Shown here: positions 1-58,665 of the stretch, one piece after another | How positions within the stretch are numbered: position 1 is the stretch's first letter | Layout of the letters: every line of letters begins with the position of its first letter | Position numbers and translations under genes: made by a program | The notes under the pieces: model-generated | The model's database searches: none | What the model saw: only the letters and a program-made list of their open reading frames with translations | What the model was told of the DNA's origin: nothing | Source: a virus | Length of the DNA: 58,665 nucleotides | Direction: 5' to 3' (one strand) | Virus record (IMG/VR): IMGVR_UViG_3300032242_001675 | Coordinates: 1 to 58,665 of that record

Positions 1-123
1 AAATTTGAAGACCCCCGCACCGAGCCCTACGACCGCTACTCCCCCAAACTCCCTAACCGCTGCAACGCGCTGCTTCAGGAGTGGGTGGATGTCTTGGCGT
101 TTGCGGCGTTTAAGGTGATTATT
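1..123. repeat. Left copy of 123-bp terminal direct repeat (circle overlap)
   Basis: Bases 1-123 are identical to bases 58543-58665. The repeat lies inside a coding sequence, and the reading frame continues correctly when the ends are joined. This is what an assembler leaves at the ends of a circular or circularly permuted genome. A true short packaging repeat would more usually be intergenic, though the sequence alone cannot exclude one. Confidence 0.95.
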
Positions 124-297
124 AAGAAGTCGGACGCCGGGTTCAACAACACCAAAACCCGCGGCGTGACCACCGGCGAGCGCCTGCTACACTTTGTGGA
201 GAACCCCGCCTACAACGCTAAAAACCGCTACAGCTGCCCGGAAGACATCGAGATGACAATCGATAACATTAAGAAACTTTTACCCATTCAAGAGTAG
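1..297 (+). CDS. RecA-like (Sak4/AAA_24-type) ATPase, C-terminal part of the gene split by the window ends
   Basis: This is the 3' part of the gene that starts at 58102; joined across the circle overlap it encodes about 245 residues. The N-terminal part at the other window end has a Walker A loop (GGHGIGKST) and a Walker B-like strand (VVIDSVDWL), followed by NVVLIAHA, which resembles the RecA motif after Walker B. Phage ATPases of this kind act as single-strand annealing or strand-exchange recombinases or help load replication proteins. The ssDNA-binding protein, exonuclease and resolvase genes directly downstream support a recombination or replication role. The frame is open from base 1, so the ATG at 85 is not the start. 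Confidence 0.9.
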   Translation, partial: KFEDPRTEPYDRYSPKLPNRCNALLQEWVDVLAFAAFKVIIKKSDAGFNNTKTRGVTTGERLLHFVENPAYNAKNRYSCPEDIEMTIDNIKKLLPIQE

Positions 298-326
298 TTA
301 ACCCTTTTTTCACTAGGAGAAGTAAC

Positions 327-836
327 ATGGCAAAATTTGGATTCGACCCCACCGAGTTTGAACAGAACGGCAGCGGCGGCGGCAACTTTGAAATCATGCC
401 CGAGGGCGAGTACACGCTGAAGGCGATCGAGGCCGAGCAGAAAGAAACCAAGAAAGGCGACGGGGCGTACTTAGCCGTCACTTTTGAGGTCGTGAAGGGC
501 GAGCACACCGGACGCCGCGTGTGGCAGAACTTCAACGTCCATAACCCGAGCGAGAAAGCGCAGCAGATCGGTCGCGAGCAGGTGTCGGCCTGGAGCCGCG
601 CCGCCGGCAAGCCGAACGCCCAGGACTCCGACGAACTGCTCGAGCGCAGCTTTCAGTGCAAACTCGGGATTGAGAAAGGTACAGGCGGCTACTCGGATAA
701 GAACATTATTAAACTGTTCCTCACCCCGAACGCAACCCCTAGCGACGCCGCCGCGCCCAAGGCCGAAAAGCCTAAACCCGCTCCCGCAGCAGCAGCGACT
801 CCCGCGGGCGATAAAAAGAAGAACCCCTGGGATTAA
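327..836 (+). CDS. DUF669-type single-stranded DNA-binding protein
   Basis: The 169-residue protein has the layout of phage DUF669 proteins: a compact N-terminal OB-like domain opening with FDPTEFEQ and containing MPEGEYTLKAIEAE, then a low-complexity Pro/Ala/Lys linker (about 135-160) and a short tail ending KKKNPWD. A flexible tail with acidic/aromatic end is typical of ssDNA-binding proteins that recruit partners. It follows the RecA-like ATPase and precedes an exonuclease, the usual recombination cassette. The start is supported by AGGAG eight bases upstream. Confidence 0.88.
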   Translation: MAKFGFDPTEFEQNGSGGGNFEIMPEGEYTLKAIEAEQKETKKGDGAYLAVTFEVVKGEHTGRRVWQNFNVHNPSEKAQQIGREQVSAWSRAAGKPNAQDSDELLERSFQCKLGIEKGTGGYSDKNIIKLFLTPNATPSDAAAPKAEKPKPAPAAAATPAGDKKKNPWD

Positions 837-862
837 ACCGCCCTCGCGCTCGGTTCTTTTTT
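836..862 (+). terminator. Possible weak intrinsic terminator after the ssDNA-binding gene
   Basis: AACCG (836-840) can pair with CGGTT (851-855) around a 10-base loop, followed directly by C and six T. A second T-run (902-907) follows a GTGC/GCAC pairing, so the 101-bp gap may reduce read-through into the nuclease gene. The stems are only 4-5 bp, so any effect is probably partial. Confidence 0.35.
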
Positions 863-937
863 ACTCAGGCCGCCGGTGCGCCTGTACCCGAAGCCCGGCA
901 CTTTTTTCCGTTTTAACAAAAAAGGACTCGACAGATT

Positions 938-1789
938 ATGGTAGCGTTGCCCAAACCCGAGACTCAAATAATTGAGAAGATTTACGAGGCCATCGAGCAG
1001 CACGAAAAGCAGCCGTTCCGGCTCTCCCGCATCGGGGCTTCGGGGCTCGGCGGGGAATGCCTGAGGGCGGTGTGGTTGGCCTGGCGGGGGTATGCGGAGT
1101 CGCAGTTCAGCGGGCGCATGCGTAGGCTGTTCCGCACCGGCCACTTGCAGGAGGAGCGCATTATAGAAGACCTCCGGCGCGCGGGGTTGGAGGTCTGGTC
1201 GCACCAAGCCGACGGCGAACAGTTCACCTACACCGACCCCACGGGACACTTTGTCGCCAAGCTCGACGGCGTAGTTAAGAACGTACCGGGTGCCGAGAAA
1301 ACCCCCCACAACCTTGAAATCAAAACCCACAACAAGAAGAGCTTTGAGGAGCTACAGAAGAAAGGCGTACAAACCGCTAAACCCCTGCACTACACGCAGG
1401 TGCAGGCGGGGATGATGCTCTCCGGACTCACCCGCACGCTCTACGTAGCGCTGTGCAAAGACGACGAGCAGTTCTACGTGGAACGGATTAAGCCCGACGA
1501 GTACGCCATGGCTACCGTTCAGGCGCAGGTGACGCGGCTGCTCGCCGCCGAACTGATTCCCGCGGGCATAAGCGAAACCGGCAGCTCCTTCCCTTGCCGT
1601 TGGTGTGACATGCGTAAAGCGTGTGTAGGTGAAGAGCAGCCCATCAAAACGTGCCGCTCCTGCCTGAACGTGCGGGTGGTGACCGAGGGTGGAGGCTGGG
1701 TGTGTTCGCTCACTGAGGAGCCTCTGAGTGCTGCGGCGCAGCTGGCGGCCTGCGGTAGTTATGAGGCTCGCGCGGTGGCCAGGCTATGA
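938..1789 (+). CDS. PD-(D/E)XK exonuclease with Cas4/AddB-like cysteine pattern
   Basis: This 283-residue protein shows RecB-family nuclease motifs: GHLQEE (68-73), D110 in AKLDGVV, and E127/K129 in LEIKTH. It also has one cysteine before the nuclease core (C41 in GGECLRAVW) and C220-x2-C223-x5-C229 after it, the arrangement that binds a 4Fe-4S cluster in Cas4 and AddB nucleases. A further set (C239, C242, C256, C272) could form a zinc ribbon. The likely role is 5'-3' or processive DNA resection feeding the adjacent annealing protein. The start ATG at 938 lies 12 bases after an AAGGA. The next gene overlaps by four bases. Confidence 0.88.
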   Translation: MVALPKPETQIIEKIYEAIEQHEKQPFRLSRIGASGLGGECLRAVWLAWRGYAESQFSGRMRRLFRTGHLQEERIIEDLRRAGLEVWSHQADGEQFTYTDPTGHFVAKLDGVVKNVPGAEKTPHNLEIKTHNKKSFEELQKKGVQTAKPLHYTQVQAGMMLSGLTRTLYVALCKDDEQFYVERIKPDEYAMATVQAQVTRLLAAELIPAGISETGSSFPCRWCDMRKACVGEEQPIKTCRSCLNVRVVTEGGGWVCSLTEEPLSAAAQLAACGSYEARAVARL

Positions 1790-2301
1790 TCACCCTCGGC
1801 GTGGACCCCGGCCTGACGGGAGCGGTGGCGGTGTTGCGCGACGGAGCCGAGCTGCTGAGTTTGTTCGACATGCCCGTCATGCAGTCCGGCGCGGGCGGCA
1901 GCCGTGTGCAGAAAATAGTAGACGCTAAGGCGCTGCATGAGCTGCTCAGCGGGTGTTGTTTTTATTTCCGTTTTGAGTACAACAAAGAGCCCGCGGCGGA
2001 GCCGGTTTACGCCCTCGTTGAGCGCACGACAGCTATGCCGGGGCAGGGGGTCTCGTCAATGTACAGCATGGGGCACTCGCGCGGGGTGGTGGAGGGCGTG
2101 CTGGGCTCGTTCCCTCAGGTTGAAACCAGCCTGGTGCCCGCGGCGGTGTGGAAACGCCACATGGGCTACACCGCAGACAAAGAGCCTATCCGCGCGGAGA
2201 TGCAGCGGGTGTTCCCCGCCGCGGAGCTCAGGTTAAAGAAACACGCCGACCGCGCGGAGGCATTAGCGATGGCTTTGTATTTATACCGTCAGAAAAAATA
2301 A
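1786..2301 (+). CDS. RuvC-like Holliday junction resolvase
   Basis: The 171-residue protein has the RNase H fold signature of RuvC: D7 in LGVDPGLTG, E79 in YALVERT, and D155/E158 in KKHADRAEA, the four expected metal-binding acids. Phage RuvC homologues resolve branched DNA made by recombination and replication before packaging. It starts in an ATGA overlap with the exonuclease gene, so the two are probably translationally coupled. Nothing looks truncated. Confidence 0.9.
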   Translation: MITLGVDPGLTGAVAVLRDGAELLSLFDMPVMQSGAGGSRVQKIVDAKALHELLSGCCFYFRFEYNKEPAAEPVYALVERTTAMPGQGVSSMYSMGHSRGVVEGVLGSFPQVETSLVPAAVWKRHMGYTADKEPIRAEMQRVFPAAELRLKKHADRAEALAMALYLYRQKK

Positions 2302-2315
2302 TTTTTTAAAACCAC

Positions 2316-2344
2316 TTGCCTTTTCTTAAAATATAAACTAAACT
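2316..2344 (+). promoter_or_regulatory. Sigma70-type promoter for the accessory gene train
   Basis: TTGCCT (2316-2321) and TAAACT (2339-2344) are separated by exactly 17 bases in an AT-rich gap of 80 bp. The same boxes at the same spacing occur at 48937-48965, and 17 of the surrounding positions also look alike. The leader downstream (2358-2372, ATAACTTTATAACTT) is identical in 15 bases to the leader after that promoter. The repetition makes a chance match unlikely. Confidence 0.75.
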
Positions 2345-2381
2345 ATTTTTGCGTTACATAACTTTATAACTTAGGACTAAC

Positions 2382-2636
2382 ATGAAAAACCTGACCCGAT
2401 ACGAAGCCCTCATCAGCGCCCGCGTCTCCGGAATACCCTGTTTAATCGGGGTACTGAGCTACGAGCGCGTTAAGGGTAGCTTTAATTACAACGATGTCTC
2501 CGACCTCGACTACAGCGGCTACGTGCAGACGGACTGGGAGCTGCTTGACCGCCGGGGCTACACCGCGCCGTGGCTCGCGCGTAAAGCCACGCCCGAGGAA
2601 ATCGAAACCGTTATCGCTAACCACTTTCAGGAGTAA
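2382..2636 (+). CDS. Small hypothetical protein, first gene of accessory train
   Basis: 84 residues, acidic, with no family I recognise. It is the first gene after the promoter at 2316-2344 and has an AGGA nine bases before the ATG. Codon use is GC-rich, like the core genome and unlike the genes beyond 3.5 kb. Several Tyr/Trp and Asp residues (DLDYSGYVQTDWEL) suggest a folded soluble domain. Confidence 0.75.
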   Translation: MKNLTRYEALISARVSGIPCLIGVLSYERVKGSFNYNDVSDLDYSGYVQTDWELLDRRGYTAPWLARKATPEEIETVIANHFQE

Positions 2637-2643
2637 CCCGAAC

Positions 2644-2775
2644 ATGATTCCCGTTGACACTCGCTCCGCCGCACAGCATCGTTTCTGGCGTTACGCGGGG
2701 TTTATTTTTAAAACAGTGTTTTCGTGCTCCGGCGCGGTGTTTGCTTATTATTTAATCTACAAGGGGTTCTTATGA
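2644..2775 (+). CDS. 43-residue single-pass membrane protein
   Basis: Encodes 43 residues with a basic N-terminus and one hydrophobic stretch (about 23-40) able to span the inner membrane. The ATG at 2644 follows the previous stop by seven bases, with AGGAG in the end of that gene. The stop overlaps the next start (ATGA), which supports it being translated. Function unknown. Confidence 0.6.
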   Translation: MIPVDTRSAAQHRFWRYAGFIFKTVFSCSGAVFAYYLIYKGFL

Positions 2776-2966
2776 GCGCGAAGTGGGAGCAGGCCTACGA
2801 GGACTGGGCGCGGCTGTTGGAGTCGGCGCGCGCGGAGGACCTGCTGAGGGACCCGCGGGCGGTGTGGGATGAGGCCTGGAGGCAGGCCGTGATGACCGCG
2901 GCGGGGGTCGCAGCAGTCGCGGACAGCGATAAAGTTGTTAAAAAACTTGAGGAGTTACTGAAATGA
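2772..2966 (+). CDS. Small hypothetical helical protein
   Basis: 64 residues, largely helical and charged (DWARLLESARAEDLL, then VVKKLEELLK). The ATG at 2772 overlaps the stop of the membrane protein and its own stop overlaps the next gene, so it lies in a coupled chain. GAAG/AAGGGG precedes the start. No known family recognised. Confidence 0.65.
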   Translation: MSAKWEQAYEDWARLLESARAEDLLRDPRAVWDEAWRQAVMTAAGVAAVADSDKVVKKLEELLK

Positions 2967-3157
2967 GCGATGAAATGGTTTTAGCCGCCGAGCACCGGCC
3001 TTATGCCCGAGCCTCGGCGACCAATGTGCAGCGGACTTGGAAAAAGCACGGCTGGGTGCCACCCTCTAAAGACCCCGCGGTGGTCGCGAAGTGGGACTAC
3101 TTTAAAGCGATTGCGCTGCTCTCCGAGCAGGCTTTTGAACGGGACTGCAAACCATGA
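2963..3157 (+). CDS. Small hypothetical protein
   Basis: 64 residues, starting in an ATGA overlap. The sequence contains RTWKKHGWVPPSKDP, a basic aromatic patch often seen in small phage proteins of unknown function. The stop again overlaps the next start at 3154. No assignment possible. Confidence 0.65.
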   Translation: MSDEMVLAAEHRPYARASATNVQRTWKKHGWVPPSKDPAVVAKWDYFKAIALLSEQAFERDCKP

Positions 3158-3318
3158 TCAGCCGTCTTGAGGTCGCCGCAATGGTATTGCAGGGCATGTG
3201 CGCGGGGGATTGGATATTTGATGTACCCGAGGGCAGCACGTGGGACGACGTTGCTATCCCCCGCGCGTTTGAGCTCGCAGACAAACTAATCGCAGAGGGG
3301 GCGAGCGATGAACATTAA
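3154..3318 (+). CDS. 54-residue hypothetical protein
   Basis: Encodes 54 residues beginning MISRLEVAAMVLQGM and rich in acidic residues. The start overlaps the previous stop by four bases, and the end overlaps the next gene by 11 bases. The spacing pattern of the chain is the main reason to call it. Confidence 0.6.
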   Translation: MISRLEVAAMVLQGMCAGDWIFDVPEGSTWDDVAIPRAFELADKLIAEGASDEH

Positions 3319-3544
3319 AGCCGCGTTGCAAAAAGACATTGAGGAGAAAGAGAAGATTATTGAGAATCTTCAACGCCTGCTCACCGTGAAGATGAACGTC
3401 GTGCGCGATGAGAGTCGCGTAGCCCTCGCTGATGAAATTAAACTCGACGCACGCCGTTACGCTTGGTTGCGTAAGCACATGGTGGAGCTCTTTATCACGG
3501 GTAGCAAACTGGACAAAGAAATCGATAAAAGGATGAAGAAATGA
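3308..3544 (+). CDS. Coiled-coil hypothetical protein
   Basis: 78 residues, strongly helical and charged, with a heptad-like stretch at about 8-30 (DIEEKEKIIENLQRLL). GGGGG lies seven bases before the ATG. It sits at the end of the GC-rich part of the train; the next gene is clearly AT-richer. Function unknown. Confidence 0.65.
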   Translation: MNIKAALQKDIEEKEKIIENLQRLLTVKMNVVRDESRVALADEIKLDARRYAWLRKHMVELFITGSKLDKEIDKRMKK

Positions 3545-3966
3545 AACACAAACATGCAGAGTTAATTAAGAAATGGGCAGACGGTGCTGAGATTGAATAC
3601 TCTTTTGAGGGAAAATACTGGCGTTTTATTGATAATCCAAGCTGGGATGAAAAATATAACTATCGCCTCAAACGCCCCGACTGGCAACGAAAACTGATCG
3701 ATGCAGCGAAGGAAGGCAAAGAAGTGCAACTTAGGTTTTATGACAGTTGGGAAAAATCGACAGTGAATTACGAGTTGGATGATTATGACTTTGCCGAATT
3801 CACAGAAGATTTTTACCGCATCAAGACAGAACCTAAGCCTGACATTGAACTTTTTTACTACGTTTTGGAGGGCGACATCACTAAATGGTATTCCCACGAG
3901 GCGCATTTCAAAGTCATCGTTGACGGCGAAACTGGCGAGTACAAAGGCGTGGAGTCATTAAAATGA
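3541..3966 (+). CDS. Hypothetical phage protein with IKKWADG motif
   Basis: 141 residues. The opening LIKKWADGAEIEY followed by W and NYRLK segments resembles a family of small phage proteins that begin with I(K/R)xWADG and contain one or two short aromatic repeats. A second similar repeat (about 75-110) may be present. It marks the start of the AT-rich accessory block and is coupled to both neighbours by ATGA overlaps. Confidence 0.75.
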   Translation: MKHKHAELIKKWADGAEIEYSFEGKYWRFIDNPSWDEKYNYRLKRPDWQRKLIDAAKEGKEVQLRFYDSWEKSTVNYELDDYDFAEFTEDFYRIKTEPKPDIELFYYVLEGDITKWYSHEAHFKVIVDGETGEYKGVESLK

Positions 3967-4163
3967 AAGACTTCTTTAAACGAGAAAAGCAGAAACTTGA
4001 TACCCACAAAGAAAAGTTGTCGAGTGATTTGGTTAAGCTGTCCTTGGCATACAAGACCTCGGATGGGGGCATCTTTGAAAATGAAACAGATGCAATCAGA
4101 AGGCAAGACACGCTAAATAATCGAAAACTTTACGGTGAGTTTTACGATTCTATATATATATGA
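3963..4163 (+). CDS. Small charged hypothetical protein
   Basis: 66 residues, Lys-rich N-terminal half and acidic C-terminal half. It starts in an ATGA overlap and overlaps the next start at 4160. No family recognised; low GC like its neighbours. Confidence 0.6.
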   Translation: MKDFFKREKQKLDTHKEKLSSDLVKLSLAYKTSDGGIFENETDAIRRQDTLNNRKLYGEFYDSIYI

Positions 4164-4279
4164 ATCCGCTTGCTAACAATGCTTTGATGGCGTATGACAA
4201 GCCATCGAGAGATATTATTTACGGACTACTTGAGCAATGGCATCAATACATTGAATTTAGACTTGAGGTGCTGAAATGA
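4160..4279 (+). CDS. 39-residue hypothetical protein
   Basis: Encodes MNPLANNALMAYDKPS and continues to 39 residues. Start and stop both overlap neighbouring genes by four bases, which is the main support. The C-terminal half looks helical. Confidence 0.5.
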   Translation: MNPLANNALMAYDKPSRDIIYGLLEQWHQYIEFRLEVLK

Positions 4280-4503
4280 AAAAACGCGGCTCATCAATAG
4301 CTGGGTTTGCTGACGCTCCAATAAAGGGTGAGGGGCAAAGCGTGGGTGGTCAGTATGGATTCCCAGAGCATTACAAACCAGTTTCTCCTGAGGTTATTAC
4401 GACATGGGTAGAGCGAAGGGTACCCCAAGAGTTGGAAGCGGAGTTTCATATATTGATTGATAGCTGGTTGCGCATTAAAGGGTTTAATCCGGAGGATATA
4501 TGA
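4276..4503 (+). CDS. Small hypothetical protein
   Basis: 75 residues with a Gly-rich N-terminus and a helical C-terminus. Embedded in the ATGA-coupled chain, with GAGG before the start. No known family recognised. Confidence 0.65.
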   Translation: MKKRGSSIAGFADAPIKGEGQSVGGQYGFPEHYKPVSPEVITTWVERRVPQELEAEFHILIDSWLRIKGFNPEDI

Positions 4504-4664
4504 GCAAGCCAATAACTGCTAAAGAGATGGTGAAAGATATGCTGAAAATGCTAGATGATGTTGTTGCTGATGTTCCGCCAGAAGAACGAGAGGAAGCGAA
4601 GGCAAAGATTTTGGGTGCATTTAGTCAACAAATGTTTTCAATGCAAATGAAGGAAAAAGAATGA
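4500..4664 (+). CDS. 54-residue helical hypothetical protein
   Basis: Encodes 54 residues with Met-rich amphipathic helices (KDMLKMLDD and FSQQMFSMQMK). It has GGAGG eight bases upstream and four-base overlaps at both ends. Function unknown. Confidence 0.6.
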   Translation: MSKPITAKEMVKDMLKMLDDVVADVPPEEREEAKAKILGAFSQQMFSMQMKEKE

Positions 4665-4939
4665 ACGAGCGACTAAAAGAACTTGCTATACGAGCTGATT
4701 TTTATGTAAATGATTCGGCAAAGCTAGGTCATGTCTGGTGTAGCGACCAATTGCCAATAGATGAAAACCTTGAGGAATTCGCCAAGTTAGTCAGGCAGGA
4801 TGAGCGTGAAGAAATCGCTAAATGGTTAAACACAGGTGTTGATTTTAAGGCGCTTGAAAAAGATCCGTTTCTTTTGCAATTTGCTTTTTCTATGATTGCG
4901 GGTATTTCAGAAATGATCACAGCAAGGGGTAAGAAATGA
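4661..4939 (+). CDS. Small phage protein, paralogue of the next gene
   Basis: 92 residues. The N-terminus (MNERLKELAIRA) and the later FAKLVRQDEREE match the next protein (MNEKIKQLAIRA and FAALVRDDALEE), so the two are paralogues from a tandem duplication. Proteins of this layout are common in proteobacterial phages but have no known role. Confidence 0.72.
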   Translation: MNERLKELAIRADFYVNDSAKLGHVWCSDQLPIDENLEEFAKLVRQDEREEIAKWLNTGVDFKALEKDPFLLQFAFSMIAGISEMITARGKK

Positions 4940-5178
4940 ACGAGAAAATTAAACAACTTGCTATACGGGCAGGGTTGACATGCACTCAAGACGGCTGGGT
5001 GTCTACCCAAAAGAAACACGCAGAGGGTGTGGAAGATGAATACTTGGAACACTTTGCCGCCCTAGTCCGTGACGATGCGCTAGAAGAAGCGGCTAGAGCT
5101 ATGCAGCCAATGCTGCGAGATATGATAAGCCGAGGAAATGCAGCTGACATTATTAGACAACTAAAGGATAGGCCATGA
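4936..5178 (+). CDS. Small phage protein, paralogue of the previous gene
   Basis: 80 residues, sharing N-terminal and FAxLVRxD motifs with the protein before it. GGGG and an ATGA overlap support the start. The C-terminal third differs from its paralogue, indicating divergence after duplication. Confidence 0.72.
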   Translation: MNEKIKQLAIRAGLTCTQDGWVSTQKKHAEGVEDEYLEHFAALVRDDALEEAARAMQPMLRDMISRGNAADIIRQLKDRP

Positions 5179-5372
5179 GTTTTTCGGTAAAAATTGAAAC
5201 AACAAAAGAGGGAAAGTACAGGGTGCGTGCGGCTCACTCTTTCGCCCCGTCTGTTGAGCGGGTATTCGATACGATGGAGGAGTGTCGTAAGTTTGCGGAT
5301 GAATGGTTTTCCAAAACGTATTTTGTAGATCCGTTTAGTCATTTAACCTCCCGAAAAAATCACACCATTTAA
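5175..5372 (+). CDS. Small hypothetical protein
   Basis: 65 residues with alternating beta-like segments at the start (FSVKIETTKEGKYRVRA). Starts in an ATGA overlap. No family recognised. Confidence 0.62.
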   Translation: MSFSVKIETTKEGKYRVRAAHSFAPSVERVFDTMEECRKFADEWFSKTYFVDPFSHLTSRKNHTI

Positions 5373-5381
5373 GGATAAACC

Positions 5382-5693
5382 ATGAAACCATTTGATTTAG
5401 AACGTGCAAAAGCTGGTGATCCTGTTTACGACACAGTATTAAGTGAGATTGCTCATTTTGTGGGCGTTGGTATTAACAGCGAACTTGTTATTGAGGCAAG
5501 GGGTGCTGTTTGTAAACGATGGGAAGATGAACTCCGCATGGCTCCAAAAAAGCGCACCGTGTGGGTAAATTTGTATGAGAACCAGAATTACTTTTCCATA
5601 GCGTACTACACCGAAGAAGAGGCGGACGCTGATAAATGGGACTTCCCCAAACGTCTTGGTGGTAAAGCGCACCCAATCGTGATCGAGGAATAA
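5382..5693 (+). CDS. Hypothetical protein
   Basis: 103 residues with a good ribosome-binding site (AAGGAT) nine bases before the ATG. The C-terminal half carries VWVNLYENQ and YYTEEEADADKWD, suggesting a small beta-alpha domain like those in other phage accessory genes. Function unknown. Confidence 0.68.
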   Translation: MKPFDLERAKAGDPVYDTVLSEIAHFVGVGINSELVIEARGAVCKRWEDELRMAPKKRTVWVNLYENQNYFSIAYYTEEEADADKWDFPKRLGGKAHPIVIEE

Positions 5694-5695
5694 CC

Positions 5696-5824
5696 ATGAA
5701 ACATCTTTGGAACATTGGGGGTTTTGCGCTTATTTATATTGGCGGATATTCACTAGGCATCGTAGAGTACCTGCTTGTTACGGCTGGCGCATTTTGTTTA
5801 ATTGTTTATGGGGCATCAATATGA
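5696..5824 (+). CDS. 42-residue membrane protein
   Basis: Encodes 42 residues dominated by two hydrophobic stretches (about 5-20 and 24-40), so probably inserted in the inner membrane as a hairpin. The start is two bases after the previous stop and the stop overlaps the next ATG. Function unknown. Confidence 0.55.
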   Translation: MKHLWNIGGFALIYIGGYSLGIVEYLLVTAGAFCLIVYGASI

Positions 5825-6162
5825 CTGACCAAGAACTATTAGAGTATGCGGCTAAGGCGGCAGGTCTTGAAATCAATAAAAGCTTAACAGGAACATTGTT
5901 TGTACTTAAAGGTGTGTCGCAATGGTGTGATTGGAATCCACTAATCGACGACGGCGATGCGTTGAGGCTGGCGGTGAAGATGGGCATGGAGGTTTATATA
6001 GACACTCACCCAGAAGGTTGCGATTGTACTGAGGTTTGGAGTGTTACTTACGATCAGCCAAAGAAACATGAAAGGTGTGTTAGTCACGGCGATGACCCAT
6101 GCGCCGCAACCCGCCGAGCAATTGTTATGTGCGCCGCTAGTATTGGTAAGGAGATGATATGA
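5821..6162 (+). CDS. Phage protein with WNPLxDDGDALRLAV motif
   Basis: 113 residues. Opening MTDQELLEYAAKAAG and the core WNPLIDDGDALRLAV are hallmarks of a small protein family widespread in phages of Enterobacteria and Burkholderiales; its function is not known. The ATG at 5821 overlaps the previous stop; a longer frame upstream exists but would run through the membrane-protein gene. Confidence 0.78.
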   Translation: MTDQELLEYAAKAAGLEINKSLTGTLFVLKGVSQWCDWNPLIDDGDALRLAVKMGMEVYIDTHPEGCDCTEVWSVTYDQPKKHERCVSHGDDPCAATRRAIVMCAASIGKEMI

Positions 6163-6293
6163 CTGACGATGATGTTTTTGTTTGGGTGGCGGCGTTAATT
6201 TTATTTGTTAACAATTTCATACTTGGTTGGCTAGTAGTGGATATGTTTTATCTTACGAATAAAACAGGAGAATCAAATGACACCAACAAATAA
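6159..6293 (+). CDS. 44-residue single-pass membrane protein
   Basis: Encodes 44 residues with an acidic N-terminus (MTDDD) and one strongly hydrophobic segment (about 6-32). Starts in an ATGA overlap with the preceding gene. The third tiny membrane protein of the accessory train; role unknown. Confidence 0.55.
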   Translation: MTDDDVFVWVAALILFVNNFILGWLVVDMFYLTNKTGESNDTNK

Positions 6294-6459
6294 ACTGCGC
6301 TGGCTTAACAAGTTTGAAACCGTAGAGCCTTACGAGTGTAGCGGAGGCAAACGCCCAGTTAAAGTGCTTCAACAATGGTGGGTAGCCCCAACCCACGATA
6401 CTTATTATGTTGACGGCAACTACGGCGAATGGCGTGATGTGGAGGTTGAAAATGAGTAG
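6277..6459 (+). CDS. Small hypothetical protein
   Basis: 60 residues, with LQQWWVAPT and YGEWRDVEV. Aromatic-rich and acidic at the end. GGAG lies before the ATG, and the stop overlaps the next start. No family recognised. Confidence 0.6.
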   Translation: MTPTNKLRWLNKFETVEPYECSGGKRPVKVLQQWWVAPTHDTYYVDGNYGEWRDVEVENE

Positions 6460-6730
6460 AGAATTAGTACAAAGAATCACAGATTATTTATCTGGCGGTG
6501 GTCTTGTTAATCCTGAATTAGCAAATCATAAAGAAGTGCGTGACCTGTTGATTGATTGCCGTAGCGAACTAGGCAAGCCTGAGCCAGCACCTGAACCTGT
6601 CGTTTCATTTCAAGATAGTGAAGAAGGTTTGTGGATTACCCTTGAATTTTACGGAGCTTACTTTTGTGAAAATTTAAGCGAAAGAAAACCCGCTAGGTAT
6701 TTTATTGACGCTTATAGGAGAAGAAAATGA
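6452..6730 (+). CDS. Hypothetical protein
   Basis: 92 residues starting MSRELVQRITDYL. It contains GKPEPAPEP, a short Pro/Glu linker like those in the longer protein at 6941. The ATG at 6452 is preceded by GGAGG; the upstream in-frame ATG at 6407 has no binding site. Confidence 0.65.
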   Translation: MSRELVQRITDYLSGGGLVNPELANHKEVRDLLIDCRSELGKPEPAPEPVVSFQDSEEGLWITLEFYGAYFCENLSERKPARYFIDAYRRRK

Positions 6731-6948
6731 ATAATGAAGTAGCGATCAATCACGCTGGGGCAGTAGCCACTATCAGGTGGTCACGCGATGAATTTCATAT
6801 AACCAAAGAAAGTAAATTCAACGAAGAACTTGCTAGTACGCTCGAAATAATCCCCTATGGCGAGGCAGTTACCACTCTTGGCGAAGACCGACGCAAATGG
6901 ATGCACGATAAATTAGACGCATGGATAAATGGAGAACTTGATGAATAA
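6727..6948 (+). CDS. Small hypothetical protein
   Basis: 73 residues, mixed charge, starting in an ATGA overlap. Ends with a helical acidic tail (LDAWINGELDE). No family recognised. Confidence 0.62.
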   Translation: MNNEVAINHAGAVATIRWSRDEFHITKESKFNEELASTLEIIPYGEAVTTLGEDRRKWMHDKLDAWINGELDE

Positions 6949-7900
6949 AGAACTATTACAGCAGGCATTAGAATTGTTGGTTGCTTATCGAGACTACACA
7001 GGGGATTTTCGTATAGCGAACAAATGCGGATCGACAATCCAAGCACTTGAGGCAGAGTTAGCAAAGCCTGAATTGCCAAGGGTTTTCAGGGAAGTTCCGA
7101 TTGGCGATAATTATGTCCTGCGCTTTTACCCGTCGGATACAGGCTGGATGTGCGGGATTAGCAATGAGATGATGGATGCGATTGAAGAGTTATCCAAGCC
7201 TGAGCAAGAACCTGAACCTAAGTCTATTAAAGCAGAAGACCTTTTAGTTGAGTCCTATTATCCGCGCACAGGTACAAGTGATCGAGGGATAAAAATTACG
7301 CACACACCAACAGGCTTAATTGTTTATTGTGAGTCAGAGTACAGTCAGCACGCCAACAAAAAATTAGCTTTGCAAAAGTTAGAAGCAAAGTTAGCCAAGC
7401 CTGAGCAAGACTGGGATTTACTTGCAAAAACTCAAGAGTCCCTTCGTGAACATATGGCACGGATTAAAGAGTTGGAAGCACAGCTAGCCAAGCAAAAAGC
7501 ATTGGACAAGAAAGCCGACAACGCCCGTGATTTGGGGCTGGATTATGAGCCTGAGCAAACGCCTGTGGCGTGGGCAACATTTGATGGCGAAGGTAATTAC
7601 GATTATAGGAATTACGAGGATAACAAAAATTATCGTGACGAGTTTATTGAGCGCAACGGTACAAAGTATGCTAGTTGGGTAATGCCTCTTTACGCCGCAC
7701 CACAAAAGTATTGCCCGTCAGAAAACAATGCGACTTACGAAAAAGGTTTTGTTGACGGCATGGCAAAGCAAATGCACTCAAGCGTTGATCGTGCGGTGAA
7801 TGCGATGGATAAAAAATGCGATGTACATGAGTGCCGCAGGAAGGTACGAGAGGCAGACGATGACGCTAGCCTAGCAGGTGCAATTATTTACAGGAGATAG
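6941..7900 (+). CDS. Modular accessory protein with repeated KPE linkers
   Basis: 319 residues, the longest accessory gene. It opens with a LLQQALELL helix and contains several copies of an ALEAELAKPE-type element (about 31-46, 145-156, 170-184), each a short helix followed by a Lys-Pro-Glu linker. Near 200-255 lies a domain with TPVAWATFDG and ending PLYAAPQ, a closing motif common in mosaic phage proteins. The modular repeats suggest assembly by duplication of helix-linker units. Function unknown. ATG at 6941 was chosen for GGAG seven bases upstream. Confidence 0.75.
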   Translation: MNKELLQQALELLVAYRDYTGDFRIANKCGSTIQALEAELAKPELPRVFREVPIGDNYVLRFYPSDTGWMCGISNEMMDAIEELSKPEQEPEPKSIKAEDLLVESYYPRTGTSDRGIKITHTPTGLIVYCESEYSQHANKKLALQKLEAKLAKPEQDWDLLAKTQESLREHMARIKELEAQLAKQKALDKKADNARDLGLDYEPEQTPVAWATFDGEGNYDYRNYEDNKNYRDEFIERNGTKYASWVMPLYAAPQKYCPSENNATYEKGFVDGMAKQMHSSVDRAVNAMDKKCDVHECRRKVREADDDASLAGAIIYRR

Positions 7901-7902
7901 CA

Positions 7903-8127
7903 ATGCCGTTTAAACAACACCCAACTGACCCAACAAAGGTTATTTACAAAACAAACGAGTATTGTGTACCCAAGCCGTGGGTGGGTCTGACGGATAAAAA
8001 CATTGAAGAGGTTTATGAAATAACAAGCCAACAAACCCTACGCCCTCAAGATAGGCATATGGTACTCGCTTTTGCTCAGGCAGTTGAAGCTAAACTCAAG
8101 GATAAGAACGATGCAACATATACCTGA
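7903..8127 (+). CDS. Small phage protein with WVGLT motif
   Basis: 74 residues. PWVGLTDKNIEEVYEI followed by a helix ending FAQAVEAKLKDK is a layout common in small phage proteins. The following protein has a related EWVGLTPEEIESIV segment, so the two share a module. GGAG before the ATG. Confidence 0.68.
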   Translation: MPFKQHPTDPTKVIYKTNEYCVPKPWVGLTDKNIEEVYEITSQQTLRPQDRHMVLAFAQAVEAKLKDKNDATYT

Positions 8128-8350
8128 TTTGTACGCTGATGTTGATTTGCAAATGCTTAAAAAGAAAATTCAGGCGATTGAATCAGCAATTACTAATCCT
8201 AAGCGTGAATGGGTAGGTCTGACACCTGAGGAAATAGAATCAATAGTTGATGCAAACACAACGGATAGTGGAGGTTTTGATATATGGTGTGATGGTTTTG
8301 GTGTTGCCCGCGCAGTTATGGAAAAACTTAAGGAGATGAACAATGGATGA
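8111..8350 (+). CDS. Small phage protein with WVGLT motif (related to previous)
   Basis: 79 residues with EWVGLTPEEIESIV at about 36-50, matching the module in the preceding protein. The ATG at 8111 has AAGGA upstream and overlaps the preceding gene by 17 bases. Function unknown. Confidence 0.65.
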   Translation: MQHIPDLYADVDLQMLKKKIQAIESAITNPKREWVGLTPEEIESIVDANTTDSGGFDIWCDGFGVARAVMEKLKEMNNG

Positions 8351-8555
8351 GCAAGAATTGATTAGACGGTCGCAGGTTGCTTGGTATGACAATACGGGCA
8401 AATATATTTATGTACCCGTTTATTCTGCAAGTGGGGTTTTGATGCGGGAAATTGCTTTTCGCAAAGAAGACGGAGAATGGGTCGGCAAGTTAATCCACGC
8501 AGACATGGTTGAGTTGATTAAATACGCTGAAGCAAATAGGGTGAAGAAAGCATGA
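8343..8555 (+). CDS. Small hypothetical protein
   Basis: 70 residues, with a beta-rich middle (KYIYVPVYSASGVLM) and a helical end. AAGGAG lies six bases before the ATG. No family recognised. Confidence 0.63.
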   Translation: MDEQELIRRSQVAWYDNTGKYIYVPVYSASGVLMREIAFRKEDGEWVGKLIHADMVELIKYAEANRVKKA

Positions 8556-8827
8556 ACGATTTTCAAAAATCATTTTTAGCACGGGGCACGGGGTCAACAC
8601 TCTACACACAAAAAGAATTTGATGACCAACTAGCCATAGCCAAGGCCCAGATCATGCAGGTTGCGATCGAAACAACCAAGACGGCGATTGCAATTGAGCG
8701 GGGAGAATGTGCCAAGATAGCATCTAATATGGCGTCAGAATGGGCAGATAACCCAGAGGCGCCTATGAGTTTACCGATTGCGCTAGAAGCGTGCGCTGAT
8801 AAAATTCGCAATCGGTTAATAAAATGA
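8552..8827 (+). CDS. Hypothetical helical protein
   Basis: 91 residues, starting in an ATGA overlap. FDDQLAIAKAQIMQVAIE and the later CAKIASNMASEWADNP suggest a long helix followed by a conserved end seen in small phage proteins (GECAKIA type). Function unknown. Confidence 0.65.
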   Translation: MNDFQKSFLARGTGSTLYTQKEFDDQLAIAKAQIMQVAIETTKTAIAIERGECAKIASNMASEWADNPEAPMSLPIALEACADKIRNRLIK

Positions 8828-8910
8828 GCGATATTCCAGATTGGTTTTTTGTGGCATATATTGCGTGGTGTGGAATCTTATTGATAATAAAGGGGTGGTT
8901 ACATGAATGA
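8824..8910 (+). CDS. 28-residue membrane peptide
   Basis: Encodes 28 residues, nearly all one hydrophobic helix (WFFVAYIAWCGILLIIKGW). Both ends overlap neighbouring genes, and the start overlaps the previous stop as ATGA. Very short, so uncertain, but it resembles the other tiny membrane genes in this train. Confidence 0.42.
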   Translation: MSDIPDWFFVAYIAWCGILLIIKGWLHE

Positions 8911-9100
8911 AGAAGAAGAAGAAGCAGCGTGGGCAGAAATAGAACGTAAACAAAAAATTCAACAAATTAAATTAGGCGATGATTATTACGAAGCCGTTCT
9001 AGCCGCCCAATTATTTGTTGAAAATACAAGCGCCAATGAGTTGGCGATCATGACGCTCAGAAAAGCATTTGAGCTCGGTTTTAGGCAAGGACGTATGTAA
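8903..9100 (+). CDS. Small acidic hypothetical protein
   Basis: 65 residues with a run of five Glu near the start (NEEEEEAAWAEIE) and a helical remainder. AAGGGG precedes the ATG. No family recognised. Confidence 0.6.
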   Translation: MNEEEEEAAWAEIERKQKIQQIKLGDDYYEAVLAAQLFVENTSANELAIMTLRKAFELGFRQGRM

Positions 9101-9333
9101 TGTCAGGTTACTCACTATCGCTTGTTAGACGCATTACTAGTAAGCAATACAGACCCTTTACACAGCTCGCTTTAAAAGCCATTGAGCGAAACGTGAGCAT
9201 TGTTGAAATTGCTACGTATTTAGGCGTTTCACGCACAGCCGTCTACGCTTGGTTTTTGGGTAAGTACGAACCAAGCGAAGACAAGTTTAATAAACTGGAG
9301 AAATATCTTGGATCAATGCAAAAAAGAATTTGA
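9100..9333 (+). CDS. Helix-turn-helix DNA-binding protein
   Basis: 77 residues. SIVEIATYLGVSRTAVYAWF (33-52) is a clear XRE-like helix-turn-helix, with the usual Ala, Gly and hydrophobic positions, followed by GKYEPSEDKFNKLEKYL as in Cro/CI-type proteins. It has no cleavage or oligomerisation domain, so a small Cro-like regulator is likely. It lies at the distal end of the plus arm, next to the convergence point; its operator is not evident. Confidence 0.8.
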   Translation: MSGYSLSLVRRITSKQYRPFTQLALKAIERNVSIVEIATYLGVSRTAVYAWFLGKYEPSEDKFNKLEKYLGSMQKRI

Positions 9334-9442
9334 TGAATGGGTAGCGTTACTTAAAGAACTTAAGCGTGAAGAATTATTGCTAGATCCTTACACCATTTGG
9401 TTAGAAGCGTGGCACGTTGCTAATATGGTTAAAAAAAACTAA
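9308..9442 (+). CDS. 44-residue hypothetical protein with TTG start
   Basis: A TTG at 9308 preceded by GGAG at seven bases opens a frame for 44 residues (MDQCKKEFDEWVALL first). It overlaps the regulator gene and its stop overlaps the stop of the converging ejection-protein gene by four bases. It is the last gene of the plus arm. The good binding site and tight packing support it, but the rare start lowers confidence. Confidence 0.5.
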   Translation: MDQCKKEFDEWVALLKELKREELLLDPYTIWLEAWHVANMVKKN

Positions 9443-10761
9443 TAGGATTGAGAGCCAATAGCTAATTGTTGGTTAAATTCTTTTTGTTTTTCAGGTGGTA
9501 AAGACATGTAGTAATCGTACATGTCTTTGCCGATGCCCCCTGCAGTAAGGGCGGCGCCAGCACCAAAAGTAATTGGATTAGGAACCATCATCAAAGCCCC
9601 ACCCAATCCGCTTGCATAGTTGCTTACCGCACCAGAGGTATCACCCGCTTGTTGCGCTTGATAACCCTTGTAAATATCGTGACCAGCAAGCGCTCCGCCC
9701 AACGGGCCAAGGAATGGTCGGGCTTTAGAAAGTAATTTTGCAATCGGCGACTCTAATGCTGACTCTACACCTGCCGCCGAATGACCGCCCAAACTTTTAA
9801 AATTTTTCTCTGACTCAAGCGCCGCACGTTCCAACGGAACAACTTGAGATTCTTTACTATTCATGTGCTCAAGTAATTTTGCTTCAGCTGATTTTTTGGC
9901 AGTAGCCGCGCTACTAGCGGCGGTTTTTTGTTCCTGATAAAGATCTTTGAGCATTGCCAATTTTTGTTCTTGGGGAATGCTAGATTCAATAATCTTTTTA
10001 TAAGCAAGATCAAATTCTGTTTGCATAGGCGCCGGAGCTAATACGCCCATAGGACTTGATGCGGTAATGCCGGGAAACTCCAAAGTAATACCGCCGGGTT
10101 TAACCAGCCCTTGCGTTTGTAATGCTTGCAATCCAGATTTACCTGCGGCACCATGCTCGGCAATCTCTTGTGTTCGTGCTTGATAACCCGTTTGATTTGC
10201 TCGTCCTGTATTTGGATTAGGCGCCTCGCTACCTTGACCTTGTATCTGACGAGTGTGCTCATCGGGCAAAATAATTTTTTGCGTGACTTCATTTAATGGC
10301 GTTTTAGCTTTTATTTTTTCTTCAATATAAGCGTTACGAGCTTTTTCAAGCTCATTCTTTTCCATCAAATGTAACTGAGCGAGGTCGTCCGATTGACGTT
10401 TCAAGGCGTCAAATTTTAATTCATAATCCTGCAACCCACCTTGATGTGCGGCTTGATTTTTTAACCACTCATCTCGAGCAATTTGAGCAGGATTTGGTTT
10501 AACTTCAGGCGCAACGTAGTCAGGAAAAGATTTAGCAACTGATCTACCAACGCCCGCACCAATGCCAGTAGCTAATATTTTTTCTGCCGTATTAGGTGAG
10601 TTATACAGATCTTTAACAATTGAGCCAGTAGGCTTTTGTTCCTTGTTATCGACAGACTGGTATGGTTGCTCAAGCGTGGGCAATTCAAACTTGCCTGTAT
10701 CTTTATTGACAAACTCAGGCAGTATGCTTGACAACTCGGATTGAACTTCTTGCTCAGCCAT
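9439..10761 (-). CDS. Putative internal/ejection protein (last gene of the minus arm)
   Basis: 440 residues. The middle is long and helical with charged heptads (about 95-300). The C-terminal region (about 335-425) contains Gly/Ala-rich membrane-like stretches (LGGALAGHDIYKGY, FGAGAALTAGGIGKDM). Helical proteins with glycine-zipper-like ends placed after the tail genes are typical of podovirus proteins ejected into the cell with the DNA. Low GC like the adjoining accessory genes. The assignment rests on position and composition, not on a recognised family. Confidence 0.65.
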   Translation of the reverse strand: MAEQEVQSELSSILPEFVNKDTGKFELPTLEQPYQSVDNKEQKPTGSIVKDLYNSPNTAEKILATGIGAGVGRSVAKSFPDYVAPEVKPNPAQIARDEWLKNQAAHQGGLQDYELKFDALKRQSDDLAQLHLMEKNELEKARNAYIEEKIKAKTPLNEVTQKIILPDEHTRQIQGQGSEAPNPNTGRANQTGYQARTQEIAEHGAAGKSGLQALQTQGLVKPGGITLEFPGITASSPMGVLAPAPMQTEFDLAYKKIIESSIPQEQKLAMLKDLYQEQKTAASSAATAKKSAEAKLLEHMNSKESQVVPLERAALESEKNFKSLGGHSAAGVESALESPIAKLLSKARPFLGPLGGALAGHDIYKGYQAQQAGDTSGAVSNYASGLGGALMMVPNPITFGAGAALTAGGIGKDMYDYYMSLPPEKQKEFNQQLAIGSQSY

Positions 10762-10763
10762 GG

Positions 10764-12416
10764 TTATTCCTTAGTTGCGTAAGGCGAGTGTTTAACTAAA
10801 TCCGCATACGTGGTATGGAATCGTTTAACAACGTCTTTATATTCGGGCGATGAAAAGAAAGAAGAAGTTGCTGCATTAGGATTTTTTTCAAAATATTGTG
10901 CTTGTTTTTCAGCCATTTCGCCCATGTACTTGTTAGTAACTATATTTTTACTACCCAAATACATGATAAAAGAAGCCGGATCTGTTTCTTTAAACCCCGG
11001 TTTAGCCATTTGTTGCGCATCAAACGTGGAAATCTGAGGGCCATATATAGACTTGCCCGCTTTCATTACGTCTTGATTTAAAGTGTAAATTAACTGAGCA
11101 ATATTTCTAGCAACGGCTTGTTTTTCAGGCAACAAATTTAACTTGTTAATAGCTTCACTAACTGGAACCGAAGCGCTTCCCCATGGCGTATTGACGCCGC
11201 TTTCCGCCAACTGAAGTAATGCGGTCATCGGCCCTTGATGAACCAATTGACCCACCACGTCTTTATTGTTTTTAACCAGATCAATAAGTTCTCGTGTTTT
11301 AACGTCATTCATCGCAACTGTATTTTGGTCATACCCAGCAAGCGTATTATGTTTTTCAACATAAGGGGTCATACGTTTTTCTCGCTCTGCTTTTAATGCT
11401 TCAATATCCGCCTCGCCTTGTTTTTTCAATAGATCTTGTTTCGTTGCCAAACTTGATTGCGTATTGTTTGAAGCTAAAACACCTGCGCCGTTTTCTTGTT
11501 TAAAAATTCCCGTAGCAATTGCGTTCCTTACTAGCGGGTTGCTCATGTCTAATGGCTGGTCAGGCTTCACCCCCATTGTTTGAGCAACCTGCGCAATGTA
11601 CGCAGGCGTTGGGTTATTATCTGAGGCAGGTGCCCACTTGCTAATAACGCCAGCGATTGTGTTAATTCCTTGATCGCCATAGGCTTTTAACAAATTGTCG
11701 GTAGCTTTTATACCCTCGTCTAATGAACTGAAAGCAACCAATTTGCCATCTTTCATAATAGCGCCGGGGTTATTGTTTCTTAACGGCGCAGGAATATTGC
11801 TACTTTGATTGGCGGGTATAACGCCTTGATCTTTTAAAACAGCTTCAAAACCGTTTCCGTATTTAGCCAATTCTTTTGACACGTCAATACCTTGGCTTCT
11901 TAATGTCAACAAGTTTTTAATTGTTTCATTTTGCATACCTGCCGCGTTTTTAATTCCTTCAGCTAATTTTGGATCATAACGAGAAATGGCGATCATCAAT
12001 TCAGGCGTAAATTTATTAACAACGCCAGCTGGTATATTGCCTGACGCAATGGCTTGAGATGCAGTATTTGGGTCAGTGCCCATAATATTTGCAACCATGT
12101 CTATTGCTTTATTTTGTTTAGCAACTTCAAACTTCTGCCCCGCTAGCTGAGCACGCATCTGCGCAATAGCGGGGGCGCGGGTTTCTTGTTCTTCCTGCTG
12201 TTTACCGACGACGGAGGCGGCGTTGCCGAGCGCCTCGCCAAAGCTCCCCGTGCGCCCCGGCGCGAGGAACGCTCCCGCCACGTTCAGCATATTGGGCTCG
12301 TTACGACGCTCAAGCGACTGGAGCGCTTGGTTTAACGCGTCAAAGTATTCTTTCTGGTACTCGGGGTCGGTCGACGCGCCGGGTGCGATGTTAGGTAATG
12401 CGCCAGCTGTTGCCAT
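10764..12416 (-). CDS. Internal virion protein with muramidase-like domain
   Basis: 550 residues. Residues about 208-310 match the domain seen in virion-associated peptidoglycan hydrolases: PLRNNNPGAI, then a FSSLDEGIKA helix, a YGDQGINTI turn, YIAQVAQTMGV and a closing helix with KQENG. It probably opens the cell wall during DNA entry. The first ~80 residues are encoded by GC-rich DNA like the genes before it, while the remainder is AT-rich, so the gene looks chimeric with a junction near 12.15 kb. The conserved N-terminus may dock the protein into the virion. Confidence 0.75.
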   Translation of the reverse strand: MATAGALPNIAPGASTDPEYQKEYFDALNQALQSLERRNEPNMLNVAGAFLAPGRTGSFGEALGNAASVVGKQQEEQETRAPAIAQMRAQLAGQKFEVAKQNKAIDMVANIMGTDPNTASQAIASGNIPAGVVNKFTPELMIAISRYDPKLAEGIKNAAGMQNETIKNLLTLRSQGIDVSKELAKYGNGFEAVLKDQGVIPANQSSNIPAPLRNNNPGAIMKDGKLVAFSSLDEGIKATDNLLKAYGDQGINTIAGVISKWAPASDNNPTPAYIAQVAQTMGVKPDQPLDMSNPLVRNAIATGIFKQENGAGVLASNNTQSSLATKQDLLKKQGEADIEALKAEREKRMTPYVEKHNTLAGYDQNTVAMNDVKTRELIDLVKNNKDVVGQLVHQGPMTALLQLAESGVNTPWGSASVPVSEAINKLNLLPEKQAVARNIAQLIYTLNQDVMKAGKSIYGPQISTFDAQQMAKPGFKETDPASFIMYLGSKNIVTNKYMGEMAEKQAQYFEKNPNAATSSFFSSPEYKDVVKRFHTTYADLVKHSPYATKE

Positions 12417-12421
12417 GATTA

Positions 12422-13690
12422 TTATGTACCTCCGATTTGTCCGGTTTGTCCGGTTTGCGCAGCTATAAGCGAACCGAGCGGATCACTAGATGCGTTTGCA
12501 GCGTTTAAAGTGGCTTGGCTAGGGTTTCCGTTATTACTACCAAACAAATTCCCAATACTACTCATCAATGTTTGACCTTGCGTTGAGCCCAACAGCGAGC
12601 CGATACCGGCGATCTGGGACAAAGGCGCGGATTGGTACGCACCGGGTATCGGTCCCGAATACTGATTCTGCACAGATGTTGGAATCGTGTAGCCGCGCAA
12701 AATGTTTGCTTGCGCCGCCGCGGTCTGCAACGGAAACAGTTGCTGGTTCTGCGCAATCTGTTGTTGCTGGCCGCCTAGCGTGGAGAGCGCGTTTACGTCG
12801 TTTAAGCCGAGTTGCTGGGTTTGTGCGGCAAGGTTACCACCCGCAATCCCTGCGTTAATCAGGTTCTGTTGCTCTTGCGACGCCATGTTACCCTGAATGT
12901 TACCAATGTTCGCCTCGTTTGCTTGTTGCGTGTTGGTCAGCTGACCGAGCGTAGAGCCTGCGCTCAGTTGGTTCTGCGCACCGTAGTTAGCTAATGTACC
13001 TGCGGTTTGCCCCAGCTGACCTTGCAACGCCGCTTGCGCCTGCGCTTGGTTCATAGCGTTCTGGTAGCCGGTGTTCAGCGCGTTCGTCTGCGCGGCGGTC
13101 GTTTGTTGACCGTACTGACCTAGCGTGTTGGCCAACGCCTGCGCTCCGCGTTGCGAGCCGAACTGCCCCGAACCTACTAACCCCGCGGTGGTTTGCGGGG
13201 CTACGTTTTGCATGATGTTCTGCTCGGCCAGATCGCCGATCTGAGAAACCACGTCATTAACGTAAGGGTTCATGTAGTTCTGAACCGTGTTGTAGGTCGG
13301 GTTAGCAGCGGAGTTAAGGTAGGGTTGCGCCGCCCCGAGCACGTTTGTGCTCGCGCCCTGCTGGAGGTAAGGTTGCGCCGCACCAACGGCGTTCTGCCCG
13401 AGCGCCATGTTTAGCGCCCCCGCTGAGGCTTGTGTAGGGTCGTAGTTGGTGACTTGGCTCAGGTCGCCCTGCGCCGTGCTTAACGTAGGCTGGTAGTTAC
13501 CGACGTTCTGTTGCGCTAGGCTATACGCCTGATTCTGCATCGGCGTAGCGCCCACGTACTGCGCGTTGCCGCCTGCGGTGCCCGCCTGAGCGAGGTTGTT
13601 AAGGTAGTCGGTGTAGAACGCAGGTGCGGTCGTTGACTGCGTTTGCGTGGTGTCAATGCTCGGTAGTGCGCCGCCTTGGGTGAGTGACAT
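12422..13690 (-). CDS. Gln/Ala/Asn-rich putative ejection protein
   Basis: 422 residues, extremely rich in Gln, Ala, Asn and Gly, with recurring AQPYL and QxNALNT segments and no charged core. Such low-complexity helical proteins next to a muramidase-containing internal protein are typical of P22-like ejection proteins, which form a conduit across the envelope. It precedes two other candidates (10764 and 9439), giving the usual set of three. No sequence family recognised. Confidence 0.65.
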   Translation of the reverse strand: MSLTQGGALPSIDTTQTQSTTAPAFYTDYLNNLAQAGTAGGNAQYVGATPMQNQAYSLAQQNVGNYQPTLSTAQGDLSQVTNYDPTQASAGALNMALGQNAVGAAQPYLQQGASTNVLGAAQPYLNSAANPTYNTVQNYMNPYVNDVVSQIGDLAEQNIMQNVAPQTTAGLVGSGQFGSQRGAQALANTLGQYGQQTTAAQTNALNTGYQNAMNQAQAQAALQGQLGQTAGTLANYGAQNQLSAGSTLGQLTNTQQANEANIGNIQGNMASQEQQNLINAGIAGGNLAAQTQQLGLNDVNALSTLGGQQQQIAQNQQLFPLQTAAAQANILRGYTIPTSVQNQYSGPIPGAYQSAPLSQIAGIGSLLGSTQGQTLMSSIGNLFGSNNGNPSQATLNAANASSDPLGSLIAAQTGQTGQIGGT

Positions 13691-13692
13691 GA

Positions 13693-15264
13693 TTATTTCC
13701 TTCCTGCGCGGTGAAGCGCCTGTTTCATATATTGGAGGGGCGAGGCTTTGGGGGGTATTTTATCGGTGGGAGCCGCCCGTTTATGCTCCCTCAGTGACTT
13801 TCTAAACTCATCCAGCAGGTGCGCGCCGGCATCGCTCGAGCCGTCGCCGAGCTGAGCGACGGTGTCCGCGTCAAACACGAACTCGCCGTCTGCGAGCATC
13901 GCTGGAATTTCATCCGACTGCCCAGTACCTTTACCTTTAACATAATGCCCCGTAGCACCCGTGATGAACTCAGGTACGTGTACGTCGCCCCCGTGAGCGT
14001 AGCCCGATAACGGCGCGCCGTTGATGAGCGCCAACGCCTGCTGAGTTGCAGACCCGCTCGTGGGCGCGGAGGGTTGTTGCCCGCTAACGGGAATGTTAGG
14101 GCTAGGTTTGCCCATCTGCCCGCCCATGAACTGCGTGGGTAGCCCGTTTGACTCCGAGCCGTAAGTGAAGAATGACGACTTGGGCTTACCCGCTAGCATT
14201 TGAAACAACTTGGGGTGTACGTCTTGGAGCTGCGCCAAGTCCGTTACGCTCCCACCCGAGGCGGCGTGTACGGTGTTTTCTGGCGCCATCGCTAAGTTGT
14301 ATCCGATCTGCTGGTACTTGTCCTCGTTCGCAAACGGGTCAGTGTTATTGACTTGTCCTCCCGCTAGTGCTGTGGGCGATAAGTTGCCGGGCAACGCCCC
14401 GCCCGCTGACGTGCCACCGCTAGGTACGAGGTTTGATGCTGACGTACCGTTTGTCCCTGAACTTGTCCCAGACTTACCTAAACTAGACAATCCATTGATT
14501 AAACCGAGCGCGCCAGAACCGAGCTTTAACCCGTTTGCAATTTCAGCGGCTGATAATCCCGCCCCAGTCGCTGCACCAGCACCAGCCCCCAGAGCACCCA
14601 ACTCCGTACCCGGTATTAAACTACCACCGGTTACTGGAAAAGCCTCAGCACCCGCCGCCGTACCGCCTAGAGCAGGGGCTAGCGCCGCCGCACCCGCCAA
14701 TCCTAGCGCCCCTAGCCCAAACAGCTTGGCGTTTGACCAATCCTGCGGGGTCTGTTCGGTAGCGTTCATAGCCGACACGCCCTCGGGCAATGCGCTAGCG
14801 TCCATCCACGCCGCGCTACTCGCATCGCGCCCGTTGTTCGTGTTGCCGTAAATGAACTTCTGACCGTTAAGAACCCAAGTGGTCGGTACGCCTTGGTAGC
14901 TTGGAGATTTCGGGTCGGGCGTGGCGCCCATGTTTTGCAGGGCGGCGGCTCCGCTCGCCATGGTCGAGTCGCTACCCATCGTGTTAGGTATACCCAGCGC
15001 ATCGGCGGCGCTTGAGGTCGCTTTGCTGTAGCCGAGGTCTTGCAACACCTTCGTGACGTCACCGCCGTTGTAGGTTTCTTGCGTCTGTTTCAACCAGTCC
15101 GCAGTCGGTGCGGAGCCGTAAACTTGTTGGTAGGCGGCGGTCAGGTTATCGGGCGTGAGCGCCTGCTGGGCGTCGTAGGCGCCCGAGTCAGCCGTCGACT
15201 GCCCCGTTGTGCTGTCGGTATATGTGTTAGCCCCGCTCGGGTCAAACCCTCGTGATATCGTCAT
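13693..15264 (-). CDS. Virion-associated protein with SDEIPAMLADGEFVF motif
   Basis: 523 residues. The centre is Ala/Gly-rich (about 170-300). Toward the C-terminus there is AASGGSVTDL and YAHGGDVHVPEF, then GKGTGQSDEIPAMLADGEFV, a motif common near the ends of phage virion proteins including tape-measure and tail-tip proteins. It lies between a gp10-like tail protein and the ejection proteins. Its short xGGxV peptides also occur in four other proteins of this phage. Confidence 0.65.
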   Translation of the reverse strand: MTISRGFDPSGANTYTDSTTGQSTADSGAYDAQQALTPDNLTAAYQQVYGSAPTADWLKQTQETYNGGDVTKVLQDLGYSKATSSAADALGIPNTMGSDSTMASGAAALQNMGATPDPKSPSYQGVPTTWVLNGQKFIYGNTNNGRDASSAAWMDASALPEGVSAMNATEQTPQDWSNAKLFGLGALGLAGAAALAPALGGTAAGAEAFPVTGGSLIPGTELGALGAGAGAATGAGLSAAEIANGLKLGSGALGLINGLSSLGKSGTSSGTNGTSASNLVPSGGTSAGGALPGNLSPTALAGGQVNNTDPFANEDKYQQIGYNLAMAPENTVHAASGGSVTDLAQLQDVHPKLFQMLAGKPKSSFFTYGSESNGLPTQFMGGQMGKPSPNIPVSGQQPSAPTSGSATQQALALINGAPLSGYAHGGDVHVPEFITGATGHYVKGKGTGQSDEIPAMLADGEFVFDADTVAQLGDGSSDAGAHLLDEFRKSLREHKRAAPTDKIPPKASPLQYMKQALHRAGRK

Positions 15265-15494
15265 GGCTCTATGCTCATTATGCCGACTAGGCTCTGCGCC
15301 CAGTCCTGCCAGTGATTAAAATTCCTCGTGTCAGGTACCGCGGAGTTACCAAAATAACCGATACCCGCTACTGCGGTGCCCCACTCCTGCCATCGGTCCT
15401 CGGGCAATACCCCTAACTGATTGCTAGCGAACTGCTCATTGAGTAGCGAGCACCAAGAGTCCCACGAATGCTCACGAGGGTCGTAAACAACCAT
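15261..15494 (-). CDS. Small tail-region protein
   Basis: 77 residues starting MVVYDPREHSWDSW. The ATG at 15494 overlaps the end of the gp10-like gene, and the stop overlaps the next start. Small Trp-rich proteins at this position often accompany gp10-like tail genes. The longer upstream frame lies inside the gp10-like gene and was not used. Confidence 0.62.
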   Translation of the reverse strand: MVVYDPREHSWDSWCSLLNEQFASNQLGVLPEDRWQEWGTAVAGIGYFGNSAVPDTRNFNHWQDWAQSLVGIMSIEP

Positions 15495-15495
15495 G

Positions 15496-17271
15496 TTATG
15501 GGTTCCCTGTGCCGCGCACGTCGCGAATTTCGGCGGAGATAAGCACGCTACCCATCTGGTAGTCTCCCCCCACCGTGTTGCTCTCGAACCGTAGCCGAGG
15601 CTCGCGGCGTTGCTCGCGCAAGTCAATTTTTAAAGTCGTGGGGTCGAACGGGAACGGTCCCGCCACCACGTCGCTGTCATCGGCGTAGCTACGCCCCGTG
15701 ACGTATAGGTTCATCGTACCTGTTTGAATGAAGTCCGGCTCCACCCGCTCGATACCCATCCAGTTGTTTTGACCCTGCATGGTTTGCTTGCTCATGTTCG
15801 GACCACCCGTCACCCAGCCCAGATTGTTTGTCTCAAAGTAGCTGTCAATTGCGGTTTGGGTGTTTTGGTAGATCTGATCCACCCCTGTCTCGTGTTGCCA
15901 GAGAATCGTGTTGCCGCTTGTGTCGACGTCATTTCCTGACCAGATAGGAAACCGAAAGACCTCGGTAAAAGTTCCCGCCGAGCGTCGTGCCCCGAGCGCT
16001 TGTCCCGCGTCGTACCATACTTTCTCGCGCACGTTGTAGATAATGGCATCCGTGCACTCGGTGGCGTTACCTTTGGGGTAGAACCACCAGATCTCGCCCC
16101 AACGGGGAACCTTGGACACCCACACCTTTTGGCGTTGCGCGTAGTTCAGGTTATCAAAGAAGTAGTTCATGTTCTGCGTATTCGGCACTTCCTGCACAAC
16201 GCCGTTGTACATGAGGAATCGATCGGTACCGCACCAGTAGAACAACCCGTCGTACTCAATGATGGAGTTGGACGACAGCAATGATGACTGCGTGGATATC
16301 TGATCATAGCGCCAATACGTCGTGCTCGTGCCCACCGTCTGGGGCGTGTACGACACGCGGATAAGACTGTCCAGCGACCAAAAAAGACCGGAGGGGGAGG
16401 TGGTTCCACCGCGCACGGGGAGACCTTTAACGATCTTGCCCGTCGCCACGTTGTTGGCGTTAGCGTCCGCACCTACCCAGTTCTGGAAGTTACCCGCGGA
16501 GGAGTTCTGGATGAGCCCATTATTACCATACACGAACAGGTAGGGGTAAATAATGCAACACCCACCCGACACGTTGATCTGGTTGTCAAACGTCAACGTC
16601 TGGGTGCCTGTGGTGCCCGTGTACGCGAGCGAAAGCGTCACGTCGGTGTTACCGCCGGTCACCACGGATTGAGTGACGGTGGTACCCGTAGGGATGCCTG
16701 TACCGGTGACGAGTTGACCCGGGTAGACGAGCGCATTCACGCCCGTAATCACACCCGCGGTTGAGCCGTTGGTGAGCGCTACCGATGCCGTAAACTGCCC
16801 CACGGGCGATAAAGCGCCGCCGGGGAACGTGCCGTAGAGCACAGGGCTGTTGGTCGTGCTACTGATGTCGCTCAGGTCTTGCGCGGGGTGCGCAACGATC
16901 GTGGTCGCCCCGCCGCCGTTTGAGTCGTATCCGATGTCAAACTGCCAGAGGTTGTTGGTGCTCGAAGTGAACCCAGTCATAGTGATTGAGTACGGACCCG
17001 AACCCACCCCGCCCTGATTGCTTGTTGACCAGTATTGCAGACCTGCGCTGTACCCCGAGTACACGTAGTTGACGTTGTTGTACGCGCTCATGATCATGCC
17101 GCGCGATACTCCCGTGGCGTTCTGGAACACCGCGTTGTAACCACCTATCTTACGCGGACGCCCGCGCTGGAAACGCACCCAAGACCCATCGACATAAGAC
17201 GGTGCATCGAGCAACGTCCCATCTCGCTGGATCCCCGGCGGCACCTTCAGCGCAAGCACTTGTTTGGTCAA
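15496..17271 (-). CDS. P22 gp10-like tail/DNA-stabilisation protein
   Basis: 591 residues. The opening LKVPPGIQRDGTLLDAPSY and GSWVRFQRGRPRKIGGY is typical of proteins related to P22 gp10, the tail hub that closes the portal channel. The rest is beta-rich with many aromatic strands, as expected for a beta-propeller-like hub. It is followed by ejection-type proteins and preceded by an adaptor, matching podovirus tail order. Confidence in the family is moderate because only the N-terminal signature is diagnostic. Confidence 0.72.
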   Translation of the reverse strand: MTKQVLALKVPPGIQRDGTLLDAPSYVDGSWVRFQRGRPRKIGGYNAVFQNATGVSRGMIMSAYNNVNYVYSGYSAGLQYWSTSNQGGVGSGPYSITMTGFTSSTNNLWQFDIGYDSNGGGATTIVAHPAQDLSDISSTTNSPVLYGTFPGGALSPVGQFTASVALTNGSTAGVITGVNALVYPGQLVTGTGIPTGTTVTQSVVTGGNTDVTLSLAYTGTTGTQTLTFDNQINVSGGCCIIYPYLFVYGNNGLIQNSSAGNFQNWVGADANANNVATGKIVKGLPVRGGTTSPSGLFWSLDSLIRVSYTPQTVGTSTTYWRYDQISTQSSLLSSNSIIEYDGLFYWCGTDRFLMYNGVVQEVPNTQNMNYFFDNLNYAQRQKVWVSKVPRWGEIWWFYPKGNATECTDAIIYNVREKVWYDAGQALGARRSAGTFTEVFRFPIWSGNDVDTSGNTILWQHETGVDQIYQNTQTAIDSYFETNNLGWVTGGPNMSKQTMQGQNNWMGIERVEPDFIQTGTMNLYVTGRSYADDSDVVAGPFPFDPTTLKIDLREQRREPRLRFESNTVGGDYQMGSVLISAEIRDVRGTGNP

Positions 17272-18503
17272 AATACGCCCCCGTTAATACCGTTAACCAC
17301 CGTCAAACCCGAGCTGTTAAGCGTCATAGCGTTTGCACCCGCCAACGCCCAAGCAACCTGCCCCGAGCCCGGCGAGTACATCCCCGTGGTCGTCCAGCCG
17401 CTGAAGTTAAGCGAGGGGTTGGTCGCCGAGCCGGGGTTGATCGTGAGCGTGGTCAGCGAACTCGCCGCCGCGCTCGAGGCGTTGTACACGTTCGTGCCGT
17501 CGCAAATAATAGCGAGGGTTTGCCCTTGTGGTACGCTCACCGTGGTGCCCGTGCTGGAGGACGTCTTAAAGGTGAGCGAGTAAGACCCGCTCGTTGAGTT
17601 CTGCACGTAATAGATCTGTACGGTGGAGGGCAACACCACGATCTGGTTTGAGGTTAGCGTTCCCGTGTACGCCTGAACGACGTTAGCGTACTGCGTGGCG
17701 GACAACGTCAACGTACCGCCCGTGACGCCAATTACCAGCTGGGTGTAGATAAAGTTGTTGTTTCGCCCATAAGCGAAGGTGTACCAGCCGTTAACGCCGT
17801 TGGAGACGATCACCAACGACTCGGTCGGGTTCAGTTGCTTGTTTGAGTTCCCGTCAATCGTGTCGGTGCCCGCGGGGGTTAACGTCAACGTCCCCGTGCC
17901 ACCGTTACGCACCGCTATATACCAGCCGTTGCCGACGCTAGATGCCGCGCTGGAGGGGAGCGTAATTGACCCCGCACCGCCCGTCCAGACTAAGAACTGT
18001 GACTGATAAGAGGCGGTGAGCGTGGTGCTGGAGGCGATCGTACCCTCAGAGAACACCGTGTTCAACGTGTTGCTGACTGCCTGCAAGCCGTACCCCGCCA
18101 ACCCCGCCGCGGTTCCCGTTGAACCCGTGGTGTTGAAGGAAATCGTTGACCACACCCCGTTCACCGTCGAGTTGTCGGTGAGGAACACGTACTGCGCAAT
18201 CGTTGAGTTAATAACGATAATCGTGTTGCCCGAGTTATCGGTCACGGTGAACGCAAGCGTGCCTACGTTCTCAACGAGCACCGCCTGCCCCGTGGACACC
18301 TGATTAGCGGGGGGTAGTTGCAGTTGCAAACCGGAAGCCGTCGCCGTTACCTGCATAATTGCGGCAACGACAGGCGTGGAAGTCGTGTACGAGCTGTTGA
18401 TTGGCCACTGGAGCGAGGTGTTAGCGGTGATCGTCAGCGCCTCGTAACCGACGGTGCTCGGCGAAATCGTTTGGCCAGTCAGCGGATTTACATAGTTGGT
18501 CAT
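17268..18503 (-). CDS. Beta-rich tail structural protein
   Basis: 411 residues, almost entirely Ser/Thr/Gly/Val with short beta strands and few charged residues. Segments such as WTGGAGSITLPSS and NGGTGTLTLTPAGTDTIDG are typical of phage tail-spike shaft or decoration proteins. It overlaps the gp10-like gene by four bases, so is co-translated with the tail hub. Exact role unknown. Confidence 0.65.
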   Translation of the reverse strand: MTNYVNPLTGQTISPSTVGYEALTITANTSLQWPINSSYTTSTPVVAAIMQVTATASGLQLQLPPANQVSTGQAVLVENVGTLAFTVTDNSGNTIIVINSTIAQYVFLTDNSTVNGVWSTISFNTTGSTGTAAGLAGYGLQAVSNTLNTVFSEGTIASSTTLTASYQSQFLVWTGGAGSITLPSSAASSVGNGWYIAVRNGGTGTLTLTPAGTDTIDGNSNKQLNPTESLVIVSNGVNGWYTFAYGRNNNFIYTQLVIGVTGGTLTLSATQYANVVQAYTGTLTSNQIVVLPSTVQIYYVQNSTSGSYSLTFKTSSSTGTTVSVPQGQTLAIICDGTNVYNASSAAASSLTTLTINPGSATNPSLNFSGWTTTGMYSPGSGQVAWALAGANAMTLNSSGLTVVNGINGGVF

Positions 18504-18516
18504 GTTCTCGTTACCT

Positions 18517-19152
18517 TTAGGAGTCTATCGCCACCGCCGAGCGGTCACCAGTGCGCGCCACGTCCTCGGCTTTTAACGCCTGCATGGCGGTGTCGTACTT
18601 CTGCTGAAATAGCTGCAGTCTTGCGTCATTGGTGATGTAGATAGAGGCTTGCAAAAGGGTGCCAAACAGCATAGCGTTCGGTGCGTTGTTGGTGAGCCAG
18701 TTCGTCTGGTTCGTTGAGGACAGCGGTTGAAGCCGCTGATAGACGAGCACCTCGAACTGGTAGGCGGCGTCGGGTATTGGCGACACGTACCAGTTATCGT
18801 AGTCATAATCGCCGTAGTAAAGCGGTAGCCCCGAGGAGCTTTGGGCGTTATAATTGGTCAGGTATTCGTATTTACGCAATAGCACGGGTTTTCTATCCCC
18901 CGTGGAGTCAATTACGCTCATTGAAACCGTTTTGCGCCAACGCGCGGGCTTTGGAATCACGGGGTTGCCCGTTTGCATATTACCCTGCGCTACCTCAATC
19001 TGACCGAGCGTCTTGATCTGCTGAGCGATCTCAAACTCTGCGAGCGTGATAAAGGTAGGGATCTGATTCACCACCGAGGCGTCACTACGCTCTAGGTACT
19101 GCTCAACGGCAGTCACTAGGGTATCGTACGTCAGGGCGAAGGATGAGGTCAT
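18517..19152 (-). CDS. Tail adaptor protein (SU10/gp4-like)
   Basis: 211 residues. The layout TLVTAVEQYLERSDASVV, then FITLAEFEIAQQIK, a PARWRKT motif, LLRKYEYL and a terminal helix with KYDTAMQALKAED fits the phage adaptor family that joins portal and tail in short-tailed phages. It is the first gene after the endolysin and starts the tail-hub/ejection block. A second adaptor-like protein occurs at 30485. Confidence 0.72.
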   Translation of the reverse strand: MTSSFALTYDTLVTAVEQYLERSDASVVNQIPTFITLAEFEIAQQIKTLGQIEVAQGNMQTGNPVIPKPARWRKTVSMSVIDSTGDRKPVLLRKYEYLTNYNAQSSSGLPLYYGDYDYDNWYVSPIPDAAYQFEVLVYQRLQPLSSTNQTNWLTNNAPNAMLFGTLLQASIYITNDARLQLFQQKYDTAMQALKAEDVARTGDRSAVAIDS

Positions 19153-19213
19153 GTCTGTAATCCCAAATGAGAAGGCTTCCGTTTGTCACAAACAGACACC
19201 CCTATATTTTAAC

Positions 19214-19726
19214 TTATTCTCGCATTTTTAAAGCATTTTCTTTAGCCGTATCTACTCGAGCAAGCCAGCCTTTACCAAACGTCGGAAAGGTCGGTAGGGA
19301 CTCATAAAATTTAACCTTTTCGTCCGAAAATTTAAAAATGATTACGTCAACGGGGAAGTTTGAAACCGCGCCGAGCGTATTTTTACCTACCTGTCCATCC
19401 ACCGCCGCATCCACACAACTTTGCAAAGTCTTAACAGCGCGGCCAACCCCAGCATTAACAGCAAAGTCAAATACAAGATAGTCCACACCGTCCGGCAACA
19501 GGTCACAATCACACGCATCCCAATACTTCCTTTTGTAAAGCGGGGTCACGTCTTCAATGGACAGGTTCCGCATCTCTTTCTCGCTAGACACCCGCCCTAC
19601 CCACGACTCCCAGACCGACTGGGTAACGCCGTGGTTAGTCCGTCCGCCTGAGTCCTTCGGGTCATCGCTGTACCCGCCCTCAGATTGGAGAACAAAGCTC
19701 AACGATTTTTGCCAGTTGTCGATCAT
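19214..19726 (-). CDS. GH108 endolysin
   Basis: 170 residues. SEGGYSDDPKDSGGRTNHGV near the start is the glycoside hydrolase family 108 active-site signature, with E16 the probable acid catalyst. DVTPLYKRKYWDAC and FDFAVNAG follow as in the family, and the C-terminal part (about 100-140, with CVDAAVDGQVGKNTL) is a predicted peptidoglycan-binding domain. It cleaves cell-wall glycan strands at lysis. It begins in an overlap with the holin gene and has no signal peptide, so release depends on the holin. Confidence 0.92.
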   Translation of the reverse strand: MIDNWQKSLSFVLQSEGGYSDDPKDSGGRTNHGVTQSVWESWVGRVSSEKEMRNLSIEDVTPLYKRKYWDACDCDLLPDGVDYLVFDFAVNAGVGRAVKTLQSCVDAAVDGQVGKNTLGAVSNFPVDVIIFKFSDEKVKFYESLPTFPTFGKGWLARVDTAKENALKMRE

Positions 19727-20124
19727 TTAGAGGCAACCCCTTTGGCTTTGTCATAAGAGCGCATACCTGCGAGTCCCAACATACCCATCAGCACTTGCAT
19801 GGTGATCGTGGTGTCAATTACTGGGAACGCGCTGGTGTAGCCTAGCATAGTGGCCGTGAACCGTGCGACGGGTTCGATGAAAGACGAGTAAAGCAATCCG
19901 AGCCCACACACCCAACCGATAGCGGGGCGCCAGCCGGAGACGAAGACGGAACTTGATGACGCCTCGACCTTGTTAATGTCCAGTTGCCCAGTAATCTGCG
20001 CCAGCTCGCCCGACATCTGCATCTTGGTCAGCTCTAGGTTGGCTTGCGCCGCCTGCGCTGGGTCAGGGAATAAACGGGTGATCAGTTGCGAGCCTACCGT
20101 GACGATTGCGGTAATCGGATCCAT
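19723..20124 (-). CDS. Holin (three-TM type)
   Basis: 133 residues with an amphipathic N-terminus, the conserved VSGWRPAIGWVCGLGLLY segment (about 62-80) and further hydrophobic stretches, as in the GTA/3TM holin family. It forms the membrane lesion that releases the endolysin. It overlaps the endolysin gene by four bases and follows a probable lysis accessory gene, giving an intact lysis cassette. Confidence 0.85.
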   Translation of the reverse strand: MDPITAIVTVGSQLITRLFPDPAQAAQANLELTKMQMSGELAQITGQLDINKVEASSSSVFVSGWRPAIGWVCGLGLLYSSFIEPVARFTATMLGYTSAFPVIDTTITMQVLMGMLGLAGMRSYDKAKGVASK

Positions 20125-20125
20125 G

Positions 20126-20383
20126 TCATTTATCCTGTTTAGAGTCGAGTTTGTCGGAGAGTCGCTCGATCATGGCTTCAATTCTGTCGAACCGTTTGTC
20201 CATGTCGGTTTTAAGCAACTCCAGCTCGGTCTTTTTAACGTACCGCTCGGAGATGCTCAATTCCAGATGACTGATGTCCTCTTTGAGCTTTTGTACGGCT
20301 TCCCATAGCTGACGAGCAAACCATCCAATAACGGATAAGAGCGCACCGAGACCTATGTTGATGATTTGCTGCCAGTCTTCCAT
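20126..20383 (-). CDS. Membrane/coiled-coil lysis-cassette protein
   Basis: 85 residues: an N-terminal hydrophobic segment (about 6-27), then a charged coiled coil ending DKLDSKQDK. This layout is common just upstream of phage holins and resembles inner-membrane spanins or their regulators, but no spanin family is identified. It starts two bases before the holin's neighbour and reads in the same direction. Confidence 0.7.
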   Translation of the reverse strand: MEDWQQIINIGLGALLSVIGWFARQLWEAVQKLKEDISHLELSISERYVKKTELELLKTDMDKRFDRIEAMIERLSDKLDSKQDK

Positions 20384-20385
20384 GA

Positions 20386-20664
20386 TTACCCCTCTACCGC
20401 AGGAGGTACAGGGTCAACAGGAGCATCTTCCACTTGTGTTTCCACAGGAGCAGGAGCAGGTTCCACAGGAGCCACAGCGGAAGCAACGGTAGCAGGAGTA
20501 AAAGTAGGAGCAACTTCAACATAGCTAGTCTCCGGCGGCGCTACCACGGGGGCGCTAGGTGGTTGGTACTTGCTGTAAAGCCAGTCGATGAACTCGTGGA
20601 TTTCGGCTTTCGCCTCGGTTTCGTAGTTATCCAGATGTGCGCGGATTTCATTCAGGAATTGCAT
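20386..20664 (-). CDS. Pro/Ala/Val-rich small protein
   Basis: 92 residues. A helical N-terminus (MQFLNEIRAHLDNYETEA) is followed by a long Pro/Val/Glu-rich tail that is probably extended. The ATG at 20664 has AAGGAG seven bases before it; the longer upstream start has none. It overlaps the end of the TTG-initiated gene at 20648-20803. Confidence 0.65.
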   Translation of the reverse strand: MQFLNEIRAHLDNYETEAKAEIHEFIDWLYSKYQPPSAPVVAPPETSYVEVAPTFTPATVASAVAPVEPAPAPVETQVEDAPVDPVPPAVEG

Positions 20665-20803
20665 CTTGTGGCTCCTTAGGTGGTTGTTCAACGGTTTTTG
20701 CCGCTTCAGATTGAATAGAATTGATTAATTGAGCCACTTCAGCGTAAGGTTTCGTACCGAGATAGCCAAGGACAGCGTTGATAAGTTCAAGAGAGATATT
20801 CAA
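20648..20803 (-). CDS. 51-residue protein with TTG start
   Basis: A TTG at 20803 opens a 51-residue frame (MNISLELINAVLGYLG first) that fills the otherwise unexplained gap between two genes. The TTG overlaps the TGA stop of the upstream gene (TTGA) and GGAG lies about six bases before it, so coupled translation is likely. The first half is hydrophobic and helical, the rest Pro/Glu-rich. Function unknown. Confidence 0.6.
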   Translation of the reverse strand: MNISLELINAVLGYLGTKPYAEVAQLINSIQSEAAKTVEQPPKEPQDAIPE

Positions 20804-21393
20804 GAGAGGCTCCGGAAGGGGTTAATATAAATGGCTACAAATTTTTTACCAAGGATACTGTCACCCATGAGCTTGTACCCAAGGTTTACTTCTACATAAC
20901 GGGTTGGGGTGAAATAAAACTCCGCCTTCCAGTTCCAGCCGATTTCGCCACGGGGGTTGGTGACTTTGTAAAACAAGTTGCAGGGCTTACCACTTCTCCA
21001 CAGTGGGTCGTCACTCAGGGTTGGTAGGTAACTAAATCCCCAGTCAGCGCCGAATCCATACGCCGCATTTCTCCACAACCACACCACCCTGCACAAATAA
21101 CGTAGCCATGCGCTGTTGTCGTAGTCGGTCTGAGTCTTGCCTGTCTTAGGCCAGCCTTGATAATCCCCGTACCAGAATTCATCAGCGGGTGTGTCGGGTG
21201 TCTGCCAGATACGGAAAGCGGGAATCAGAAATGCCCGTGGTGTACCGGGTAACAAAGAAGGTTGCCCCGTGATTGAATACTCTTCGGCATAGACAATAAA
21301 CAACGCCAAAAACGGAGCCAGCGGGAAAGCCAGCACCGTCAAAAAAGCAAGTGCTATGGCTTTAGGTATCCAGAGGAGGACAGATTTAAGCAT
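20800..21393 (-). CDS. Membrane-anchored hypothetical protein (DUF7338-like)
   Basis: 197 residues. The N-terminus has two close hydrophobic segments (about 7-37), followed by a Trp/Tyr-rich soluble domain with WYGDYQGWPK and CRVVWLWRNAAYGFGADWG. This combination occurs in phage proteins located between tail fibre and lysis genes, so a role in lysis or superinfection control is possible. Overlaps the preceding gene by eight bases. Confidence 0.68.
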   Translation of the reverse strand: MLKSVLLWIPKAIALAFLTVLAFPLAPFLALFIVYAEEYSITGQPSLLPGTPRAFLIPAFRIWQTPDTPADEFWYGDYQGWPKTGKTQTDYDNSAWLRYLCRVVWLWRNAAYGFGADWGFSYLPTLSDDPLWRSGKPCNLFYKVTNPRGEIGWNWKAEFYFTPTRYVEVNLGYKLMGDSILGKKFVAIYINPFRSLS

Positions 21394-22336
21394 TGTAAGT
21401 GCCTGACGAAGTAAAGGTATGGATAGTGTAGCCGCCCGAAGATGTTACTGTTCCGCCCGTGCCACGTTGTGAGCCAGCGTAACTGATGATTACAATACCT
21501 GAACCGCCATTACCGCCATTTGGGTATGATCCAGAGTTTGCGCCACCACCACCACCGCCGCCACCTAAATTTGCAGTTCCATTTGAACTTGCCGCAGTAG
21601 CCGATCCGCCAGCTCCTCCGCCCCCTGCACCGCCAGCCCCAGCATAAGCCTGAGAAGAGTTTGTACCGCCACCACCACCACCTGCGTAAGTTACAGATGC
21701 GCCAGAGATAGAATATGACGCACCCGCACCACCAACCCCCGCCTGTGGCGCGCTTGAAGCATTTCCACCAACAGCACTTGCTCCGCCACCGCCGCCACCT
21801 TGATTGTTTGTTGCAGCAGTTCCACTTCCCCCGGCATTACCTTGGCCTACAGTTCCAGATGCACCGCTGGTATTGTTATAACTTCCGCCACCACCAGACC
21901 CACCAGAAACGCTATTGTATCCACCAGTTGAGCCACCGCCGCCTCCGATTGCCGTTGCCAAACCACTTATACTGGAATTTGAGCCATTTGCGCCGGAAGC
22001 TGCTTGAGTTGCGTTGCCAGCCCCACCTGACCCAATTGTAATGGTGTACGCTGTACCAGAAGATAGGCTAATAGATGAACTTAATACCCCTCCCGCACCA
22101 CCACCTCCTCCATCAACACTACCACCACCACCTCCACCAGCAACAACAAGGTAATTAACCGAATACCCAGCAGGTTGTGAAAATTGAAGCCATGAGGACG
22201 TAGTTGTGTCGTACCATTCTGGGTTAGCTGTAGTAGAGTTCATTCTGACCATGCCCTGAGCTGGTGTCGCAGGTCTTTGCGCCGTAGTACCCACGGGCAA
22301 TTTCAAATAGTCTGTACCCTGTACGTCAAGAGCCAT
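21386..22336 (-). CDS. Polyglycine-rich adhesin, copy 2
   Basis: 316 residues. The N-terminal module has LPVGTTAQRPATP and ends in a Trp (about 14-55); then VNYLVVAGGGGGG leads into a long block of Gly-rich repeats (about 65-285), and the C-terminus closes GIVIISYAGSQRG and HTFTSSGTY. This is the architecture of phage receptor-binding adhesins whose glycine-rich segments pack as polyglycine helices. It is a paralogue of the gene at 22716-23672. The antisense Pro/His-rich frames here are shadows. Confidence 0.8.
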   Translation of the reverse strand: MALDVQGTDYLKLPVGTTAQRPATPAQGMVRMNSTTANPEWYDTTTSSWLQFSQPAGYSVNYLVVAGGGGGGSVDGGGGGAGGVLSSSISLSSGTAYTITIGSGGAGNATQAASGANGSNSSISGLATAIGGGGGSTGGYNSVSGGSGGGGSYNNTSGASGTVGQGNAGGSGTAATNNQGGGGGGASAVGGNASSAPQAGVGGAGASYSISGASVTYAGGGGGGTNSSQAYAGAGGAGGGGAGGSATAASSNGTANLGGGGGGGGANSGSYPNGGNGGSGIVIISYAGSQRGTGGTVTSSGGYTIHTFTSSGTYNA

Positions 22337-22348
22337 GATATGTTTCCT

Positions 22349-22696
22349 TTAAACAGTTACTGCGTCCCACGCTTTCGTGGTTTCATTCCATACATAAGGC
22401 TTGCCGTCTGTCGGCATTGCTACTGGCGGGTTCCACAAACAAGTCGTGTCGTCCAATGTCCAGCTTGGGAATGGTTGTGGCGCATAAAAAGCGTCTTTGG
22501 TAGCGTCGTAGTGGTAGCCTACACCTGCGTAATTTTTCCTTAATGGAGTGCCGCCTGTCTTGTGTACGCCGCCGTGAGTATTATATGAAGTTTGGATCCA
22601 CTCGCCGGGGCTAGTGTCCACGAATGTTTTGAAAAAATCCTCTTCGGCTACGATCACGCTAGTGACTACGCCGTTTACAACTTTTGCGAAGTGCAT
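22349..22696 (-). CDS. Small tail-fibre-associated protein
   Basis: 115 residues. The ending contains YDATKDAFYAPQPFPSWTLD and WNPPVAMPTDG, a pattern well known next to tail fibres in marine and freshwater phages. It lies between the two polyglycine adhesins, so it may be an assembly factor or fibre tip component. Function not established. Confidence 0.7.
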   Translation of the reverse strand: MHFAKVVNGVVTSVIVAEEDFFKTFVDTSPGEWIQTSYNTHGGVHKTGGTPLRKNYAGVGYHYDATKDAFYAPQPFPSWTLDDTTCLWNPPVAMPTDGKPYVWNETTKAWDAVTV

Positions 22697-22715
22697 ATCA
22701 AATACTCCTTAATGT

Positions 22716-23672
22716 TTACGCAGTGTATGTACCGCTTGATGTAAATGTATGAATGTAGTAACCACCTGATGTTGTTACCGTACCGCCTGATCCGCGCTGT
22801 GTAGCTGATGCGTAGCTGATAATGACGATACCTGAACCACCTGAACCGGATGTTAATGAGCCACCTGTACCACCACCTGTACCGCCACCACCACCGCCTG
22901 TATTGGCTGTACCTGCAACACCATTTGCATTTGATGCACCGCCAGAACCGCCACCCCCTGACCCACCAGTACCAGCAGTTGTTGCAGAAGAAGAAGCACC
23001 TGCACCACCACCGCCGCCATAAGTAACTGCCGATCCAGATATTGATGAGGAAGTTCCTGCGCCGCCCACACCATTTACACCAGATGAACCAGCGCCGCCT
23101 ACGGCACTTGCACCGCCACCACCGCCTGCTGTACCAGTACCAGAACCGCCAGCACCACCAGCGTAACCCTGCCCAGACGTACCAGCACCACCAGTAGAAC
23201 TTGCGCCTCCGCCACCACCAGAACCACCTGCACCGCCAGCTAAACCGTTGCTATTGCCGTAACCACCGCCTAATGCTGTAACGATAGAAGAAATAGATGA
23301 GCTATTTCCCACGTTGCCCGGAGCATTTGTGCTACCGCTAACACCAGCCCCCCCGCTACCCACTGTAATGGTATACGCTGCACCAGAAGTTACCGCAGTT
23401 GAAGAGGCTAGTACCCCACCAGCGCCCCCACCACCAGCACCTACGTTACTGTTTCCCGCTTGGTTTGCCCCAGACCCGCCGCCAGCAACTACAAGATAAT
23501 TGATTGTATAAAGAGTTGAGGTGATAGCTTGCCACTGCGAGCCTGTCCAGCTTTCCAATTGCCCAAGCGTCGTATTCCACCCTAACTGTCCATTCTGAGG
23601 GCTGGAGGGTCTACCTGATGTTGTCCATTGCGCTGGGGCTACGCCTGTGGTGCCGCCTATGTAACTAGTCAT
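22716..23672 (-). CDS. Polyglycine-rich adhesin, copy 1
   Basis: 318 residues. The N-terminal module has PSSPQNGQLGWNTTLGQLES ending in GSQW, then INYLVVAGGGSG and a long Gly/Ser/Ala block, closing GIVIISYASATQRG and HTFTSSGTY as in copy 2. The glycine block varies between the copies while the flanks are alike, as expected of adhesins under receptor selection. It probably binds the host surface. Confidence 0.8.
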   Translation of the reverse strand: MTSYIGGTTGVAPAQWTTSGRPSSPQNGQLGWNTTLGQLESWTGSQWQAITSTLYTINYLVVAGGGSGANQAGNSNVGAGGGGAGGVLASSTAVTSGAAYTITVGSGGAGVSGSTNAPGNVGNSSSISSIVTALGGGYGNSNGLAGGAGGSGGGGGASSTGGAGTSGQGYAGGAGGSGTGTAGGGGGASAVGGAGSSGVNGVGGAGTSSSISGSAVTYGGGGGAGASSSATTAGTGGSGGGGSGGASNANGVAGTANTGGGGGGTGGGTGGSLTSGSGGSGIVIISYASATQRGSGGTVTTSGGYYIHTFTSSGTYTA

Positions 23673-23681
23673 AAATATTCC

Positions 23682-23954
23682 TTAATATGATCCGTCGGTT
23701 GCTTTCCAAGCCGACCCGTTGTAATACTCTAACTTTACGGTTGTTGTATTAAAACGAAGTTGCCCCGTTGTTGGAGTAGAAGGTTGTTGTGCGGTCGTAC
23801 CAGCAGGTAAATATGCCCCGCCCGTAGCGCTATCTTCAGCTACAAGCACACCCGTCACCGCAGGGACGGTCAACGTAAAATTACTCGCAGTCGATGCCGC
23901 AGTAACCGTAATCGTGCCACCGCCTGTAGATACTAACCCTACGTTGCCAGCCAT
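23682..23954 (-). CDS. Small fibre module protein
   Basis: 90 residues ending with the module LPAGTTAQQPSTPTTGQLRF and an aromatic tail with YYNGSAW. Also contains SNFTLTVPAVTGVL, which recurs in the next upstream protein. It appears to be a stand-alone copy of the N-terminal module of the large fibre and adhesins. Confidence 0.72.
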   Translation of the reverse strand: MAGNVGLVSTGGGTITVTAASTASNFTLTVPAVTGVLVAEDSATGGAYLPAGTTAQQPSTPTTGQLRFNTTTVKLEYYNGSAWKATDGSY

Positions 23955-23963
23955 AATTTATCC

Positions 23964-24218
23964 TTAATTCTGAATCCAAGCAGTGCCGTTCCAATACTCA
24001 AGTTTAACTAGATCACTATTGAATCTGACTTGTCCTGTAGTTGGGCTTGAAGGGCGCTGAGCTGTAGTACCAACAGGCAAATAAGCACCGCCCGTACTCG
24101 CATCACCACTCAACGCCACACCTTTAATTGCAGGAACGGTCATTGTAAAGTTTGACGCAGTAACGGCTGGGAATAACTCAACCGTACCTAAGCCCGTGGA
24201 TTTAAGCCGCCAGCCCAT
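23964..24218 (-). CDS. Small fibre module protein (paralogue)
   Basis: 84 residues, with ASNFTMTVPAIKGVAL and LPVGTTAQRPSSPTTGQVRF, closely matching the 90-residue protein that follows it. Tandem duplication is the simplest origin. Overlaps the neighbouring gene at 24218. Confidence 0.72.
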   Translation of the reverse strand: MGWRLKSTGLGTVELFPAVTASNFTMTVPAIKGVALSGDASTGGAYLPVGTTAQRPSSPTTGQVRFNSDLVKLEYWNGTAWIQN

Positions 24219-24544
24219 CAGATAATCGCCCAGACACTGTTTGCAGGGATTGTTACCGTTGCTCCTGAAGCGATGGCAATTGGTCCCGTACTCATTGCGT
24301 TCTGACCACTCGGTATCGTGTAGCTTGTGGTAACGGTTTGTCCGTTATTCACAAACACCTGATCCGTACCGCCGCCCGTGGCGCCACCGCTGATGCTATA
24401 AATGCTCGTACCGTCGGTGATGTAGAGCTTTTTATCAGCGACGTTGACCGCAATCTCACCGACCGCAAGGTTTGCCGTCGTCGGTACGTTGCCCGACGTC
24501 GTGCTGTGGTAGTTGATAAGAGGCGTAAATCCCGTTTGTGCCAT
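24218..24544 (-). CDS. Small virion/fibre protein with NAMSTGPI motif
   Basis: 108 residues. The middle (VGEIAVNVADKKLYITDG) is common in phage tail fibre N-termini, and the end (NAMSTGPIAIASGATVTI then VWAII) recurs in the next upstream protein. Probably a trimerising or decoration element of the fibre complex. Confidence 0.7.
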   Translation of the reverse strand: MAQTGFTPLINYHSTTSGNVPTTANLAVGEIAVNVADKKLYITDGTSIYSISGGATGGGTDQVFVNNGQTVTTSYTIPSGQNAMSTGPIAIASGATVTIPANSVWAII

Positions 24545-24553
24545 GACGCGTCC

Positions 24554-24871
24554 TTAAACGATTACCCAAACCGACGTGGCGGGAACAGTCACCGTTACCC
24601 CACTGTTCACGGTAATGGGTCCTGCGCTTACTGCATTATTTCCCGCTGTAATCGTATAGTTAGCACTGATTACACTTGCATTTTCATACAAACCAAGCGT
24701 CGTAATATTGCCGCTCGATGGTGTAGAGCTAACCCACCCAGTACCGTTGGACGTTAGTACGTTTCCGCTAGTACCGGGCGAAGTTAAGCCTGTACCACCA
24801 CCTGCGGGTTGTAACACCCCAGATGAGCTTACATTCTCAGCAAGAATGGACAGGTTACGGTTGATTGTCAT
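24554..24871 (-). CDS. Small virion/fibre protein with NAVSAGPI motif
   Basis: 105 residues. It has GGGTGLTSPGTSGNVLTSNG, an element repeated in the large fibre, and an ending (NAVSAGPITVNSGVTVTV then VWVIV) shared with the 108-residue protein downstream. It overlaps its upstream neighbour by one base. Confidence 0.7.
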   Translation of the reverse strand: MTINRNLSILAENVSSSGVLQPAGGGTGLTSPGTSGNVLTSNGTGWVSSTPSSGNITTLGLYENASVISANYTITAGNNAVSAGPITVNSGVTVTVPATSVWVIV

Positions 24872-25512
24872 TATGCAGGAATCTCAGCCCAGATCAATGA
24901 ACCGTCGAACGAACCAGCGGTCGTTGCAACAGTATTACCCCAAGCCAAATAAGTACCGGGAGAAACAATGATTGCGCCTTTCAATTCCTCAGACAGAGCC
25001 TGCACGTTGGTTACAGCAGTAGCAGCAGTCAAACCAATTGAAACGCTTGGCGCAACGAAAGTTGAAGCCAAAGCTGCTGTGTTTGCCGTGTTAACCATTG
25101 CATAAGCGGCAGAGCCCGTACTGGCTTGCGAGTACATATTGCGAGCCTGAGTCTGTGTGCCTGTAACAGCAACACCGCCTTGGTTAACCTGCCAAAAGCC
25201 CCAGTCCGTTGCAACAGCGGCAGTACCAGTAGTACGGATACCGAGTTTTGCAAACAGGATAACAATATCAACACCCGATGTGGCTGGGTTGTAAATACCG
25301 ATAGCTGGCGAACCAGCGGCAGCACCAATAAAGGCGGCAGGGGTTGCGGCAGTGAAACCGACTGAAAACACCTTACCTGCTTTGATAAGCGAGTAGTAGT
25401 TAGGTGCTAGTTCTGAAACAAATGCTTCACCGAAAGTACCACCGGGGTTGTTAGGTGTACCAGCGGTTTGACGAGCTGAAGGCAATGAGCCTACTTGGTT
25501 CTGGATAATCAT
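24871..25512 (-). CDS. Hypothetical virion protein
   Basis: 213 residues, Ala/Thr/Gly-rich and beta-like with almost no lysine beyond the N-terminus. It resembles phage surface or decoration proteins in composition, and its neighbours are fibre components. No family recognised. Confidence 0.65.
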   Translation of the reverse strand: MIIQNQVGSLPSARQTAGTPNNPGGTFGEAFVSELAPNYYSLIKAGKVFSVGFTAATPAAFIGAAAGSPAIGIYNPATSGVDIVILFAKLGIRTTGTAAVATDWGFWQVNQGGVAVTGTQTQARNMYSQASTGSAAYAMVNTANTAALASTFVAPSVSIGLTAATAVTNVQALSEELKGAIIVSPGTYLAWGNTVATTAGSFDGSLIWAEIPA

Positions 25513-25522
25513 AATTGATCCT

Positions 25523-26695
25523 TTAGTTAGTCATGTTAATAAGGGTTGAAGCAGGGTTAAGATAGTCCGCTAACATCGTGTCAGGCTCGTCAGCGGTAGA
25601 ACGGAAGCCTGCTAATAGTTGTTCTTCGTATACATAATGGGTCAGTACACGAAGAACGCCTAAAATCTGAGAAAGTAAATCTTCAATCGACTGTTGTGAC
25701 GGTGTAGCAGGAGCGCCCCGCATTAACACAGCACCGAACATATCTGTTTGTAAACGACGAGCCGCACCCGTGTTATCTGTACCGCCTATCATCACAGGGT
25801 TGACGGAAGATAGGGTAGAAGTAATTGGGTTAGTTGATGCCGTTGTAGACGTGTAAGTGACGTTATAAGTACCGACCTGATAACCGACTGGTAACTGACC
25901 CACAACCTGCGCATTACCGTTGGTATCAGTTTGAACCCGACGAACCACGCCGTTATAGTCTGCTCCAGCAACAGATACAGGGTTGCCTGAAGCCGCCGTA
26001 CCAGCCGCAATGTTACCTAGTGCGGTCATGGTAGACGTACCCGCCGACAGCATATATGAAGCAAAAGGCGTTTGTCTAAAATAAACAATTACCGATGTTT
26101 GCGTAGCCGCCGTAAACCGCATAAACCGAGCGGCAACAGGGAAAGCATAAATTAACTGTGCCGTGGCGGTCGTACTGGCACTCAATGCCGCCGACGTACC
26201 TGTTAACACCGTACCCAAAACAGGCTGGAAGTTAACACCATCATTAGAATGAGCAACAGTAATTGCCACCGCCGCTGTCTGTTGAAAAATAACGGTTTGA
26301 TAACCCGTTGTATCAATCGTTTGGGGGCTGTTAACGCCTAAATACAACGTAGCGGCTGGCGGCGCGTCGGATGGAATAGCGGCATTGTTGGCGTCTAACT
26401 TAGGCGGATTAAGTGTACGGGTGTTAATTGCCAAACCCGTGCCATCGGTGACAACCTGTTCAAGAATATTGATACCAGCAAAGTCACCGTTTGGGTCACC
26501 AGCAATAGACACGCTAATTGGTGCGTCAGTAGATTGCGCACCCTGAAGCGTTTGATCTAGGGTTGGTAAGGGGTTGGTTGTACCCGCTTGTTGCGTGGTG
26601 CCGCCGTTATTAAATCCAACAACATCACTTGCCGCAGGCGCAGCTTGTCCATTAGTGCCTGTGCTTACCGTTACGTTAGGTCCAAGATAAGACAT
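25523..26695 (-). CDS. Hypothetical virion protein
   Basis: 390 residues, beta-rich. A central stretch (about 120-225) with YQTVIFQQTAAVAITVAHSN and FMRFTAATQTSVIVYFRQTP looks like a carbohydrate-binding-type jelly roll as found in phage host-interaction proteins. The C-terminus is helical and acidic. This is an inference from strand pattern; no family is identified. Confidence 0.62.
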   Translation of the reverse strand: MSYLGPNVTVSTGTNGQAAPAASDVVGFNNGGTTQQAGTTNPLPTLDQTLQGAQSTDAPISVSIAGDPNGDFAGINILEQVVTDGTGLAINTRTLNPPKLDANNAAIPSDAPPAATLYLGVNSPQTIDTTGYQTVIFQQTAAVAITVAHSNDGVNFQPVLGTVLTGTSAALSASTTATAQLIYAFPVAARFMRFTAATQTSVIVYFRQTPFASYMLSAGTSTMTALGNIAAGTAASGNPVSVAGADYNGVVRRVQTDTNGNAQVVGQLPVGYQVGTYNVTYTSTTASTNPITSTLSSVNPVMIGGTDNTGAARRLQTDMFGAVLMRGAPATPSQQSIEDLLSQILGVLRVLTHYVYEEQLLAGFRSTADEPDTMLADYLNPASTLINMTN

Positions 26696-27018
26696 TATGA
26701 GGACTCCGAAGCCGAAAGTGTTACATCCACAGCACCAGTAGAGGTCACCGCCACGACATAGTTGTAGAGCACGTTAATCTTTGCCGATTGAACAAAGTCC
26801 AACGTGTTACCCGCCTGTATCTGTACGTTGTAAACGATATAAGTAGTCACCGTTGCCCCCGCATTAGCAAGGGTCACTGACACGTTAACCGTTGATGCCG
26901 TTTTATTGCAGATCAACCCGCCCGTGATAGTCGCCTGCACACCGGCGGTCGTCGGGTTATACACCGTTGTTGTCGATGTTACGTTTGAGGCTTGAGCAAC
27001 AACAAAGTTAATTCCCAT
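26695..27018 (-). CDS. Small hypothetical virion protein
   Basis: 107 residues with a single beta-rich domain (TVNVSVTLANAGATVTTYIV). Similar short domains occur in phage genomes between fibre genes and are thought to be structural. It is separated from the giant fibre by one base and overlaps the next gene by one base. Confidence 0.65.
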   Translation of the reverse strand: MGINFVVAQASNVTSTTTVYNPTTAGVQATITGGLICNKTASTVNVSVTLANAGATVTTYIVYNVQIQAGNTLDFVQSAKINVLYNYVVAVTSTGAVDVTLSASESS

Positions 27019-30000
27019 TTACATTACCATCCCTAAATAATACGCAATCTTGGCCACTGAAGTTGCGGCACCCGAAGGACCAAACGGGATGTTTAAATCG
27101 CTTCCCGTGAAAGTGAAAGTTGAAGATGCACCCAGCGCACCGCTGTTATTATATTGGACTTGCGTGTTAGAACCAGCGGCTGTACCCACTGCCGTAGTGG
27201 TAAATGCGATAAATGTCAGTATGTCACCTGCGTTCGCCGCAGTAGCCAAGACCACCGTTGTGCCAGTGCTTGCCGTGTAATCGACCGCCTCTAAAAGAAC
27301 ACCGTTCAGATACACTTGAATGTACGGTGCGGTATAGCTTACGGTAAACGTCGTTTGCGCGGCAGTAGCGGTTTGCGTAGTTCTTGTGTACGCATTGGTA
27401 GCCCCGCTAGAAACCGTTGTCCAAGTAGGAGGTGCAGATGATCCTGCTGTGGTGAGAACCTGCCCGCTCGTGCCGTAAGAGCCGTTAACTGCAATAGCGC
27501 CTGAAGAATTGACTGTGACCGCATCCGTTGCAGAACTGTTAACCACAAAGTGAATTGAATTCGCCGTCGTTGTACCGATCGCTAAATCGGTACTTGTTGA
27601 GGTCAAATATACGTTGTTTGCACCATTTAACGACCCAGTACCACTAAATGCACTGGAGTTCATCCCATAGTCGCCGTAATACGTCGATGCCGTACCCAAG
27701 TTGTTACTGACAACAAAGTCGGTCGAGGCAGATGTTCCGTTGCTTGTATTCTGTAAAATTATCTGACTGTACGAGTTAACAGCCGACGTATACGATGCGA
27801 AAATATTTGTATCAGAATAAGACAACGTACCGTAGTTAAAAGCACCAGAGGCAGCCGCACCCGTTATGGTTGCAGTCGCGGCATAGTATGGCGAAGAAAG
27901 TATATTATTGGTTGAGTTGTAGTTAAACCCAGAATACGATGCTAATGCGCCTGTGCCATTACCGTAAGGAATATATCCAGCGGTAAGCGATGTTAAGCCT
28001 GTACCGCCGTTACTAACCACCAACGTGCCACCAAGCGTAATTGCGCCTGTGGTAGCCGTTGCAGGTGTTAATCCCGTTGTGCCGGCAGAGAAAGTTGTGA
28101 CACCCCCTGCCGAGCCACTAGAAGCCGCTGTGATGCGCCCTTGAGCATCAACCGTGATATTGGTATTGGTGTACGAGCCAGCCGTTACAGTCGTGTTTGC
28201 CAACGCTATCGTGACCCCAGCGGAGCCGTTATAACTTGTGCCTGATAATCCGGTACTAATCGTCAATGCATTTAGATTTGAACCGAGCGACACACCGGAA
28301 ATCGTTGAATTGGCAAGCCCAGCGTTCGGGATGGTCAACGACGCGGTAGCGTTGCCCGAACCGTTGGCGTACATGTAGCCCGTCAGCCCCGTCACCGCTA
28401 AGTTGGTGGTGGTCAGGTTGGTGAACGACTCGGAGGATGAGCCGGGGACTTTCTCCCAGACCCCGCCCGTAAAGATCGCCCAATCCCCGACGTTCCAGCC
28501 GCTAACGCCGTTCAGTGTCGTGTTGCCAGCAACAGATACCACATAATAGTAGCTCTGGGTGCCTACCGAAGAAGTAAGCGTCGGCGTATTCGTCGATGCG
28601 TTCCATGTGCCTTGGTAGGTCGGTGCATTGATCGGCTGTGTGCTGACAGAGGTCAACTGTCCCTGCGCGTTCACCGTAATAACGGGAATGACGGAAGACG
28701 AACCGTAAGTATTCGCCGACACGCCTGTGTTGGAGATAGCGATGGTGACGGGTGACGAGCCATTAAAGCTCGTACCTGACAAACCTGTGCCAATCGTTAG
28801 CGCGTTTGTTGTACTGGCCGTGACCGTAGTCGACCCGCCTAAACTCACCGCGTTGCCGTTAATCGTAATCGAAGAGTTAGCCAGCTGTGCGTTGGTGACG
28901 GTGCCGGACAGCGCCGTGGTAGGTACGGTCAGGGATGCGGTCATTGCGCCCGTACCATTACCGTAAACGTAACCCGTGAGCGTCGCCGCCCCTGTGCCAC
29001 CGTTCGCTACGTTAAGGATACCCGCGAGCGTCACCGCTCCCGTCGTCGCCGTTGAAGGGGTAAAGCCAGTCGTACCCGCGGAGAATGAAGTCACACCGCC
29101 CGTGGAGTTTGCCCATGCCGGAACGCCGCCCACCACCGTCAGCACCTGATTGGTGGAACCGATTGGTAGGCGCGCGGCGACTCCCGCCGACTGCTCATAA
29201 ACCAAGTCACCCGTGGTCGTTAAGGGTGTAATCGCATTGTAGGCACCCGCGGCAGTAGTAGCTCCTGTACCGCCTGAAGCCACCCCGAGCGTGCCTGCGA
29301 GCGTTACTGCGCCCGTTGTACTAGAGCTCGGAGTCAACCCAGACAATGAAGTCTGAAAGGAACTCACGCCCGCGGCAGTAGCACTAGTCGGGAACGATTG
29401 CCAAGTGCCGCTAGCAAACCCCTCGAACAGGTTCGTAGTGGTGTTAAAACGGATCTCTCCGCTCGTTCCTGCGTCCCGCTGAGCTGTGGTACCCGAAGGC
29501 AAGAGCATTGAGGCGGTGCCGGGGATAACGGGGTTTGAAGCCAACCCGATAGTAGGCGTGCCCGCTCCGTTACCGTTGGTAATAGAAATTTGGCTACTGA
29601 CCCCAGTAATGGTCACGGGGCTGAGCGTGGTGCCGTTTAATGCCAAAAGACCGATACCCGACGCATTGGCGAGCGCAAGTGGCAATCCGGTGAGTGTAAA
29701 CGTGGGGTTGCCCGCCACACCGCTACCGTTGGTGACCGAAAGCCCGTTACCGCTAGTGGAGAGCGTCACCGCGCCGATCGTGTTGGCGGCGGTCTTGGCG
29801 ACAATACCGTACCCAGCGGTTTCTAACGACCCGCTCGTGCCGTTCAGCTGTATGGTGTAAGCGCCCTGCGCCCCGCCATCGGTGATGCCGATGCCCACAC
29901 CCGTTGAAAAATACCGACTGTTCGGTAATCCCGTTTGCTGACCGACTGTTAAAAATGTTTGAGTGAGCGAAGGGCTCTGGGTAATAGCGGAAACAGTCGT

Positions 30001-30093
30001 CTGCACCGTCAGTCCGTTCTGGACGACAGGTACCAGCTCAGAGCCAGTTATGGTCTGAGCGGTGGGCAGGGAGCTGATACGTATATTAGCCAT
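27019..30093 (-). CDS. Large modular tail fibre
   Basis: 1024 residues. It contains at least three copies of a repeat with TGAVTLAGTL and VASGGTG-like ends (about 250-290, 345-385 and 700-740), plus LTIGTGLSGTSFNGS-type repeats, all typical of long phage fibre shafts. Near 210-240 it carries LPSGTTAQRDAGTSGEIRF, the module repeated in the adhesins. The C-terminal third has a VYLNGVLLEAVDYT element often found at the end of fibre domains. N-terminus (MANIRISSLPTAQTITGSEL) is a common virion-attachment start. It probably recognises the host surface. Confidence 0.85.
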   Translation of the reverse strand: MANIRISSLPTAQTITGSELVPVVQNGLTVQTTVSAITQSPSLTQTFLTVGQQTGLPNSRYFSTGVGIGITDGGAQGAYTIQLNGTSGSLETAGYGIVAKTAANTIGAVTLSTSGNGLSVTNGSGVAGNPTFTLTGLPLALANASGIGLLALNGTTLSPVTITGVSSQISITNGNGAGTPTIGLASNPVIPGTASMLLPSGTTAQRDAGTSGEIRFNTTTNLFEGFASGTWQSFPTSATAAGVSSFQTSLSGLTPSSSTTGAVTLAGTLGVASGGTGATTAAGAYNAITPLTTTGDLVYEQSAGVAARLPIGSTNQVLTVVGGVPAWANSTGGVTSFSAGTTGFTPSTATTGAVTLAGILNVANGGTGAATLTGYVYGNGTGAMTASLTVPTTALSGTVTNAQLANSSITINGNAVSLGGSTTVTASTTNALTIGTGLSGTSFNGSSPVTIAISNTGVSANTYGSSSVIPVITVNAQGQLTSVSTQPINAPTYQGTWNASTNTPTLTSSVGTQSYYYVVSVAGNTTLNGVSGWNVGDWAIFTGGVWEKVPGSSSESFTNLTTTNLAVTGLTGYMYANGSGNATASLTIPNAGLANSTISGVSLGSNLNALTISTGLSGTSYNGSAGVTIALANTTVTAGSYTNTNITVDAQGRITAASSGSAGGVTTFSAGTTGLTPATATTGAITLGGTLVVSNGGTGLTSLTAGYIPYGNGTGALASYSGFNYNSTNNILSSPYYAATATITGAAASGAFNYGTLSYSDTNIFASYTSAVNSYSQIILQNTSNGTSASTDFVVSNNLGTASTYYGDYGMNSSAFSGTGSLNGANNVYLTSTSTDLAIGTTTANSIHFVVNSSATDAVTVNSSGAIAVNGSYGTSGQVLTTAGSSAPPTWTTVSSGATNAYTRTTQTATAAQTTFTVSYTAPYIQVYLNGVLLEAVDYTASTGTTVVLATAANAGDILTFIAFTTTAVGTAAGSNTQVQYNNSGALGASSTFTFTGSDLNIPFGPSGAATSVAKIAYYLGMVM

Positions 30094-30099
30094 GAGGGT

Positions 30100-30471
30100 C
30101 TAGGGTGATAAGTTGTCAAGGTTGCCGTCAAGATCGTCCTGAGCCGTTTCGGGCGCAATCCCGAACTCGCCCTCAGTGGTATGCTGGGGTGTTTGGTTCG
30201 GGTCAAGCGCCACGTTCGGGTCAGTCGTCAAAGCATCATCCTGTTGAGAAACATCCGCATCGGGTCTAGGGAATCGAATTGTAATCTTTTCAGGTTGCCT
30301 TGCCGGCAATCTATAGGGGTCCCACTGGTCACTGCAACTTTCACTACAGACCTTAATCGCGGGGATATTCCCGTCGGGTCTCATATCGCTATACGGTCTC
30401 TTCATATGGCAACGGTCGCATATGAATACGCTCAGTGTGCTGTTGCCCGTGGTGTCAAGAAACCTAGACAT
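30100..30471 (-). CDS. Small zinc-ribbon protein
   Basis: 123 residues. Two cysteine pairs (CDRCHMKRPYSDM and, 18-20 residues later, CSESCSDQWDPYRL) form a zinc-ribbon-like motif, followed by an acidic, disordered C-terminus. Small proteins with this pattern occur among structural genes of many phages, without a known function. Confidence 0.7.
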   Translation of the reverse strand: MSRFLDTTGNSTLSVFICDRCHMKRPYSDMRPDGNIPAIKVCSESCSDQWDPYRLPARQPEKITIRFPRPDADVSQQDDALTTDPNVALDPNQTPQHTTEGEFGIAPETAQDDLDGNLDNLSP

Positions 30472-30484
30472 AATTTTAACTCAT

Positions 30485-31543
30485 TTACCGCGTGTAATAA
30501 GAAATATTTGGCGCAAACATGATCGGAGACTTGTCTCGGTTTTCCTCTTGCGCCATGTGGTAGTGTTTTTCCCACTGCGCCTCGCAGTACGCAATCCGCG
30601 CGGGGTCAACCTGAGGTAACTCGCACGCCATCTGGTGCGCCAAGCCCCACTGAATCGCCATGTAAAAGTATTGCGGTATCTCCAGCTGGCCGCTCAAATC
30701 GCCCACGTCCTGAATGTAGCGACTCAGCCAGAGCTCGATCTGCGGGCTGATGTTGTTCGGCACAGGCCAGACCTGCATGTTCGGTTGTGAAATCGTACGG
30801 TTTAACCAGTATTGCAACGGGCGCAATGCGGTGAACGAGCGGTTGGGCAGGTTGGAGTAATCGTCACGGTTCATGCGCGCCATGGGGATAGCGATCGGCA
30901 TCGTGCCGAACACCACCTGATAAAACCCCATGCTCACTCCCGACACCTGCTGTATGCGCCAAAAACCCGCTGTAGCCGAGGGGTCTAAGTCGTAATAAAT
31001 CCAAGTGCCCGCAACCCAGCTCACCGCTCCGGGCGCCTCAACCGTCACCCAAGTCGTGTTGTCATACGAATACTGCAGGTTCACCGTCACCGAACCCGTC
31101 ACGGCGGGTAAGATGCCGATCGTGCTGATATAAACAGGGCTCGAGGAGGACGGAGCGATACCGATCGCCCCCGTGTTTGTTGTCAGTTGGCAGATATTCG
31201 TACCCTCTCCGTCAAACGCATTGCTCGTCACGCCGGAGGTACTGTAGTAGTTCGTGCTGACGTTTGTCAGCGTGCGGTAGTTGGCGTTTAAAACGTCAAT
31301 GGTGCCGACCGGTAGGTAGTATTCGTACTGGTCGGGCGTCAACCCCAGCACGACTTTGTTAATCGCCCAGTAGTTAATGCCCATGTTTGCGGTGCTCGAG
31401 AGCAGGTAGTACAGGCTGTCTTTAGCGGACTGAACCTGCTCGACCGTTAACTCCTCGGCGAGCTTACCCGCGCGTCTTGCGCCGTGGTCGATGAGCTGCT
31501 GTACCGAGATCGTCGTCGTGCTGACCGTTCCGCTTGTTGACAT
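30485..31543 (-). CDS. Adaptor/tail-tube-like structural protein
   Basis: 352 residues. An N-terminal helical unit (LIDHGARRAGKL then LYYLLSSTANMGINYW) precedes a central beta domain (about 100-235), and a helical C-terminus. The layout resembles podovirus adaptor or tail nozzle proteins with a carbohydrate-binding-like insertion. It lies between capsid and fibre genes. The SU10-type adaptor at 18517 shares the general helical design but is not a close relative. Confidence 0.65.
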   Translation of the reverse strand: MSTSGTVSTTTISVQQLIDHGARRAGKLAEELTVEQVQSAKDSLYYLLSSTANMGINYWAINKVVLGLTPDQYEYYLPVGTIDVLNANYRTLTNVSTNYYSTSGVTSNAFDGEGTNICQLTTNTGAIGIAPSSSSPVYISTIGILPAVTGSVTVNLQYSYDNTTWVTVEAPGAVSWVAGTWIYYDLDPSATAGFWRIQQVSGVSMGFYQVVFGTMPIAIPMARMNRDDYSNLPNRSFTALRPLQYWLNRTISQPNMQVWPVPNNISPQIELWLSRYIQDVGDLSGQLEIPQYFYMAIQWGLAHQMACELPQVDPARIAYCEAQWEKHYHMAQEENRDKSPIMFAPNISYYTR

Positions 31544-31930
31544 CTACCACCCCGGGCATTTCCAGCGTTTTAACGAGGCTTTTGCGCGAGGCGCATCGCC
31601 GCTTGCGTGCTTGACTACACCGCTCATCCGAGCGCAAAACGATTTCTTACGAGGTCCGCCCTCGGGCTGTGGAGCTTTAAGGTGGCTCCCCGTTGCCGAG
31701 TTATACTTCTCTCGTCCTTTCTGGGTTAACCCAGCGCCCTGTTTAGTAGGGAGTTTTTCTCCCTTCTTAACGGAAAGAGAAACATCACCGCCATCTTTAA
31801 ACTTTTTACCCGTGTCGGCCTGAGCAAAGTCTTTACCCACCTTCTGGGGAATGCCCACTTTCTTGGCAAACGCCTTGGAGTGGGCAACGCCCTCCATCAA
31901 CCGGTGCTGGGCGGGAGACTTGCTAGGCAT
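31544..31930 (-). CDS. Basic protein, DUF6321-like
   Basis: 128 residues, highly basic, with QHRLMEGVAHSKAFAKK at the start, FKDGGDVSLSVKKGEKLP in the middle, LTQKGREKYNSATGS and a cysteine-containing end (SFCARMSGV, KCPGW). It matches DUF6321-like proteins seen in aquatic phages. The positive charge suggests nucleic acid contact or packaging with DNA. It carries the xGGxV peptide also found in four neighbours. Confidence 0.75.
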   Translation of the reverse strand: MPSKSPAQHRLMEGVAHSKAFAKKVGIPQKVGKDFAQADTGKKFKDGGDVSLSVKKGEKLPTKQGAGLTQKGREKYNSATGSHLKAPQPEGGPRKKSFCARMSGVVKHASGDAPRAKASLKRWKCPGW

Positions 31931-31932
31931 GA

Positions 31933-32712
31933 TTAAGTGCCTGACCCAGTTACGTTGTTGTTGTTTTGAATTAGTTTGCCCGTAATAATCACACCCGCCG
32001 CAATAGTTCCTGTACTAGTAGACAATTGCCATTGGATGTCGGTTTTTTCGGTGTACAAAAACGGGTCTGCCGAGCGCGATGCCGTATAAATTGAAACAAA
32101 CGGCTGTTGCAGTACGTTTAGCTTCACGCCTGTCACGTTATTGATCGCCTGCACTTTATAAGTGATAATCGTGCTACCGGTGTAGCTGTTTGAAGTGTTA
32201 ACTTCAGCCAAGTCCAAGAAAAAGCTATAACCCGCAGGGACGGTATAAACTGTGCTTTGTGACTTACCCACGCCCGCATTTATTTGCGCCAAAATATTGG
32301 AAGATTGTTTCAGCGTAATTGTGCCGACGTTCGTGGTTTGGCTAGTACCCGTTGACGTCATCAGCAAGCTGTTTATACGGAAGTAAGAGTTAACAGTCGT
32401 CACACCTGTTAAACCGTTCATTGCTAGCGTCTCAGAAATTGGGTTATAGCTTGCGTCCAATCCGCTGATTAAAATTTTTGCAGACGTATCATCCGATGCC
32501 GACGTACTCACCAGCGTTAAAGTGCTCGCTGATGTCGGATAAACGTAGGCCGTTGCATTTTCCCAAATAGGAATCGGGGTTGTCGTCACGGACGCTTGGT
32601 AACCAAATAAACTCACGACGCTGTGACCCGCAATTTGACCGCGAGACACTTGCAAATCAAACGGCTCGTAAGCCCCACCACGGGTTACTGACGCAACAAT
32701 GTTATTGCTCAT
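31933..32712 (-). CDS. Hypothetical virion protein
   Basis: 259 residues, Thr/Ser-rich and beta-like, beginning MSNNIVASVTRGGAYEPFDL. The size and composition fit a capsid-associated or decoration protein. It lies between the basic proteins in the head region. No family recognised. Confidence 0.65.
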   Translation of the reverse strand: MSNNIVASVTRGGAYEPFDLQVSRGQIAGHSVVSLFGYQASVTTTPIPIWENATAYVYPTSASTLTLVSTSASDDTSAKILISGLDASYNPISETLAMNGLTGVTTVNSYFRINSLLMTSTGTSQTTNVGTITLKQSSNILAQINAGVGKSQSTVYTVPAGYSFFLDLAEVNTSNSYTGSTIITYKVQAINNVTGVKLNVLQQPFVSIYTASRSADPFLYTEKTDIQWQLSTSTGTIAAGVIITGKLIQNNNNVTGSGT

Positions 32713-32729
32713 AATCTATCCTTAAAGGT

Positions 32730-32751
32730 GGGGGTGGCCTGCGCCGCCCCC
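32730..32751 (-). other. GC-rich hairpin in 46-bp intergenic gap
   Basis: On the minus strand GGGGGCGG (32751-32744) can pair with CCACCCCC (32737-32730) around a six-base loop, with one mismatch. No T-run follows, so it may slow transcription or protect mRNA ends instead of terminating. Confidence 0.45.
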
Positions 32752-32758
32752 GTTCCTA

Positions 32759-33484
32759 TTAGTAGTTGCACTTACCGCCGTGTTTCTTGTGGCTGACGTG
32801 TCCACCTTTCTTCATTGGATGGCTGTCAATCTTGTCATGACCTGCCGAGAACTTACCGGCTAGTTCATGCATACGCATATGACCGCCTTCAGCCTTGTGC
32901 GTGACGTGACCGCCTTTTTTATAACCCGCGGGGTCTTGTTTAATTGAACCCGTACCCGCTTTTTTCGTAGGCATCTTAGGACCACCATGCATTTCGGTGT
33001 TCTCATAAGACTTAACCGAGCCGCCCTTGGCGTAGCCTTTGCCCTCAACGCCGCTAGTTTTAGAGGAAATTGATTTGCGCATCTTAGCACCGACGACTTT
33101 GGTTTTAGCCTCAGAAGCTACTGTCTCGCGCCCAATCTTTCCGCCTTCGGCTTTGTGGAGCTTGCCGCCGTGTTTGTAGCCCGGACCCTCAATTGAACCA
33201 CTCCCCCGTTTTGCGTCAGGGCGGGTTGCCTCAAGCCCCCCGAGTAGCCCGCCGAGGGTTGGTTTAGCGATACCGCCTTTCCTCAGCCCGTGGTGCGCTT
33301 TAGAGGCTTTTTCGTGTTCGTGATGCTTGAGCTCTTTCTTAATGCCCTTGATCTCACGCTCTTCTTTTGCCACTTTACCGCCTAGAGCCATGTGCTTTTT
33401 ATGCTCATGGCCGCCACTTTTCATTCTGACCTCATCCGCCGAAGGCTCGGTGGTTTTCATCTTTGGTTCGCGTTTGAAACTCAT
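32759..33484 (-). CDS. His/Lys/Gly-rich basic protein with repeated KKGGHV-type motifs
   Basis: 241 residues of low complexity. Lys, Gly and His dominate; motifs such as MKKGGHVSHKKHGG, YKKGGHVTHKAEGG, YKHGGKLHKAEGG and YAKGGSVKSYE recur roughly every 20-40 residues. There is no hydrophobic core, so it is probably disordered in isolation. Its charge suggests DNA binding in the capsid, metal binding or electrostatic assembly. It lies between capsid-associated genes, which fits a head role. No family known to me. Confidence 0.75.
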   Translation of the reverse strand: MSFKREPKMKTTEPSADEVRMKSGGHEHKKHMALGGKVAKEEREIKGIKKELKHHEHEKASKAHHGLRKGGIAKPTLGGLLGGLEATRPDAKRGSGSIEGPGYKHGGKLHKAEGGKIGRETVASEAKTKVVGAKMRKSISSKTSGVEGKGYAKGGSVKSYENTEMHGGPKMPTKKAGTGSIKQDPAGYKKGGHVTHKAEGGHMRMHELAGKFSAGHDKIDSHPMKKGGHVSHKKHGGKCNY

Positions 33485-33497
33485 GATCTACACCCCT

Positions 33498-34478
33498 TTA
33501 GGCTTGTGTGACGCCGAGAGCGCCAAGACGGGTTGCGTTAGGACCCGATGCGATACCGGAAACAAAAATGCCAACCACAAGACGTTTAGTTCCGTCAGCC
33601 GCCGAGGACGGTGTGAGCGTACCGCGCACGTCGCCCGTTGAGCTCGTGGCAGGGTTTGTTTGGTCAGCGACCACGGTCGTAGAGGCGTCTTCTGCGAGGG
33701 TGTTGTTCCAGCCCACGTTGTCAAGGTAGCCGCGGTCAATAAACCTAATTGGGCAACCCAGAACATCCGAAGTACCAATCGAGACAGTACCACCGACAGC
33801 ACCCGAGACGGTAGCTGAGCTGACTTGGTAAAACGCTTTTTTACCGTTGATTGTGGTTGACTGCGTGGTGCCGGTGGCAATGACCTCAGACATCGACTGA
33901 CCGTAGTAGTCAAAGCCGGAAATTGTCACGTTGCGGCTGGTGATCGTACCCGTGCCGATCGTGATGCTGATAGCGCGTGGGCAATCGAGTTGCACGACCG
34001 AGGTACCATCAGCGCGAACGACCGATTTGGTGTTGCCGGTTGCGGCTAATGTTGCAGAGCTTGCGGCTGCGTAAGTCGCGGCGGCAGAGACGTTAGAGGT
34101 AGATTTAGCTTCAGGCACAACGTCCCAAACGTAAATACGACCGAGCGGACCAACGCCTAAGTCCATATTAGTTGGGTCAAAAATTGCGCTATTGCCCGAG
34201 GCGGTAATCGTCGCGCTGGCTGCGGTTTGCGAGTTGGCGACCGTATAAGTCCCTATCCCGCCAGAGCCCGTGCCGAACGCTGTAATGTAAGTCGGGGTTG
34301 CGATGTTTGAGCCCGCAACCCATTGACCAACTTGAATCGGGTCACCAGAAAGCAAAGCGGTGACGGTCAACGTGGTTGTAGAGATAGAACCGGTGAAAAC
34401 CGATTGAACAGGATTGTAGCCAGTACCCATAAAGGTCTGAGCTGTACCTAAATATATATCGTCGCTAAATTGTGGCAT
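33498..34478 (-). CDS. Hypothetical capsid-associated protein
   Basis: 326 residues, beta-rich. It follows the major capsid gene after a strong terminator. The repeated Thr/Ser/Gly strands and lack of charge suggest a decoration or vertex protein. Ends near VGIFVSGIASGPNATRLG. The family is not identified. Confidence 0.65.
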   Translation of the reverse strand: MPQFSDDIYLGTAQTFMGTGYNPVQSVFTGSISTTTLTVTALLSGDPIQVGQWVAGSNIATPTYITAFGTGSGGIGTYTVANSQTAASATITASGNSAIFDPTNMDLGVGPLGRIYVWDVVPEAKSTSNVSAAATYAAASSATLAATGNTKSVVRADGTSVVQLDCPRAISITIGTGTITSRNVTISGFDYYGQSMSEVIATGTTQSTTINGKKAFYQVSSATVSGAVGGTVSIGTSDVLGCPIRFIDRGYLDNVGWNNTLAEDASTTVVADQTNPATSSTGDVRGTLTPSSAADGTKRLVVGIFVSGIASGPNATRLGALGVTQA

Positions 34479-34516
34479 TTTAAAACTCCTGTGGCTTGAA
34501 CCACTCGGGGTTAATC

Positions 34517-34540
34517 AAAAAAGGGTGGGTCACCCCACCC
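34517..34540 (-). terminator. Strong intrinsic terminator after the major capsid gene
   Basis: On the minus strand GGGTGGG (34540-34534), loop GTGA, CCCACCC (34529-34523), then six T (34522-34517). This is a perfect seven-base stem with a textbook T tail. It ends the unit formed by the capsid and its partner gene, so those genes may be expressed to higher level than the following ones. Confidence 0.85.
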
Positions 34541-34555
34541 TCCGGTCTAACTCGC

Positions 34556-35470
34556 TTAAACGCCCGGTGTGCCGTACATCGCACGCGGGTCAGTCCACGA
34601 CGGTATATAACGCTCGGTTGCTTTGTAGCGCATGGAGTCGGTTTCAAAGTCGCCTTCCATGGTCTTCTCAAGCGCCCGACGCATTAAGAGCTTCATACCC
34701 TCTGGTGCATCGGTCTGAACCCACCAGTTCGTGGCTGAGGTCAGACGGCTGATAACGCTAGCACCCTCAGGCAACAACCCGATTGACTTAACGGGGTTGA
34801 TGTCGTTGTTAGCGGTGCCAGTGCGCAGAACCGATTTCAGCAGGACTTCGGCTTGGAACACGTTGCCGGGGGCAACGACCAGCTTCAGCGGCTGAAGGCG
34901 GATCTTCTTACCGTTGTTGTCCACGGCTTGGCGAACCTGAATCAGCATCTGCTCGAGCGAGGTCTGCGACAGGTTGGCGGAGGTGGCCAATTGGTTGGAG
35001 AACGTACCGTTCACGATTGGGTGCGCGGTGTTGGTGAGCGAGACGCCGTCGCCGCCTGTGTAGCTGCTGTTGAACGCGCGGTTCAAGATGTTAGCGCACA
35101 GGAGCTCTTTAGTCTCAACCAACGACTGCGCCAAGTGCTTGGCGTAGACCTGACCGATACGGATGTGGTCGCCGTCCTCGACCAACACTTTCGTTAACGC
35201 AAATGCCAAACCGAACACTTGGTAAACGTAGCGCTGGAGGAACAGCACGCCGCCCTGCTGGTACGAGACGGGCGAACCGTCAGGTAGCTGGGGAGCCGCG
35301 CCAAAGCCGTACAGGACGGGTTCTTCGTGGTAGTTACGGGGGATGCCCATTTGTTCGCGGAAAACGGTAGACCATTCATCCGCACGTTGGTCATAGACGC
35401 CGTCAAAACACTCGTTGAGGATTGGCTCAACGATTGAGCGGAAGTCCGTACTTCTCATTGGAGCTGCCAT
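34556..35470 (-). CDS. Major capsid protein
   Basis: 304 residues. Features of HK97-fold capsid proteins include an N-terminal arm (MRSTDFRSIVEPILNECFDG), a helical spine with YVYQVFGLAFALTKVLVEDG, a loop with NILNRAFNSSYTGGDGVSLT and a P-domain with PLKLVVAPGNVFQAEVLL. AHPIVNGTFSN resembles the gpT-type capsid subunits of Mu-like phages. It lies downstream of scaffold and chaperonin-like genes and upstream of a strong terminator, the usual head order. The start is MAAP at 35470. Confidence 0.85.
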   Translation of the reverse strand: MAAPMRSTDFRSIVEPILNECFDGVYDQRADEWSTVFREQMGIPRNYHEEPVLYGFGAAPQLPDGSPVSYQQGGVLFLQRYVYQVFGLAFALTKVLVEDGDHIRIGQVYAKHLAQSLVETKELLCANILNRAFNSSYTGGDGVSLTNTAHPIVNGTFSNQLATSANLSQTSLEQMLIQVRQAVDNNGKKIRLQPLKLVVAPGNVFQAEVLLKSVLRTGTANNDINPVKSIGLLPEGASVISRLTSATNWWVQTDAPEGMKLLMRRALEKTMEGDFETDSMRYKATERYIPSWTDPRAMYGTPGV

Positions 35471-35483
35471 TTGTCATCTCCCC

Positions 35484-36065
35484 TTAAATAGCGTTAACGG
35501 TTGAAATAAACTGTGGCTTGCTGATCTGCACGCGAACGATCACGTACGAGTCACCCCAGTTGTTATCAACTTGTGGACCGATATCAACGATGCGGAACTG
35601 ACCCGACGAACCCGAACCCACCAGAGTGGATGAAAGGGTCATCTGCGAGAGTCCTGTGGTCGTAGAACCAGCGGTGAAGTTTGACAGGTTGGCTTCGTTA
35701 CCGATTGCGGTTTGCGCCATCGTGCCGTCGGTCTGGATTTCATACACGATCTGCTGATCGTTGTAGAAATAAGCAATAATCGCAGTGCCGGTCGTGCCCG
35801 CAGGCCAATAATTCGACACGCGACGACGACCCGTCGTGTCAGTCCACTCGACGCCCTGAAATGAGCCCGAAACGAGACCGCTGTTGGTGGTGGTGTCAAC
35901 TACCGGCACAATAACGCCAGCGTTGGGTGAATACTGAACGGCTTGACCCTTCAAAATGTTTGAAGAATAGCCGGAGGTGATGCCGTTAGCGAGCGCCTGA
36001 GCACGTTCCAACCCTGTTGGGAAAAATGCTGGACGCAGACCAAAGGGCGCAGAGGTTGCACTCAT
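35484..36065 (-). CDS. Capsid-associated (decoration-like) protein
   Basis: 193 residues, beginning MSATSAPFGLRPAFFPTGLE and containing beta strands and a WTDTTGRRRVSNYWPAG motif. Proteins of this size and start directly upstream of major capsid genes are often decoration or minor head proteins. It forms a two-gene unit with the capsid gene, between a terminator-like hairpin and the terminator at 34517. Confidence 0.72.
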   Translation of the reverse strand: MSATSAPFGLRPAFFPTGLERAQALANGITSGYSSNILKGQAVQYSPNAGVIVPVVDTTTNSGLVSGSFQGVEWTDTTGRRRVSNYWPAGTTGTAIIAYFYNDQQIVYEIQTDGTMAQTAIGNEANLSNFTAGSTTTGLSQMTLSSTLVGSGSSGQFRIVDIGPQVDNNWGDSYVIVRVQISKPQFISTVNAI

Positions 36066-36129
36066 AGGATGCTCCTAAAAATCGGGTTAAATGAAAATTT
36101 TGGTTTCGGCTTTCTTCAAAGCGTCAGGC

Positions 36130-36153
36130 AAAATCACCAAACCTCGTGATTTT
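36130..36153 (-). other. Inverted repeat upstream of the capsid unit
   Basis: AAAATCAC (36130-36137) and GTGATTTT (36146-36153) form a perfect eight-base inverted repeat with an eight-base spacer. The next bases on the minus strand contain TTGCCT, the -35 box shared by this phage's promoters, but no good -10 follows. It could be an operator or a weak terminator. Confidence 0.5.
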
Positions 36154-36169
36154 TAAGAACTTAATCTGT

Positions 36170-36206
36170 AAAACCGACCCGTTTTATGCAAAACGGGCGG
36201 GTTTTT
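36170..36206. terminator. Bidirectional terminator-like hairpin between scaffold-side genes and capsid genes
   Basis: CCCGTTTT (36178-36185) and AAAACGGG (36190-36197) make a perfect eight-base stem with a four-base loop, extended by partial pairing of AAAACC with GGGTTTTT. The plus-strand side ends in five T, the minus side in TTTT. It lies in the 178-bp gap between 36244 and 36065 and may separate two transcripts. Confidence 0.68.
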
Positions 36207-36243
36207 CTAAATTTTAATCAATAAAAACAAAAAAGTAAATGGT

Positions 36244-36771
36244 TTAGTAAAAATCGGGCACCGGAGTACCACTTTCATCAGGAATTCCACCCTCAATGCT
36301 AGCGAGTTGGCGACCTTTCACGCGGCTTTGCTCCACCAACTGCTCCTGCTGGATCTTAATCTTCTCAGATTCATCCATCGGTAGCCAGTGGTGGTTCTCG
36401 GCCATGATGTCTTGGTAGATGTCCATCGGCATCTTACACAGCAACATCTCGTTGCACATGATTTTGCCTGTGTTTTCACCGTCTTTCACTTTGTACGTCT
36501 CGTAGCCCGGCATCTCGGAGGCCTCGACGGGCATGTAGCCCATCTGGAACCGGCGGTGGAGCGGGTCGTACTGGTTGTTAGACGCCAACCAGCACAGGTG
36601 AAAGCCGGGAATATCGGGCATATTCGGCAGGATCTGCTGCGTGAACTCGCTACGGCTACGGCGGCGCTCCTTAGTCAGGGGGAAGTTCTCCTCAGGGGAG
36701 ACGCGGTTAGGGTTTTGGGCGTTGCGCCCTTCGCGGTTTGCACCGGGGTTCTTTTTCAGACGATCATCCAT
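36244..36771 (-). CDS. Hypothetical head-region protein
   Basis: 175 residues. It has MPDIPGFHLCWLASNNQYDP and RRFQMGYMPVEASEMPGYE, and ends with a helical charged segment. The ATG at 36771 has AAGGA eight bases upstream and overlaps the scaffold stop; the longer upstream start was rejected. Its position after scaffold suggests a head completion or minor capsid role. No family recognised. Confidence 0.68.
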   Translation of the reverse strand: MDDRLKKNPGANREGRNAQNPNRVSPEENFPLTKERRRSRSEFTQQILPNMPDIPGFHLCWLASNNQYDPLHRRFQMGYMPVEASEMPGYETYKVKDGENTGKIMCNEMLLCKMPMDIYQDIMAENHHWLPMDESEKIKIQQEQLVEQSRVKGRQLASIEGGIPDESGTPVPDFY

Positions 36772-37726
36772 GTTTATTTTCCTTATCCCATTTAACATAA
36801 TTTTTAATTGCACGAGCCCGAGCTTCGGGGTTATCCCAGACGCCCGCCTCTTTCATTGCCGCTACCCGCTCGGCGCTAATTCTAAACCCACCCCCGCTAC
36901 CGCCCGAAGCCGTGGCCTCGCGCCCCGAGCTGGTTTGTAGGGACTTCACTTTCTTTTTCTCGGTTTTCTTCATGGATGACTCCGTGCGGTGGGGTAGGTA
37001 CTTCTGTACGCGGGAGTCGAGCTCTTCCCAATAGTCCTCGGAGGACGGGTCGTAGCCCTCTTCGGTTAGCTTTTTATCGAGCCGCTGAGCGATTTCCGAG
37101 TCCAAGTCTTTGGCCTGCGGGTCGTACCACGGGTTTCGCTCCATCCAGTCCGCCGCGTTCTTCTGCACCCGAACGTCAGGCACGTTGACCGCTTGCTTTT
37201 GGGGCTGGGACATCTGGCGGGTCGCTTGGTCTTTAATCGACTTCAACGACTCCAGCTTGCGTTGCGACTCGTACATGAGCTCCTGCGCCCGCACGACCGC
37301 ATCGCCGTCTTGGCTCGTGACCGCCTCGCGCATCTTCATCTTAGCGTACTCGACCTGCACCGCAGTGTCGTCAATCGCTTTGTCAACCCGCGCCAGCTCA
37401 GCGCCCGAAGTCCTTTGCTCAAGGCGGGCGAGTTGCTCCGCCATCAACTGGTTTTGCTTTTTAAGCGCATTGATGAGGTGGTTGGACTCCTTCGCCTTCT
37501 CGCGGTGGATGCCTTTTTTCAGTCGGCGCTCCTCGCGTCGGGCGGCGCGAATCGCTTCGCGGTCGGGGTCTTCGTCTAGACCGTCGTCGGTCGGCTTAGG
37601 CTCAGAGACCTCGCCGCCTTCGGCGAGTTCCTCAACGGGGGCTTCCTCACCCTCGGGGAGCTGAACCAGCGCCGAGCCGTCCTGCTCCTCAGCGATCTGC
37701 ATTTCCATTTTTTCGGTAGGGTTCAT
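36764..37726 (-). CDS. Scaffolding-like protein
   Basis: 320 residues, strongly charged and helical. An acidic N-terminus (about 1-50, EEAPVEELAEGGEV) precedes long coiled-coil regions (about 55-170, ALKKQNQLMAEQLARLEQ) and a basic, Gly-rich C-terminus (about 255-320). This acidic-helical-basic layout, located between portal and capsid genes, is typical of scaffolding proteins whose basic end binds capsid subunits. No direct family match. Confidence 0.72.
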   Translation of the reverse strand: MNPTEKMEMQIAEEQDGSALVQLPEGEEAPVEELAEGGEVSEPKPTDDGLDEDPDREAIRAARREERRLKKGIHREKAKESNHLINALKKQNQLMAEQLARLEQRTSGAELARVDKAIDDTAVQVEYAKMKMREAVTSQDGDAVVRAQELMYESQRKLESLKSIKDQATRQMSQPQKQAVNVPDVRVQKNAADWMERNPWYDPQAKDLDSEIAQRLDKKLTEEGYDPSSEDYWEELDSRVQKYLPHRTESSMKKTEKKKVKSLQTSSGREATASGGSGGGFRISAERVAAMKEAGVWDNPEARARAIKNYVKWDKENKHG

Positions 37727-37917
37727 AGGTTATCCTTTTTAAGAGCGCGGTACAGATTGTTGATTTGAGCGCGGAGAAGTTCGTTCTCAGCGGTTAACCT
37801 GACGACATGGGAGTTATACCAGTTAACACTATCGAGCAAGGACTCTGACTGCTCTTTGAAATAGGTTTCCCAATCGAACGATCCGTCGGTTTTGAAAAGT
37901 CGTTTAGCGGGGGTCAT
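37723..37917 (-). CDS. Small helical protein
   Basis: 64 residues with a C-terminal leucine-rich helix (LTAENELLRAQINNLYRALK). It overlaps the scaffold-like gene by four bases, so co-translation with scaffold is likely. Function unknown. Confidence 0.65.
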   Translation of the reverse strand: MTPAKRLFKTDGSFDWETYFKEQSESLLDSVNWYNSHVVRLTAENELLRAQINNLYRALKKDNL

Positions 37918-37929
37918 GTTTGGTTCTCC

Positions 37930-38352
37930 TTAAACGACGAACTGACGCATGTCAAGCACGCGGTCGGCGTTTACTTTGCAAAACAACTCAAAGTCGTTCA
38001 TGATTTGAAACGCAACGGTGTCTTCGGGGTCATCAGGGTGAGGAACCTCAAAACGATCGCCCGACCAACGCGGCACGCGACAAAAATCACCCACTTGAAC
38101 CCAAGTACCCTCAGGCCAATCTTGCGCAGTATCACGGTTTTTAAAACACAACGAGCCCATGCTGATTACTTTTGCTACTAGGGACTGCGCTTTTTCGGTT
38201 TCCCTCGTTTCATTAACCAGAAGTATCCCACCTTTAGAGGCGCGCTTTACGCTTTTAAGCTGTAAAAGAATTCTTGCGCCAAGCGGGGTAACACCGGGGT
38301 CAACGCTTGGGAATGCTTCCTCAAGTGTGGAAAAATCACGTTCAATAGTCAT
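37930..38352 (-). CDS. GroES-like co-chaperonin (capsid folding)
   Basis: 140 residues. TPLGARILLQLKSVKRA (22-38) and the mobile-loop-like SKGGILLVNETRETEKAQ (39-56), followed by VAKVISMG and a VQVGDFCRVPRWSGD segment, match the chaperonin-10 fold. In known phages such proteins pair with host GroEL to fold a capsid protein too large or slow for host GroES. It is placed between portal/HNH genes and scaffold, consistent with capsid assembly. Longer than bacterial GroES, with an acidic extension (about 85-140). Confidence 0.8.
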   Translation of the reverse strand: MTIERDFSTLEEAFPSVDPGVTPLGARILLQLKSVKRASKGGILLVNETRETEKAQSLVAKVISMGSLCFKNRDTAQDWPEGTWVQVGDFCRVPRWSGDRFEVPHPDDPEDTVAFQIMNDFELFCKVNADRVLDMRQFVV

Positions 38353-38361
38353 GTACTGCTC

Positions 38362-38910
38362 CTATGCTGAAACCTTTACGGCTTCGGGTTGAAAAACACT
38401 GTCAATGAGTTTGTTAAGATATTTCATTTCTTGCACACCGCGTCGCGCCTCAGACCAAGGTCCCCGAGGACCGCGCAAAGCTAGTTTATTCTTTTCGGAT
38501 AAAGGTTTTCCTTTTTTGGACAAGCTAACAGATTCGTTCCACTCTGGCGAATGAATCACGTTTTTCTGTCTTTTTGATTTTGCTAAACGCTCGCTTTCAG
38601 AATGCGTCCAGCCGCCCTTACGGTGCTCTTCCGATCGTTTTATTTTGGCGACTTCATACAGACGAGAGTTTGATATCTGGCATTGCTTTGCCATCAATAC
38701 CACAGCGTACCACTGCCTACCCCCGTGCATTCTAGCTAAACAGTTATGCGCAATAAAATGCTCGCGGGCTGTTAGCTCAACGAGATTGGAGGCGTGGTCG
38801 GTGCCCCCCATTGACTTCGGCACTATGTGGTGACGCTCTTTATAACCGGCAACAGTTTTGCGCAGTAACGCTTTAACGATTAACTGCTCATAAACTTTGT
38901 GATAATTCAT
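38362..38910 (-). CDS. HNH homing endonuclease (paralogue of 51752 gene)
   Basis: 182 residues. The HNH motif has HHIVP (27-31), N42 and H51/H55. The first 60 residues align without gaps to the protein at 51752, with 32 identities by my count (MNYxxxYExLIxKA opening). After the HNH core lies a basic helical DNA-binding part with SKKGKPLSEKNK, like NUMOD elements. It sits between unrelated structural genes, as free-standing homing endonucleases do. Function in the phage cycle is not needed. Confidence 0.85.
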   Translation of the reverse strand: MNYHKVYEQLIVKALLRKTVAGYKERHHIVPKSMGGTDHASNLVELTAREHFIAHNCLARMHGGRQWYAVVLMAKQCQISNSRLYEVAKIKRSEEHRKGGWTHSESERLAKSKRQKNVIHSPEWNESVSLSKKGKPLSEKNKLALRGPRGPWSEARRGVQEMKYLNKLIDSVFQPEAVKVSA

Positions 38911-38954
38911 TTCTTTCTCCCAAAGAAATTATTTAATATCTAATTTTAAATCTT

Positions 38955-39236
38955 TTACCAACTCTTAATCTTCTTAATCCCACCCGCTTTACGCAGGTCA
39001 TGGCTGTGGAGTTTCTTGCCCACGGACTTAGGCACTTCGCCCGCGGCCTCGGCGACCTTCGCCGCCTTTTTACGTTTAACAATCTTCCCGTTGCTCAGCT
39101 CAAACTCGTGCTGAGCGCCGTGGGCTTTTTTACCCGCGCGGGCGATTAGCTCGTCGTGCGACCAAGCCTTGCTCGGCGCCACGATCACCTTCCCCGACTT
39201 CTCCTTAATTGCGGGCACCTTAACTTTAAGCGTCAT
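38955..39236 (-). CDS. Basic small head-region protein
   Basis: 93 residues, 25 or more of them Lys. The C-terminal half (IVKRKKAAKVAE, then HSHDLRKAGGIKKIKSW) carries the RKxGG peptide type repeated in other head-region proteins. It could contact DNA or the capsid interior. Overlaps the preceding gene by 11 bases. Confidence 0.65.
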   Translation of the reverse strand: MTLKVKVPAIKEKSGKVIVAPSKAWSHDELIARAGKKAHGAQHEFELSNGKIVKRKKAAKVAEAAGEVPKSVGKKLHSHDLRKAGGIKKIKSW

Positions 39237-39417
39237 CGTCTTTCTCTTTTAGGAGGTCATCAATCATGTCGAGCGCCTCGCCGAGGCCTTGGTACGTGCC
39301 CACGAGGCGCTGGTAGCTCTCAATGTTAATGGCGTGACCGTCGGCGAGCGCAAGAGCGATTGCGTTACGGCGCTCCTTTACCAACCCGATCAGGTCACCC
39401 AGCGCATTAACGCCCAC
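39226..39417 (-). CDS. Small hypothetical protein
   Basis: 63 residues, helical, with ALADGHAINIESYQRLVGTY and LLKEKDDDA. This short family is frequent next to portal genes in podoviruses; its role is unknown. Overlaps both neighbours. Confidence 0.7.
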   Translation of the reverse strand: MGVNALGDLIGLVKERRNAIALALADGHAINIESYQRLVGTYQGLGEALDMIDDLLKEKDDDA

Positions 39418-39673
39418 GAGCCGCCGCCTTACGCATAGGCTTAGGGGTCTGCCCGCCTTTCTTCATCGTGGCGATCTTACCGGCCTCGCCCGCCGCAGGG
39501 CGCCGCAACGGGGGCGGTTCGGAGCCCTTAGCGGGTAGGCGGTCGACGCCTTTCTCAGGCATGACTTTGCCGCCCTCGGCGTACTTCTTAACCTTACCGC
39601 CTTTCTTCAGGTGGTTGGCTTCGCCCTCGCCGCCCATGGCGATCCGTTTATGCATGTTGATTGCTTCACTCAT
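39407..39673 (-). CDS. Basic protein with KKGGKVKKYAEGGKV motif
   Basis: 88 residues. The middle carries LKKGGKVKKYAEGGKV and, later, MKKGGQTPKPMRKAAARGR; all strongly basic. The ATG at 39673 has AGGAG eight bases before it and overlaps the portal stop by eight bases; the longer upstream frame lies inside the portal gene. Related short motifs occur in the 241-residue protein at 32759. Confidence 0.7.
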   Translation of the reverse strand: MSEAINMHKRIAMGGEGEANHLKKGGKVKKYAEGGKVMPEKGVDRLPAKGSEPPPLRRPAAGEAGKIATMKKGGQTPKPMRKAAARGR

Positions 39674-42194
39674 TTGGTGCTCCTTGCTGTGGTGGTTGGG
39701 TTGGTACTTGCTGTTGTTGAGCCATTGCGGCGGCTTGTTCCTGCTGAGCCTGTTGCATCTTAAACTGTTGCTCAAGGGTCAAAGTGTTAACGTCGTGGGT
39801 AATATCGGCGGCTTTTTCCTGCTCAGACGCCACGATGTCCATCTCCTTGAACTTAGCGTCCTGAGCGAGCTTAGCGGCGTCGAGTTGCGCGCGTTGATGG
39901 TCGTACTGGGTCTTGCGCTGAGTCTCAGCCATTTGCGTCTGCACGAGCGCGGCGACGCTAGGGTCTTGGGGTTGTTGCTGTTGACGTAATTGCTGGATCA
40001 TACCGATCATTTGCTGCATAACAGGCGCAACACCCGAGAACTGCTGTGCCACGTCCATGAAGACGTGCCGAGAGGACACCGCTAAGAGCTGTTGCGCCTC
40101 CTTGATGATCGGCTCTTCCTTGAGGACATTGAACCTGCGCCCGAGGGACTGGCTCGCGTAGTTGTCCATCTGATCTAGGTACCATAGCGTGAGGTGTTGC
40201 TTCAGGTGTTCAAGGGCGGCGGGCAGGAAGACCGGTGCAATGACCGGATTGCCACCGTACATTGGGTCTTTTGCGTAGTCGAGCAGGACTTGGATGTGGG
40301 CGAGGTGATCTTGACCGGGGAACGCGCCGACAGGTTTACCGAGCGTCATCGCCACGTTCTCCAGCGCGGGGTTCATCTGCTTAACGTCCGCCGGATCAGG
40401 TAACACTTCGCTGATATCAGGAATCTTGATCTGCTTAAGAATGCGCTTCTCAACAGCCAAGAGGTTATAAAGCGTTGGGTTCGCCTGCGCTCGGGCGGCG
40501 AGAGTCTGAATTTGCGCATACCGCTGGGTCTCCGCGAAGATATGGGGGTCGGACACGGGCACGATGTCGGAGTTCTTGCTGAAGTCCTCCGAGCTCACCC
40601 CGAGCTCCTCCGAGGTCTCGTTGGGGTAGTCGTCCAAGTACCACCGGTTCAGTCGCCCGATAATCTTCAGCACCCGCGCTTGGCTCGCGTGCAACCGCGC
40701 GTGGATGCTCGAGAACACCGCCGCGCCCTGCTCAATCAGGGCTTGGGTGGTGCCCACGGGGGAGTTGGAGGTCACGTCCGCAATCTTCTCTTCGCTCGTC
40801 GTGACGACCCCTTTGGCGGCATCGGTCAGCCAGCCGAGCAGCTGGAAGAGCACTGGCGAGGGCTGGTTGAACGGCATCGGCATCGCGATCTTTCGGATAT
40901 CGTCTACGCCCAGCGCGCCCTCAATCTCCGTAACCTGAGTTGGTTCAATCGTTTGGCTTTGGCCGGATACCTTTCCACCCTTGAGCTTGAGCATGGTCGG
41001 GGCGGTGTTAATGTGTGCCGAATCCAGCAGAGCACGCAGAGCGCCTGTGAGGGCGGCAGACAAACCACCAATGAGATGAGGTAACCCGATAGCATACGCT
41101 CCCCGCCATGGTATGAACTTGAACTCGACGATCCAGTCGAGCTTGGACATCTTTGCGTCGCCGTCCTCCCAGTTACGGTAGAGCCCGACGACCTCGGTTG
41201 CGGTCTCGTCTATCATCACGATGTAGGGCGCGCGCTTGCCCTTGCTCATCTTGTCGTCCTCGAGCTCCATCCAGGTGTAGACGTGGTACACGCGGCGCAC
41301 GCCGTCAATGTTCATCGCCTCGGACTTCTTACCCTCAATCTTGTTGTTCGCCTTCTCGGGCTTAGACTCCTCGGGCTCTTGGCTCGTGCGGAAGATATCG
41401 ATGTCGCGGTAAAGACCCGACTCCACGCGGATGTCGAACTCTTCCTCGGTGATGTCGTTCACCTCGGTCACCCGCGAGGCGGTGTAGAAATTCGCCGCCG
41501 CAAACGGCAGGTACACGTTGTCAATCGGCAGGAACTCGGCGCAGGGGCGCTCTTTCTGCTCGTCGTACCAGATCTTCATGTACTGCGAGCCGCCGAGCGG
41601 GAGCTGGGTGAGCATCTGCTCCTCCTCGTCGCGGTACTCCTCAATCTGCTCCGTGAGCTGGTAGTTCATGTAGTCGCGCTTGCGCTCGGCGAGTTCGGTT
41701 TTCTTGTCATCGGCCTCGCCAATGATCTTCGTCCTCACTGGTCCGTCAGGCGGAAATAGCTCCTTGATTGCGCGAGCAGCGAAGTCAACGCAACCTTCTG
41801 CCATGATGGGGTGAACGACTTTGCTGGCTCCCGTGAAGGTCGCACCCCCGGGGGCGTCGTGCCCGAGCCCAGTCCTACGCAATCCCTCTTCATACTGTTT
41901 GTCTCGTTCTTCACGCGCCTGTTTGTCCTTTTCTATGAGCTCTACGTACTTCAGTGCAATCTTGCTTAAGTCCCAGCTGTTTAATTCGTCAGCGAGGTTT
42001 TGGTAGAAATCGGGCGACTCCTCGGGTCCTTGCAGGTCCTCATCAAATTTCACGAACGCCGAGCCGTCTTCTAGCTCCTGCACGTCCTCGTTAAAGAGGT
42101 CGACCTCCGGCACGTCAACGAAGTCCTCTTCCTCGTCCTGTTGCGGGTCGATGAACCGGTTATAGTCCTGCGGTATCGGGAATTCAGTAGCCAT
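39666..42194 (-). CDS. Portal protein (SU10-type)
   Basis: 842 residues, the size and layout of large portal proteins of SU10-like podoviruses. The acidic N-terminus (about 1-60) precedes the conserved core (LFPPDGPVRTKIIG, QYMKIWYDEQ, FIPWRGAYAIGLPHLIGGL), and the SGQSQTIEPTQVTEIEGALG region. The C-terminus (about 715-842) is Gln-rich and helical, perhaps the barrel. It forms the vertex channel for DNA and binds the terminase. Position after terminase fits. Confidence 0.88.
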   Translation of the reverse strand: MATEFPIPQDYNRFIDPQQDEEEDFVDVPEVDLFNEDVQELEDGSAFVKFDEDLQGPEESPDFYQNLADELNSWDLSKIALKYVELIEKDKQAREERDKQYEEGLRRTGLGHDAPGGATFTGASKVVHPIMAEGCVDFAARAIKELFPPDGPVRTKIIGEADDKKTELAERKRDYMNYQLTEQIEEYRDEEEQMLTQLPLGGSQYMKIWYDEQKERPCAEFLPIDNVYLPFAAANFYTASRVTEVNDITEEEFDIRVESGLYRDIDIFRTSQEPEESKPEKANNKIEGKKSEAMNIDGVRRVYHVYTWMELEDDKMSKGKRAPYIVMIDETATEVVGLYRNWEDGDAKMSKLDWIVEFKFIPWRGAYAIGLPHLIGGLSAALTGALRALLDSAHINTAPTMLKLKGGKVSGQSQTIEPTQVTEIEGALGVDDIRKIAMPMPFNQPSPVLFQLLGWLTDAAKGVVTTSEEKIADVTSNSPVGTTQALIEQGAAVFSSIHARLHASQARVLKIIGRLNRWYLDDYPNETSEELGVSSEDFSKNSDIVPVSDPHIFAETQRYAQIQTLAARAQANPTLYNLLAVEKRILKQIKIPDISEVLPDPADVKQMNPALENVAMTLGKPVGAFPGQDHLAHIQVLLDYAKDPMYGGNPVIAPVFLPAALEHLKQHLTLWYLDQMDNYASQSLGRRFNVLKEEPIIKEAQQLLAVSSRHVFMDVAQQFSGVAPVMQQMIGMIQQLRQQQQPQDPSVAALVQTQMAETQRKTQYDHQRAQLDAAKLAQDAKFKEMDIVASEQEKAADITHDVNTLTLEQQFKMQQAQQEQAAAMAQQQQVPTQPPQQGAPNE

Positions 42195-43000
42195 TATTTA
42201 TTCCTAGTTAGTTCGTGGCGCATAGCGTCTAGGCTATCCGCAAAAGATATCTGCCCGCCGGTAGCTTTCTGGGGCGCAAAGATATGAAAATGCGGGTCTT
42301 GCCTTGCTGAAGGAATTTCAAACCCCTCATATCCTAACAAACGAGCCACTCCGTTTAACGCGTGGTAGTTTCCGTTGTTATCCCTGAGTGACTCAACTAG
42401 TTCGGCTTCTGTCATCGGGGCGTGGGCGGGTAGCTTGCTGTAGGCCTTTTTTGCCCGCTCGAGTTCTTCTATTGAAACCTGCCGAGTGCCGTCTCGGGTT
42501 AAAAAGCGGTTTACATCGTAGCCCGCTTTTTCAAGCTCTGAGCGCGGCAGCTTTGCGCCAAACTCTAACACCTTTGTAGCCATACCGAGCGACCCTGCGG
42601 GCGCAGGCGCAGCGTGGCTCAGCCCTAACCCACCGCCCGCAGTGTTCAGGGCGAAGTTGGCGGCTTCCTCACCGGGGTGGAAGTCCCGTTCAGTCGCCGA
42701 CCGCGCCGGAGCGGTAAAGGCGTTATAAGCACCCGCTACTACACCGGGCAACCCCCACTCGCGTTGGTTCACCACCGAGCCGGGCACGGTATCCCGATAC
42801 GGTAAGAACGTCGCTCGGCCTTCCATGGGCAGCGCGGTGCTGTCAGACTTCGGCTGCACCACTGTACCGTCATCGTTCCAAACCACTCCACCGTCCGCCC
42901 GGTGCACCGCTCCGCCCCGCCGCAACCCTGCGCCGTCGTTAGCCATTAGCGCATAGCGCATTGCATCGGGGTCGTTCAGCTTGTAGTCTATCGGGTTCAT
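42194..43000 (-). CDS. Hypothetical protein between terminase and portal
   Basis: 268 residues. The N-terminus has LRRGGAVHRADGGVVWND, another xGGxV peptide pair; the middle is Ala/Pro-rich; the C-terminal third (about 150-268) is a folded mixed domain with HFHIFAPQKATGGQISF. The stop overlaps the portal start. No family recognised. Genes in this place are often virion proteins in other phages, but some carry cargo enzymes. Confidence 0.68.
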   Translation of the reverse strand: MNPIDYKLNDPDAMRYALMANDGAGLRRGGAVHRADGGVVWNDDGTVVQPKSDSTALPMEGRATFLPYRDTVPGSVVNQREWGLPGVVAGAYNAFTAPARSATERDFHPGEEAANFALNTAGGGLGLSHAAPAPAGSLGMATKVLEFGAKLPRSELEKAGYDVNRFLTRDGTRQVSIEELERAKKAYSKLPAHAPMTEAELVESLRDNNGNYHALNGVARLLGYEGFEIPSARQDPHFHIFAPQKATGGQISFADSLDAMRHELTRNK

Positions 43001-43011
43001 CAGGGCTCGCC

Positions 43012-44436
43012 TCAGACTGCGTAAGGGTTAACGCGCGGGGGGCGCTGGTCGTCGGTGTAGTCGTCTTCGACCTGCACGGGGTCGATACCGACCATGCCCA
43101 TGTCGCGCAGCACGCGGAGCGCCTGGCTGAGCGCGTCCACGTAGTCGTCGTGCGTCGCGAGCGGGAACGAGCAGACCTGCGTGACCATCGGGTCGCACCA
43201 GAGCCGCGGCTGCCCGGGGCGCTGCTCCGACTCCGGCAGGTACACTCTTCCGCGCATGATGAGCGGGGCGACCAGGTTCAGGCGCATCGTTTTATCCGCG
43301 CGACCGGGGTTGTACGAGCGTACTGGTAGCCCGGCGCGCTGGAGGTCTTGAATGAGCGAGATACCTGCCGACTTGTCCTCAATCAGCACCAGGTCGACCT
43401 TCTTCCCGCTGCCGAACTCGTCCTCATCGCCGTAGATGCTACCGTACTCCTCTAGCACTTTAGGGCGCAGGTCCGGGTACTGCATGTGCTCCGACCAACA
43501 GTCAATAAGCATAACGCTCATCGGCGAGTCGGGTCCGGGGCGGAACACCCCGAGCACCACGCAGGCCGTCGGGTCGTTGATAGTCTTATCCGAGGTCGCG
43601 CAGTCGTAGGACTGCACCACGTACTGGAACTGCGGTAGTGGCCTGTCCGCTGGCCAGAGCTTAAACCACGAGCGCTTAACAATCCCGCCCTCCTCGGGGT
43701 CGAGGATTTCGGCGTGGATCTCCTGCCGACCGAGGTTAGTGCCCTCGTACTGCGAGAGTTCATCGATGAACGAGGCCGCAAGGTTCTCGCGGTTCTCGTA
43801 CGTGCTGCCCGTGGTGATGAGGGTGGAGCTTTCGTCGTCTAAGCCCTCGCTCACGAGCCGACGCACGAGGTCGATAGGCTTAGGGGTCGTGGTCACGATC
43901 ACCTTAGGCGCCTCCCCGAGCCGCAGCCCGAACTTCATCATCGACCAGGCCTCCTCCGGGTACTGCCAGGCCGCCAGCTCATCGCACCAAGCCATATGGT
44001 GCTGCGGTCCGCGTAGCCGCTCGTAGGCGTCCCCGCCGAAGCCGCGTATAATCGAACCGTTCTTAAAGACTATCTCCAACAACGACTTGTTGTACGACTC
44101 GATTAACACATCCGGTATGACCGCCATCAGCCCCGACTGCCCCTCAATGCACACCGCGCGCACGTCATTCAGCGTAGGCGCAATCACCGCGCAGCGGGAG
44201 TTCGGGTGGCTGGCGGCGAAGTCACCGAGCGCCTGCGCGCCGAGCAGGGTCTTGCCGAAGCCGCGCCCCGCAATCACTGCCCACGTCGTCCACCAATCCC
44301 CGGACGGCATCAGCTGCTTCTCCCGTGCCTGCGCGCGCCACTGCAACTTCCACGCAATCAGCGCGAGGTCCTCCACCGGCAGCTGCGCCATCGCGTTCTG
44401 CAACGCGGTCAGCTCGGCCGGGGCGAGCCCGCTCAT
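43012..44436 (-). CDS. terL: Terminase large subunit
   Basis: 474 residues. The ATPase has Walker A AGRGFGKT (56-63), Walker B with MAWCDE (148-153) and a TTTPKP coupling motif (182-187). The nuclease has D278 in SYDCATSDK, D354 in IEDKSAG and D430/D431/D434 in THDDYVDAL, the expected RNase H-fold acids. It drives genome packaging through the portal. The start overlaps the small-subunit stop by four bases. Confidence 0.93.
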   Translation of the reverse strand: MSGLAPAELTALQNAMAQLPVEDLALIAWKLQWRAQAREKQLMPSGDWWTTWAVIAGRGFGKTLLGAQALGDFAASHPNSRCAVIAPTLNDVRAVCIEGQSGLMAVIPDVLIESYNKSLLEIVFKNGSIIRGFGGDAYERLRGPQHHMAWCDELAAWQYPEEAWSMMKFGLRLGEAPKVIVTTTPKPIDLVRRLVSEGLDDESSTLITTGSTYENRENLAASFIDELSQYEGTNLGRQEIHAEILDPEEGGIVKRSWFKLWPADRPLPQFQYVVQSYDCATSDKTINDPTACVVLGVFRPGPDSPMSVMLIDCWSEHMQYPDLRPKVLEEYGSIYGDEDEFGSGKKVDLVLIEDKSAGISLIQDLQRAGLPVRSYNPGRADKTMRLNLVAPLIMRGRVYLPESEQRPGQPRLWCDPMVTQVCSFPLATHDDYVDALSQALRVLRDMGMVGIDPVQVEDDYTDDQRPPRVNPYAV

Positions 44437-44789
44437 TTGCTAGCCAACTTTTCAAAGGCCGAGGTGATCTGCCCGATCAGCTCCAACCTCACATCCACCG
44501 CGAGCGGATCGCCGTTCGGTCCGCTTATCTCCAGGGCTTTCCTTTTAGCATAGCCGTATTGTACTAAATCTTTCATAGAGTTATGTCTTACGGTTATATC
44601 GTTCTCTGGATTAAAAGCCATGTCGGCCAATGCCATCAAAGGGTCGCCGTACTTTTCAACCACCCGCGCAAAGGTCTCCTGCGTGTCCAGGGCGCGTTTG
44701 GTCTTCTGGCCTTTCTGCATGCCAGACCCCTCGGGGCGCTTCATCCCCTTCACCCAGTTAGGATTACCCGTAGCCACTTTCAACCCCAC
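44433..44789 (-). CDS. Putative terminase small subunit
   Basis: 118 residues from a GTG at 44789. Its position directly before the large subunit, a basic N-terminus (MKRPEGSGMQKGQKTKRALD) and a helical core with RHNSMKDLVQYGYAKRKALE match small subunits that bind the packaging site. An internal GTG at codon 5 (44777) has GGGG six bases upstream and may be the real start. A promoter (44811-44840) lies just upstream. Confidence 0.75.
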   Translation of the reverse strand: MGLKVATGNPNWVKGMKRPEGSGMQKGQKTKRALDTQETFARVVEKYGDPLMALADMAFNPENDITVRHNSMKDLVQYGYAKRKALEISGPNGDPLAVDVRLELIGQITSAFEKLASK

Positions 44790-44810
44790 AACAAAAGTCG
44801 ATATACGTTT

Positions 44811-44840
44811 ATTTTAACCGCTGAACCGTTAAAAAGGCAA
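44811..44840 (-). promoter_or_regulatory. Late-unit promoter before terminase
   Basis: On the minus strand TTGCCT (44840-44835) and TAAAAT (44816-44811) are 18 bases apart. The -35 box is identical to those at the divergence point and at 2316. The transcription start would fall about 15-20 bases upstream of the small terminase gene. The next upstream stretch is the AAAACCGC repeat array, a possible control region. Confidence 0.65.
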
Positions 44841-44873
44841 CCCAAACCCGTCCGCCCACCTGCCCCCAGCCAG

Positions 44874-45135
44874 AAAACCGCATACCGAACCCACCTACGT
44901 ATTCAATACCTCTGCGCTAAGCGGTTTCATGCGGTTTTATGCGGTTTTCTTAAATCCGAAATCTCTGAAAACTGCTTAGCGCGCTCCCAAAAAGCGCTAA
45001 GCGGTTTTACCGGTTTTTCTATTATGGAAATTTTTAGGTTTTAAAACCGCTTAGCTTTTGGTTTTTTGAGCCGCAGAATTTCTGCAATTTTCGGGTGTTT
45101 TCCTGCTCATTTTAAAAACCGGAAAACCGCTTAGG
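44874..45135. repeat. Iteron-like array in the 341-bp primase-terminase gap
   Basis: At least eight copies of AAAACCGC or its complement lie at 44874, 44921, 44931, 44941, 44968, 45001, 45043 and 45123; six are perfect. Five are extended to AAAACCGCTTAGC-like units (44914-44928, 44968-44982, 44994-45008, 45043-45055, 45123-45135), two in one orientation and three in the other. Three others form a second subfamily, AAAACCGCAT. Units at 44968 and 44994 face each other and can make a 15-bp hairpin with an 11-base loop. Candidates: replication origin, operator array, packaging site or terminator. The last copy overlaps the primase stop. No gene is seen in this gap (44790-45130). Confidence 0.85.
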
Positions 45136-47260
45136 TTTTCGGCCTACGCGCGACGCAGCCGCCTTGGTGTTGGATGTGGCGTTTTTTAATGTCCTTGACG
45201 TAGTCGATGTACCCGTCCTTAATCCACTTATCGACTGCGGCGAGCTGCGTTGACTTTGTCTTAAGGTAGCTGTCGTTCGCCTTAATCCAGTCGCAGAGTT
45301 CGTTCTTGGTCATGTACTCGCCCGCGCTCAGGCTCTCCAGGTGGCGTACGACCTTCTTACGTGCGTTGTTGAGCAGCATCCCTATCGACTGCTCATCTAT
45401 GGCTTGTTTCTCCTCCTCCTTGGCCTGTTTAATTGCCTCTAGGCCACCGTCACCCATTGCCCTCGGCACGCCATGGAGCACCGTCTCGTATACCCAGTTA
45501 CCGAGCTGGTCGAGCACTTTGCGCCCGTTGCTGGAGCAACCGAACACGATACCCTCGGCTTTCTCGACGAAGCGGTGCTTCGCCTGCTTCACCTCCAGCC
45601 AGCGGGTGTTGTCGTCCTCCCGCGTCAGGTAGAGCACCTGGTTCGCGTCGGCCTCCCAGGCGCCCGCGCCGCGCGCGCTCAGGTCGGCGATTTCCGCGCG
45701 CTTGAGCGCCTTTGCTAGGTGCCCGACGATTATAATCGGCAGCCCTGCGAATTTCTGTTTAAGCGTGGCCATCGCCGCGCCGACCTCCGCGTTATCGCTT
45801 TCGTTCTCCAGGCTAAAGCTCGCGTTGGCGGTGTCAAACACGACCACTGGCGCGGCGCGGAACACCACTCCGGTTTCTGGGTTTACGTTTTCGGTGTAGA
45901 AGTTTTTGTAGTCCTCCGCAGCCTGCACGATGTACTTTGGCGTAATGCGGGCGGCCTCCACCAGCTTAAAGCGGGCGTTGACGTCGGCGCTCGGGCAGTC
46001 CGCGAGCTCGCCGCTGAGGCGCAGGCTGCTGATGATCCGCTTCACCTGGCGCGGGTCTTCGCTGATGTAGATTATTTTACGCTGGAGCAGGGGCTTAAGG
46101 GCGTCTCCCGGGGGGCAGAGGTGCGCTACTCTGAACATCAGCGGTACGAGCTGGGTGGTCTTGCCCGCGCCGGTCGACCCCGCGAGCATCACCACCCCGG
46201 CCTCGATTATGCCGTCCAGCAGGTACTCAATCGCGACCGGTGCGCCCTCCACGTCGGGGTCGTAGCGGTTGTAGGGGTGGGTGTCTTCCTCCGCCTCCGC
46301 TCCCCCGCCCGTAACCCCCGCAACACCACCCCAGCGGTCAAAGCTGAGCGCGATGGCGTCGTTCGCGTCGCCCCGCACCACGCCCGCCTCCCCCGCGACA
46401 AAGTCCGCGGCGAGCCGCCGCAGGTTGCTTAAGTCCACCGGGTGCGCGCGGTCGACGTACTTCTCCGCGAGCGCGTGGACCTCCTCCATTATCCGCTCAA
46501 CCCCTAACCCCGCGCGGGCGCGCTCGCTAATGTAACGCTTAAACAGCTCGCGCCGCCCGTCGCCGTCGACCAGCCGCCGCTTGAGCTGCGTGCAGCGCTC
46601 CTGAAACGCCCACTCCCCCCGCGCGTTCGGCTCGCTCGGGGCGTCGTCGCCCGCGGTCGCCGTAGCGGCGGTCTTAAGTCTCCGCCCGATCGCCCCCTCA
46701 TTTAAGTCCGCGCGGGAGTCCACGTAGTCGCCCTCCACCCGGATGAACGGGTGCTCGTGCCCGCCCTTAACATAACCGAAGTAGAACGCCTGGCTCGCCG
46801 TAAAGCTCTCCCCCGCTAACACCCCGCCTAACACCCCATTAATGCGCGCGAGGTACAACGCCCGCCGCGCGACGGCCTCCTCCCCCGGCACCGCCGCGCC
46901 GAGCGGGGCGAGCAGCCGCCACTTCGGCTTTTCCGCGCTCCAGCTGGGCGAGGCATACAGCGCGCACTTCACCCGCGCGCTCCGCAGCCGCTCCGCGGCC
47001 TCCTCTAGGCTCATCTCGCCGGCATCGTAGTCGCCCTCCACGCCGAAGAGCTCCTCAATGTTCTCGTTGCTGCGCAGGCTGCCTTTCTCGGTCGCCCGGC
47101 TGCCGAAGCGCGCGAGCTTAAGCAACGGGCACTCCGCCTTTGCCGCGTAGCCGTTGGTGGATTCGAGCGCATCGAGCATGGCCTCCCAGGGCTGCTCTAT
47201 AAACCGCGCGGTGCGGGCGTTGACGTGTTTAAATGCTGTCCAACCGAATTTGCTGTTCAT
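45131..47260 (-). CDS. Primase-helicase (AEP prim-pol plus RepA-like ATPase)
   Basis: 709 residues. The N-terminal part (about 1-185) resembles an archaeo-eukaryotic primase: D77/D79 in GDYDAG supply metal ligands and KPKWRLLAPL (111-120) carries the basic residue of the family. The C-terminal part is a RepA/AAA_25-type helicase with Walker A AGSTGAGKTTQ (360-370), Walker B VVVFDTANAS and IIIVGHLAKA. It probably primes and unwinds at phage forks. It lies in the minus arm, away from the polymerase, and shares the leading transcript with the helicase. Confidence 0.82.
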   Translation of the reverse strand: MNSKFGWTAFKHVNARTARFIEQPWEAMLDALESTNGYAAKAECPLLKLARFGSRATEKGSLRSNENIEELFGVEGDYDAGEMSLEEAAERLRSARVKCALYASPSWSAEKPKWRLLAPLGAAVPGEEAVARRALYLARINGVLGGVLAGESFTASQAFYFGYVKGGHEHPFIRVEGDYVDSRADLNEGAIGRRLKTAATATAGDDAPSEPNARGEWAFQERCTQLKRRLVDGDGRRELFKRYISERARAGLGVERIMEEVHALAEKYVDRAHPVDLSNLRRLAADFVAGEAGVVRGDANDAIALSFDRWGGVAGVTGGGAEAEEDTHPYNRYDPDVEGAPVAIEYLLDGIIEAGVVMLAGSTGAGKTTQLVPLMFRVAHLCPPGDALKPLLQRKIIYISEDPRQVKRIISSLRLSGELADCPSADVNARFKLVEAARITPKYIVQAAEDYKNFYTENVNPETGVVFRAAPVVVFDTANASFSLENESDNAEVGAAMATLKQKFAGLPIIIVGHLAKALKRAEIADLSARGAGAWEADANQVLYLTREDDNTRWLEVKQAKHRFVEKAEGIVFGCSSNGRKVLDQLGNWVYETVLHGVPRAMGDGGLEAIKQAKEEEKQAIDEQSIGMLLNNARKKVVRHLESLSAGEYMTKNELCDWIKANDSYLKTKSTQLAAVDKWIKDGYIDYVKDIKKRHIQHQGGCVARRPKT

Positions 47261-47262
47261 TT

Positions 47263-48789
47263 TTAAAATATTTCCCCAATCACGTTCATCCAGTTCCCGG
47301 TGCGGCGGACTTTAACCGTCCGCGGGCACGGCAACCCCCGCGCCACCGTCTTTGCTTTCTCGGCCGAGCGCGGGAAGCTCCCGCACCCCCGGCGCGCGAA
47401 CCAGCCCGCGGCCTGCTGGTAGGCGTAGCCGTCGTACTCGGTGCAGACGAACTGCTTCGCGCTGAACCGCAGCCCGTTGCGCTCGCAGTCGTACGCGACC
47501 ATCAGCAACTTGCGCCCCGTCAGGGTCTTGCTCGGCAGCACGACGTAGCTGACGTCGCGGACTTCGGCGTCTGCGCCCGCGGAGCGCGCGAACATCGGGT
47601 CGAGCTCCGTCAGCTCGCTCACCTGCTGCACTCGCTTAACCGTGGCAATCAGCTCCGGGCGGGGCGCGGCGCTCACCTTAACGGGGGGCTGCCCCGGCGA
47701 GGGCGGCTCATCAAAGGCCTCCCGCACGCCCGCGGCAATACCCCCGTGCACCAGCAGGTTGCCCGCGTAGTCGAGCACCAAGCAGTTCTTCTTGCCCGCG
47801 GCGCGGCGCGTACCCCGCCCGAGCATCTGCACCCATAGCCCCTGCGAGGCCGTCGGGCGCAGGCAGACTATGCAGTCCAGCGCGGGGAAGTTAAACCCCG
47901 TGGTGAGCACGTTCACCGAGCACATCACGCGACACCCCCCGGCTTTCCAGGCCTCCAACTTACCGCTCCGGTCCTCGGTGTCCCCCACGACGTAGTCCGC
48001 GGAGCAGCCCTTCTCGCGGAACACCTCGGTGGCGAGAGCTGCAGTCTCCACGCTGGGGCAGAACACCGCGATGTGCTTACGCTCCGCGGCGAGCGCTAAT
48101 ACGGAGGGGACAACGCGGTTGAGCCACTCGCGGTCTTCTTGTAGGGTCACGGCTTTCATCTCGAACTCGCCCGCGACTTTCTTGAGCTCGCTGCGGTCGA
48201 CGCGGATGAGCGTGTTAACGCCGACCAGCGGCGCGAGGTAACCGAGGTTAACGAGGTCCAGCACGTTGGCCTCATACGCCAGCTCCGTGAAGTACCCGTC
48301 CCGTCCGTACACCTCTCCGTCTAAGCGGTAAGGCGTGGCGCTCAGTCCCACCCTGCGCGCCTCCGGGAAGGCATCAAACACCATCGGGTAAAACTTTGCG
48401 CCGGACTTCTTATCCGCTACGAGGTGACACTCATCCACCACTATGATATCAAACGCGGGTATCTCCCGTCGCTGCGCGGGACGGTAGAGCGACTGCACGG
48501 AGGCGAACAGCACATCATCCGCGGTGTCCCGGCGCTCTAACCCCGCGCACAGCACCCCCGGCTTTATGCCCGTCAGCCGCTCAAACTCCGCAGCGTTCGC
48601 CTCCACGAGCTCCTGCACGTGCGTCACGCTCAGCACGCGCTGCCCCGCGGCGAGCGCCTGCCGTGCGATTTCCGCGAGCACCAACGACTTGCCGCTCCCG
48701 GTGGGCAGGCTCAACACCGGGTGCCCGCCCGCCTTAATTACATTAACAGCGGCGCTGACAGCGTCCCGCTGATAGGGTCTCAGTTCCAT
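47263..48789 (-). CDS. SF2 DEAD/H-box helicase
   Basis: 508 residues. Motif I is LPTGSGKS (28-35), motif II is DECH (119-122), motif III is LSATPYRLDG and motif VI is QMLGRGTRRA. C-terminal to the helicase core is a cysteine-bearing module (about 425-480). Phage SF2 helicases of this type act in recombination, replication restart or transcript handling. First gene of the minus arm; AGGGAA precedes its ATG. Confidence 0.9.
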   Translation of the reverse strand: MELRPYQRDAVSAAVNVIKAGGHPVLSLPTGSGKSLVLAEIARQALAAGQRVLSVTHVQELVEANAAEFERLTGIKPGVLCAGLERRDTADDVLFASVQSLYRPAQRREIPAFDIIVVDECHLVADKKSGAKFYPMVFDAFPEARRVGLSATPYRLDGEVYGRDGYFTELAYEANVLDLVNLGYLAPLVGVNTLIRVDRSELKKVAGEFEMKAVTLQEDREWLNRVVPSVLALAAERKHIAVFCPSVETAALATEVFREKGCSADYVVGDTEDRSGKLEAWKAGGCRVMCSVNVLTTGFNFPALDCIVCLRPTASQGLWVQMLGRGTRRAAGKKNCLVLDYAGNLLVHGGIAAGVREAFDEPPSPGQPPVKVSAAPRPELIATVKRVQQVSELTELDPMFARSAGADAEVRDVSYVVLPSKTLTGRKLLMVAYDCERNGLRFSAKQFVCTEYDGYAYQQAAGWFARRGCGSFPRSAEKAKTVARGLPCPRTVKVRRTGNWMNVIGEIF

Positions 48790-48834
48790 TCGGCTTCCCT
48801 GAATAATTAACAGTTATTTGTGAGTTATATTTTT

Positions 48835-48863
48835 AGTATGCCTCATTTTTCAACAAAAGGCAA
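48835..48863 (-). promoter_or_regulatory. Divergent promoter, minus direction
   Basis: On the minus strand TTGCCT (48863-48858), then exactly 17 bases, then CATACT (48840-48835). The spacer sequence resembles that of the plus-strand promoter 74 bp away (both begin TTTG and contain AAAAATGA). It would start transcription some 40 bases before the helicase gene. Its leader has TAACT repeats like the plus-side leader. Confidence 0.75.
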
Positions 48864-48936
48864 GTCGTTTTTAAGGGGTTTTGCAAAACAAAAGACCCCC
48901 TTTTAAAATTAAAAACAATCATTTTTAAATTTCCGT

Positions 48937-48965
48937 TTGCCTTTTGTATAAAAATGAACTAAACT
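48937..48965 (+). promoter_or_regulatory. Divergent promoter, plus direction
   Basis: TTGCCT (48937-48942), 17 bases, then TAAACT (48960-48965), the same boxes as at 2316-2344. Between this and the minus promoter lies an imperfect palindrome (GGGGT at 48875-48879 with ACCCC at 48895-48899 in an AT-rich frame), a possible operator. It drives the base-modification and replication operon. Confidence 0.78.
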
Positions 48966-48992
48966 TTTTTACAGCGCTGATAAAAACAGCGT

Positions 48993-49006
48993 GCCCTGGT
49001 GAGGGC
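48993..49006 (+). other. 5'-leader hairpin and ATAACTTTATAACTT leader
   Basis: GCCCT (48993-48997) and AGGGC (49002-49006) form a five-base stem with loop GGTG inside the predicted 5' leader, followed by AATTTT. It could attenuate or stabilise the mRNA. The 15-base leader element ATAACTTTATAACTT follows at 49013-49027 and is identical to the one at 2358-2372. Confidence 0.5.
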
Positions 49007-49043
49007 AATTTTATAACTTTATAACTTTCAGGAGTATTTTATC

Positions 49044-49355
49044 ATGTCGAATACCACACAAACTCAGGTCGCTACCCAAGAGCTTTCTAAAATCGACCAG
49101 CTCGGCTTTTTGAACGAGCAGATCAAGGACTTAACCGAGCAGGCCGAGGCGCTGAAAACCGCGCTTAAGGCTGAGGCCGCCGCGAGCGGTGCGACCACTC
49201 TGATTGGCGAGCTGTTTGTTGCGAGCTACAAGAAGTCTGAGCGCTCGACCTTTGACCACAAGAAGCTGATCTCCGACTACAACATGACGGAGGCCGACTG
49301 CGCCCCGTTCATGAAGGTCACCTGCGTCACCTCGCTCACTGTTCAAAAAATCTAA
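49044..49355 (+). CDS. First gene of the plus arm, small helical protein
   Basis: 103 residues. A helical first half (LGFLNEQIKDLTEQAEALKT) is followed by a beta-like segment (IGELFVASYKKSERSTFDH). Small proteins of this layout open early operons in other phages, sometimes as host takeover proteins, but no function is known. CAGGAG precedes the ATG at ten bases. Confidence 0.72.
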   Translation: MSNTTQTQVATQELSKIDQLGFLNEQIKDLTEQAEALKTALKAEAAASGATTLIGELFVASYKKSERSTFDHKKLISDYNMTEADCAPFMKVTCVTSLTVQKI

Positions 49356-49366
49356 ACACCCTGGCT

Positions 49367-49382
49367 GCCCCCTGCGGGGGGC
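49367..49382 (+). other. GC hairpin after the first early gene
   Basis: GCCCCC (49367-49372) and GGGGGC (49377-49382) form a six-base stem with loop TGCG. No T-run follows, so it probably protects or processes mRNA between the first and second gene instead of terminating. Confidence 0.5.
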
Positions 49383-49394
49383 TGAGGAATAATC

Positions 49395-49610
49395 ATGAAA
49401 CTCTGCATCGATTGTAAGCACCACTTTTTAAAATACGACGACCACCGCTGCAACGCGCCCGCGAACGGCGCTAACCCGGTCACTGGCGAGGTCATTCAGC
49501 GCAGCTGCGATATCCAACGGAGCGTCACGGCGGCAGTCCTGCCTGGTTACTGTGGCGGGGACGCGCTGTTTTTTCAAGGGATTGAGGTCGTGTCGGAGGT
49601 GACGCAATGA
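49395..49610 (+). CDS. Small cysteine-rich (zinc-binding) protein
   Basis: 71 residues. C4-x2-C7 with His residues, a later HRC, then CDIQR and YCGG give five cysteines and several histidines, a likely zinc site. Similar small proteins occur in many phages next to early genes; role unknown. Confidence 0.7.
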   Translation: MKLCIDCKHHFLKYDDHRCNAPANGANPVTGEVIQRSCDIQRSVTAAVLPGYCGGDALFFQGIEVVSEVTQ

Positions 49611-49789
49611 AAGTCGTCGTTGCAACTCAAGAGGCTATCAGGATTGCGGAGCATGACTGCTCGGCTGCCGCAGACCCTTGGTTCGAGGCCTACCAATGGC
49701 TGGATGAGTATTGCCCTAAAAATCGCCTCGCAGTTGTTGACAAGCACATCGGCACAGACCTCCTTTACGTATGGGTGAAGAAAGTATGA
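49607..49789 (+). CDS. Small hypothetical protein
   Basis: 60 residues, beginning MKVVVATQEAIRIAEH, mixed charge, ending YVWVKKV. ATGA overlap at both ends ties it to the base-modification operon. No family recognised. Confidence 0.6.
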   Translation: MKVVVATQEAIRIAEHDCSAAADPWFEAYQWLDEYCPKNRLAVVDKHIGTDLLYVWVKKV

Positions 49790-50748
49790 GTCGCTCTATT
49801 TTTGAGACTCTGTCCGTCGACCGCACGGTGATCAGGTGGGAGGACCACCTGCGCACCCTCACCCCGGTGGAGAACCACCGTGGCGTCTGGTTCAAGCGCG
49901 AGGACTACTTTGCTCCGCTCGGCTACGGCGGACCGAACGGCTCTAAGATGCGCCAGCTGATCTGGGTGATGAGCAGCCGCCGCGCGGGCAAGACCCACGT
50001 GCTCTCGGGCGCTTCCGTGAGGTCGCCCCAGCTGAGCATGTCTGCAATTGTCGGCGCGCACTACGGCCTGCAGACTCGGCTCGTGGTGGGGGCTACAAAG
50101 CCCGCCACTCTTAAGCGCCACCCGAACCCCTACGTTGCGCTCGGGTTCGGCGCGCACTTTGAGTACATTAACGTCGCTTATAACCCGGCGCTCCAGCGGG
50201 AGGTCGCGCGCCTGACCCAGCCCGAGTCCTTGGTGGTGGAGTACGGCATTACGCTCGACCACAAGAAACACGACAGCGCGCAGGTCTACGGGTTCCACGA
50301 CGTCGGCGCACACCAGGTCACTAACATACCCCCCGAGGTGCGCACGTTGGTGGTGCCCGCGGGGTCTTGTAATTCCCTGGGTAGTGTGCTGCTCGGCCTG
50401 AGCCGGGACTCCAAGAACGTGTCCACGCTGTTCACGCTCGGAATCGGTCCGAGCAAGCAGTCCTGGCTACGCGACCGGATGAACAGCATCGGCGTGGACG
50501 TTGACCGGCTGCCGTTTGCCTGGAAACATTTCTCGCTCCACGACACCGGCTACTCGACTTACCAGGACATGGTCAAGGAGTCCTTTGACGGCATAGAGTT
50601 CCACCCGACCTACGAGGCCAAGTGCATAAGATGGCTTAAGGAGAAAGGCTGGGTGAATGAGGACGACACGAGTATGTTTTGGATCGTAGGCAGCGAGCCT
50701 AAAATACCGCTGATTAAGCCCTATTTCACCCACCAGGTGGAGTCATGA
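49786..50748 (+). CDS. PLP-dependent enzyme, ACC-deaminase/cysteine-desulfhydrase-like (fold type II)
   Basis: 320 residues. FKRED (36-40) followed by GGPNGSKMRQL (48-58) matches the KRED...GGNKxRKL signature of this family, making K54 the likely Schiff-base lysine. GASVRSPQLSMSAIVGAHYG (75-94) corresponds to the substrate-binding loop region, and VPAGSCNSLGSVLLGL (190-205) to the Gly/Ser-rich loop that holds the PLP phosphate. The enzyme would act on an amino acid, by decarboxylation, elimination or rearrangement. Immediate neighbours encode amino-acid:DNA-transferase-like and 5-hmdU kinase-like proteins, so its probable substrate is an amino acid linked to thymine in DNA. A free-amino-acid desulfhydrase is an alternative. 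Confidence 0.8.
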   Translation: MSRSIFETLSVDRTVIRWEDHLRTLTPVENHRGVWFKREDYFAPLGYGGPNGSKMRQLIWVMSSRRAGKTHVLSGASVRSPQLSMSAIVGAHYGLQTRLVVGATKPATLKRHPNPYVALGFGAHFEYINVAYNPALQREVARLTQPESLVVEYGITLDHKKHDSAQVYGFHDVGAHQVTNIPPEVRTLVVPAGSCNSLGSVLLGLSRDSKNVSTLFTLGIGPSKQSWLRDRMNSIGVDVDRLPFAWKHFSLHDTGYSTYQDMVKESFDGIEFHPTYEAKCIRWLKEKGWVNEDDTSMFWIVGSEPKIPLIKPYFTHQVES

Positions 50749-51755
50749 TGAGCCGACCCGACTACCGACTGCCCGAGCAGCGCCTCGGTTATTTCACGCA
50801 GCTGTATTATGCAACTTTAAAATACAAAGTATCTCCCGGACTGGTATACTTATTTATGCCTGAATTAGCCTCTCGTTACAACTGGTCTGTAGACCAAAAA
50901 CTTTGGTTTTCATTTATAAACGGGATGACTCAAAACCCTATAACTTCTATGCGCATAATGGAAGCCTCTCCATTTATTCCCCAGTCAAAAGAAGAGTTCA
51001 AGCGTTTGGACGAATGGTTTAACCGCGAATGGGACAAATTAAGTTTTGATACAGATAGAAGAAAGCAAAAACGCGATACTTTAAAAGCGATTTGGTCTTA
51101 TTCTGAATTAGTAAAAGAACACGGCTCTCAAGAAACTACCTGGAAACAAAAAACACCTTATTCAGTTTTATGGGAAAGAGCTAATGGTAAAATATACAGC
51201 TTTGGCAGGCTGAGCGCGTTCAGTTATTTAGAATATGTTAAGATAATGGGGTATGGAAACGACTGTTCTAGCCTTATGTTTGAAGAAAAAGAAGGAAGTC
51301 GTTCTCATCGAAATGGAGCTTTACTTTTACTAGGTCACGATGAAATTGTTTGGGACAAACGTATTGGCAACGGTTTTAATGGGCGGTATGAAAACTTTGA
51401 AAAAATATGCGAATATTTAACTAAAGCCGCTGATGATTTTTTAAAAGACTTTAACGCCAGGTACCCCGAGATTAAAGGAGATTACTACACTTTAGAAAGC
51501 TGTTTGTGTACGTTTAAAAACTCTTTTTTCTCTCGTAGGTATTTTGGAGTTTACGCCGATATGTCTTGGGACAGAATAAAATGGTATGATGATAAGGGTA
51601 TGTCCAAATATACAGAAATATTTAAAGACATTCGTTCTCAAAATTTACCGGAATGGTTAAGAGAAGAGTGCGAAAATAAACCAGTTTCTCGCTCTATAAA
51701 AGCTAGCAAATTTGCACTAACCGGTATTCCGTATCGAAGCGAGTTTTTTCTATGA
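50745..51755 (+). CDS. Putative amino acid:DNA transferase (AADT / aGPT-PPlase family)
   Basis: 336 residues. LWFSFINGMTQNP and the late segment TLESCLCTFKNSFF with RRYFGVYADMSWDRI resemble, from memory, the family that transfers amino acids onto pyrophosphorylated hydroxymethyl-deoxyuridine in DNA, including the CxxK/RRYxxVYxDM pattern. This would make the amino-acid thymine link that the PLP enzyme later edits. The first ~23 codons are GC-rich, but from about 50812 onward the gene is sharply AT-rich, unlike the genes on both sides, apart from the HNH gene. The recognition should be tested by profile search. Confidence 0.62.
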   Translation: MMSRPDYRLPEQRLGYFTQLYYATLKYKVSPGLVYLFMPELASRYNWSVDQKLWFSFINGMTQNPITSMRIMEASPFIPQSKEEFKRLDEWFNREWDKLSFDTDRRKQKRDTLKAIWSYSELVKEHGSQETTWKQKTPYSVLWERANGKIYSFGRLSAFSYLEYVKIMGYGNDCSSLMFEEKEGSRSHRNGALLLLGHDEIVWDKRIGNGFNGRYENFEKICEYLTKAADDFLKDFNARYPEIKGDYYTLESCLCTFKNSFFSRRYFGVYADMSWDRIKWYDDKGMSKYTEIFKDIRSQNLPEWLREECENKPVSRSIKASKFALTGIPYRSEFFL

Positions 51756-52399
51756 ACTATCAACGTATATATGAAAGTTTAATTTTTAAAGCGCAAGAAA
51801 GACCTCCCCTCACCGGCTACACGGAAAAACATCATATAGTTCCACGATGTTTAGGGGGAAAAGAAGAGCATTCTAATTTGGTCATTCTGAGCGCTGAAGA
51901 ACATTTTTTAGCTCATCAGTTACTCGTTAAAATTTATCCGAAACATGACGGACTAGCTTATGCTGCCAAACTTATGACTATGTCAAAAGGTAAAGGTAGA
52001 GTGGGTAATAAATTATACGGATGGTTAAAAAAGCGCGCTTCAATCGCACAGTCTAATCAGTCTTCTAAGCAGAATAAATTAAATAACCCGTCTAATAAAC
52101 CTGAAGTTAAAGCGATGCGCAGAGAACAGCTTTTAAAAAACAACCCTATGAAAATAGATAGTATTAAGCAGAAAGCTACTTCTAAATCAATCGCAAAAAC
52201 TAAAGAAAGAATGAAAAACCCAAGTCTTAGAAACGCATGGGTTGAAATCGTAACAAAAGCTAAAGTAGAGCAAAACTCTTACGCAAAACAGGGTAAATCT
52301 TTGAGTGATAGATGGAAAGAGCCTGATTTTAAGCGTAAGATGGTAGCTTCGATTAAAGCGGGTAAAGAAAAAAGCAAATTTAAAGAGGTTTTAATATGA
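51752..52399 (+). CDS. HNH homing endonuclease inserted in the modification operon
   Basis: 215 residues, low GC and lysine-rich. The HNH motif has HHIVP (27-31), N42 and H51/H55; after about residue 95 there are repeated DNA-binding elements (KAMRREQLLKNNPMK, KTKERMKNPS, LSDRWKEPDFKRK) of the NUMOD type. The first 60 residues match the HNH protein at 38362. It lies immediately after the AT-rich part of the transferase gene and keeps the ATGA overlaps, so it may have arrived with that segment. Confidence 0.85.
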   Translation: MNYQRIYESLIFKAQERPPLTGYTEKHHIVPRCLGGKEEHSNLVILSAEEHFLAHQLLVKIYPKHDGLAYAAKLMTMSKGKGRVGNKLYGWLKKRASIAQSNQSSKQNKLNNPSNKPEVKAMRREQLLKNNPMKIDSIKQKATSKSIAKTKERMKNPSLRNAWVEIVTKAKVEQNSYAKQGKSLSDRWKEPDFKRKMVASIKAGKEKSKFKEVLI

Positions 52400-52974
52400 A
52401 CCGTATTATCAACATTCGCGGGACTAGCGGATCGGGTAAGTCTACCATCGCCCGCACGTTCCTGGAGCATTTACCGCACGAGCCCCTACCGGACTCCACG
52501 GGTAAAGTGAAAGGCTACCGCGTGGACGCCACCGCGGCGGGCTTAACGCAGCCGCTGTTTATTGTCGGGCGGTATGACATCGCCTGCGGCGGGGGCGACA
52601 CCCTACGCAGCGAGGAAGAAGCCGCGCAGCTTTGTGACTTCGCGCAGCAGCAAGGCCACGTGCTCCTGGAGCGCATGCTCACCAGCGGGAGCGGACCGAA
52701 AGGGCAGTTCGCCTCCACGTTCCTCGGCACGGGTAAAATCACTTACGCCATAATGGACACCCCGCTGGAGGTGTGCCTGGAGCGGGTGATGGGGCGGCGG
52801 GCTGAGCGCGGCGACGACCGCCCGTTTAACCCCGAGAACACCGTGGGCAAGTACCACGGCTCGCACCGCGCGGCGGAAAAACTGAAAACCGCTGGCGAGG
52901 ACGTCCGCCTGATTGACCACACCGACGCGTTTAAACAGGTGTTGGCTATTTACCTGGAGGCCGAGCAGCTATGA
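52396..52974 (+). CDS. P-loop kinase, probable 5-hmdU DNA kinase
   Basis: 192 residues. Walker A RGTSGSGKST (8-17), a lid-like region with ERVMGRRAERGDDRP and a basic tail are typical of small P-loop kinases. In thymidine hypermodification operons the kinase phosphorylates 5-hydroxymethyl-deoxyuridine in DNA (Iyer et al.; Lee et al.). Its direct coupling to the next gene, which resembles the helical domain associated with this kinase, supports the role over ordinary nucleotide kinase activity. Confidence 0.75.
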   Translation: MNRIINIRGTSGSGKSTIARTFLEHLPHEPLPDSTGKVKGYRVDATAAGLTQPLFIVGRYDIACGGGDTLRSEEEAAQLCDFAQQQGHVLLERMLTSGSGPKGQFASTFLGTGKITYAIMDTPLEVCLERVMGRRAERGDDRPFNPENTVGKYHGSHRAAEKLKTAGEDVRLIDHTDAFKQVLAIYLEAEQL

Positions 52975-53858
52975 GCAGCGTACAGACCGTGACCGTAGAC
53001 ATTGACCTGTTTTTAAACTTCGTGACCGAGCGCGAGTCGCTTCGGCTGCGGAAGGAGAGCGGCGAGCCCGCCCCCTGGACCGAGGACGCCACGCTCGCGC
53101 GGTATCGGTTTTGCAACATACGCCGCAAAGACGACCGCGTGACGCGGTGGCTACTGCGCGAGTACTATGCCAAGCTCCCGCCCGACGCGGATTACTGGTT
53201 CGCCGCGGCAATCGCGCGCCACCTGAACTGGCCGCCGGTGCTTAAGGTGCTGCTGCAAGATAAGATGATTCCCGCGCGGGCGGAGAAGTTCTGGCCAGGG
53301 GCGTTTGCCGCCCGGCTGGAGCAGCTGAAAAAGGAGATGGGCAAGGTGTACACCTCGGCCTATGTCGTTTACCCCGGTCACGACAAAGGTAAGACTAAGT
53401 CCCACAACATGGCGCATTTGATATTTGCCCCGCTCGCCGAGAGCGCTAAGCAGGTGCGCGCGGCGCTGCGCCAAGGGCGGCTCGAGCCCACGGTGAACGA
53501 GCTGGTTAAGTCCTACGGCATTAGTAACTTTATGGCGGGGCAGATCGCCGCGGATTTAAGCTACCTGCCGGGGCAGCTGAAAGACGCCTCCGACCTCTAC
53601 ACCTACGCGTCGCGGGGTCCGGGCTCGCAGCAAGGCCTGAACCGCCTGCGGGCGCTGCCGCTGACGCACCAAGACTCCGCGGAGGAGTTCTGCGGCCACC
53701 TGCGGCAGGTGCTCGAGACCATCACCGAGTGGACTCCGTTTAAAGACCTAACGCTGTACGATGTGCAAAACTGCTTTTGTGAGTTCGACAAATACTGCCG
53801 GGCGGTGCTGCTGGAAGGCCGCCCGCGCCAAGACTACCACCCCACCACGGAGTTTTAA
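52971..53858 (+). CDS. HMUDK helical domain / aGPT-PPlase-like protein
   Basis: 295 residues, all helical with basic patches. FVTERESLRLRKESGEPAPW and YRFCNIRRKDDRVTRW (45-60) match, from memory, the helical-domain family named after 5-hmdU DNA kinases and related thymine pyrophosphorylases, itself derived from HhH glycosylases. It probably binds and flips the modified thymine for the adjacent kinase. It could instead be a second transferase. ATGA overlap with the kinase gene. Confidence 0.72.
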   Translation: MSSVQTVTVDIDLFLNFVTERESLRLRKESGEPAPWTEDATLARYRFCNIRRKDDRVTRWLLREYYAKLPPDADYWFAAAIARHLNWPPVLKVLLQDKMIPARAEKFWPGAFAARLEQLKKEMGKVYTSAYVVYPGHDKGKTKSHNMAHLIFAPLAESAKQVRAALRQGRLEPTVNELVKSYGISNFMAGQIAADLSYLPGQLKDASDLYTYASRGPGSQQGLNRLRALPLTHQDSAEEFCGHLRQVLETITEWTPFKDLTLYDVQNCFCEFDKYCRAVLLEGRPRQDYHPTTEF

Positions 53859-53866
53859 GAGAAACT

Positions 53867-54865
53867 ATGGAAATCATCGCACGTAATGTTAATGAGCTGT
53901 TCGCCGATATGCTCTGGCGGTTTAAAACGGAGTCCGTACTTACCCAGACCCGCAACGGACCCGCCCTGCGTATTCCCCGTCCGGTGCTCACCACGCTCTC
54001 AGCGCCCGAGGAGCGGGTGTTGTTTCACGCGGCGCGCGACGCTAACCCTATCTTCCACCTGATGGAGTCGATTTGGATGCTCGCGGGGCGGCGCGATGTC
54101 GAGTTCCTCGCGCTTTTTAACAGCCGCATCGCGCAGTACTCGGACGACGGTCGGGTGTTTAACGCGGCGTATGGCCACCGCATGCGCACCCACTTCCGCG
54201 TAGACCAGCTGATTGAGGCGATTACGCTCCTGCGGCGCGACCCCGAAACCCGGCGGTGCGTGGTGCAGCTGTGGGAGGCCGCCGACCTGACCAATCAGAA
54301 CTCCAAAGACCTCGCCTGCAACACGCAGATAGTCTTCGGGCGCGGGGTGCACGGCACGCTCGACGCACTAGTGACCAACCGCAGCAACGACGCGTGGTAC
54401 GGCTACGCCGGGGCTAACGCCGTGCACTTCACCGTCATTCAGGAGCTCGTGGCGCGGGCGCTCGGTTGGCCAATGGGTACGTACTCCACCGTCACCGCTA
54501 ATCTGCACCTTTACACCGAGCTCTATAACGCCCAGCACCACGTTGAGAACCCGCCCGTCAACGCCGACACTTTCGATTATTACTTCTTAAAGAACCTGAC
54601 GGCTTACCCGTTGATGGTTAACGCGAACTACCGCGGGTTCCTGGAGGACTGCGAGGCGTTCTGCCGCGACCCGTTTAACCAGACCGCGCGCTACCAGCAT
54701 CACTTCTTCCCCGCGGTGGCGCTCCCCATGGCTATGGTGAGCCACGTGCGCCGCACTAAACAGTCCGACGGCTATTACTGGGCGAGCCAGGTCGAGGCTC
54801 AGGATTGGAAAATAGCGACGCAGGAGTGGATTGCGCGGCGCGAGAAAAACTCAGCTATAATTTAA
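53867..54865 (+). CDS. Thymidylate-synthase homologue, predicted dUMP hydroxymethylase
   Basis: 332 residues. The catalytic cysteine is C151 in SKDLACNTQIVF. R172/S173 in NRSND bind nucleotide phosphate, D175 lies close, and N184 in GANAVHF matches the residue that favours dUMP (dCMP enzymes have Asp there). H214/Y216 in ANLHLY bind the deoxyribose. W70 in ESIWMLAG matches the conserved Trp. The operon context indicates a dUMP hydroxymethylase making 5-hydroxymethyl-dUMP, the building block for modified DNA. Ordinary thymidylate synthase is the main alternative. Confidence 0.85.
   Translation: MEIIARNVNELFADMLWRFKTESVLTQTRNGPALRIPRPVLTTLSAPEERVLFHAARDANPIFHLMESIWMLAGRRDVEFLALFNSRIAQYSDDGRVFNAAYGHRMRTHFRVDQLIEAITLLRRDPETRRCVVQLWEAADLTNQNSKDLACNTQIVFGRGVHGTLDALVTNRSNDAWYGYAGANAVHFTVIQELVARALGWPMGTYSTVTANLHLYTELYNAQHHVENPPVNADTFDYYFLKNLTAYPLMVNANYRGFLEDCEAFCRDPFNQTARYQHHFFPAVALPMAMVSHVRRTKQSDGYYWASQVEAQDWKIATQEWIARREKNSAII
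54831..54861 (+). promoter_or_regulatory. Possible internal promoter before the HD gene
   Basis: A perfect -10 TATAAT (54856-54861) lies at the end of the thymidylate-synthase-like gene, with TTGCGC 19 bases upstream, a long spacer. A TAACT-rich leader (54882-54904) follows, resembling the leaders of other promoters in this genome. Evidence is moderate because the -35 is poor. Confidence 0.4.
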
Positions 54866-54916
54866 ACGCGGTCTCTTTTTTATAACTTTTCTAACCTCAT
54901 AACTGGACTACTTCTC

Positions 54917-55405
54917 ATGAAAGACACTCTGGAGTTTACACAGGCGGGCGCGGACGTGAAGCGCTACCACACCCTGCTCACCCTGCAAAGCGAAACCGTG
55001 GGGCACCACTCCCACGGCGTGGCGATGCTCTGCCTACTGCTCGACCCCCAAGCGAGCCGCCCGTTGTTAATTGCGGCGCTCACCCACGACCTGGCCGAAC
55101 ACGTCACCGGCGACATCCCCTCCCCCGCTAAGCGCGAGTACGGCATCGGCGACCAAGTGAACGAGCTCGAGCAGCGGCTCCTCAACTCCGTCGGGCTCGG
55201 CGTGCCGATGCTCTACCACCACGAGGCGCGCATCCTTAAGCTCGCCGACATACTCCAGGGTATGCTGTTCTGCGCTCGTGAGCTGTCGCTGGGCAACCGG
55301 CGCATGCGCGCGGTGTTTAACAACTACGTGAGCTATGCCGAGGCGATGAAGCCGGTCGACCGGGAACGGGTTATTTTTGAAATCATCAAGGAGCAGGCAA
55401 AATGA
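54917..55405 (+). CDS. HD-domain nucleotide phosphohydrolase (YfbR-like)
   Basis: 162 residues. R16, H33, H57-D58 (THDLAEHVTGD), E61 and D111 in LKLADILQG give the full metal- and substrate-binding set of HD 5'-nucleotidases such as YfbR. In hypermodified-thymine phages a hydrolase of this kind removes canonical thymidine nucleotides so the modified nucleotide enters DNA. It could equally trim the dUMP or dATP pools. Its neighbours, the dUMP hydroxymethylase and the DNA polymerase, favour the first role. Confidence 0.82.
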   Translation: MKDTLEFTQAGADVKRYHTLLTLQSETVGHHSHGVAMLCLLLDPQASRPLLIAALTHDLAEHVTGDIPSPAKREYGIGDQVNELEQRLLNSVGLGVPMLYHHEARILKLADILQGMLFCARELSLGNRRMRAVFNNYVSYAEAMKPVDRERVIFEIIKEQAK

Positions 55406-55854
55406 GCGCGAATGATAAACAGGTCGCAGGCACGCACTACCACACCACCACGGGCGCACTTCAGCACTGGGACTACTGCGACGCGAACGACGTGCCGTAC
55501 CTCGAGTCTGCCTGCACCAAGTACGTGCTGCGTTGGCGTAAAAAGAACGGCATTCAGGACCTACTCAAGGCGCAGCATTACCTCGAGAAAAGACTTGAGA
55601 ACCTAGCCGCGGGGGTGGGCGCTCCGCGCGGGGGCACGCTGAACCATACCGATTACCTGCGGTTCGCGCTCGCGCACAATCTAGACTCGCCCCAGCTCGC
55701 GCTGGAGTACGAGATAATCAGCTACGTGCTGCACTGGGGCAACGCGGGGGACTTGGAGTCCGCGCAGTTGGCGCTGGAGGAGCTCTTGTTGCTGGCGCAG
55801 GCGGAAGACGACCTCTCCGCCGATGCCGATTCGTCTTACGTAGACCAGGACTGA
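55402..55854 (+). CDS. DUF3310 (SaV-like) nucleotide-related protein
   Basis: 150 residues. QVAGTHYHTTTGALQHWDYC and YLESACTKYVLRWRKKNGIQD match DUF3310, small phage proteins next to nucleotide metabolism genes that may be kinase-like or regulatory. An extra acidic C-terminal region (about 75-150) ends in DQD. Function not established. Confidence 0.82.
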   Translation: MSANDKQVAGTHYHTTTGALQHWDYCDANDVPYLESACTKYVLRWRKKNGIQDLLKAQHYLEKRLENLAAGVGAPRGGTLNHTDYLRFALAHNLDSPQLALEYEIISYVLHWGNAGDLESAQLALEELLLLAQAEDDLSADADSSYVDQD

Positions 55855-55868
55855 GAGCCCCGCCCCGT

Positions 55869-57719
55869 ATGAGCCACACTATAGTCCTAGACACCGAAGT
55901 AGCGCCGAACGGATTTCTCTTGTTAGGGAAAATCTTAGAACTCGGCACCTACTTTCATATCTGGCTGAGCGAGCCCGCAGCCCGGGAGCGTATTGCGGAG
56001 CTCATGGCTTCGGACAATACGCTCGTCACGTTCAATGGTAATCGTTACGACCTGCCGATGATTTCCGCCGTGATAAAAGGCTTCACGGGCGAGGGGCTTA
56101 AAGCCGTGTCGGATGCCATAATCGGGGGCAACCTTTCGGCCTGGGCAGCGCGTAAGCGGTTCGGCCTGCCGCAGGTCAAAGCCGACCACATCGACCTGGT
56201 CGAGGTCGCGCCGTCTTTTGTGGGGCTGAAGACCTACGGCGCGCGTATGAACATGCCTTGGCTTCAGGATTTGCCTTATCGCCACGATGAGCCCTGGACC
56301 GAGGCACGCCTGCCGCATGTCTTAGAGTACTGTCGTAATGACGTGGACACCACCGCGGAGCTGCTTAACCGGCTCGCGGAGCCCGTTATGCTCCGGTTGG
56401 CGATGTCTAAAGAGTACGGCGTGGACATGCGCAGCAAGTCGGACACCCAGATGGCGGAGACCGCTTTTATTAAGCGTTTGCGCCTACCGGACCACGACAT
56501 CCCCGTACCCCGCGCGCTGCGTTATAAAGTGCCGAGCTTTATTCACTTTGAACTCCCGCACCTTAAAAAGCTGGCGCGGGACATGGAGGATCACATCTAT
56601 GAAGTCAACCTTAAAACGGGACACGTCATACTACCTGAGTTCCTTGGGGGAACTACCGTCGCCGTGGGCGCGGGCGTTTACCAGATGGGCGTGGGCGGAA
56701 TACACTCTACACATGATAAGTCGGTCTGCCACGTCGCGGATGAGAATACGATCATTGCGGACATTGACGCAGCGAGTTTTTACCCGAGCATTCTCATCAA
56801 CGGCAACCTCGTGCCCGAGCGGCTCGGCAGCGCGTTTATCGAGGAGTACCGCAGCGTGTACGAGCGCCGCCTCCAGGCCAAACGCGCGGGCGACCGCGTC
56901 ACCGCTGAGACGTTAAAGATCTCGCTGAACGGCACTTTCGGCAAACTCGGCAGCCGGTGGTCGGCGCTGTACGCGCCGGAGATGATGCTCGCGATTACGC
57001 TCACCGGCCAGCTGACCCTGCTCAGCCTGATTGAGCGGCTGGAGGGGGTCGGCGCGCGGACGCTCTCCGCTAACACCGATGGCATCGCTATGGCTTACAC
57101 CCCGCAGGACGTGCACCGCGTGGAGAGCGTGGTTGCGGCGTTCTCGCGGGCGACGGGGTTCGCGTTTGAGTATACGCCTTACCGCGCGTTGGCAATTAAA
57201 GACGTCAATAATTACTTCGCGGTTAAGCTCGACCGCTCCGTTAAGGCGAAAGGCATCTACGCCCCGCCCGACCTGCGTAAGAACCCGACCGCGCCGATCT
57301 GCGCTCGCGCGGTATCGTTGTGGCTCGCGCGCGGAACCCCTTTACTTCAGACCATAAAGTCGGGTAAAATAGAGGAATACTTAAGCGCACGCAACGTCAC
57401 GGGTGGCGGCGTTCAGGGGCAGCTTTACCTCGGGAAAGTGGTGCGCTGGTATAACTCAACCGATAACTCCTTACCTCCGCTAACTTACGCATCTAACGGC
57501 AACCGCGTACCGAAGACCTCCGGCGTGCGCGCGCTGATGAGGATGGGGACCGACACGTACCACCCCGTCGACCTCGACTACGACTGGTACTACAAGGAGG
57601 CCATAAGAATTGCGGTAGACACGGGGTGTCGGGAGTTTTTAACGGAAGAGCAGATAGCCTTAATCGCACCCCCGCCTAAAGTTAAAAAAGTACGCAAAAC
57701 CAAGGAAAAAGCAACATGA
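55869..57719 (+). CDS. Family B DNA polymerase
   Basis: 616 residues. The 3'-5' exonuclease has D8/E10 (VLDTEVAP), N56/D61 (FNGNRYDLP) and Y154/D158 (YCRND), all intact, so it should proofread. Polymerase motifs: D300-AASFYPS (A), K350-ISLNGTFGKLG (B) and N402-T-D404-G (C). The first Asp of the usual DTDS is Asn here, while the main catalytic Asp (D404) is kept. No long TPR insertion, so it is not a protein-primed polymerase. It presumably copies hypermodified DNA with the AEP primase from the other arm. Confidence 0.92.
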   Translation: MSHTIVLDTEVAPNGFLLLGKILELGTYFHIWLSEPAARERIAELMASDNTLVTFNGNRYDLPMISAVIKGFTGEGLKAVSDAIIGGNLSAWAARKRFGLPQVKADHIDLVEVAPSFVGLKTYGARMNMPWLQDLPYRHDEPWTEARLPHVLEYCRNDVDTTAELLNRLAEPVMLRLAMSKEYGVDMRSKSDTQMAETAFIKRLRLPDHDIPVPRALRYKVPSFIHFELPHLKKLARDMEDHIYEVNLKTGHVILPEFLGGTTVAVGAGVYQMGVGGIHSTHDKSVCHVADENTIIADIDAASFYPSILINGNLVPERLGSAFIEEYRSVYERRLQAKRAGDRVTAETLKISLNGTFGKLGSRWSALYAPEMMLAITLTGQLTLLSLIERLEGVGARTLSANTDGIAMAYTPQDVHRVESVVAAFSRATGFAFEYTPYRALAIKDVNNYFAVKLDRSVKAKGIYAPPDLRKNPTAPICARAVSLWLARGTPLLQTIKSGKIEEYLSARNVTGGGVQGQLYLGKVVRWYNSTDNSLPPLTYASNGNRVPKTSGVRALMRMGTDTYHPVDLDYDWYYKEAIRIAVDTGCREFLTEEQIALIAPPPKVKKVRKTKEKAT

Positions 57720-58063
57720 CTGAGAAACTACAAAGACCGCCGGTGGTGTGGATCGTGCAAAATGATATCCGCAAAGACTTCACCCAGGCCGAAACCTACG
57801 GCACGCTCGCCGAGGTCTTTTACGGTACGAGCGATGTGGCCGAGCCCGATAAGCTCGTGGAGCATGCGCGGCGGCTCATGCGCAACTGGGAGCCGGGGGA
57901 TTACCTGCTGATGGTAGGTGACCCGAGCCTTTGTGCGCTTTGTTTAGCCGTGGCGGTAGAGTTCGACCCCACCGGGCGGGTGACGCTGCTCCGTTGGGAC
58001 AGGATCAAACGGGCGTATTCGGTGCTACCGTTAGATTTTAATACCAGTTCAGCACCACTATAA
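57716..58063 (+). CDS. Hypothetical phage protein
   Basis: 115 residues. YLLMVGDPSLCALCLAVAVE and LLRWDRIKRAY are typical of a small family found beside replication genes in many phages; function unknown. Overlaps the polymerase gene by four bases. Confidence 0.75.
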   Translation: MTEKLQRPPVVWIVQNDIRKDFTQAETYGTLAEVFYGTSDVAEPDKLVEHARRLMRNWEPGDYLLMVGDPSLCALCLAVAVEFDPTGRVTLLRWDRIKRAYSVLPLDFNTSSAPL

Positions 58064-58101
58064 CCTTTTAACTCTTTATTTAACTCAGGAGCACTCTCAT
58101 T

Positions 58102-58665
58102 ATGTCTTGGACAGATAGCCTAGTGGTAGGCAAGCAGGCCAACCCCCCGCGCATTTGCATTTACGGCGGCCACGGTATCGGTAAGAGCACTTTGGCCTCA
58201 AAGTTTCCCGCCCCCATTTTCATCAGCACGGAGGACGGGCTGGATTCGCTCGACGTTACGTCCTTCCCCCGCGCACGGTCGATTCAGGAGGTCGTGGACA
58301 GCATTAAAACTCTCTTAAAAGAGGAGCATGAGTTTAAGACCGTGGTGATTGACTCGGTCGACTGGCTCGTCACGCCGCTGATTGAGGCAAACGTGGAGGC
58401 CTCGCACGATGCCAAGGAGCTCGCCTACGGCAAGGGGCAGATGCTCGTCGCCGAGGAGTTCCGCGAGATCCTGCAAGGGCTCGACGCGCTACGCCGTAAA
58501 AAAGCGATGAACGTCGTGCTGATTGCGCACGCCGCGGTGGTTAAATTTGAAGACCCCCGCACCGAGCCCTACGACCGCTACTCCCCCAAACTCCCTAACC
58601 GCTGCAACGCGCTGCTTCAGGAGTGGGTGGATGTCTTGGCGTTTGCGGCGTTTAAGGTGATTATT
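58102..58665 (+). CDS. RecA-like (Sak4/AAA_24-type) ATPase, N-terminal part
   Basis: Encodes 188 residues in frame to the last base, where it rejoins the frame at base 1 (147 codons are unique, the rest belong to the overlap). Residues 17-32 include IYGGHGIGKSTLASKF, the Walker A loop; ISTEDGLDSLD follows. VVIDSVDWL is Walker B-like. This is the ATPase half; the other half is at 1-297. The start at 58102 is preceded by AGGAG. Confidence 0.93.
   Translation, partial: MSWTDSLVVGKQANPPRICIYGGHGIGKSTLASKFPAPIFISTEDGLDSLDVTSFPRARSIQEVVDSIKTLLKEEHEFKTVVIDSVDWLVTPLIEANVEASHDAKELAYGKGQMLVAEEFREILQGLDALRRKKAMNVVLIAHAAVVKFEDPRTEPYDRYSPKLPNRCNALLQEWVDVLAFAAFKVII
58543..58665. repeat. Right copy of 123-bp terminal direct repeat
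   Basis: Identical to bases 1-123. See the left copy; the pair shows the molecule closes into a circle and explains why the RecA-like gene appears at both window ends. Confidence 0.95.

Follow-up and report, generated by a model that had tools for sequence, protein, structure and literature searches.

The C-terminal domain of the SaPI Rep protein reads iterons that lie directly downstream of its own gene, and the SCCmec helicase Cch2 has the same arrangement with a short repeat (PMC7581432). The PICIs of Gram-negative bacteria share this layout, with two iteron sets placed around an AT-rich region (PMC6092414). ORF904 of the Sulfolobus plasmid pRN1 joins a prim-pol, a helicase and a C-terminal winged helix in one chain, and the stem-loop origin of this plasmid lies directly 3' of rep (PMC4234260). 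In the part of the PrimPol-PV1 account drawn on here, such primases are fused to a RepA-type helicase and a winged helix (WH) in the PrimQH and All3500 families of mobile elements (PMC5862659). A literature search, with most subscription journals outside its reach, found no such origin described for RepA-type fused phage proteins. We analyze here a repeat array next to a protein of this kind. A reading made from the DNA letters alone (below, the sequence-only reading) had stated that no array with this unit is described; this holds for the unit, but the layout was already described for the SaPIs and PICIs (PMC7581432, PMC6092414).

The window, by which we mean the whole 58,665-bp stretch of DNA analyzed (all of IMG/VR virus record IMGVR_UViG_3300032242_001675), encodes a large terminase subunit, a portal-like protein and a long late operon. 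A Cpn10/GroES-like gene lies within the structural operon (37930-38352, minus strand), and such a gene is likewise annotated near the terminase in MW202545 and Caulobacter phage RW. Clustered genes for an amino acid:DNA transferase (ADDT), a 5-hmdU kinase helical domain and a thymidylate-synthase-like protein (50745-54865, plus strand) suggest hypermodified thymidine in the phage DNA, and the gene at 6929-7900 (plus strand) encodes an RF-1 domain (peptide chain release factor), which is unusual for a phage. Genes for a Cas4-type exonuclease, a Holliday junction resolvase and a family-B-like DNA polymerase (phrog_1252) are found at 938-2301 and 55869-57719 (both plus strand), the polymerase gene being that at 55869-57719. 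The features of the region considered here are the following:

43012-44436, minus strand: large terminase subunit gene, terL (Pfam Terminase_6N/6C).
44433-44789, minus strand: putative small terminase subunit gene, terS, immediately upstream of terL (67-72% identical to its positional counterpart in relatives L006 and L038-L041).
44874-45134, no strand assigned: iteron array, the proposed replication origin (repeat counts, inverted-repeat search, resampling).
44874-44881, plus strand: outlying AAAACCGC copy, nearest terS.
44917-45053, no strand assigned: core bounded by CTAAGCGGTTT/AAACCGCTTA (89% nucleotide identity with L006 over 139 alignment columns).
44921-44948, minus strand: three same-strand units with an exact 10-bp period (44921-44928, 44931-44938 and 44941-44948), between terS and the hairpin.
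44968-45008, no strand assigned: hairpin with a 15-bp stem, one mismatch and an 11-nt loop, one unit in each arm.
44997-45008, minus strand: AAAACCGCTTAG unit inside a hairpin arm.
45043-45054, plus strand: AAAACCGCTTAG unit.
45123-45134, plus strand: AAAACCGCTTAG unit overlapping the Rep stop codon (45131-45133).
45131-47260, minus strand: primase-helicase (Rep) gene, 709 codons for an N-terminal region, a RepA-type AAA_25 helicase and a C-terminal winged helix (Pfam, PHROG, structure models, PDB comparison).
45146-45448, minus strand: C-terminal winged-helix domain of Rep, residues 605-705, the proposed iteron reader (model pLDDT 77.5, winged-helix matches).
45707-46246, minus strand: RepA-type helicase core of Rep, residues 339-518 (Pfam AAA_25, E 3.8e-13).
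47263-48789, minus strand: superfamily-2 type helicase gene upstream of Rep (Pfam ResIII/DEAD/Helicase_C; 72% identity in L006).

The putative terS has no Pfam match, and comparison with L006 makes a start at 44774 more likely.

The array holds six perfect copies of AAAACCGC (at 44874+, 44931-, 44941-, 45001-, 45043+ and 45123+) and two with one mismatch (GAAACCGC within 44917-44928 and AAAACTGC at 44968), in agreement with the eight copies, six of them perfect, counted by the sequence-only reading. Just four AAAACCGC copies lie elsewhere in the 58.7-kb record against six in the 262-bp array, and first-order Markov resampling of the gap (5,000 resamples) never gave more than three copies where six are observed. 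The 12-mer AAAACCGCTTAG, searched with at most one mismatch in the whole 58,665-bp record, has five matches, all in 44917-45134, as the five extended units of that reading lead one to expect; a reversed-pattern control of AAAACCGCTTAG at the same stringency has no match in the record. The 15-bp hairpin it described at 44968-45008 is real (15-nt arms 44968-44982 and 44994-45008, 93%), and its 13-bp pair (44996-45008 with 45043-45055) exists but is one base longer than was claimed (44996-45009 with 45042-45055, 14 nt, 100%). An additional inverted pair joins 44997-45017 to 45114-45134 (21 nt, 86%). The predicted fold of 44900-45070 is strong (z -5.9), and the GC content of the array is 0.42, compared with 0.64 in the Rep gene and 0.53 in terS. 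Covariation in the hairpin stem was left out of the evidence, since the arms, as iterons, would in any case change in step. Used directly as a DNA query, the array had no match in phage records and a 28-bp match of chance level in plasmids, and an Rfam search of it gave two sub-threshold chance matches and nothing else. Cumulative GC skew has its minimum near 48-50 kb, away from the array; it tracks gene strand and lends the proposed origin no independent support.

The neighbouring Rep protein is best recognized in its middle and C-terminal parts. Residues 329-561 have as top structural matches the RSF1010 RepA entries 1olo, 1g8y and 1nlf (Z 16.3-16.5; for 1olo and 1g8y, Z 16.5 over 193-194 residues), tied within 1 Z with DnaB/G40P. 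The last ~100 residues are, in two models, a predicted winged helix with the topology helix-helix-helix-two-strand wing; the winged-helix domains of many DNA-binding proteins match this tail, which is evidence of fold alone and silent on sequence specificity. The N-terminus has weak PHROG primase matches and is primase-like but weakly recognized, and because the full-length structure model is poor across the N-terminal 330 residues we have left the primase part without an assignment. Prim-Pol does not match the N-terminus of the window's Rep, and homologues L007-L036 have clear Prim-Pol and PriCT_1 domains. When the N-termini of the window and L006 proteins were aligned, there was no convincing similarity across the first ~200 residues; their AAA cores are 75% and their tails 60% identical. 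To judge from these comparisons, N-terminal parts have evidently been exchanged among Rep homologues, and even L006 differs in this respect.

Protein searches found Rep homologues both on viral contigs and in the genomes of bacteria, and most of these have a dense array of short units, in both orientations, that starts within tens of bases of the rep stop codon. When the 400 bp after the stop were examined with no unit chosen beforehand, the best 8-mer was present in at least four copies in 55 of 88 nonredundant homologues, compared with 17 of 1,869 control windows from the same loci; L008 and L011 were counted as negative through a wrong-frame ORF artefact, and both do carry arrays. The layout is the same from clade to clade but the units are clade-specific: AAAACCGCTTAG, AATACCGCTAAT, ATACCACATG, GGAACCGCAT, GAAGTTGCTG, AAACCAGACA, GGAACGGACG and others, with TGTACCGCTAA, CATACCGCTT, CTACCGCAT, GGGAACAGCAG and AATCGTTCG in further clades. 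The sequence-only reading had proposed a search of related phages for this unit; the array layout does recur there, but since the unit varies by clade such a search would miss the family. In about one third of the distant homologues the 400 bp after the rep stop hold no array. In a distant subgroup a cluster of AATCGTTCG/CGAACGATTA units lies 0.6-3.4 kb downstream of rep (L188, L198, L201, L203 and L204), or none was found.

The usual order of elements, in the direction of rep, is two units, a reverse-unit pair, a CCTAAAGGA-like box, a hairpin whose arms hold one unit each, and three to seven forward units that recur every ~10 bp, or one helical turn. The window follows this order, with the hairpin and then exact 10-bp steps (44921, 44931 and 44941, minus strand). 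Hairpins scoring at least 10 are present in 31 of the 55 arrays and in one of 220 controls, an excess that is partly due to the inverted units; yet the hairpins of L054 and L124 contain no unit, which argues for a separate role for the hairpin. In L124 and L129 the homologous rep and its array adjoin integrase genes in bacterial chromosomes, with a short downstream ORF overlapped by the array in each case; the L129 stretch (Pseudomonas) ends beside mutY. These two look like small integrative elements or satellites.

The sequence-only reading had offered four interpretations of the array, namely an origin bound by the primase-helicase, an operator array, a packaging site and a transcript boundary, and it is the first of these that the comparative evidence supports. 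From the sequences compared here, we think it very likely that rep and the array make up a self-contained Rep-ori module, with the array as replication origin and its iterons read by the winged-helix tail of Rep. Rep proteins often act as regulators besides initiating, and an operator at which the tail or some other regulator controls terS or the rep operon, without any origin role, would suit an intergenic array upstream of terS. But the array is 3' of rep and not at the rep promoter, the downstream genes vary among relatives, and the hairpin and helical phasing are conserved along with rep. The terminase promoter that had been placed beside the array is unsupported as well, as the sole sigma-70-like match (44840-44811, minus strand, 9/12) is at the chance level (1 versus 0.6 expected). 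We therefore regard the operator as improbable.

The region upstream of terS/terL is a common location for packaging sites, and a pac or cos site recognized by the small terminase subunit could well contain repeats and inverted repeats such as those found here directly upstream of these genes. The relatives L038-L041 bear on this point. They share 67-72% identity with the window in terS and terL but encode another type of replication protein (RepB_primase-like plus DUF5906), and in the gap before terS GTAAC-type repeats stand in place of the window's array; this pattern indicates that the array goes with the replication protein. Conversely, rep homologues that are followed by other genes keep the array after rep, with no terL within the fetched 6 kb. 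Since it is thus the primase gene, not the terminase, that the array accompanies, a packaging function is disfavoured and seems to us very improbable, and by these sequence comparisons rep and array look like an exchangeable module ahead of the terminase genes. In L038 (4554-4866) a different replication protein with GTAAC-type repeats of its own stands ahead of closely related terS/terL genes, an exchange of the whole rep-ori module.

The nearest relative, L006, shares the gene order of the window. Its block at 12973-13111 of contig IMGVR_UViG_3300034198_012463 begins and ends at CTAAGCGGTTT/AAACCGCTTA and aligns to the plus strand of the window. As the genes run on the minus strand in the window and on the plus strand in L006, the core is reversed with respect to the genes. 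Seen from the hairpin, the phased units lie towards terS in the window and most relatives and towards rep in L006, so the L006 orientation appears to be the derived state. This inversion is a single case in a metagenomic contig, and misassembly with such short repeats is unlikely. Among viral contigs the core pattern was found in L006/L118 alone. A MITE-like small mobile or invertible element of ~139 bp with CTAAGCGGTTT/AAACCGCTTA ends would explain why the 89% identical L006 block stops at these inverted repeats and is reversed relative to the genes, but it is hardly credible for a single-copy sequence with no target duplication visible by eye, a core pattern shared with one other viral contig alone, additional units outside the block and homologous layouts at the same site in other relatives. 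The hairpin with its A/T-rich flanks and strong predicted fold might speak for an element that terminates transcription or marks a boundary between rep and terS, but this is most improbable, as no T run follows the hairpin in the gene direction in the window or its relatives and such an element would need neither eight units nor 10-bp phasing nor clade-specific units that track the Rep tail.

If the tail reads the iterons, the unit should change with it. Unit similarity correlates with identity in the tail (r = 0.76), core (0.72, only slightly lower) and N-terminal part (0.47), and the partial correlation of tail and unit given the core is 0.33, a value reached by 0 of 999 permutations. Where the cores of a pair are at least 85% identical, units are shared if the tails are at least 80% identical (mean 0.87 of copies) but not if these are below 70% (0.21). 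The pair L157/L170 is the clearest case: the cores are 98% and the tails 61% identical and the units are different, DNA identity being 97-100% through the core, 65% in the tail, 51% in the array and 89% past it, and the L170 tail type and unit are shared with L154, whose core is 81% identical. In 77 informative triples, for which core and tail relatedness are discordant and tail identity of at least 0.5 was required, the exact unit tracks the tail 68 times and the core 9 times. With a loose measure of unit similarity and the entire set, the core was favoured over the tail by 349 to 137 in 586 triples; nearly all of these pit very distant tails against one another, and tail identity of at least 0.5, a restriction imposed post hoc with the first result already known, gives 61 to 3 for the tail. 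The pairs and triples are not independent, as two or three recombination events underlie them. Physical linkage of the adjacent tail and array could move both together and is a partial alternative, weakened where the DNA past the array stays conserved, as in L157/L170, L017/L014 and L153/L159, though it is not so generally (median identity 0.68; array 0.70). It appears from these comparisons that where core and tail relatedness conflict the unit follows the tail, in a small number of independent events.

A Rep-ori module of this type might work as follows. The C-terminal winged helix of the 709-residue Rep would bind the AAAACCGCTTAG-like iterons, and several protomers would gather on the 10-bp-phased units, on one face of the helix. 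Melting of the AT-rich gap and loading of the RepA-type ring helicase there, beside or on the central hairpin, would follow; the Rep N-terminal domain would then lay a primer that the phage's family-B-like polymerase (55869-57719) may extend. RSF1010 oriV carries ssi hairpins, and it is by analogy with these that we conjecture priming at the hairpin. The array would presumably be the main origin of the phage. More tentatively, and with slightly less than even confidence, we suggest that tail and array are a swappable specificity cassette, otherwise near-identical Reps trading a winged helix together with its matching iterons as though to avoid cross-use of origins by co-infecting relatives or satellites, much like plasmid incompatibility groups, and that the origin can function in either orientation, as in the inverted core of L006.

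With these assignments the fused primase-RepA-type helicases, a broad family that is mostly annotated "repA" or "hypothetical" and spans uncultivated phages and integrase-bearing bacterial elements, for example in Pseudomonas, would gain an origin and a probable reader of it. In nature the family pairs dozens of winged helices with units, some on near-identical backbones, which makes the DNA-reading code of the domain testable by swaps, and a simple rule for finding phage origins is to inspect the DNA directly 3' of a fused primase-helicase gene.

Compared with the systems described above, the window is like the SaPI and PICI rep-ori regions in that the iterons are immediately 3' of the initiator gene. 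Their two iteron sets flank an AT-rich region, and the window has units on both sides of a hairpin in an array with a GC content of 0.42; their iterons are read by a C-terminal domain, and the window's Rep has as its tail a predicted winged helix with which the unit co-varies. Unlike them, the window has an RSF1010-RepA/DnaB-type core, units of 8-13 bp, a 10-bp period and a hairpin at the centre, and its Rep shows no sequence relationship to SaPI Rep, Cch2 and the D5-type helicases, matching AAA_25 (RepA/RecA type) alone in Pfam. SaPIs and PICIs are also satellites without structural genes of their own, whereas the virus of the window encodes terminases and structural proteins of its own. The RepA of RSF1010 (IncQ) has the fold closest to the window's helicase core, tied with DnaB-type helicases within 1 Z, and the iterons and hairpin recall the RSF1010 oriV; however, RSF1010 has separate RepA, RepB' and RepC proteins, of which RepC reads the iterons, and the window has one 709-residue chain. 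The pRN1 system differs in its SF3 helicase, its lack of iterons and its stem-loop of ~100 nt. The order primase, RepA-type ATPase, WH of PrimQH and All3500 resembles that of the window's Rep, although the window's N-terminus has no Prim-Pol match and the PrimPol-PV1 account, in the part drawn on here, covers proteins and not origins (PMC5862659). By analogy, then, the mechanism would work like that of the SaPI and PICI rep-ori, and the type of helicase and the hairpin are what appear to be new.

Follow-up and report, generated by a model that had tools for sequence, protein, structure and literature searches.

By the reactions assigned to their enzymes, two phages whose thymine hypermodification has been studied chemically, Salmonella phage ViI (Vi01; Ackermannviridae) and the YuA-like Pseudomonas phage M6 (Mesyanzhinovviridae), build their bases in different ways. 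In ViI, serine is joined to the base through its side chain; in M6, glycine is first joined through its nitrogen, hence the radical SAM step of that phage. The ViI pathway reportedly needs neither a radical SAM enzyme nor an acetyltransferase. The M6 genes follow the order gp51 (transferase), gp52 (PLP enzyme), gp53 (radical SAM), gp54 (kinase), gp55 (helical protein), gp56 (Nmad5), gp58 (thymidylate synthase homologue, TS), gp59 (HD) and polymerase, and the M6-like phage SN1 carries the same gene set (PMC9476957). The ViI genes are scattered over a 157-kb genome, with TS at 37.2 kb, the kinase at 38.2 kb, the helical protein at 87.4 kb, the PLP enzyme at 140.5 kb and the amino acid:DNA transferase (ADDT) at 151.1 kb. 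The ViI base, 5-(2-aminoethoxy)methyl-dU (5-NeOmdU) (PMC6449724, PMC11721090), accounts for about 40% of its thymidines (PMC11721090). Both phages were compared gene by gene with the locus described here.

Gene content and order of the cassette

The window analyzed is the whole 58,665-nt record IMGVR_UViG_3300032242_001675, and the cassette under study spans positions 49786-55405 (Table 1). The genes lie where the first-pass annotation had put them, in the same order and on the same strand: PLP-ADDT-HNH-KIN-HEL-TS-HD, followed by DUF3310 and PolB. All reading frames of the cassette are open and its key motifs are intact. ATGA overlaps occur at PLP/ADDT, ADDT/HNH, HNH/KIN, KIN/HEL and HD/DUF3310, and also upstream of PLP. 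The earlier statement that nearly all the genes are linked in this way fits four internal junctions but slightly overstates the case, as HEL/TS and TS/HD are separated by 8 and 51 nt, respectively. Promoter and terminator scans gave nothing beyond shuffled controls. The order PLP-ADDT-KIN-HEL-TS-HD-DUF3310-PolB was found again in dozens of diverged contigs, at approximately 36-68% protein identity, and because it recurs so often it is not a product of chance.

Table 1. Features of the cassette and its surroundings, with positions in the window.
Feature	Position	Strand	Evidence
PLP, fold type II PLP enzyme (ACC deaminase / D-cysteine desulfhydrase kind)	49786..50748	+	phrog_3650, E 9e-91
ADDT, amino acid:DNA transferase, ViI branch	50745..51755	+	PF18724, E 4e-16
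HNH homing endonuclease gene, between ADDT and KIN	51752..52399	+	phrog_655, E 1e-49
KIN, P-loop kinase, predicted 5-hmdU DNA kinase	52396..52974	+	BLAST E 4e-15 to M6 gp54
HEL, 5-hmdU DNA kinase helical protein	52971..53858	+	PF18723, E 3e-40
TS, thymidylate synthase homologue, predicted dUMP hydroxymethylase	53867..54865	+	PF00303, E 5e-17
HD, YfbR-like nucleotidase	54917..55405	+	PF12917, E 3e-12
DUF3310 protein, kept beside HD	55402..55854	+	PF11753, E 5e-6; homologue M6 gp61
PolB-type DNA polymerase, conserved 3' of cassette	55869..57719	+	phrog_1252, E 2e-155
Low-GC block, ADDT body and HNH	50789..52416	.	two-state GC segmentation, 35.9% GC

Profile searches, which the first-pass annotation had named as a check on four of the proteins, bore out the families of the transferase (50745), which exceeded the PF18724 cut-off (59.7 bits against 26.2), and of the helical protein (52971), which matched PF18723 and has homologues in M6 gp55 and Vi01_130. 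For the other two proteins the Pfam profiles were weak and different comparisons were strong. The kinase (52396) scored 21.2 bits against HMUDK_HMUD1 (PF18748), under the 27-bit cut-off, and only barely passed that of AAA_33, but it is homologous to M6 gp54 and to Vi01_061 (E 1.5e-9), both clear members of PF18748, and its P-loop, GTSGSGKS, is intact. Likewise, the PLP protein (49786) matched Pfam PALP at E=1e-3, under the cut-off, but phrog_3650 strongly. PHROGs (phrog_800) and the M6 and Vi01 entries misleadingly name this kinase family 'terminase small subunit' (window 52396-52974; M6 gp54, L002:41685-42245; Vi01_061c, L084:38203-38865), whereas the M6 and Vi01 proteins fall in Pfam's 5-hmdU DNA kinase family PF18748.

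The PLP protein is approximately 35% identical to ViI Vi01_182 over its length, and the best PDB folds for its AF2 model (pLDDT 92.6) are D-cysteine desulfhydrase (E 2e-11) and ACC deaminase. The NGSK lysine and the PAGSCNS (GSCNS) loop are invariant in 32 PLP sequences, including those of Ackermannviridae. A fold II enzyme of the ViI family with its invariant residues kept agrees with the PLP editing step that had been placed in the pathway beforehand.

No convincing PDB match was found for the ADDT sequence. A Foldseek search with its AF2 model (pLDDT 94.1) returned 8z2m/8z2n as the best folds (probability 1.00, TM 0.53/0.60, E 0.02, 12-13% sequence identity), with a DNA glycosylase ranked next. 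The 8z2m structure is the 5-PmdU glycinyltransferase gp46/PUGT of the Pseudomonas phage PaMx, a glycine-specific enzyme of the M6-type family. This fold match supports, without proving, the prediction that ADDT transfers an amino acid to phosphorylated 5-hmdU residues of DNA. The earlier expectation of an amino-acid-derived side chain on thymine is supported. A sequence search of the PDB with HEL gave no match, and a DNA-glycosylase-like fold for this protein is an idea that we mention in passing. Homologues of the HNH protein carry a homing-endonuclease annotation.

Relation to the ViI and M6 pathways and the proposed chemistry

Each of the five ViI modification proteins (TS, kinase, helical protein, ADDT and PLP) has a homologue in the window, at identities of 25-35%, and the transferase and PLP enzymes belong to the same branch. 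In contrast to the scattered genes of ViI, those of the window form one operon on an unrelated phage backbone. M6 and the window have a kinase-helical-(x)-TS-HD-DUF3310-polymerase order in common, with identities of 42% for TS (gp58), 30% for the helical protein, 28% for the kinase and 37% for HD (gp59), although the M6 polymerase is unlike PolB of the window. M6 differs in using a glycine-type ADDT, a different PLP enzyme, a radical SAM enzyme and Nmad5: gp51, gp52, gp53 and gp56 have no significant homologue in the window, and the radical SAM profile PF04055 had no match in its record, with M6 serving as positive control. As all four components are lacking, we rejected an M6-type (5-NedU) pathway.

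Since both M6 gp51 and ViI Vi01_199 fall in PF18724, a finer profile test was performed. A profile was built from the window's ADDT family with ViI left out; Vi01_199 reached 157 bits against it and M6 gp51 -0.4 bits, and the window ADDT scored -0.8 against an M6-type profile built from two sequences. The motifs GRLSxxxxLE and GSxSxRNG are common to the window ADDT and ViI and missing from M6. These scores and motifs place the window ADDT in the ViI branch, not with the M6 glycine type. Glutamicibacter phage Montesquieu and Mycobacterium phage Prince have transferases among the closest from isolates (33-37% identity). Montesquieu also carries the PLP family (31% identity) but in a different gene order, and Prince-like phages have a TET/JBP-type oxygenase and a different kinase, with no PLP gene seen beside the transferase.

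Thymine hypermodification by this cassette is well supported. As judged from the protein families, the hallmarks of a 5-hmdU pathway are present: a predicted hydroxymethylase, a predicted 5-hmdU DNA kinase pair and a putative amino acid:DNA transferase. We infer the following pathway, from its individual reactions to the amino acid, the PLP chemistry and the final base. TS would convert dUMP to 5-hydroxymethyl-dUMP, HD would lower the thymidine nucleotide pool, and the polymerase would then insert 5-hmdU into DNA. KIN and HEL would phosphorylate some of the 5-hmdU residues in DNA, after which ADDT would let the side-chain oxygen of serine displace the phosphate. Finally, PLP, as a predicted decarboxylase of the base-linked amino acid, would strip the carboxylate and leave 5-NeOmdU at part of the thymine positions, where the modified base presumably guards against host nucleases.

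The choice of serine follows from chemical reasoning. Catalysis by a PLP enzyme requires a Schiff base to a free alpha-amine; with no radical SAM rearrangement in the pathway, that amine would be free only if the amino acid were attached by its side chain, as with serine in ViI, and the base to be expected would be that of ViI. We therefore consider ViI-type thymidine hypermodification encoded in one operon, with 5-NeOmdU as its likeliest product, to be the probable reading of this locus. The first-pass annotation had drawn the opposite lesson from the lack of a radical SAM enzyme and an acetyltransferase, namely that the base may differ from known ones. That argument is not supported: ViI reportedly does without both, and because the window has the ViI set, their absence points towards the known ViI base. 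The base is thus most likely a known one, and the claim of a new base is not supported.

A probable transferase replacement and its bearing on the final base

Two-state GC segmentation delimited a low-GC block covering the ADDT body and HNH, with flanks of 59.6 and 59.8% GC (Table 1). GC3 is 34% in ADDT and 29% in HNH, against 78-83% in PLP, KIN, HEL, TS, HD and DUF3310. The left edge of the block lies approximately 15 codons into ADDT, directly 3' of the conserved DYRLPExR motif, and the right edge lies in the first codons of KIN, directly 5' of the P-loop. Low GC is not unique to the block, as the window contains further such stretches (e.g., 3491-12134). In the closest relative, L120, the genes from KIN through PAM3 are 58-85% identical to those of the window, with identity increasing downstream, but its ADDT is only 53% identical, no closer than the ADDTs of distant phages, and third-position identity of that gene is 31%, versus 41-49%. 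PLP and HNH were not seen in the cassette stretch of L120. Moreover, HNH is absent from the ADDT/KIN junction in related contigs, and relatives of the HNH gene occur elsewhere at two other cassette junctions, HEL/TS and PLP/ADDT.

These data suggest that the ADDT body and HNH were probably replaced recently by those of a low-GC relative, a foreign origin that goes beyond the first-pass annotation. On the simplest reading, the donor would be an unsampled low-GC relative and the crossovers would have fallen in conserved codons; L012, with 60% ADDT identity and 42% GC, indicates a candidate direction. A second HNH homing endonuclease gene lies at 38362-38910 on the minus strand (phrog_655, E 5e-45; 46% GC). 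In the low-GC left arm of the window, 6929-7900 (+) encodes a 323-aa protein, residues 100-157 of which are release-factor-like (phrog_20323, E 7e-10).

The block bears on the final base, since an ADDT that looks recently exchanged may be poorly matched to this PLP enzyme. ADDT and PLP are also distant from their ViI counterparts (approximately 28% and 35% identity), so that specificity could differ. Furthermore, most structurally solved fold II PLP relatives are deaminases, eliminases or racemases rather than decarboxylases. All of this would suit the same pathway working with another amino acid (threonine, cysteine, lysine or other) or another PLP reaction, giving an undescribed thymine derivative. 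We nevertheless regard that outcome as unlikely, given the complete ViI gene set, the transferase motifs and family profile common with ViI, and the invariant PLP residues common to the Ackermannviridae enzymes. Doubtful in a greater degree is a specific version in which HNH drives ADDT exchange among related phages, each new ADDT specificity altering the fifth base, such that this phage carries an undescribed thymine derivative.

The exchange could also have left the pathway incomplete or mismatched, in which case the DNA would carry nothing beyond 5-hmdU, phosphomethyl-dU or an amino-acid conjugate left uncut. Related contigs that lack the PLP gene show that some lineages can do without the PLP step. 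However, the open frames, the intact motifs and the fit of the incoming gene into the operon through ATGA overlaps make this outcome quite improbable.

A cassette acting on cytosine is suggested by one observation, that the best PDB match of TS is the CMP hydroxymethylase MilA (E 1.6e-22), ahead of the best true thymidylate synthase (7.8e-9). Residue 177 (E. coli TS numbering) decides between uracil and cytosine (PMC8670742). At this base-selecting position MilA has Asp, whereas the window TS has Asn; the motif pattern also read Asn in 101 of 110 relatives and left the remaining 9 unread. Thus, the Asp expected for dCMP-based cytosine modification (T4, MilA-like) is lacking in the window TS, which, by sequence only, is a predicted dUMP hydroxymethylase, MilA-like with a uracil-type Asn. 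As the kinase and transferase families also belong to 5-hmdU phages, the earlier proposal of thymine (the uracil ring) as the substrate stands, and we rejected cytosine as exceedingly improbable. Equally remote is the reading of these genes as nucleotide-metabolism genes or decayed remnants in a phage with unmodified DNA, against which stand diverged relatives that keep the gene order with their frames intact, and the fact that several of the families are known only from DNA hypermodification.

Relatives of the cassette and its modular make-up

Two IMG/VR scans and one scan with a transferase alignment yielded at least 99 distinct ADDT proteins. Among the matches listed (99 ADDTs), 80 occur with TS and 11 with a TET/JBP-like oxygenase; the remaining 8 have neither of these nearby. 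At none of these loci did TS and TET/JBP occur together. PLP accompanies 56 of the 80 TS-linked ADDTs among these matches and is missing from 7; the other 17 lie on contigs that end too near the gene for PLP to be scored. No radical SAM or Nmad5 homologue was detected by BLAST among the relatives listed. The linkage is also seen in known phages, with PLP in 346 records and ADDT in 374, and with mycobacteriophages carrying ADDT but lacking the PLP family of the window. The cassette is common in environmental phages, a point that the first-pass annotation missed, and the known ViI base would be predicted for a large group of them.

In a quick ADDT tree, in which many inner branches are weakly supported, the PLP label changes at least eight times and PLP absence is scattered among carriers; in the same tree, the TET/JBP carriers L050 and L142/L143 fall inside TS groups. 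Close cassette relatives lacking the PLP gene are the contigs of L096, L118, L135 and L146, as well as L120, L124 and L144. Four of these contigs without the window's PLP family are long (L096, 60.8 kb; L118, 54.8 kb; L135, 57.5 kb; L146, 43.3 kb), but they are uncultivated and possibly incomplete records, and the L096 contig carries, close to its opposite end, an unrelated PALP (fold II PLP) enzyme. Relatives lacking PLP may stop at the amino-acid conjugate.

At L050, L070, L074-L076, L138, L142, L143, L160, L161 and L163, the transferase is kept, mostly with PLP, but the place of TS, KIN and HEL is taken by a TET/JBP-like oxygenase and another P-loop kinase. This arrangement suggests that the oxygenases hydroxylate thymine in DNA. 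The TET/JBP locus L155 was scored as lacking PLP, but its contig does carry a PLP gene outside the locus.

The probable ADDT swap, the repeated absence of PLP and the substitution of TET/JBP for TS reveal which steps evolve independently of one another, and the modularity of the cassette makes the diversification of the phage fifth base a testable question. Lee et al. (2021/22) reportedly drew attention to viral metagenomes in which such genes come in varied combinations; the block swap and the modular make-up described here exceed expectation. The compact operon also offers a place to rebuild a ViI-type pathway.

The phage itself is distant from isolates. Megablast of the cassette region found no close isolate, the terminase is 46-47% identical to those of Caulobacter phages and 54% identical to that of one uncultured record, and the identity of PolB is approximately 40%. 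A prophage-based host scan of genomes returned three MAG contigs only, with distant ADDTs, two of the three being actinobacterial.

Two further genes were noted among the relatives. One TET/JBP cassette has two transferase types: immediately 5' of its PLP and ViI-branch ADDT genes, at L050:1787-2509, is another ADDT, which is M6-like (glycine-type). In several relatives, PLP or ADDT is adjoined by a protein of approximately 245-250 aa that starts with KxxILNxxxFxLxPGE...YYxYxNKRxxETGKNV (L044:1670-2413, L050:3461-4219, L118:8172-8909 and L146:7040-7777). The L044 copy had no Pfam match, and the protein could be the product of a further modification gene.
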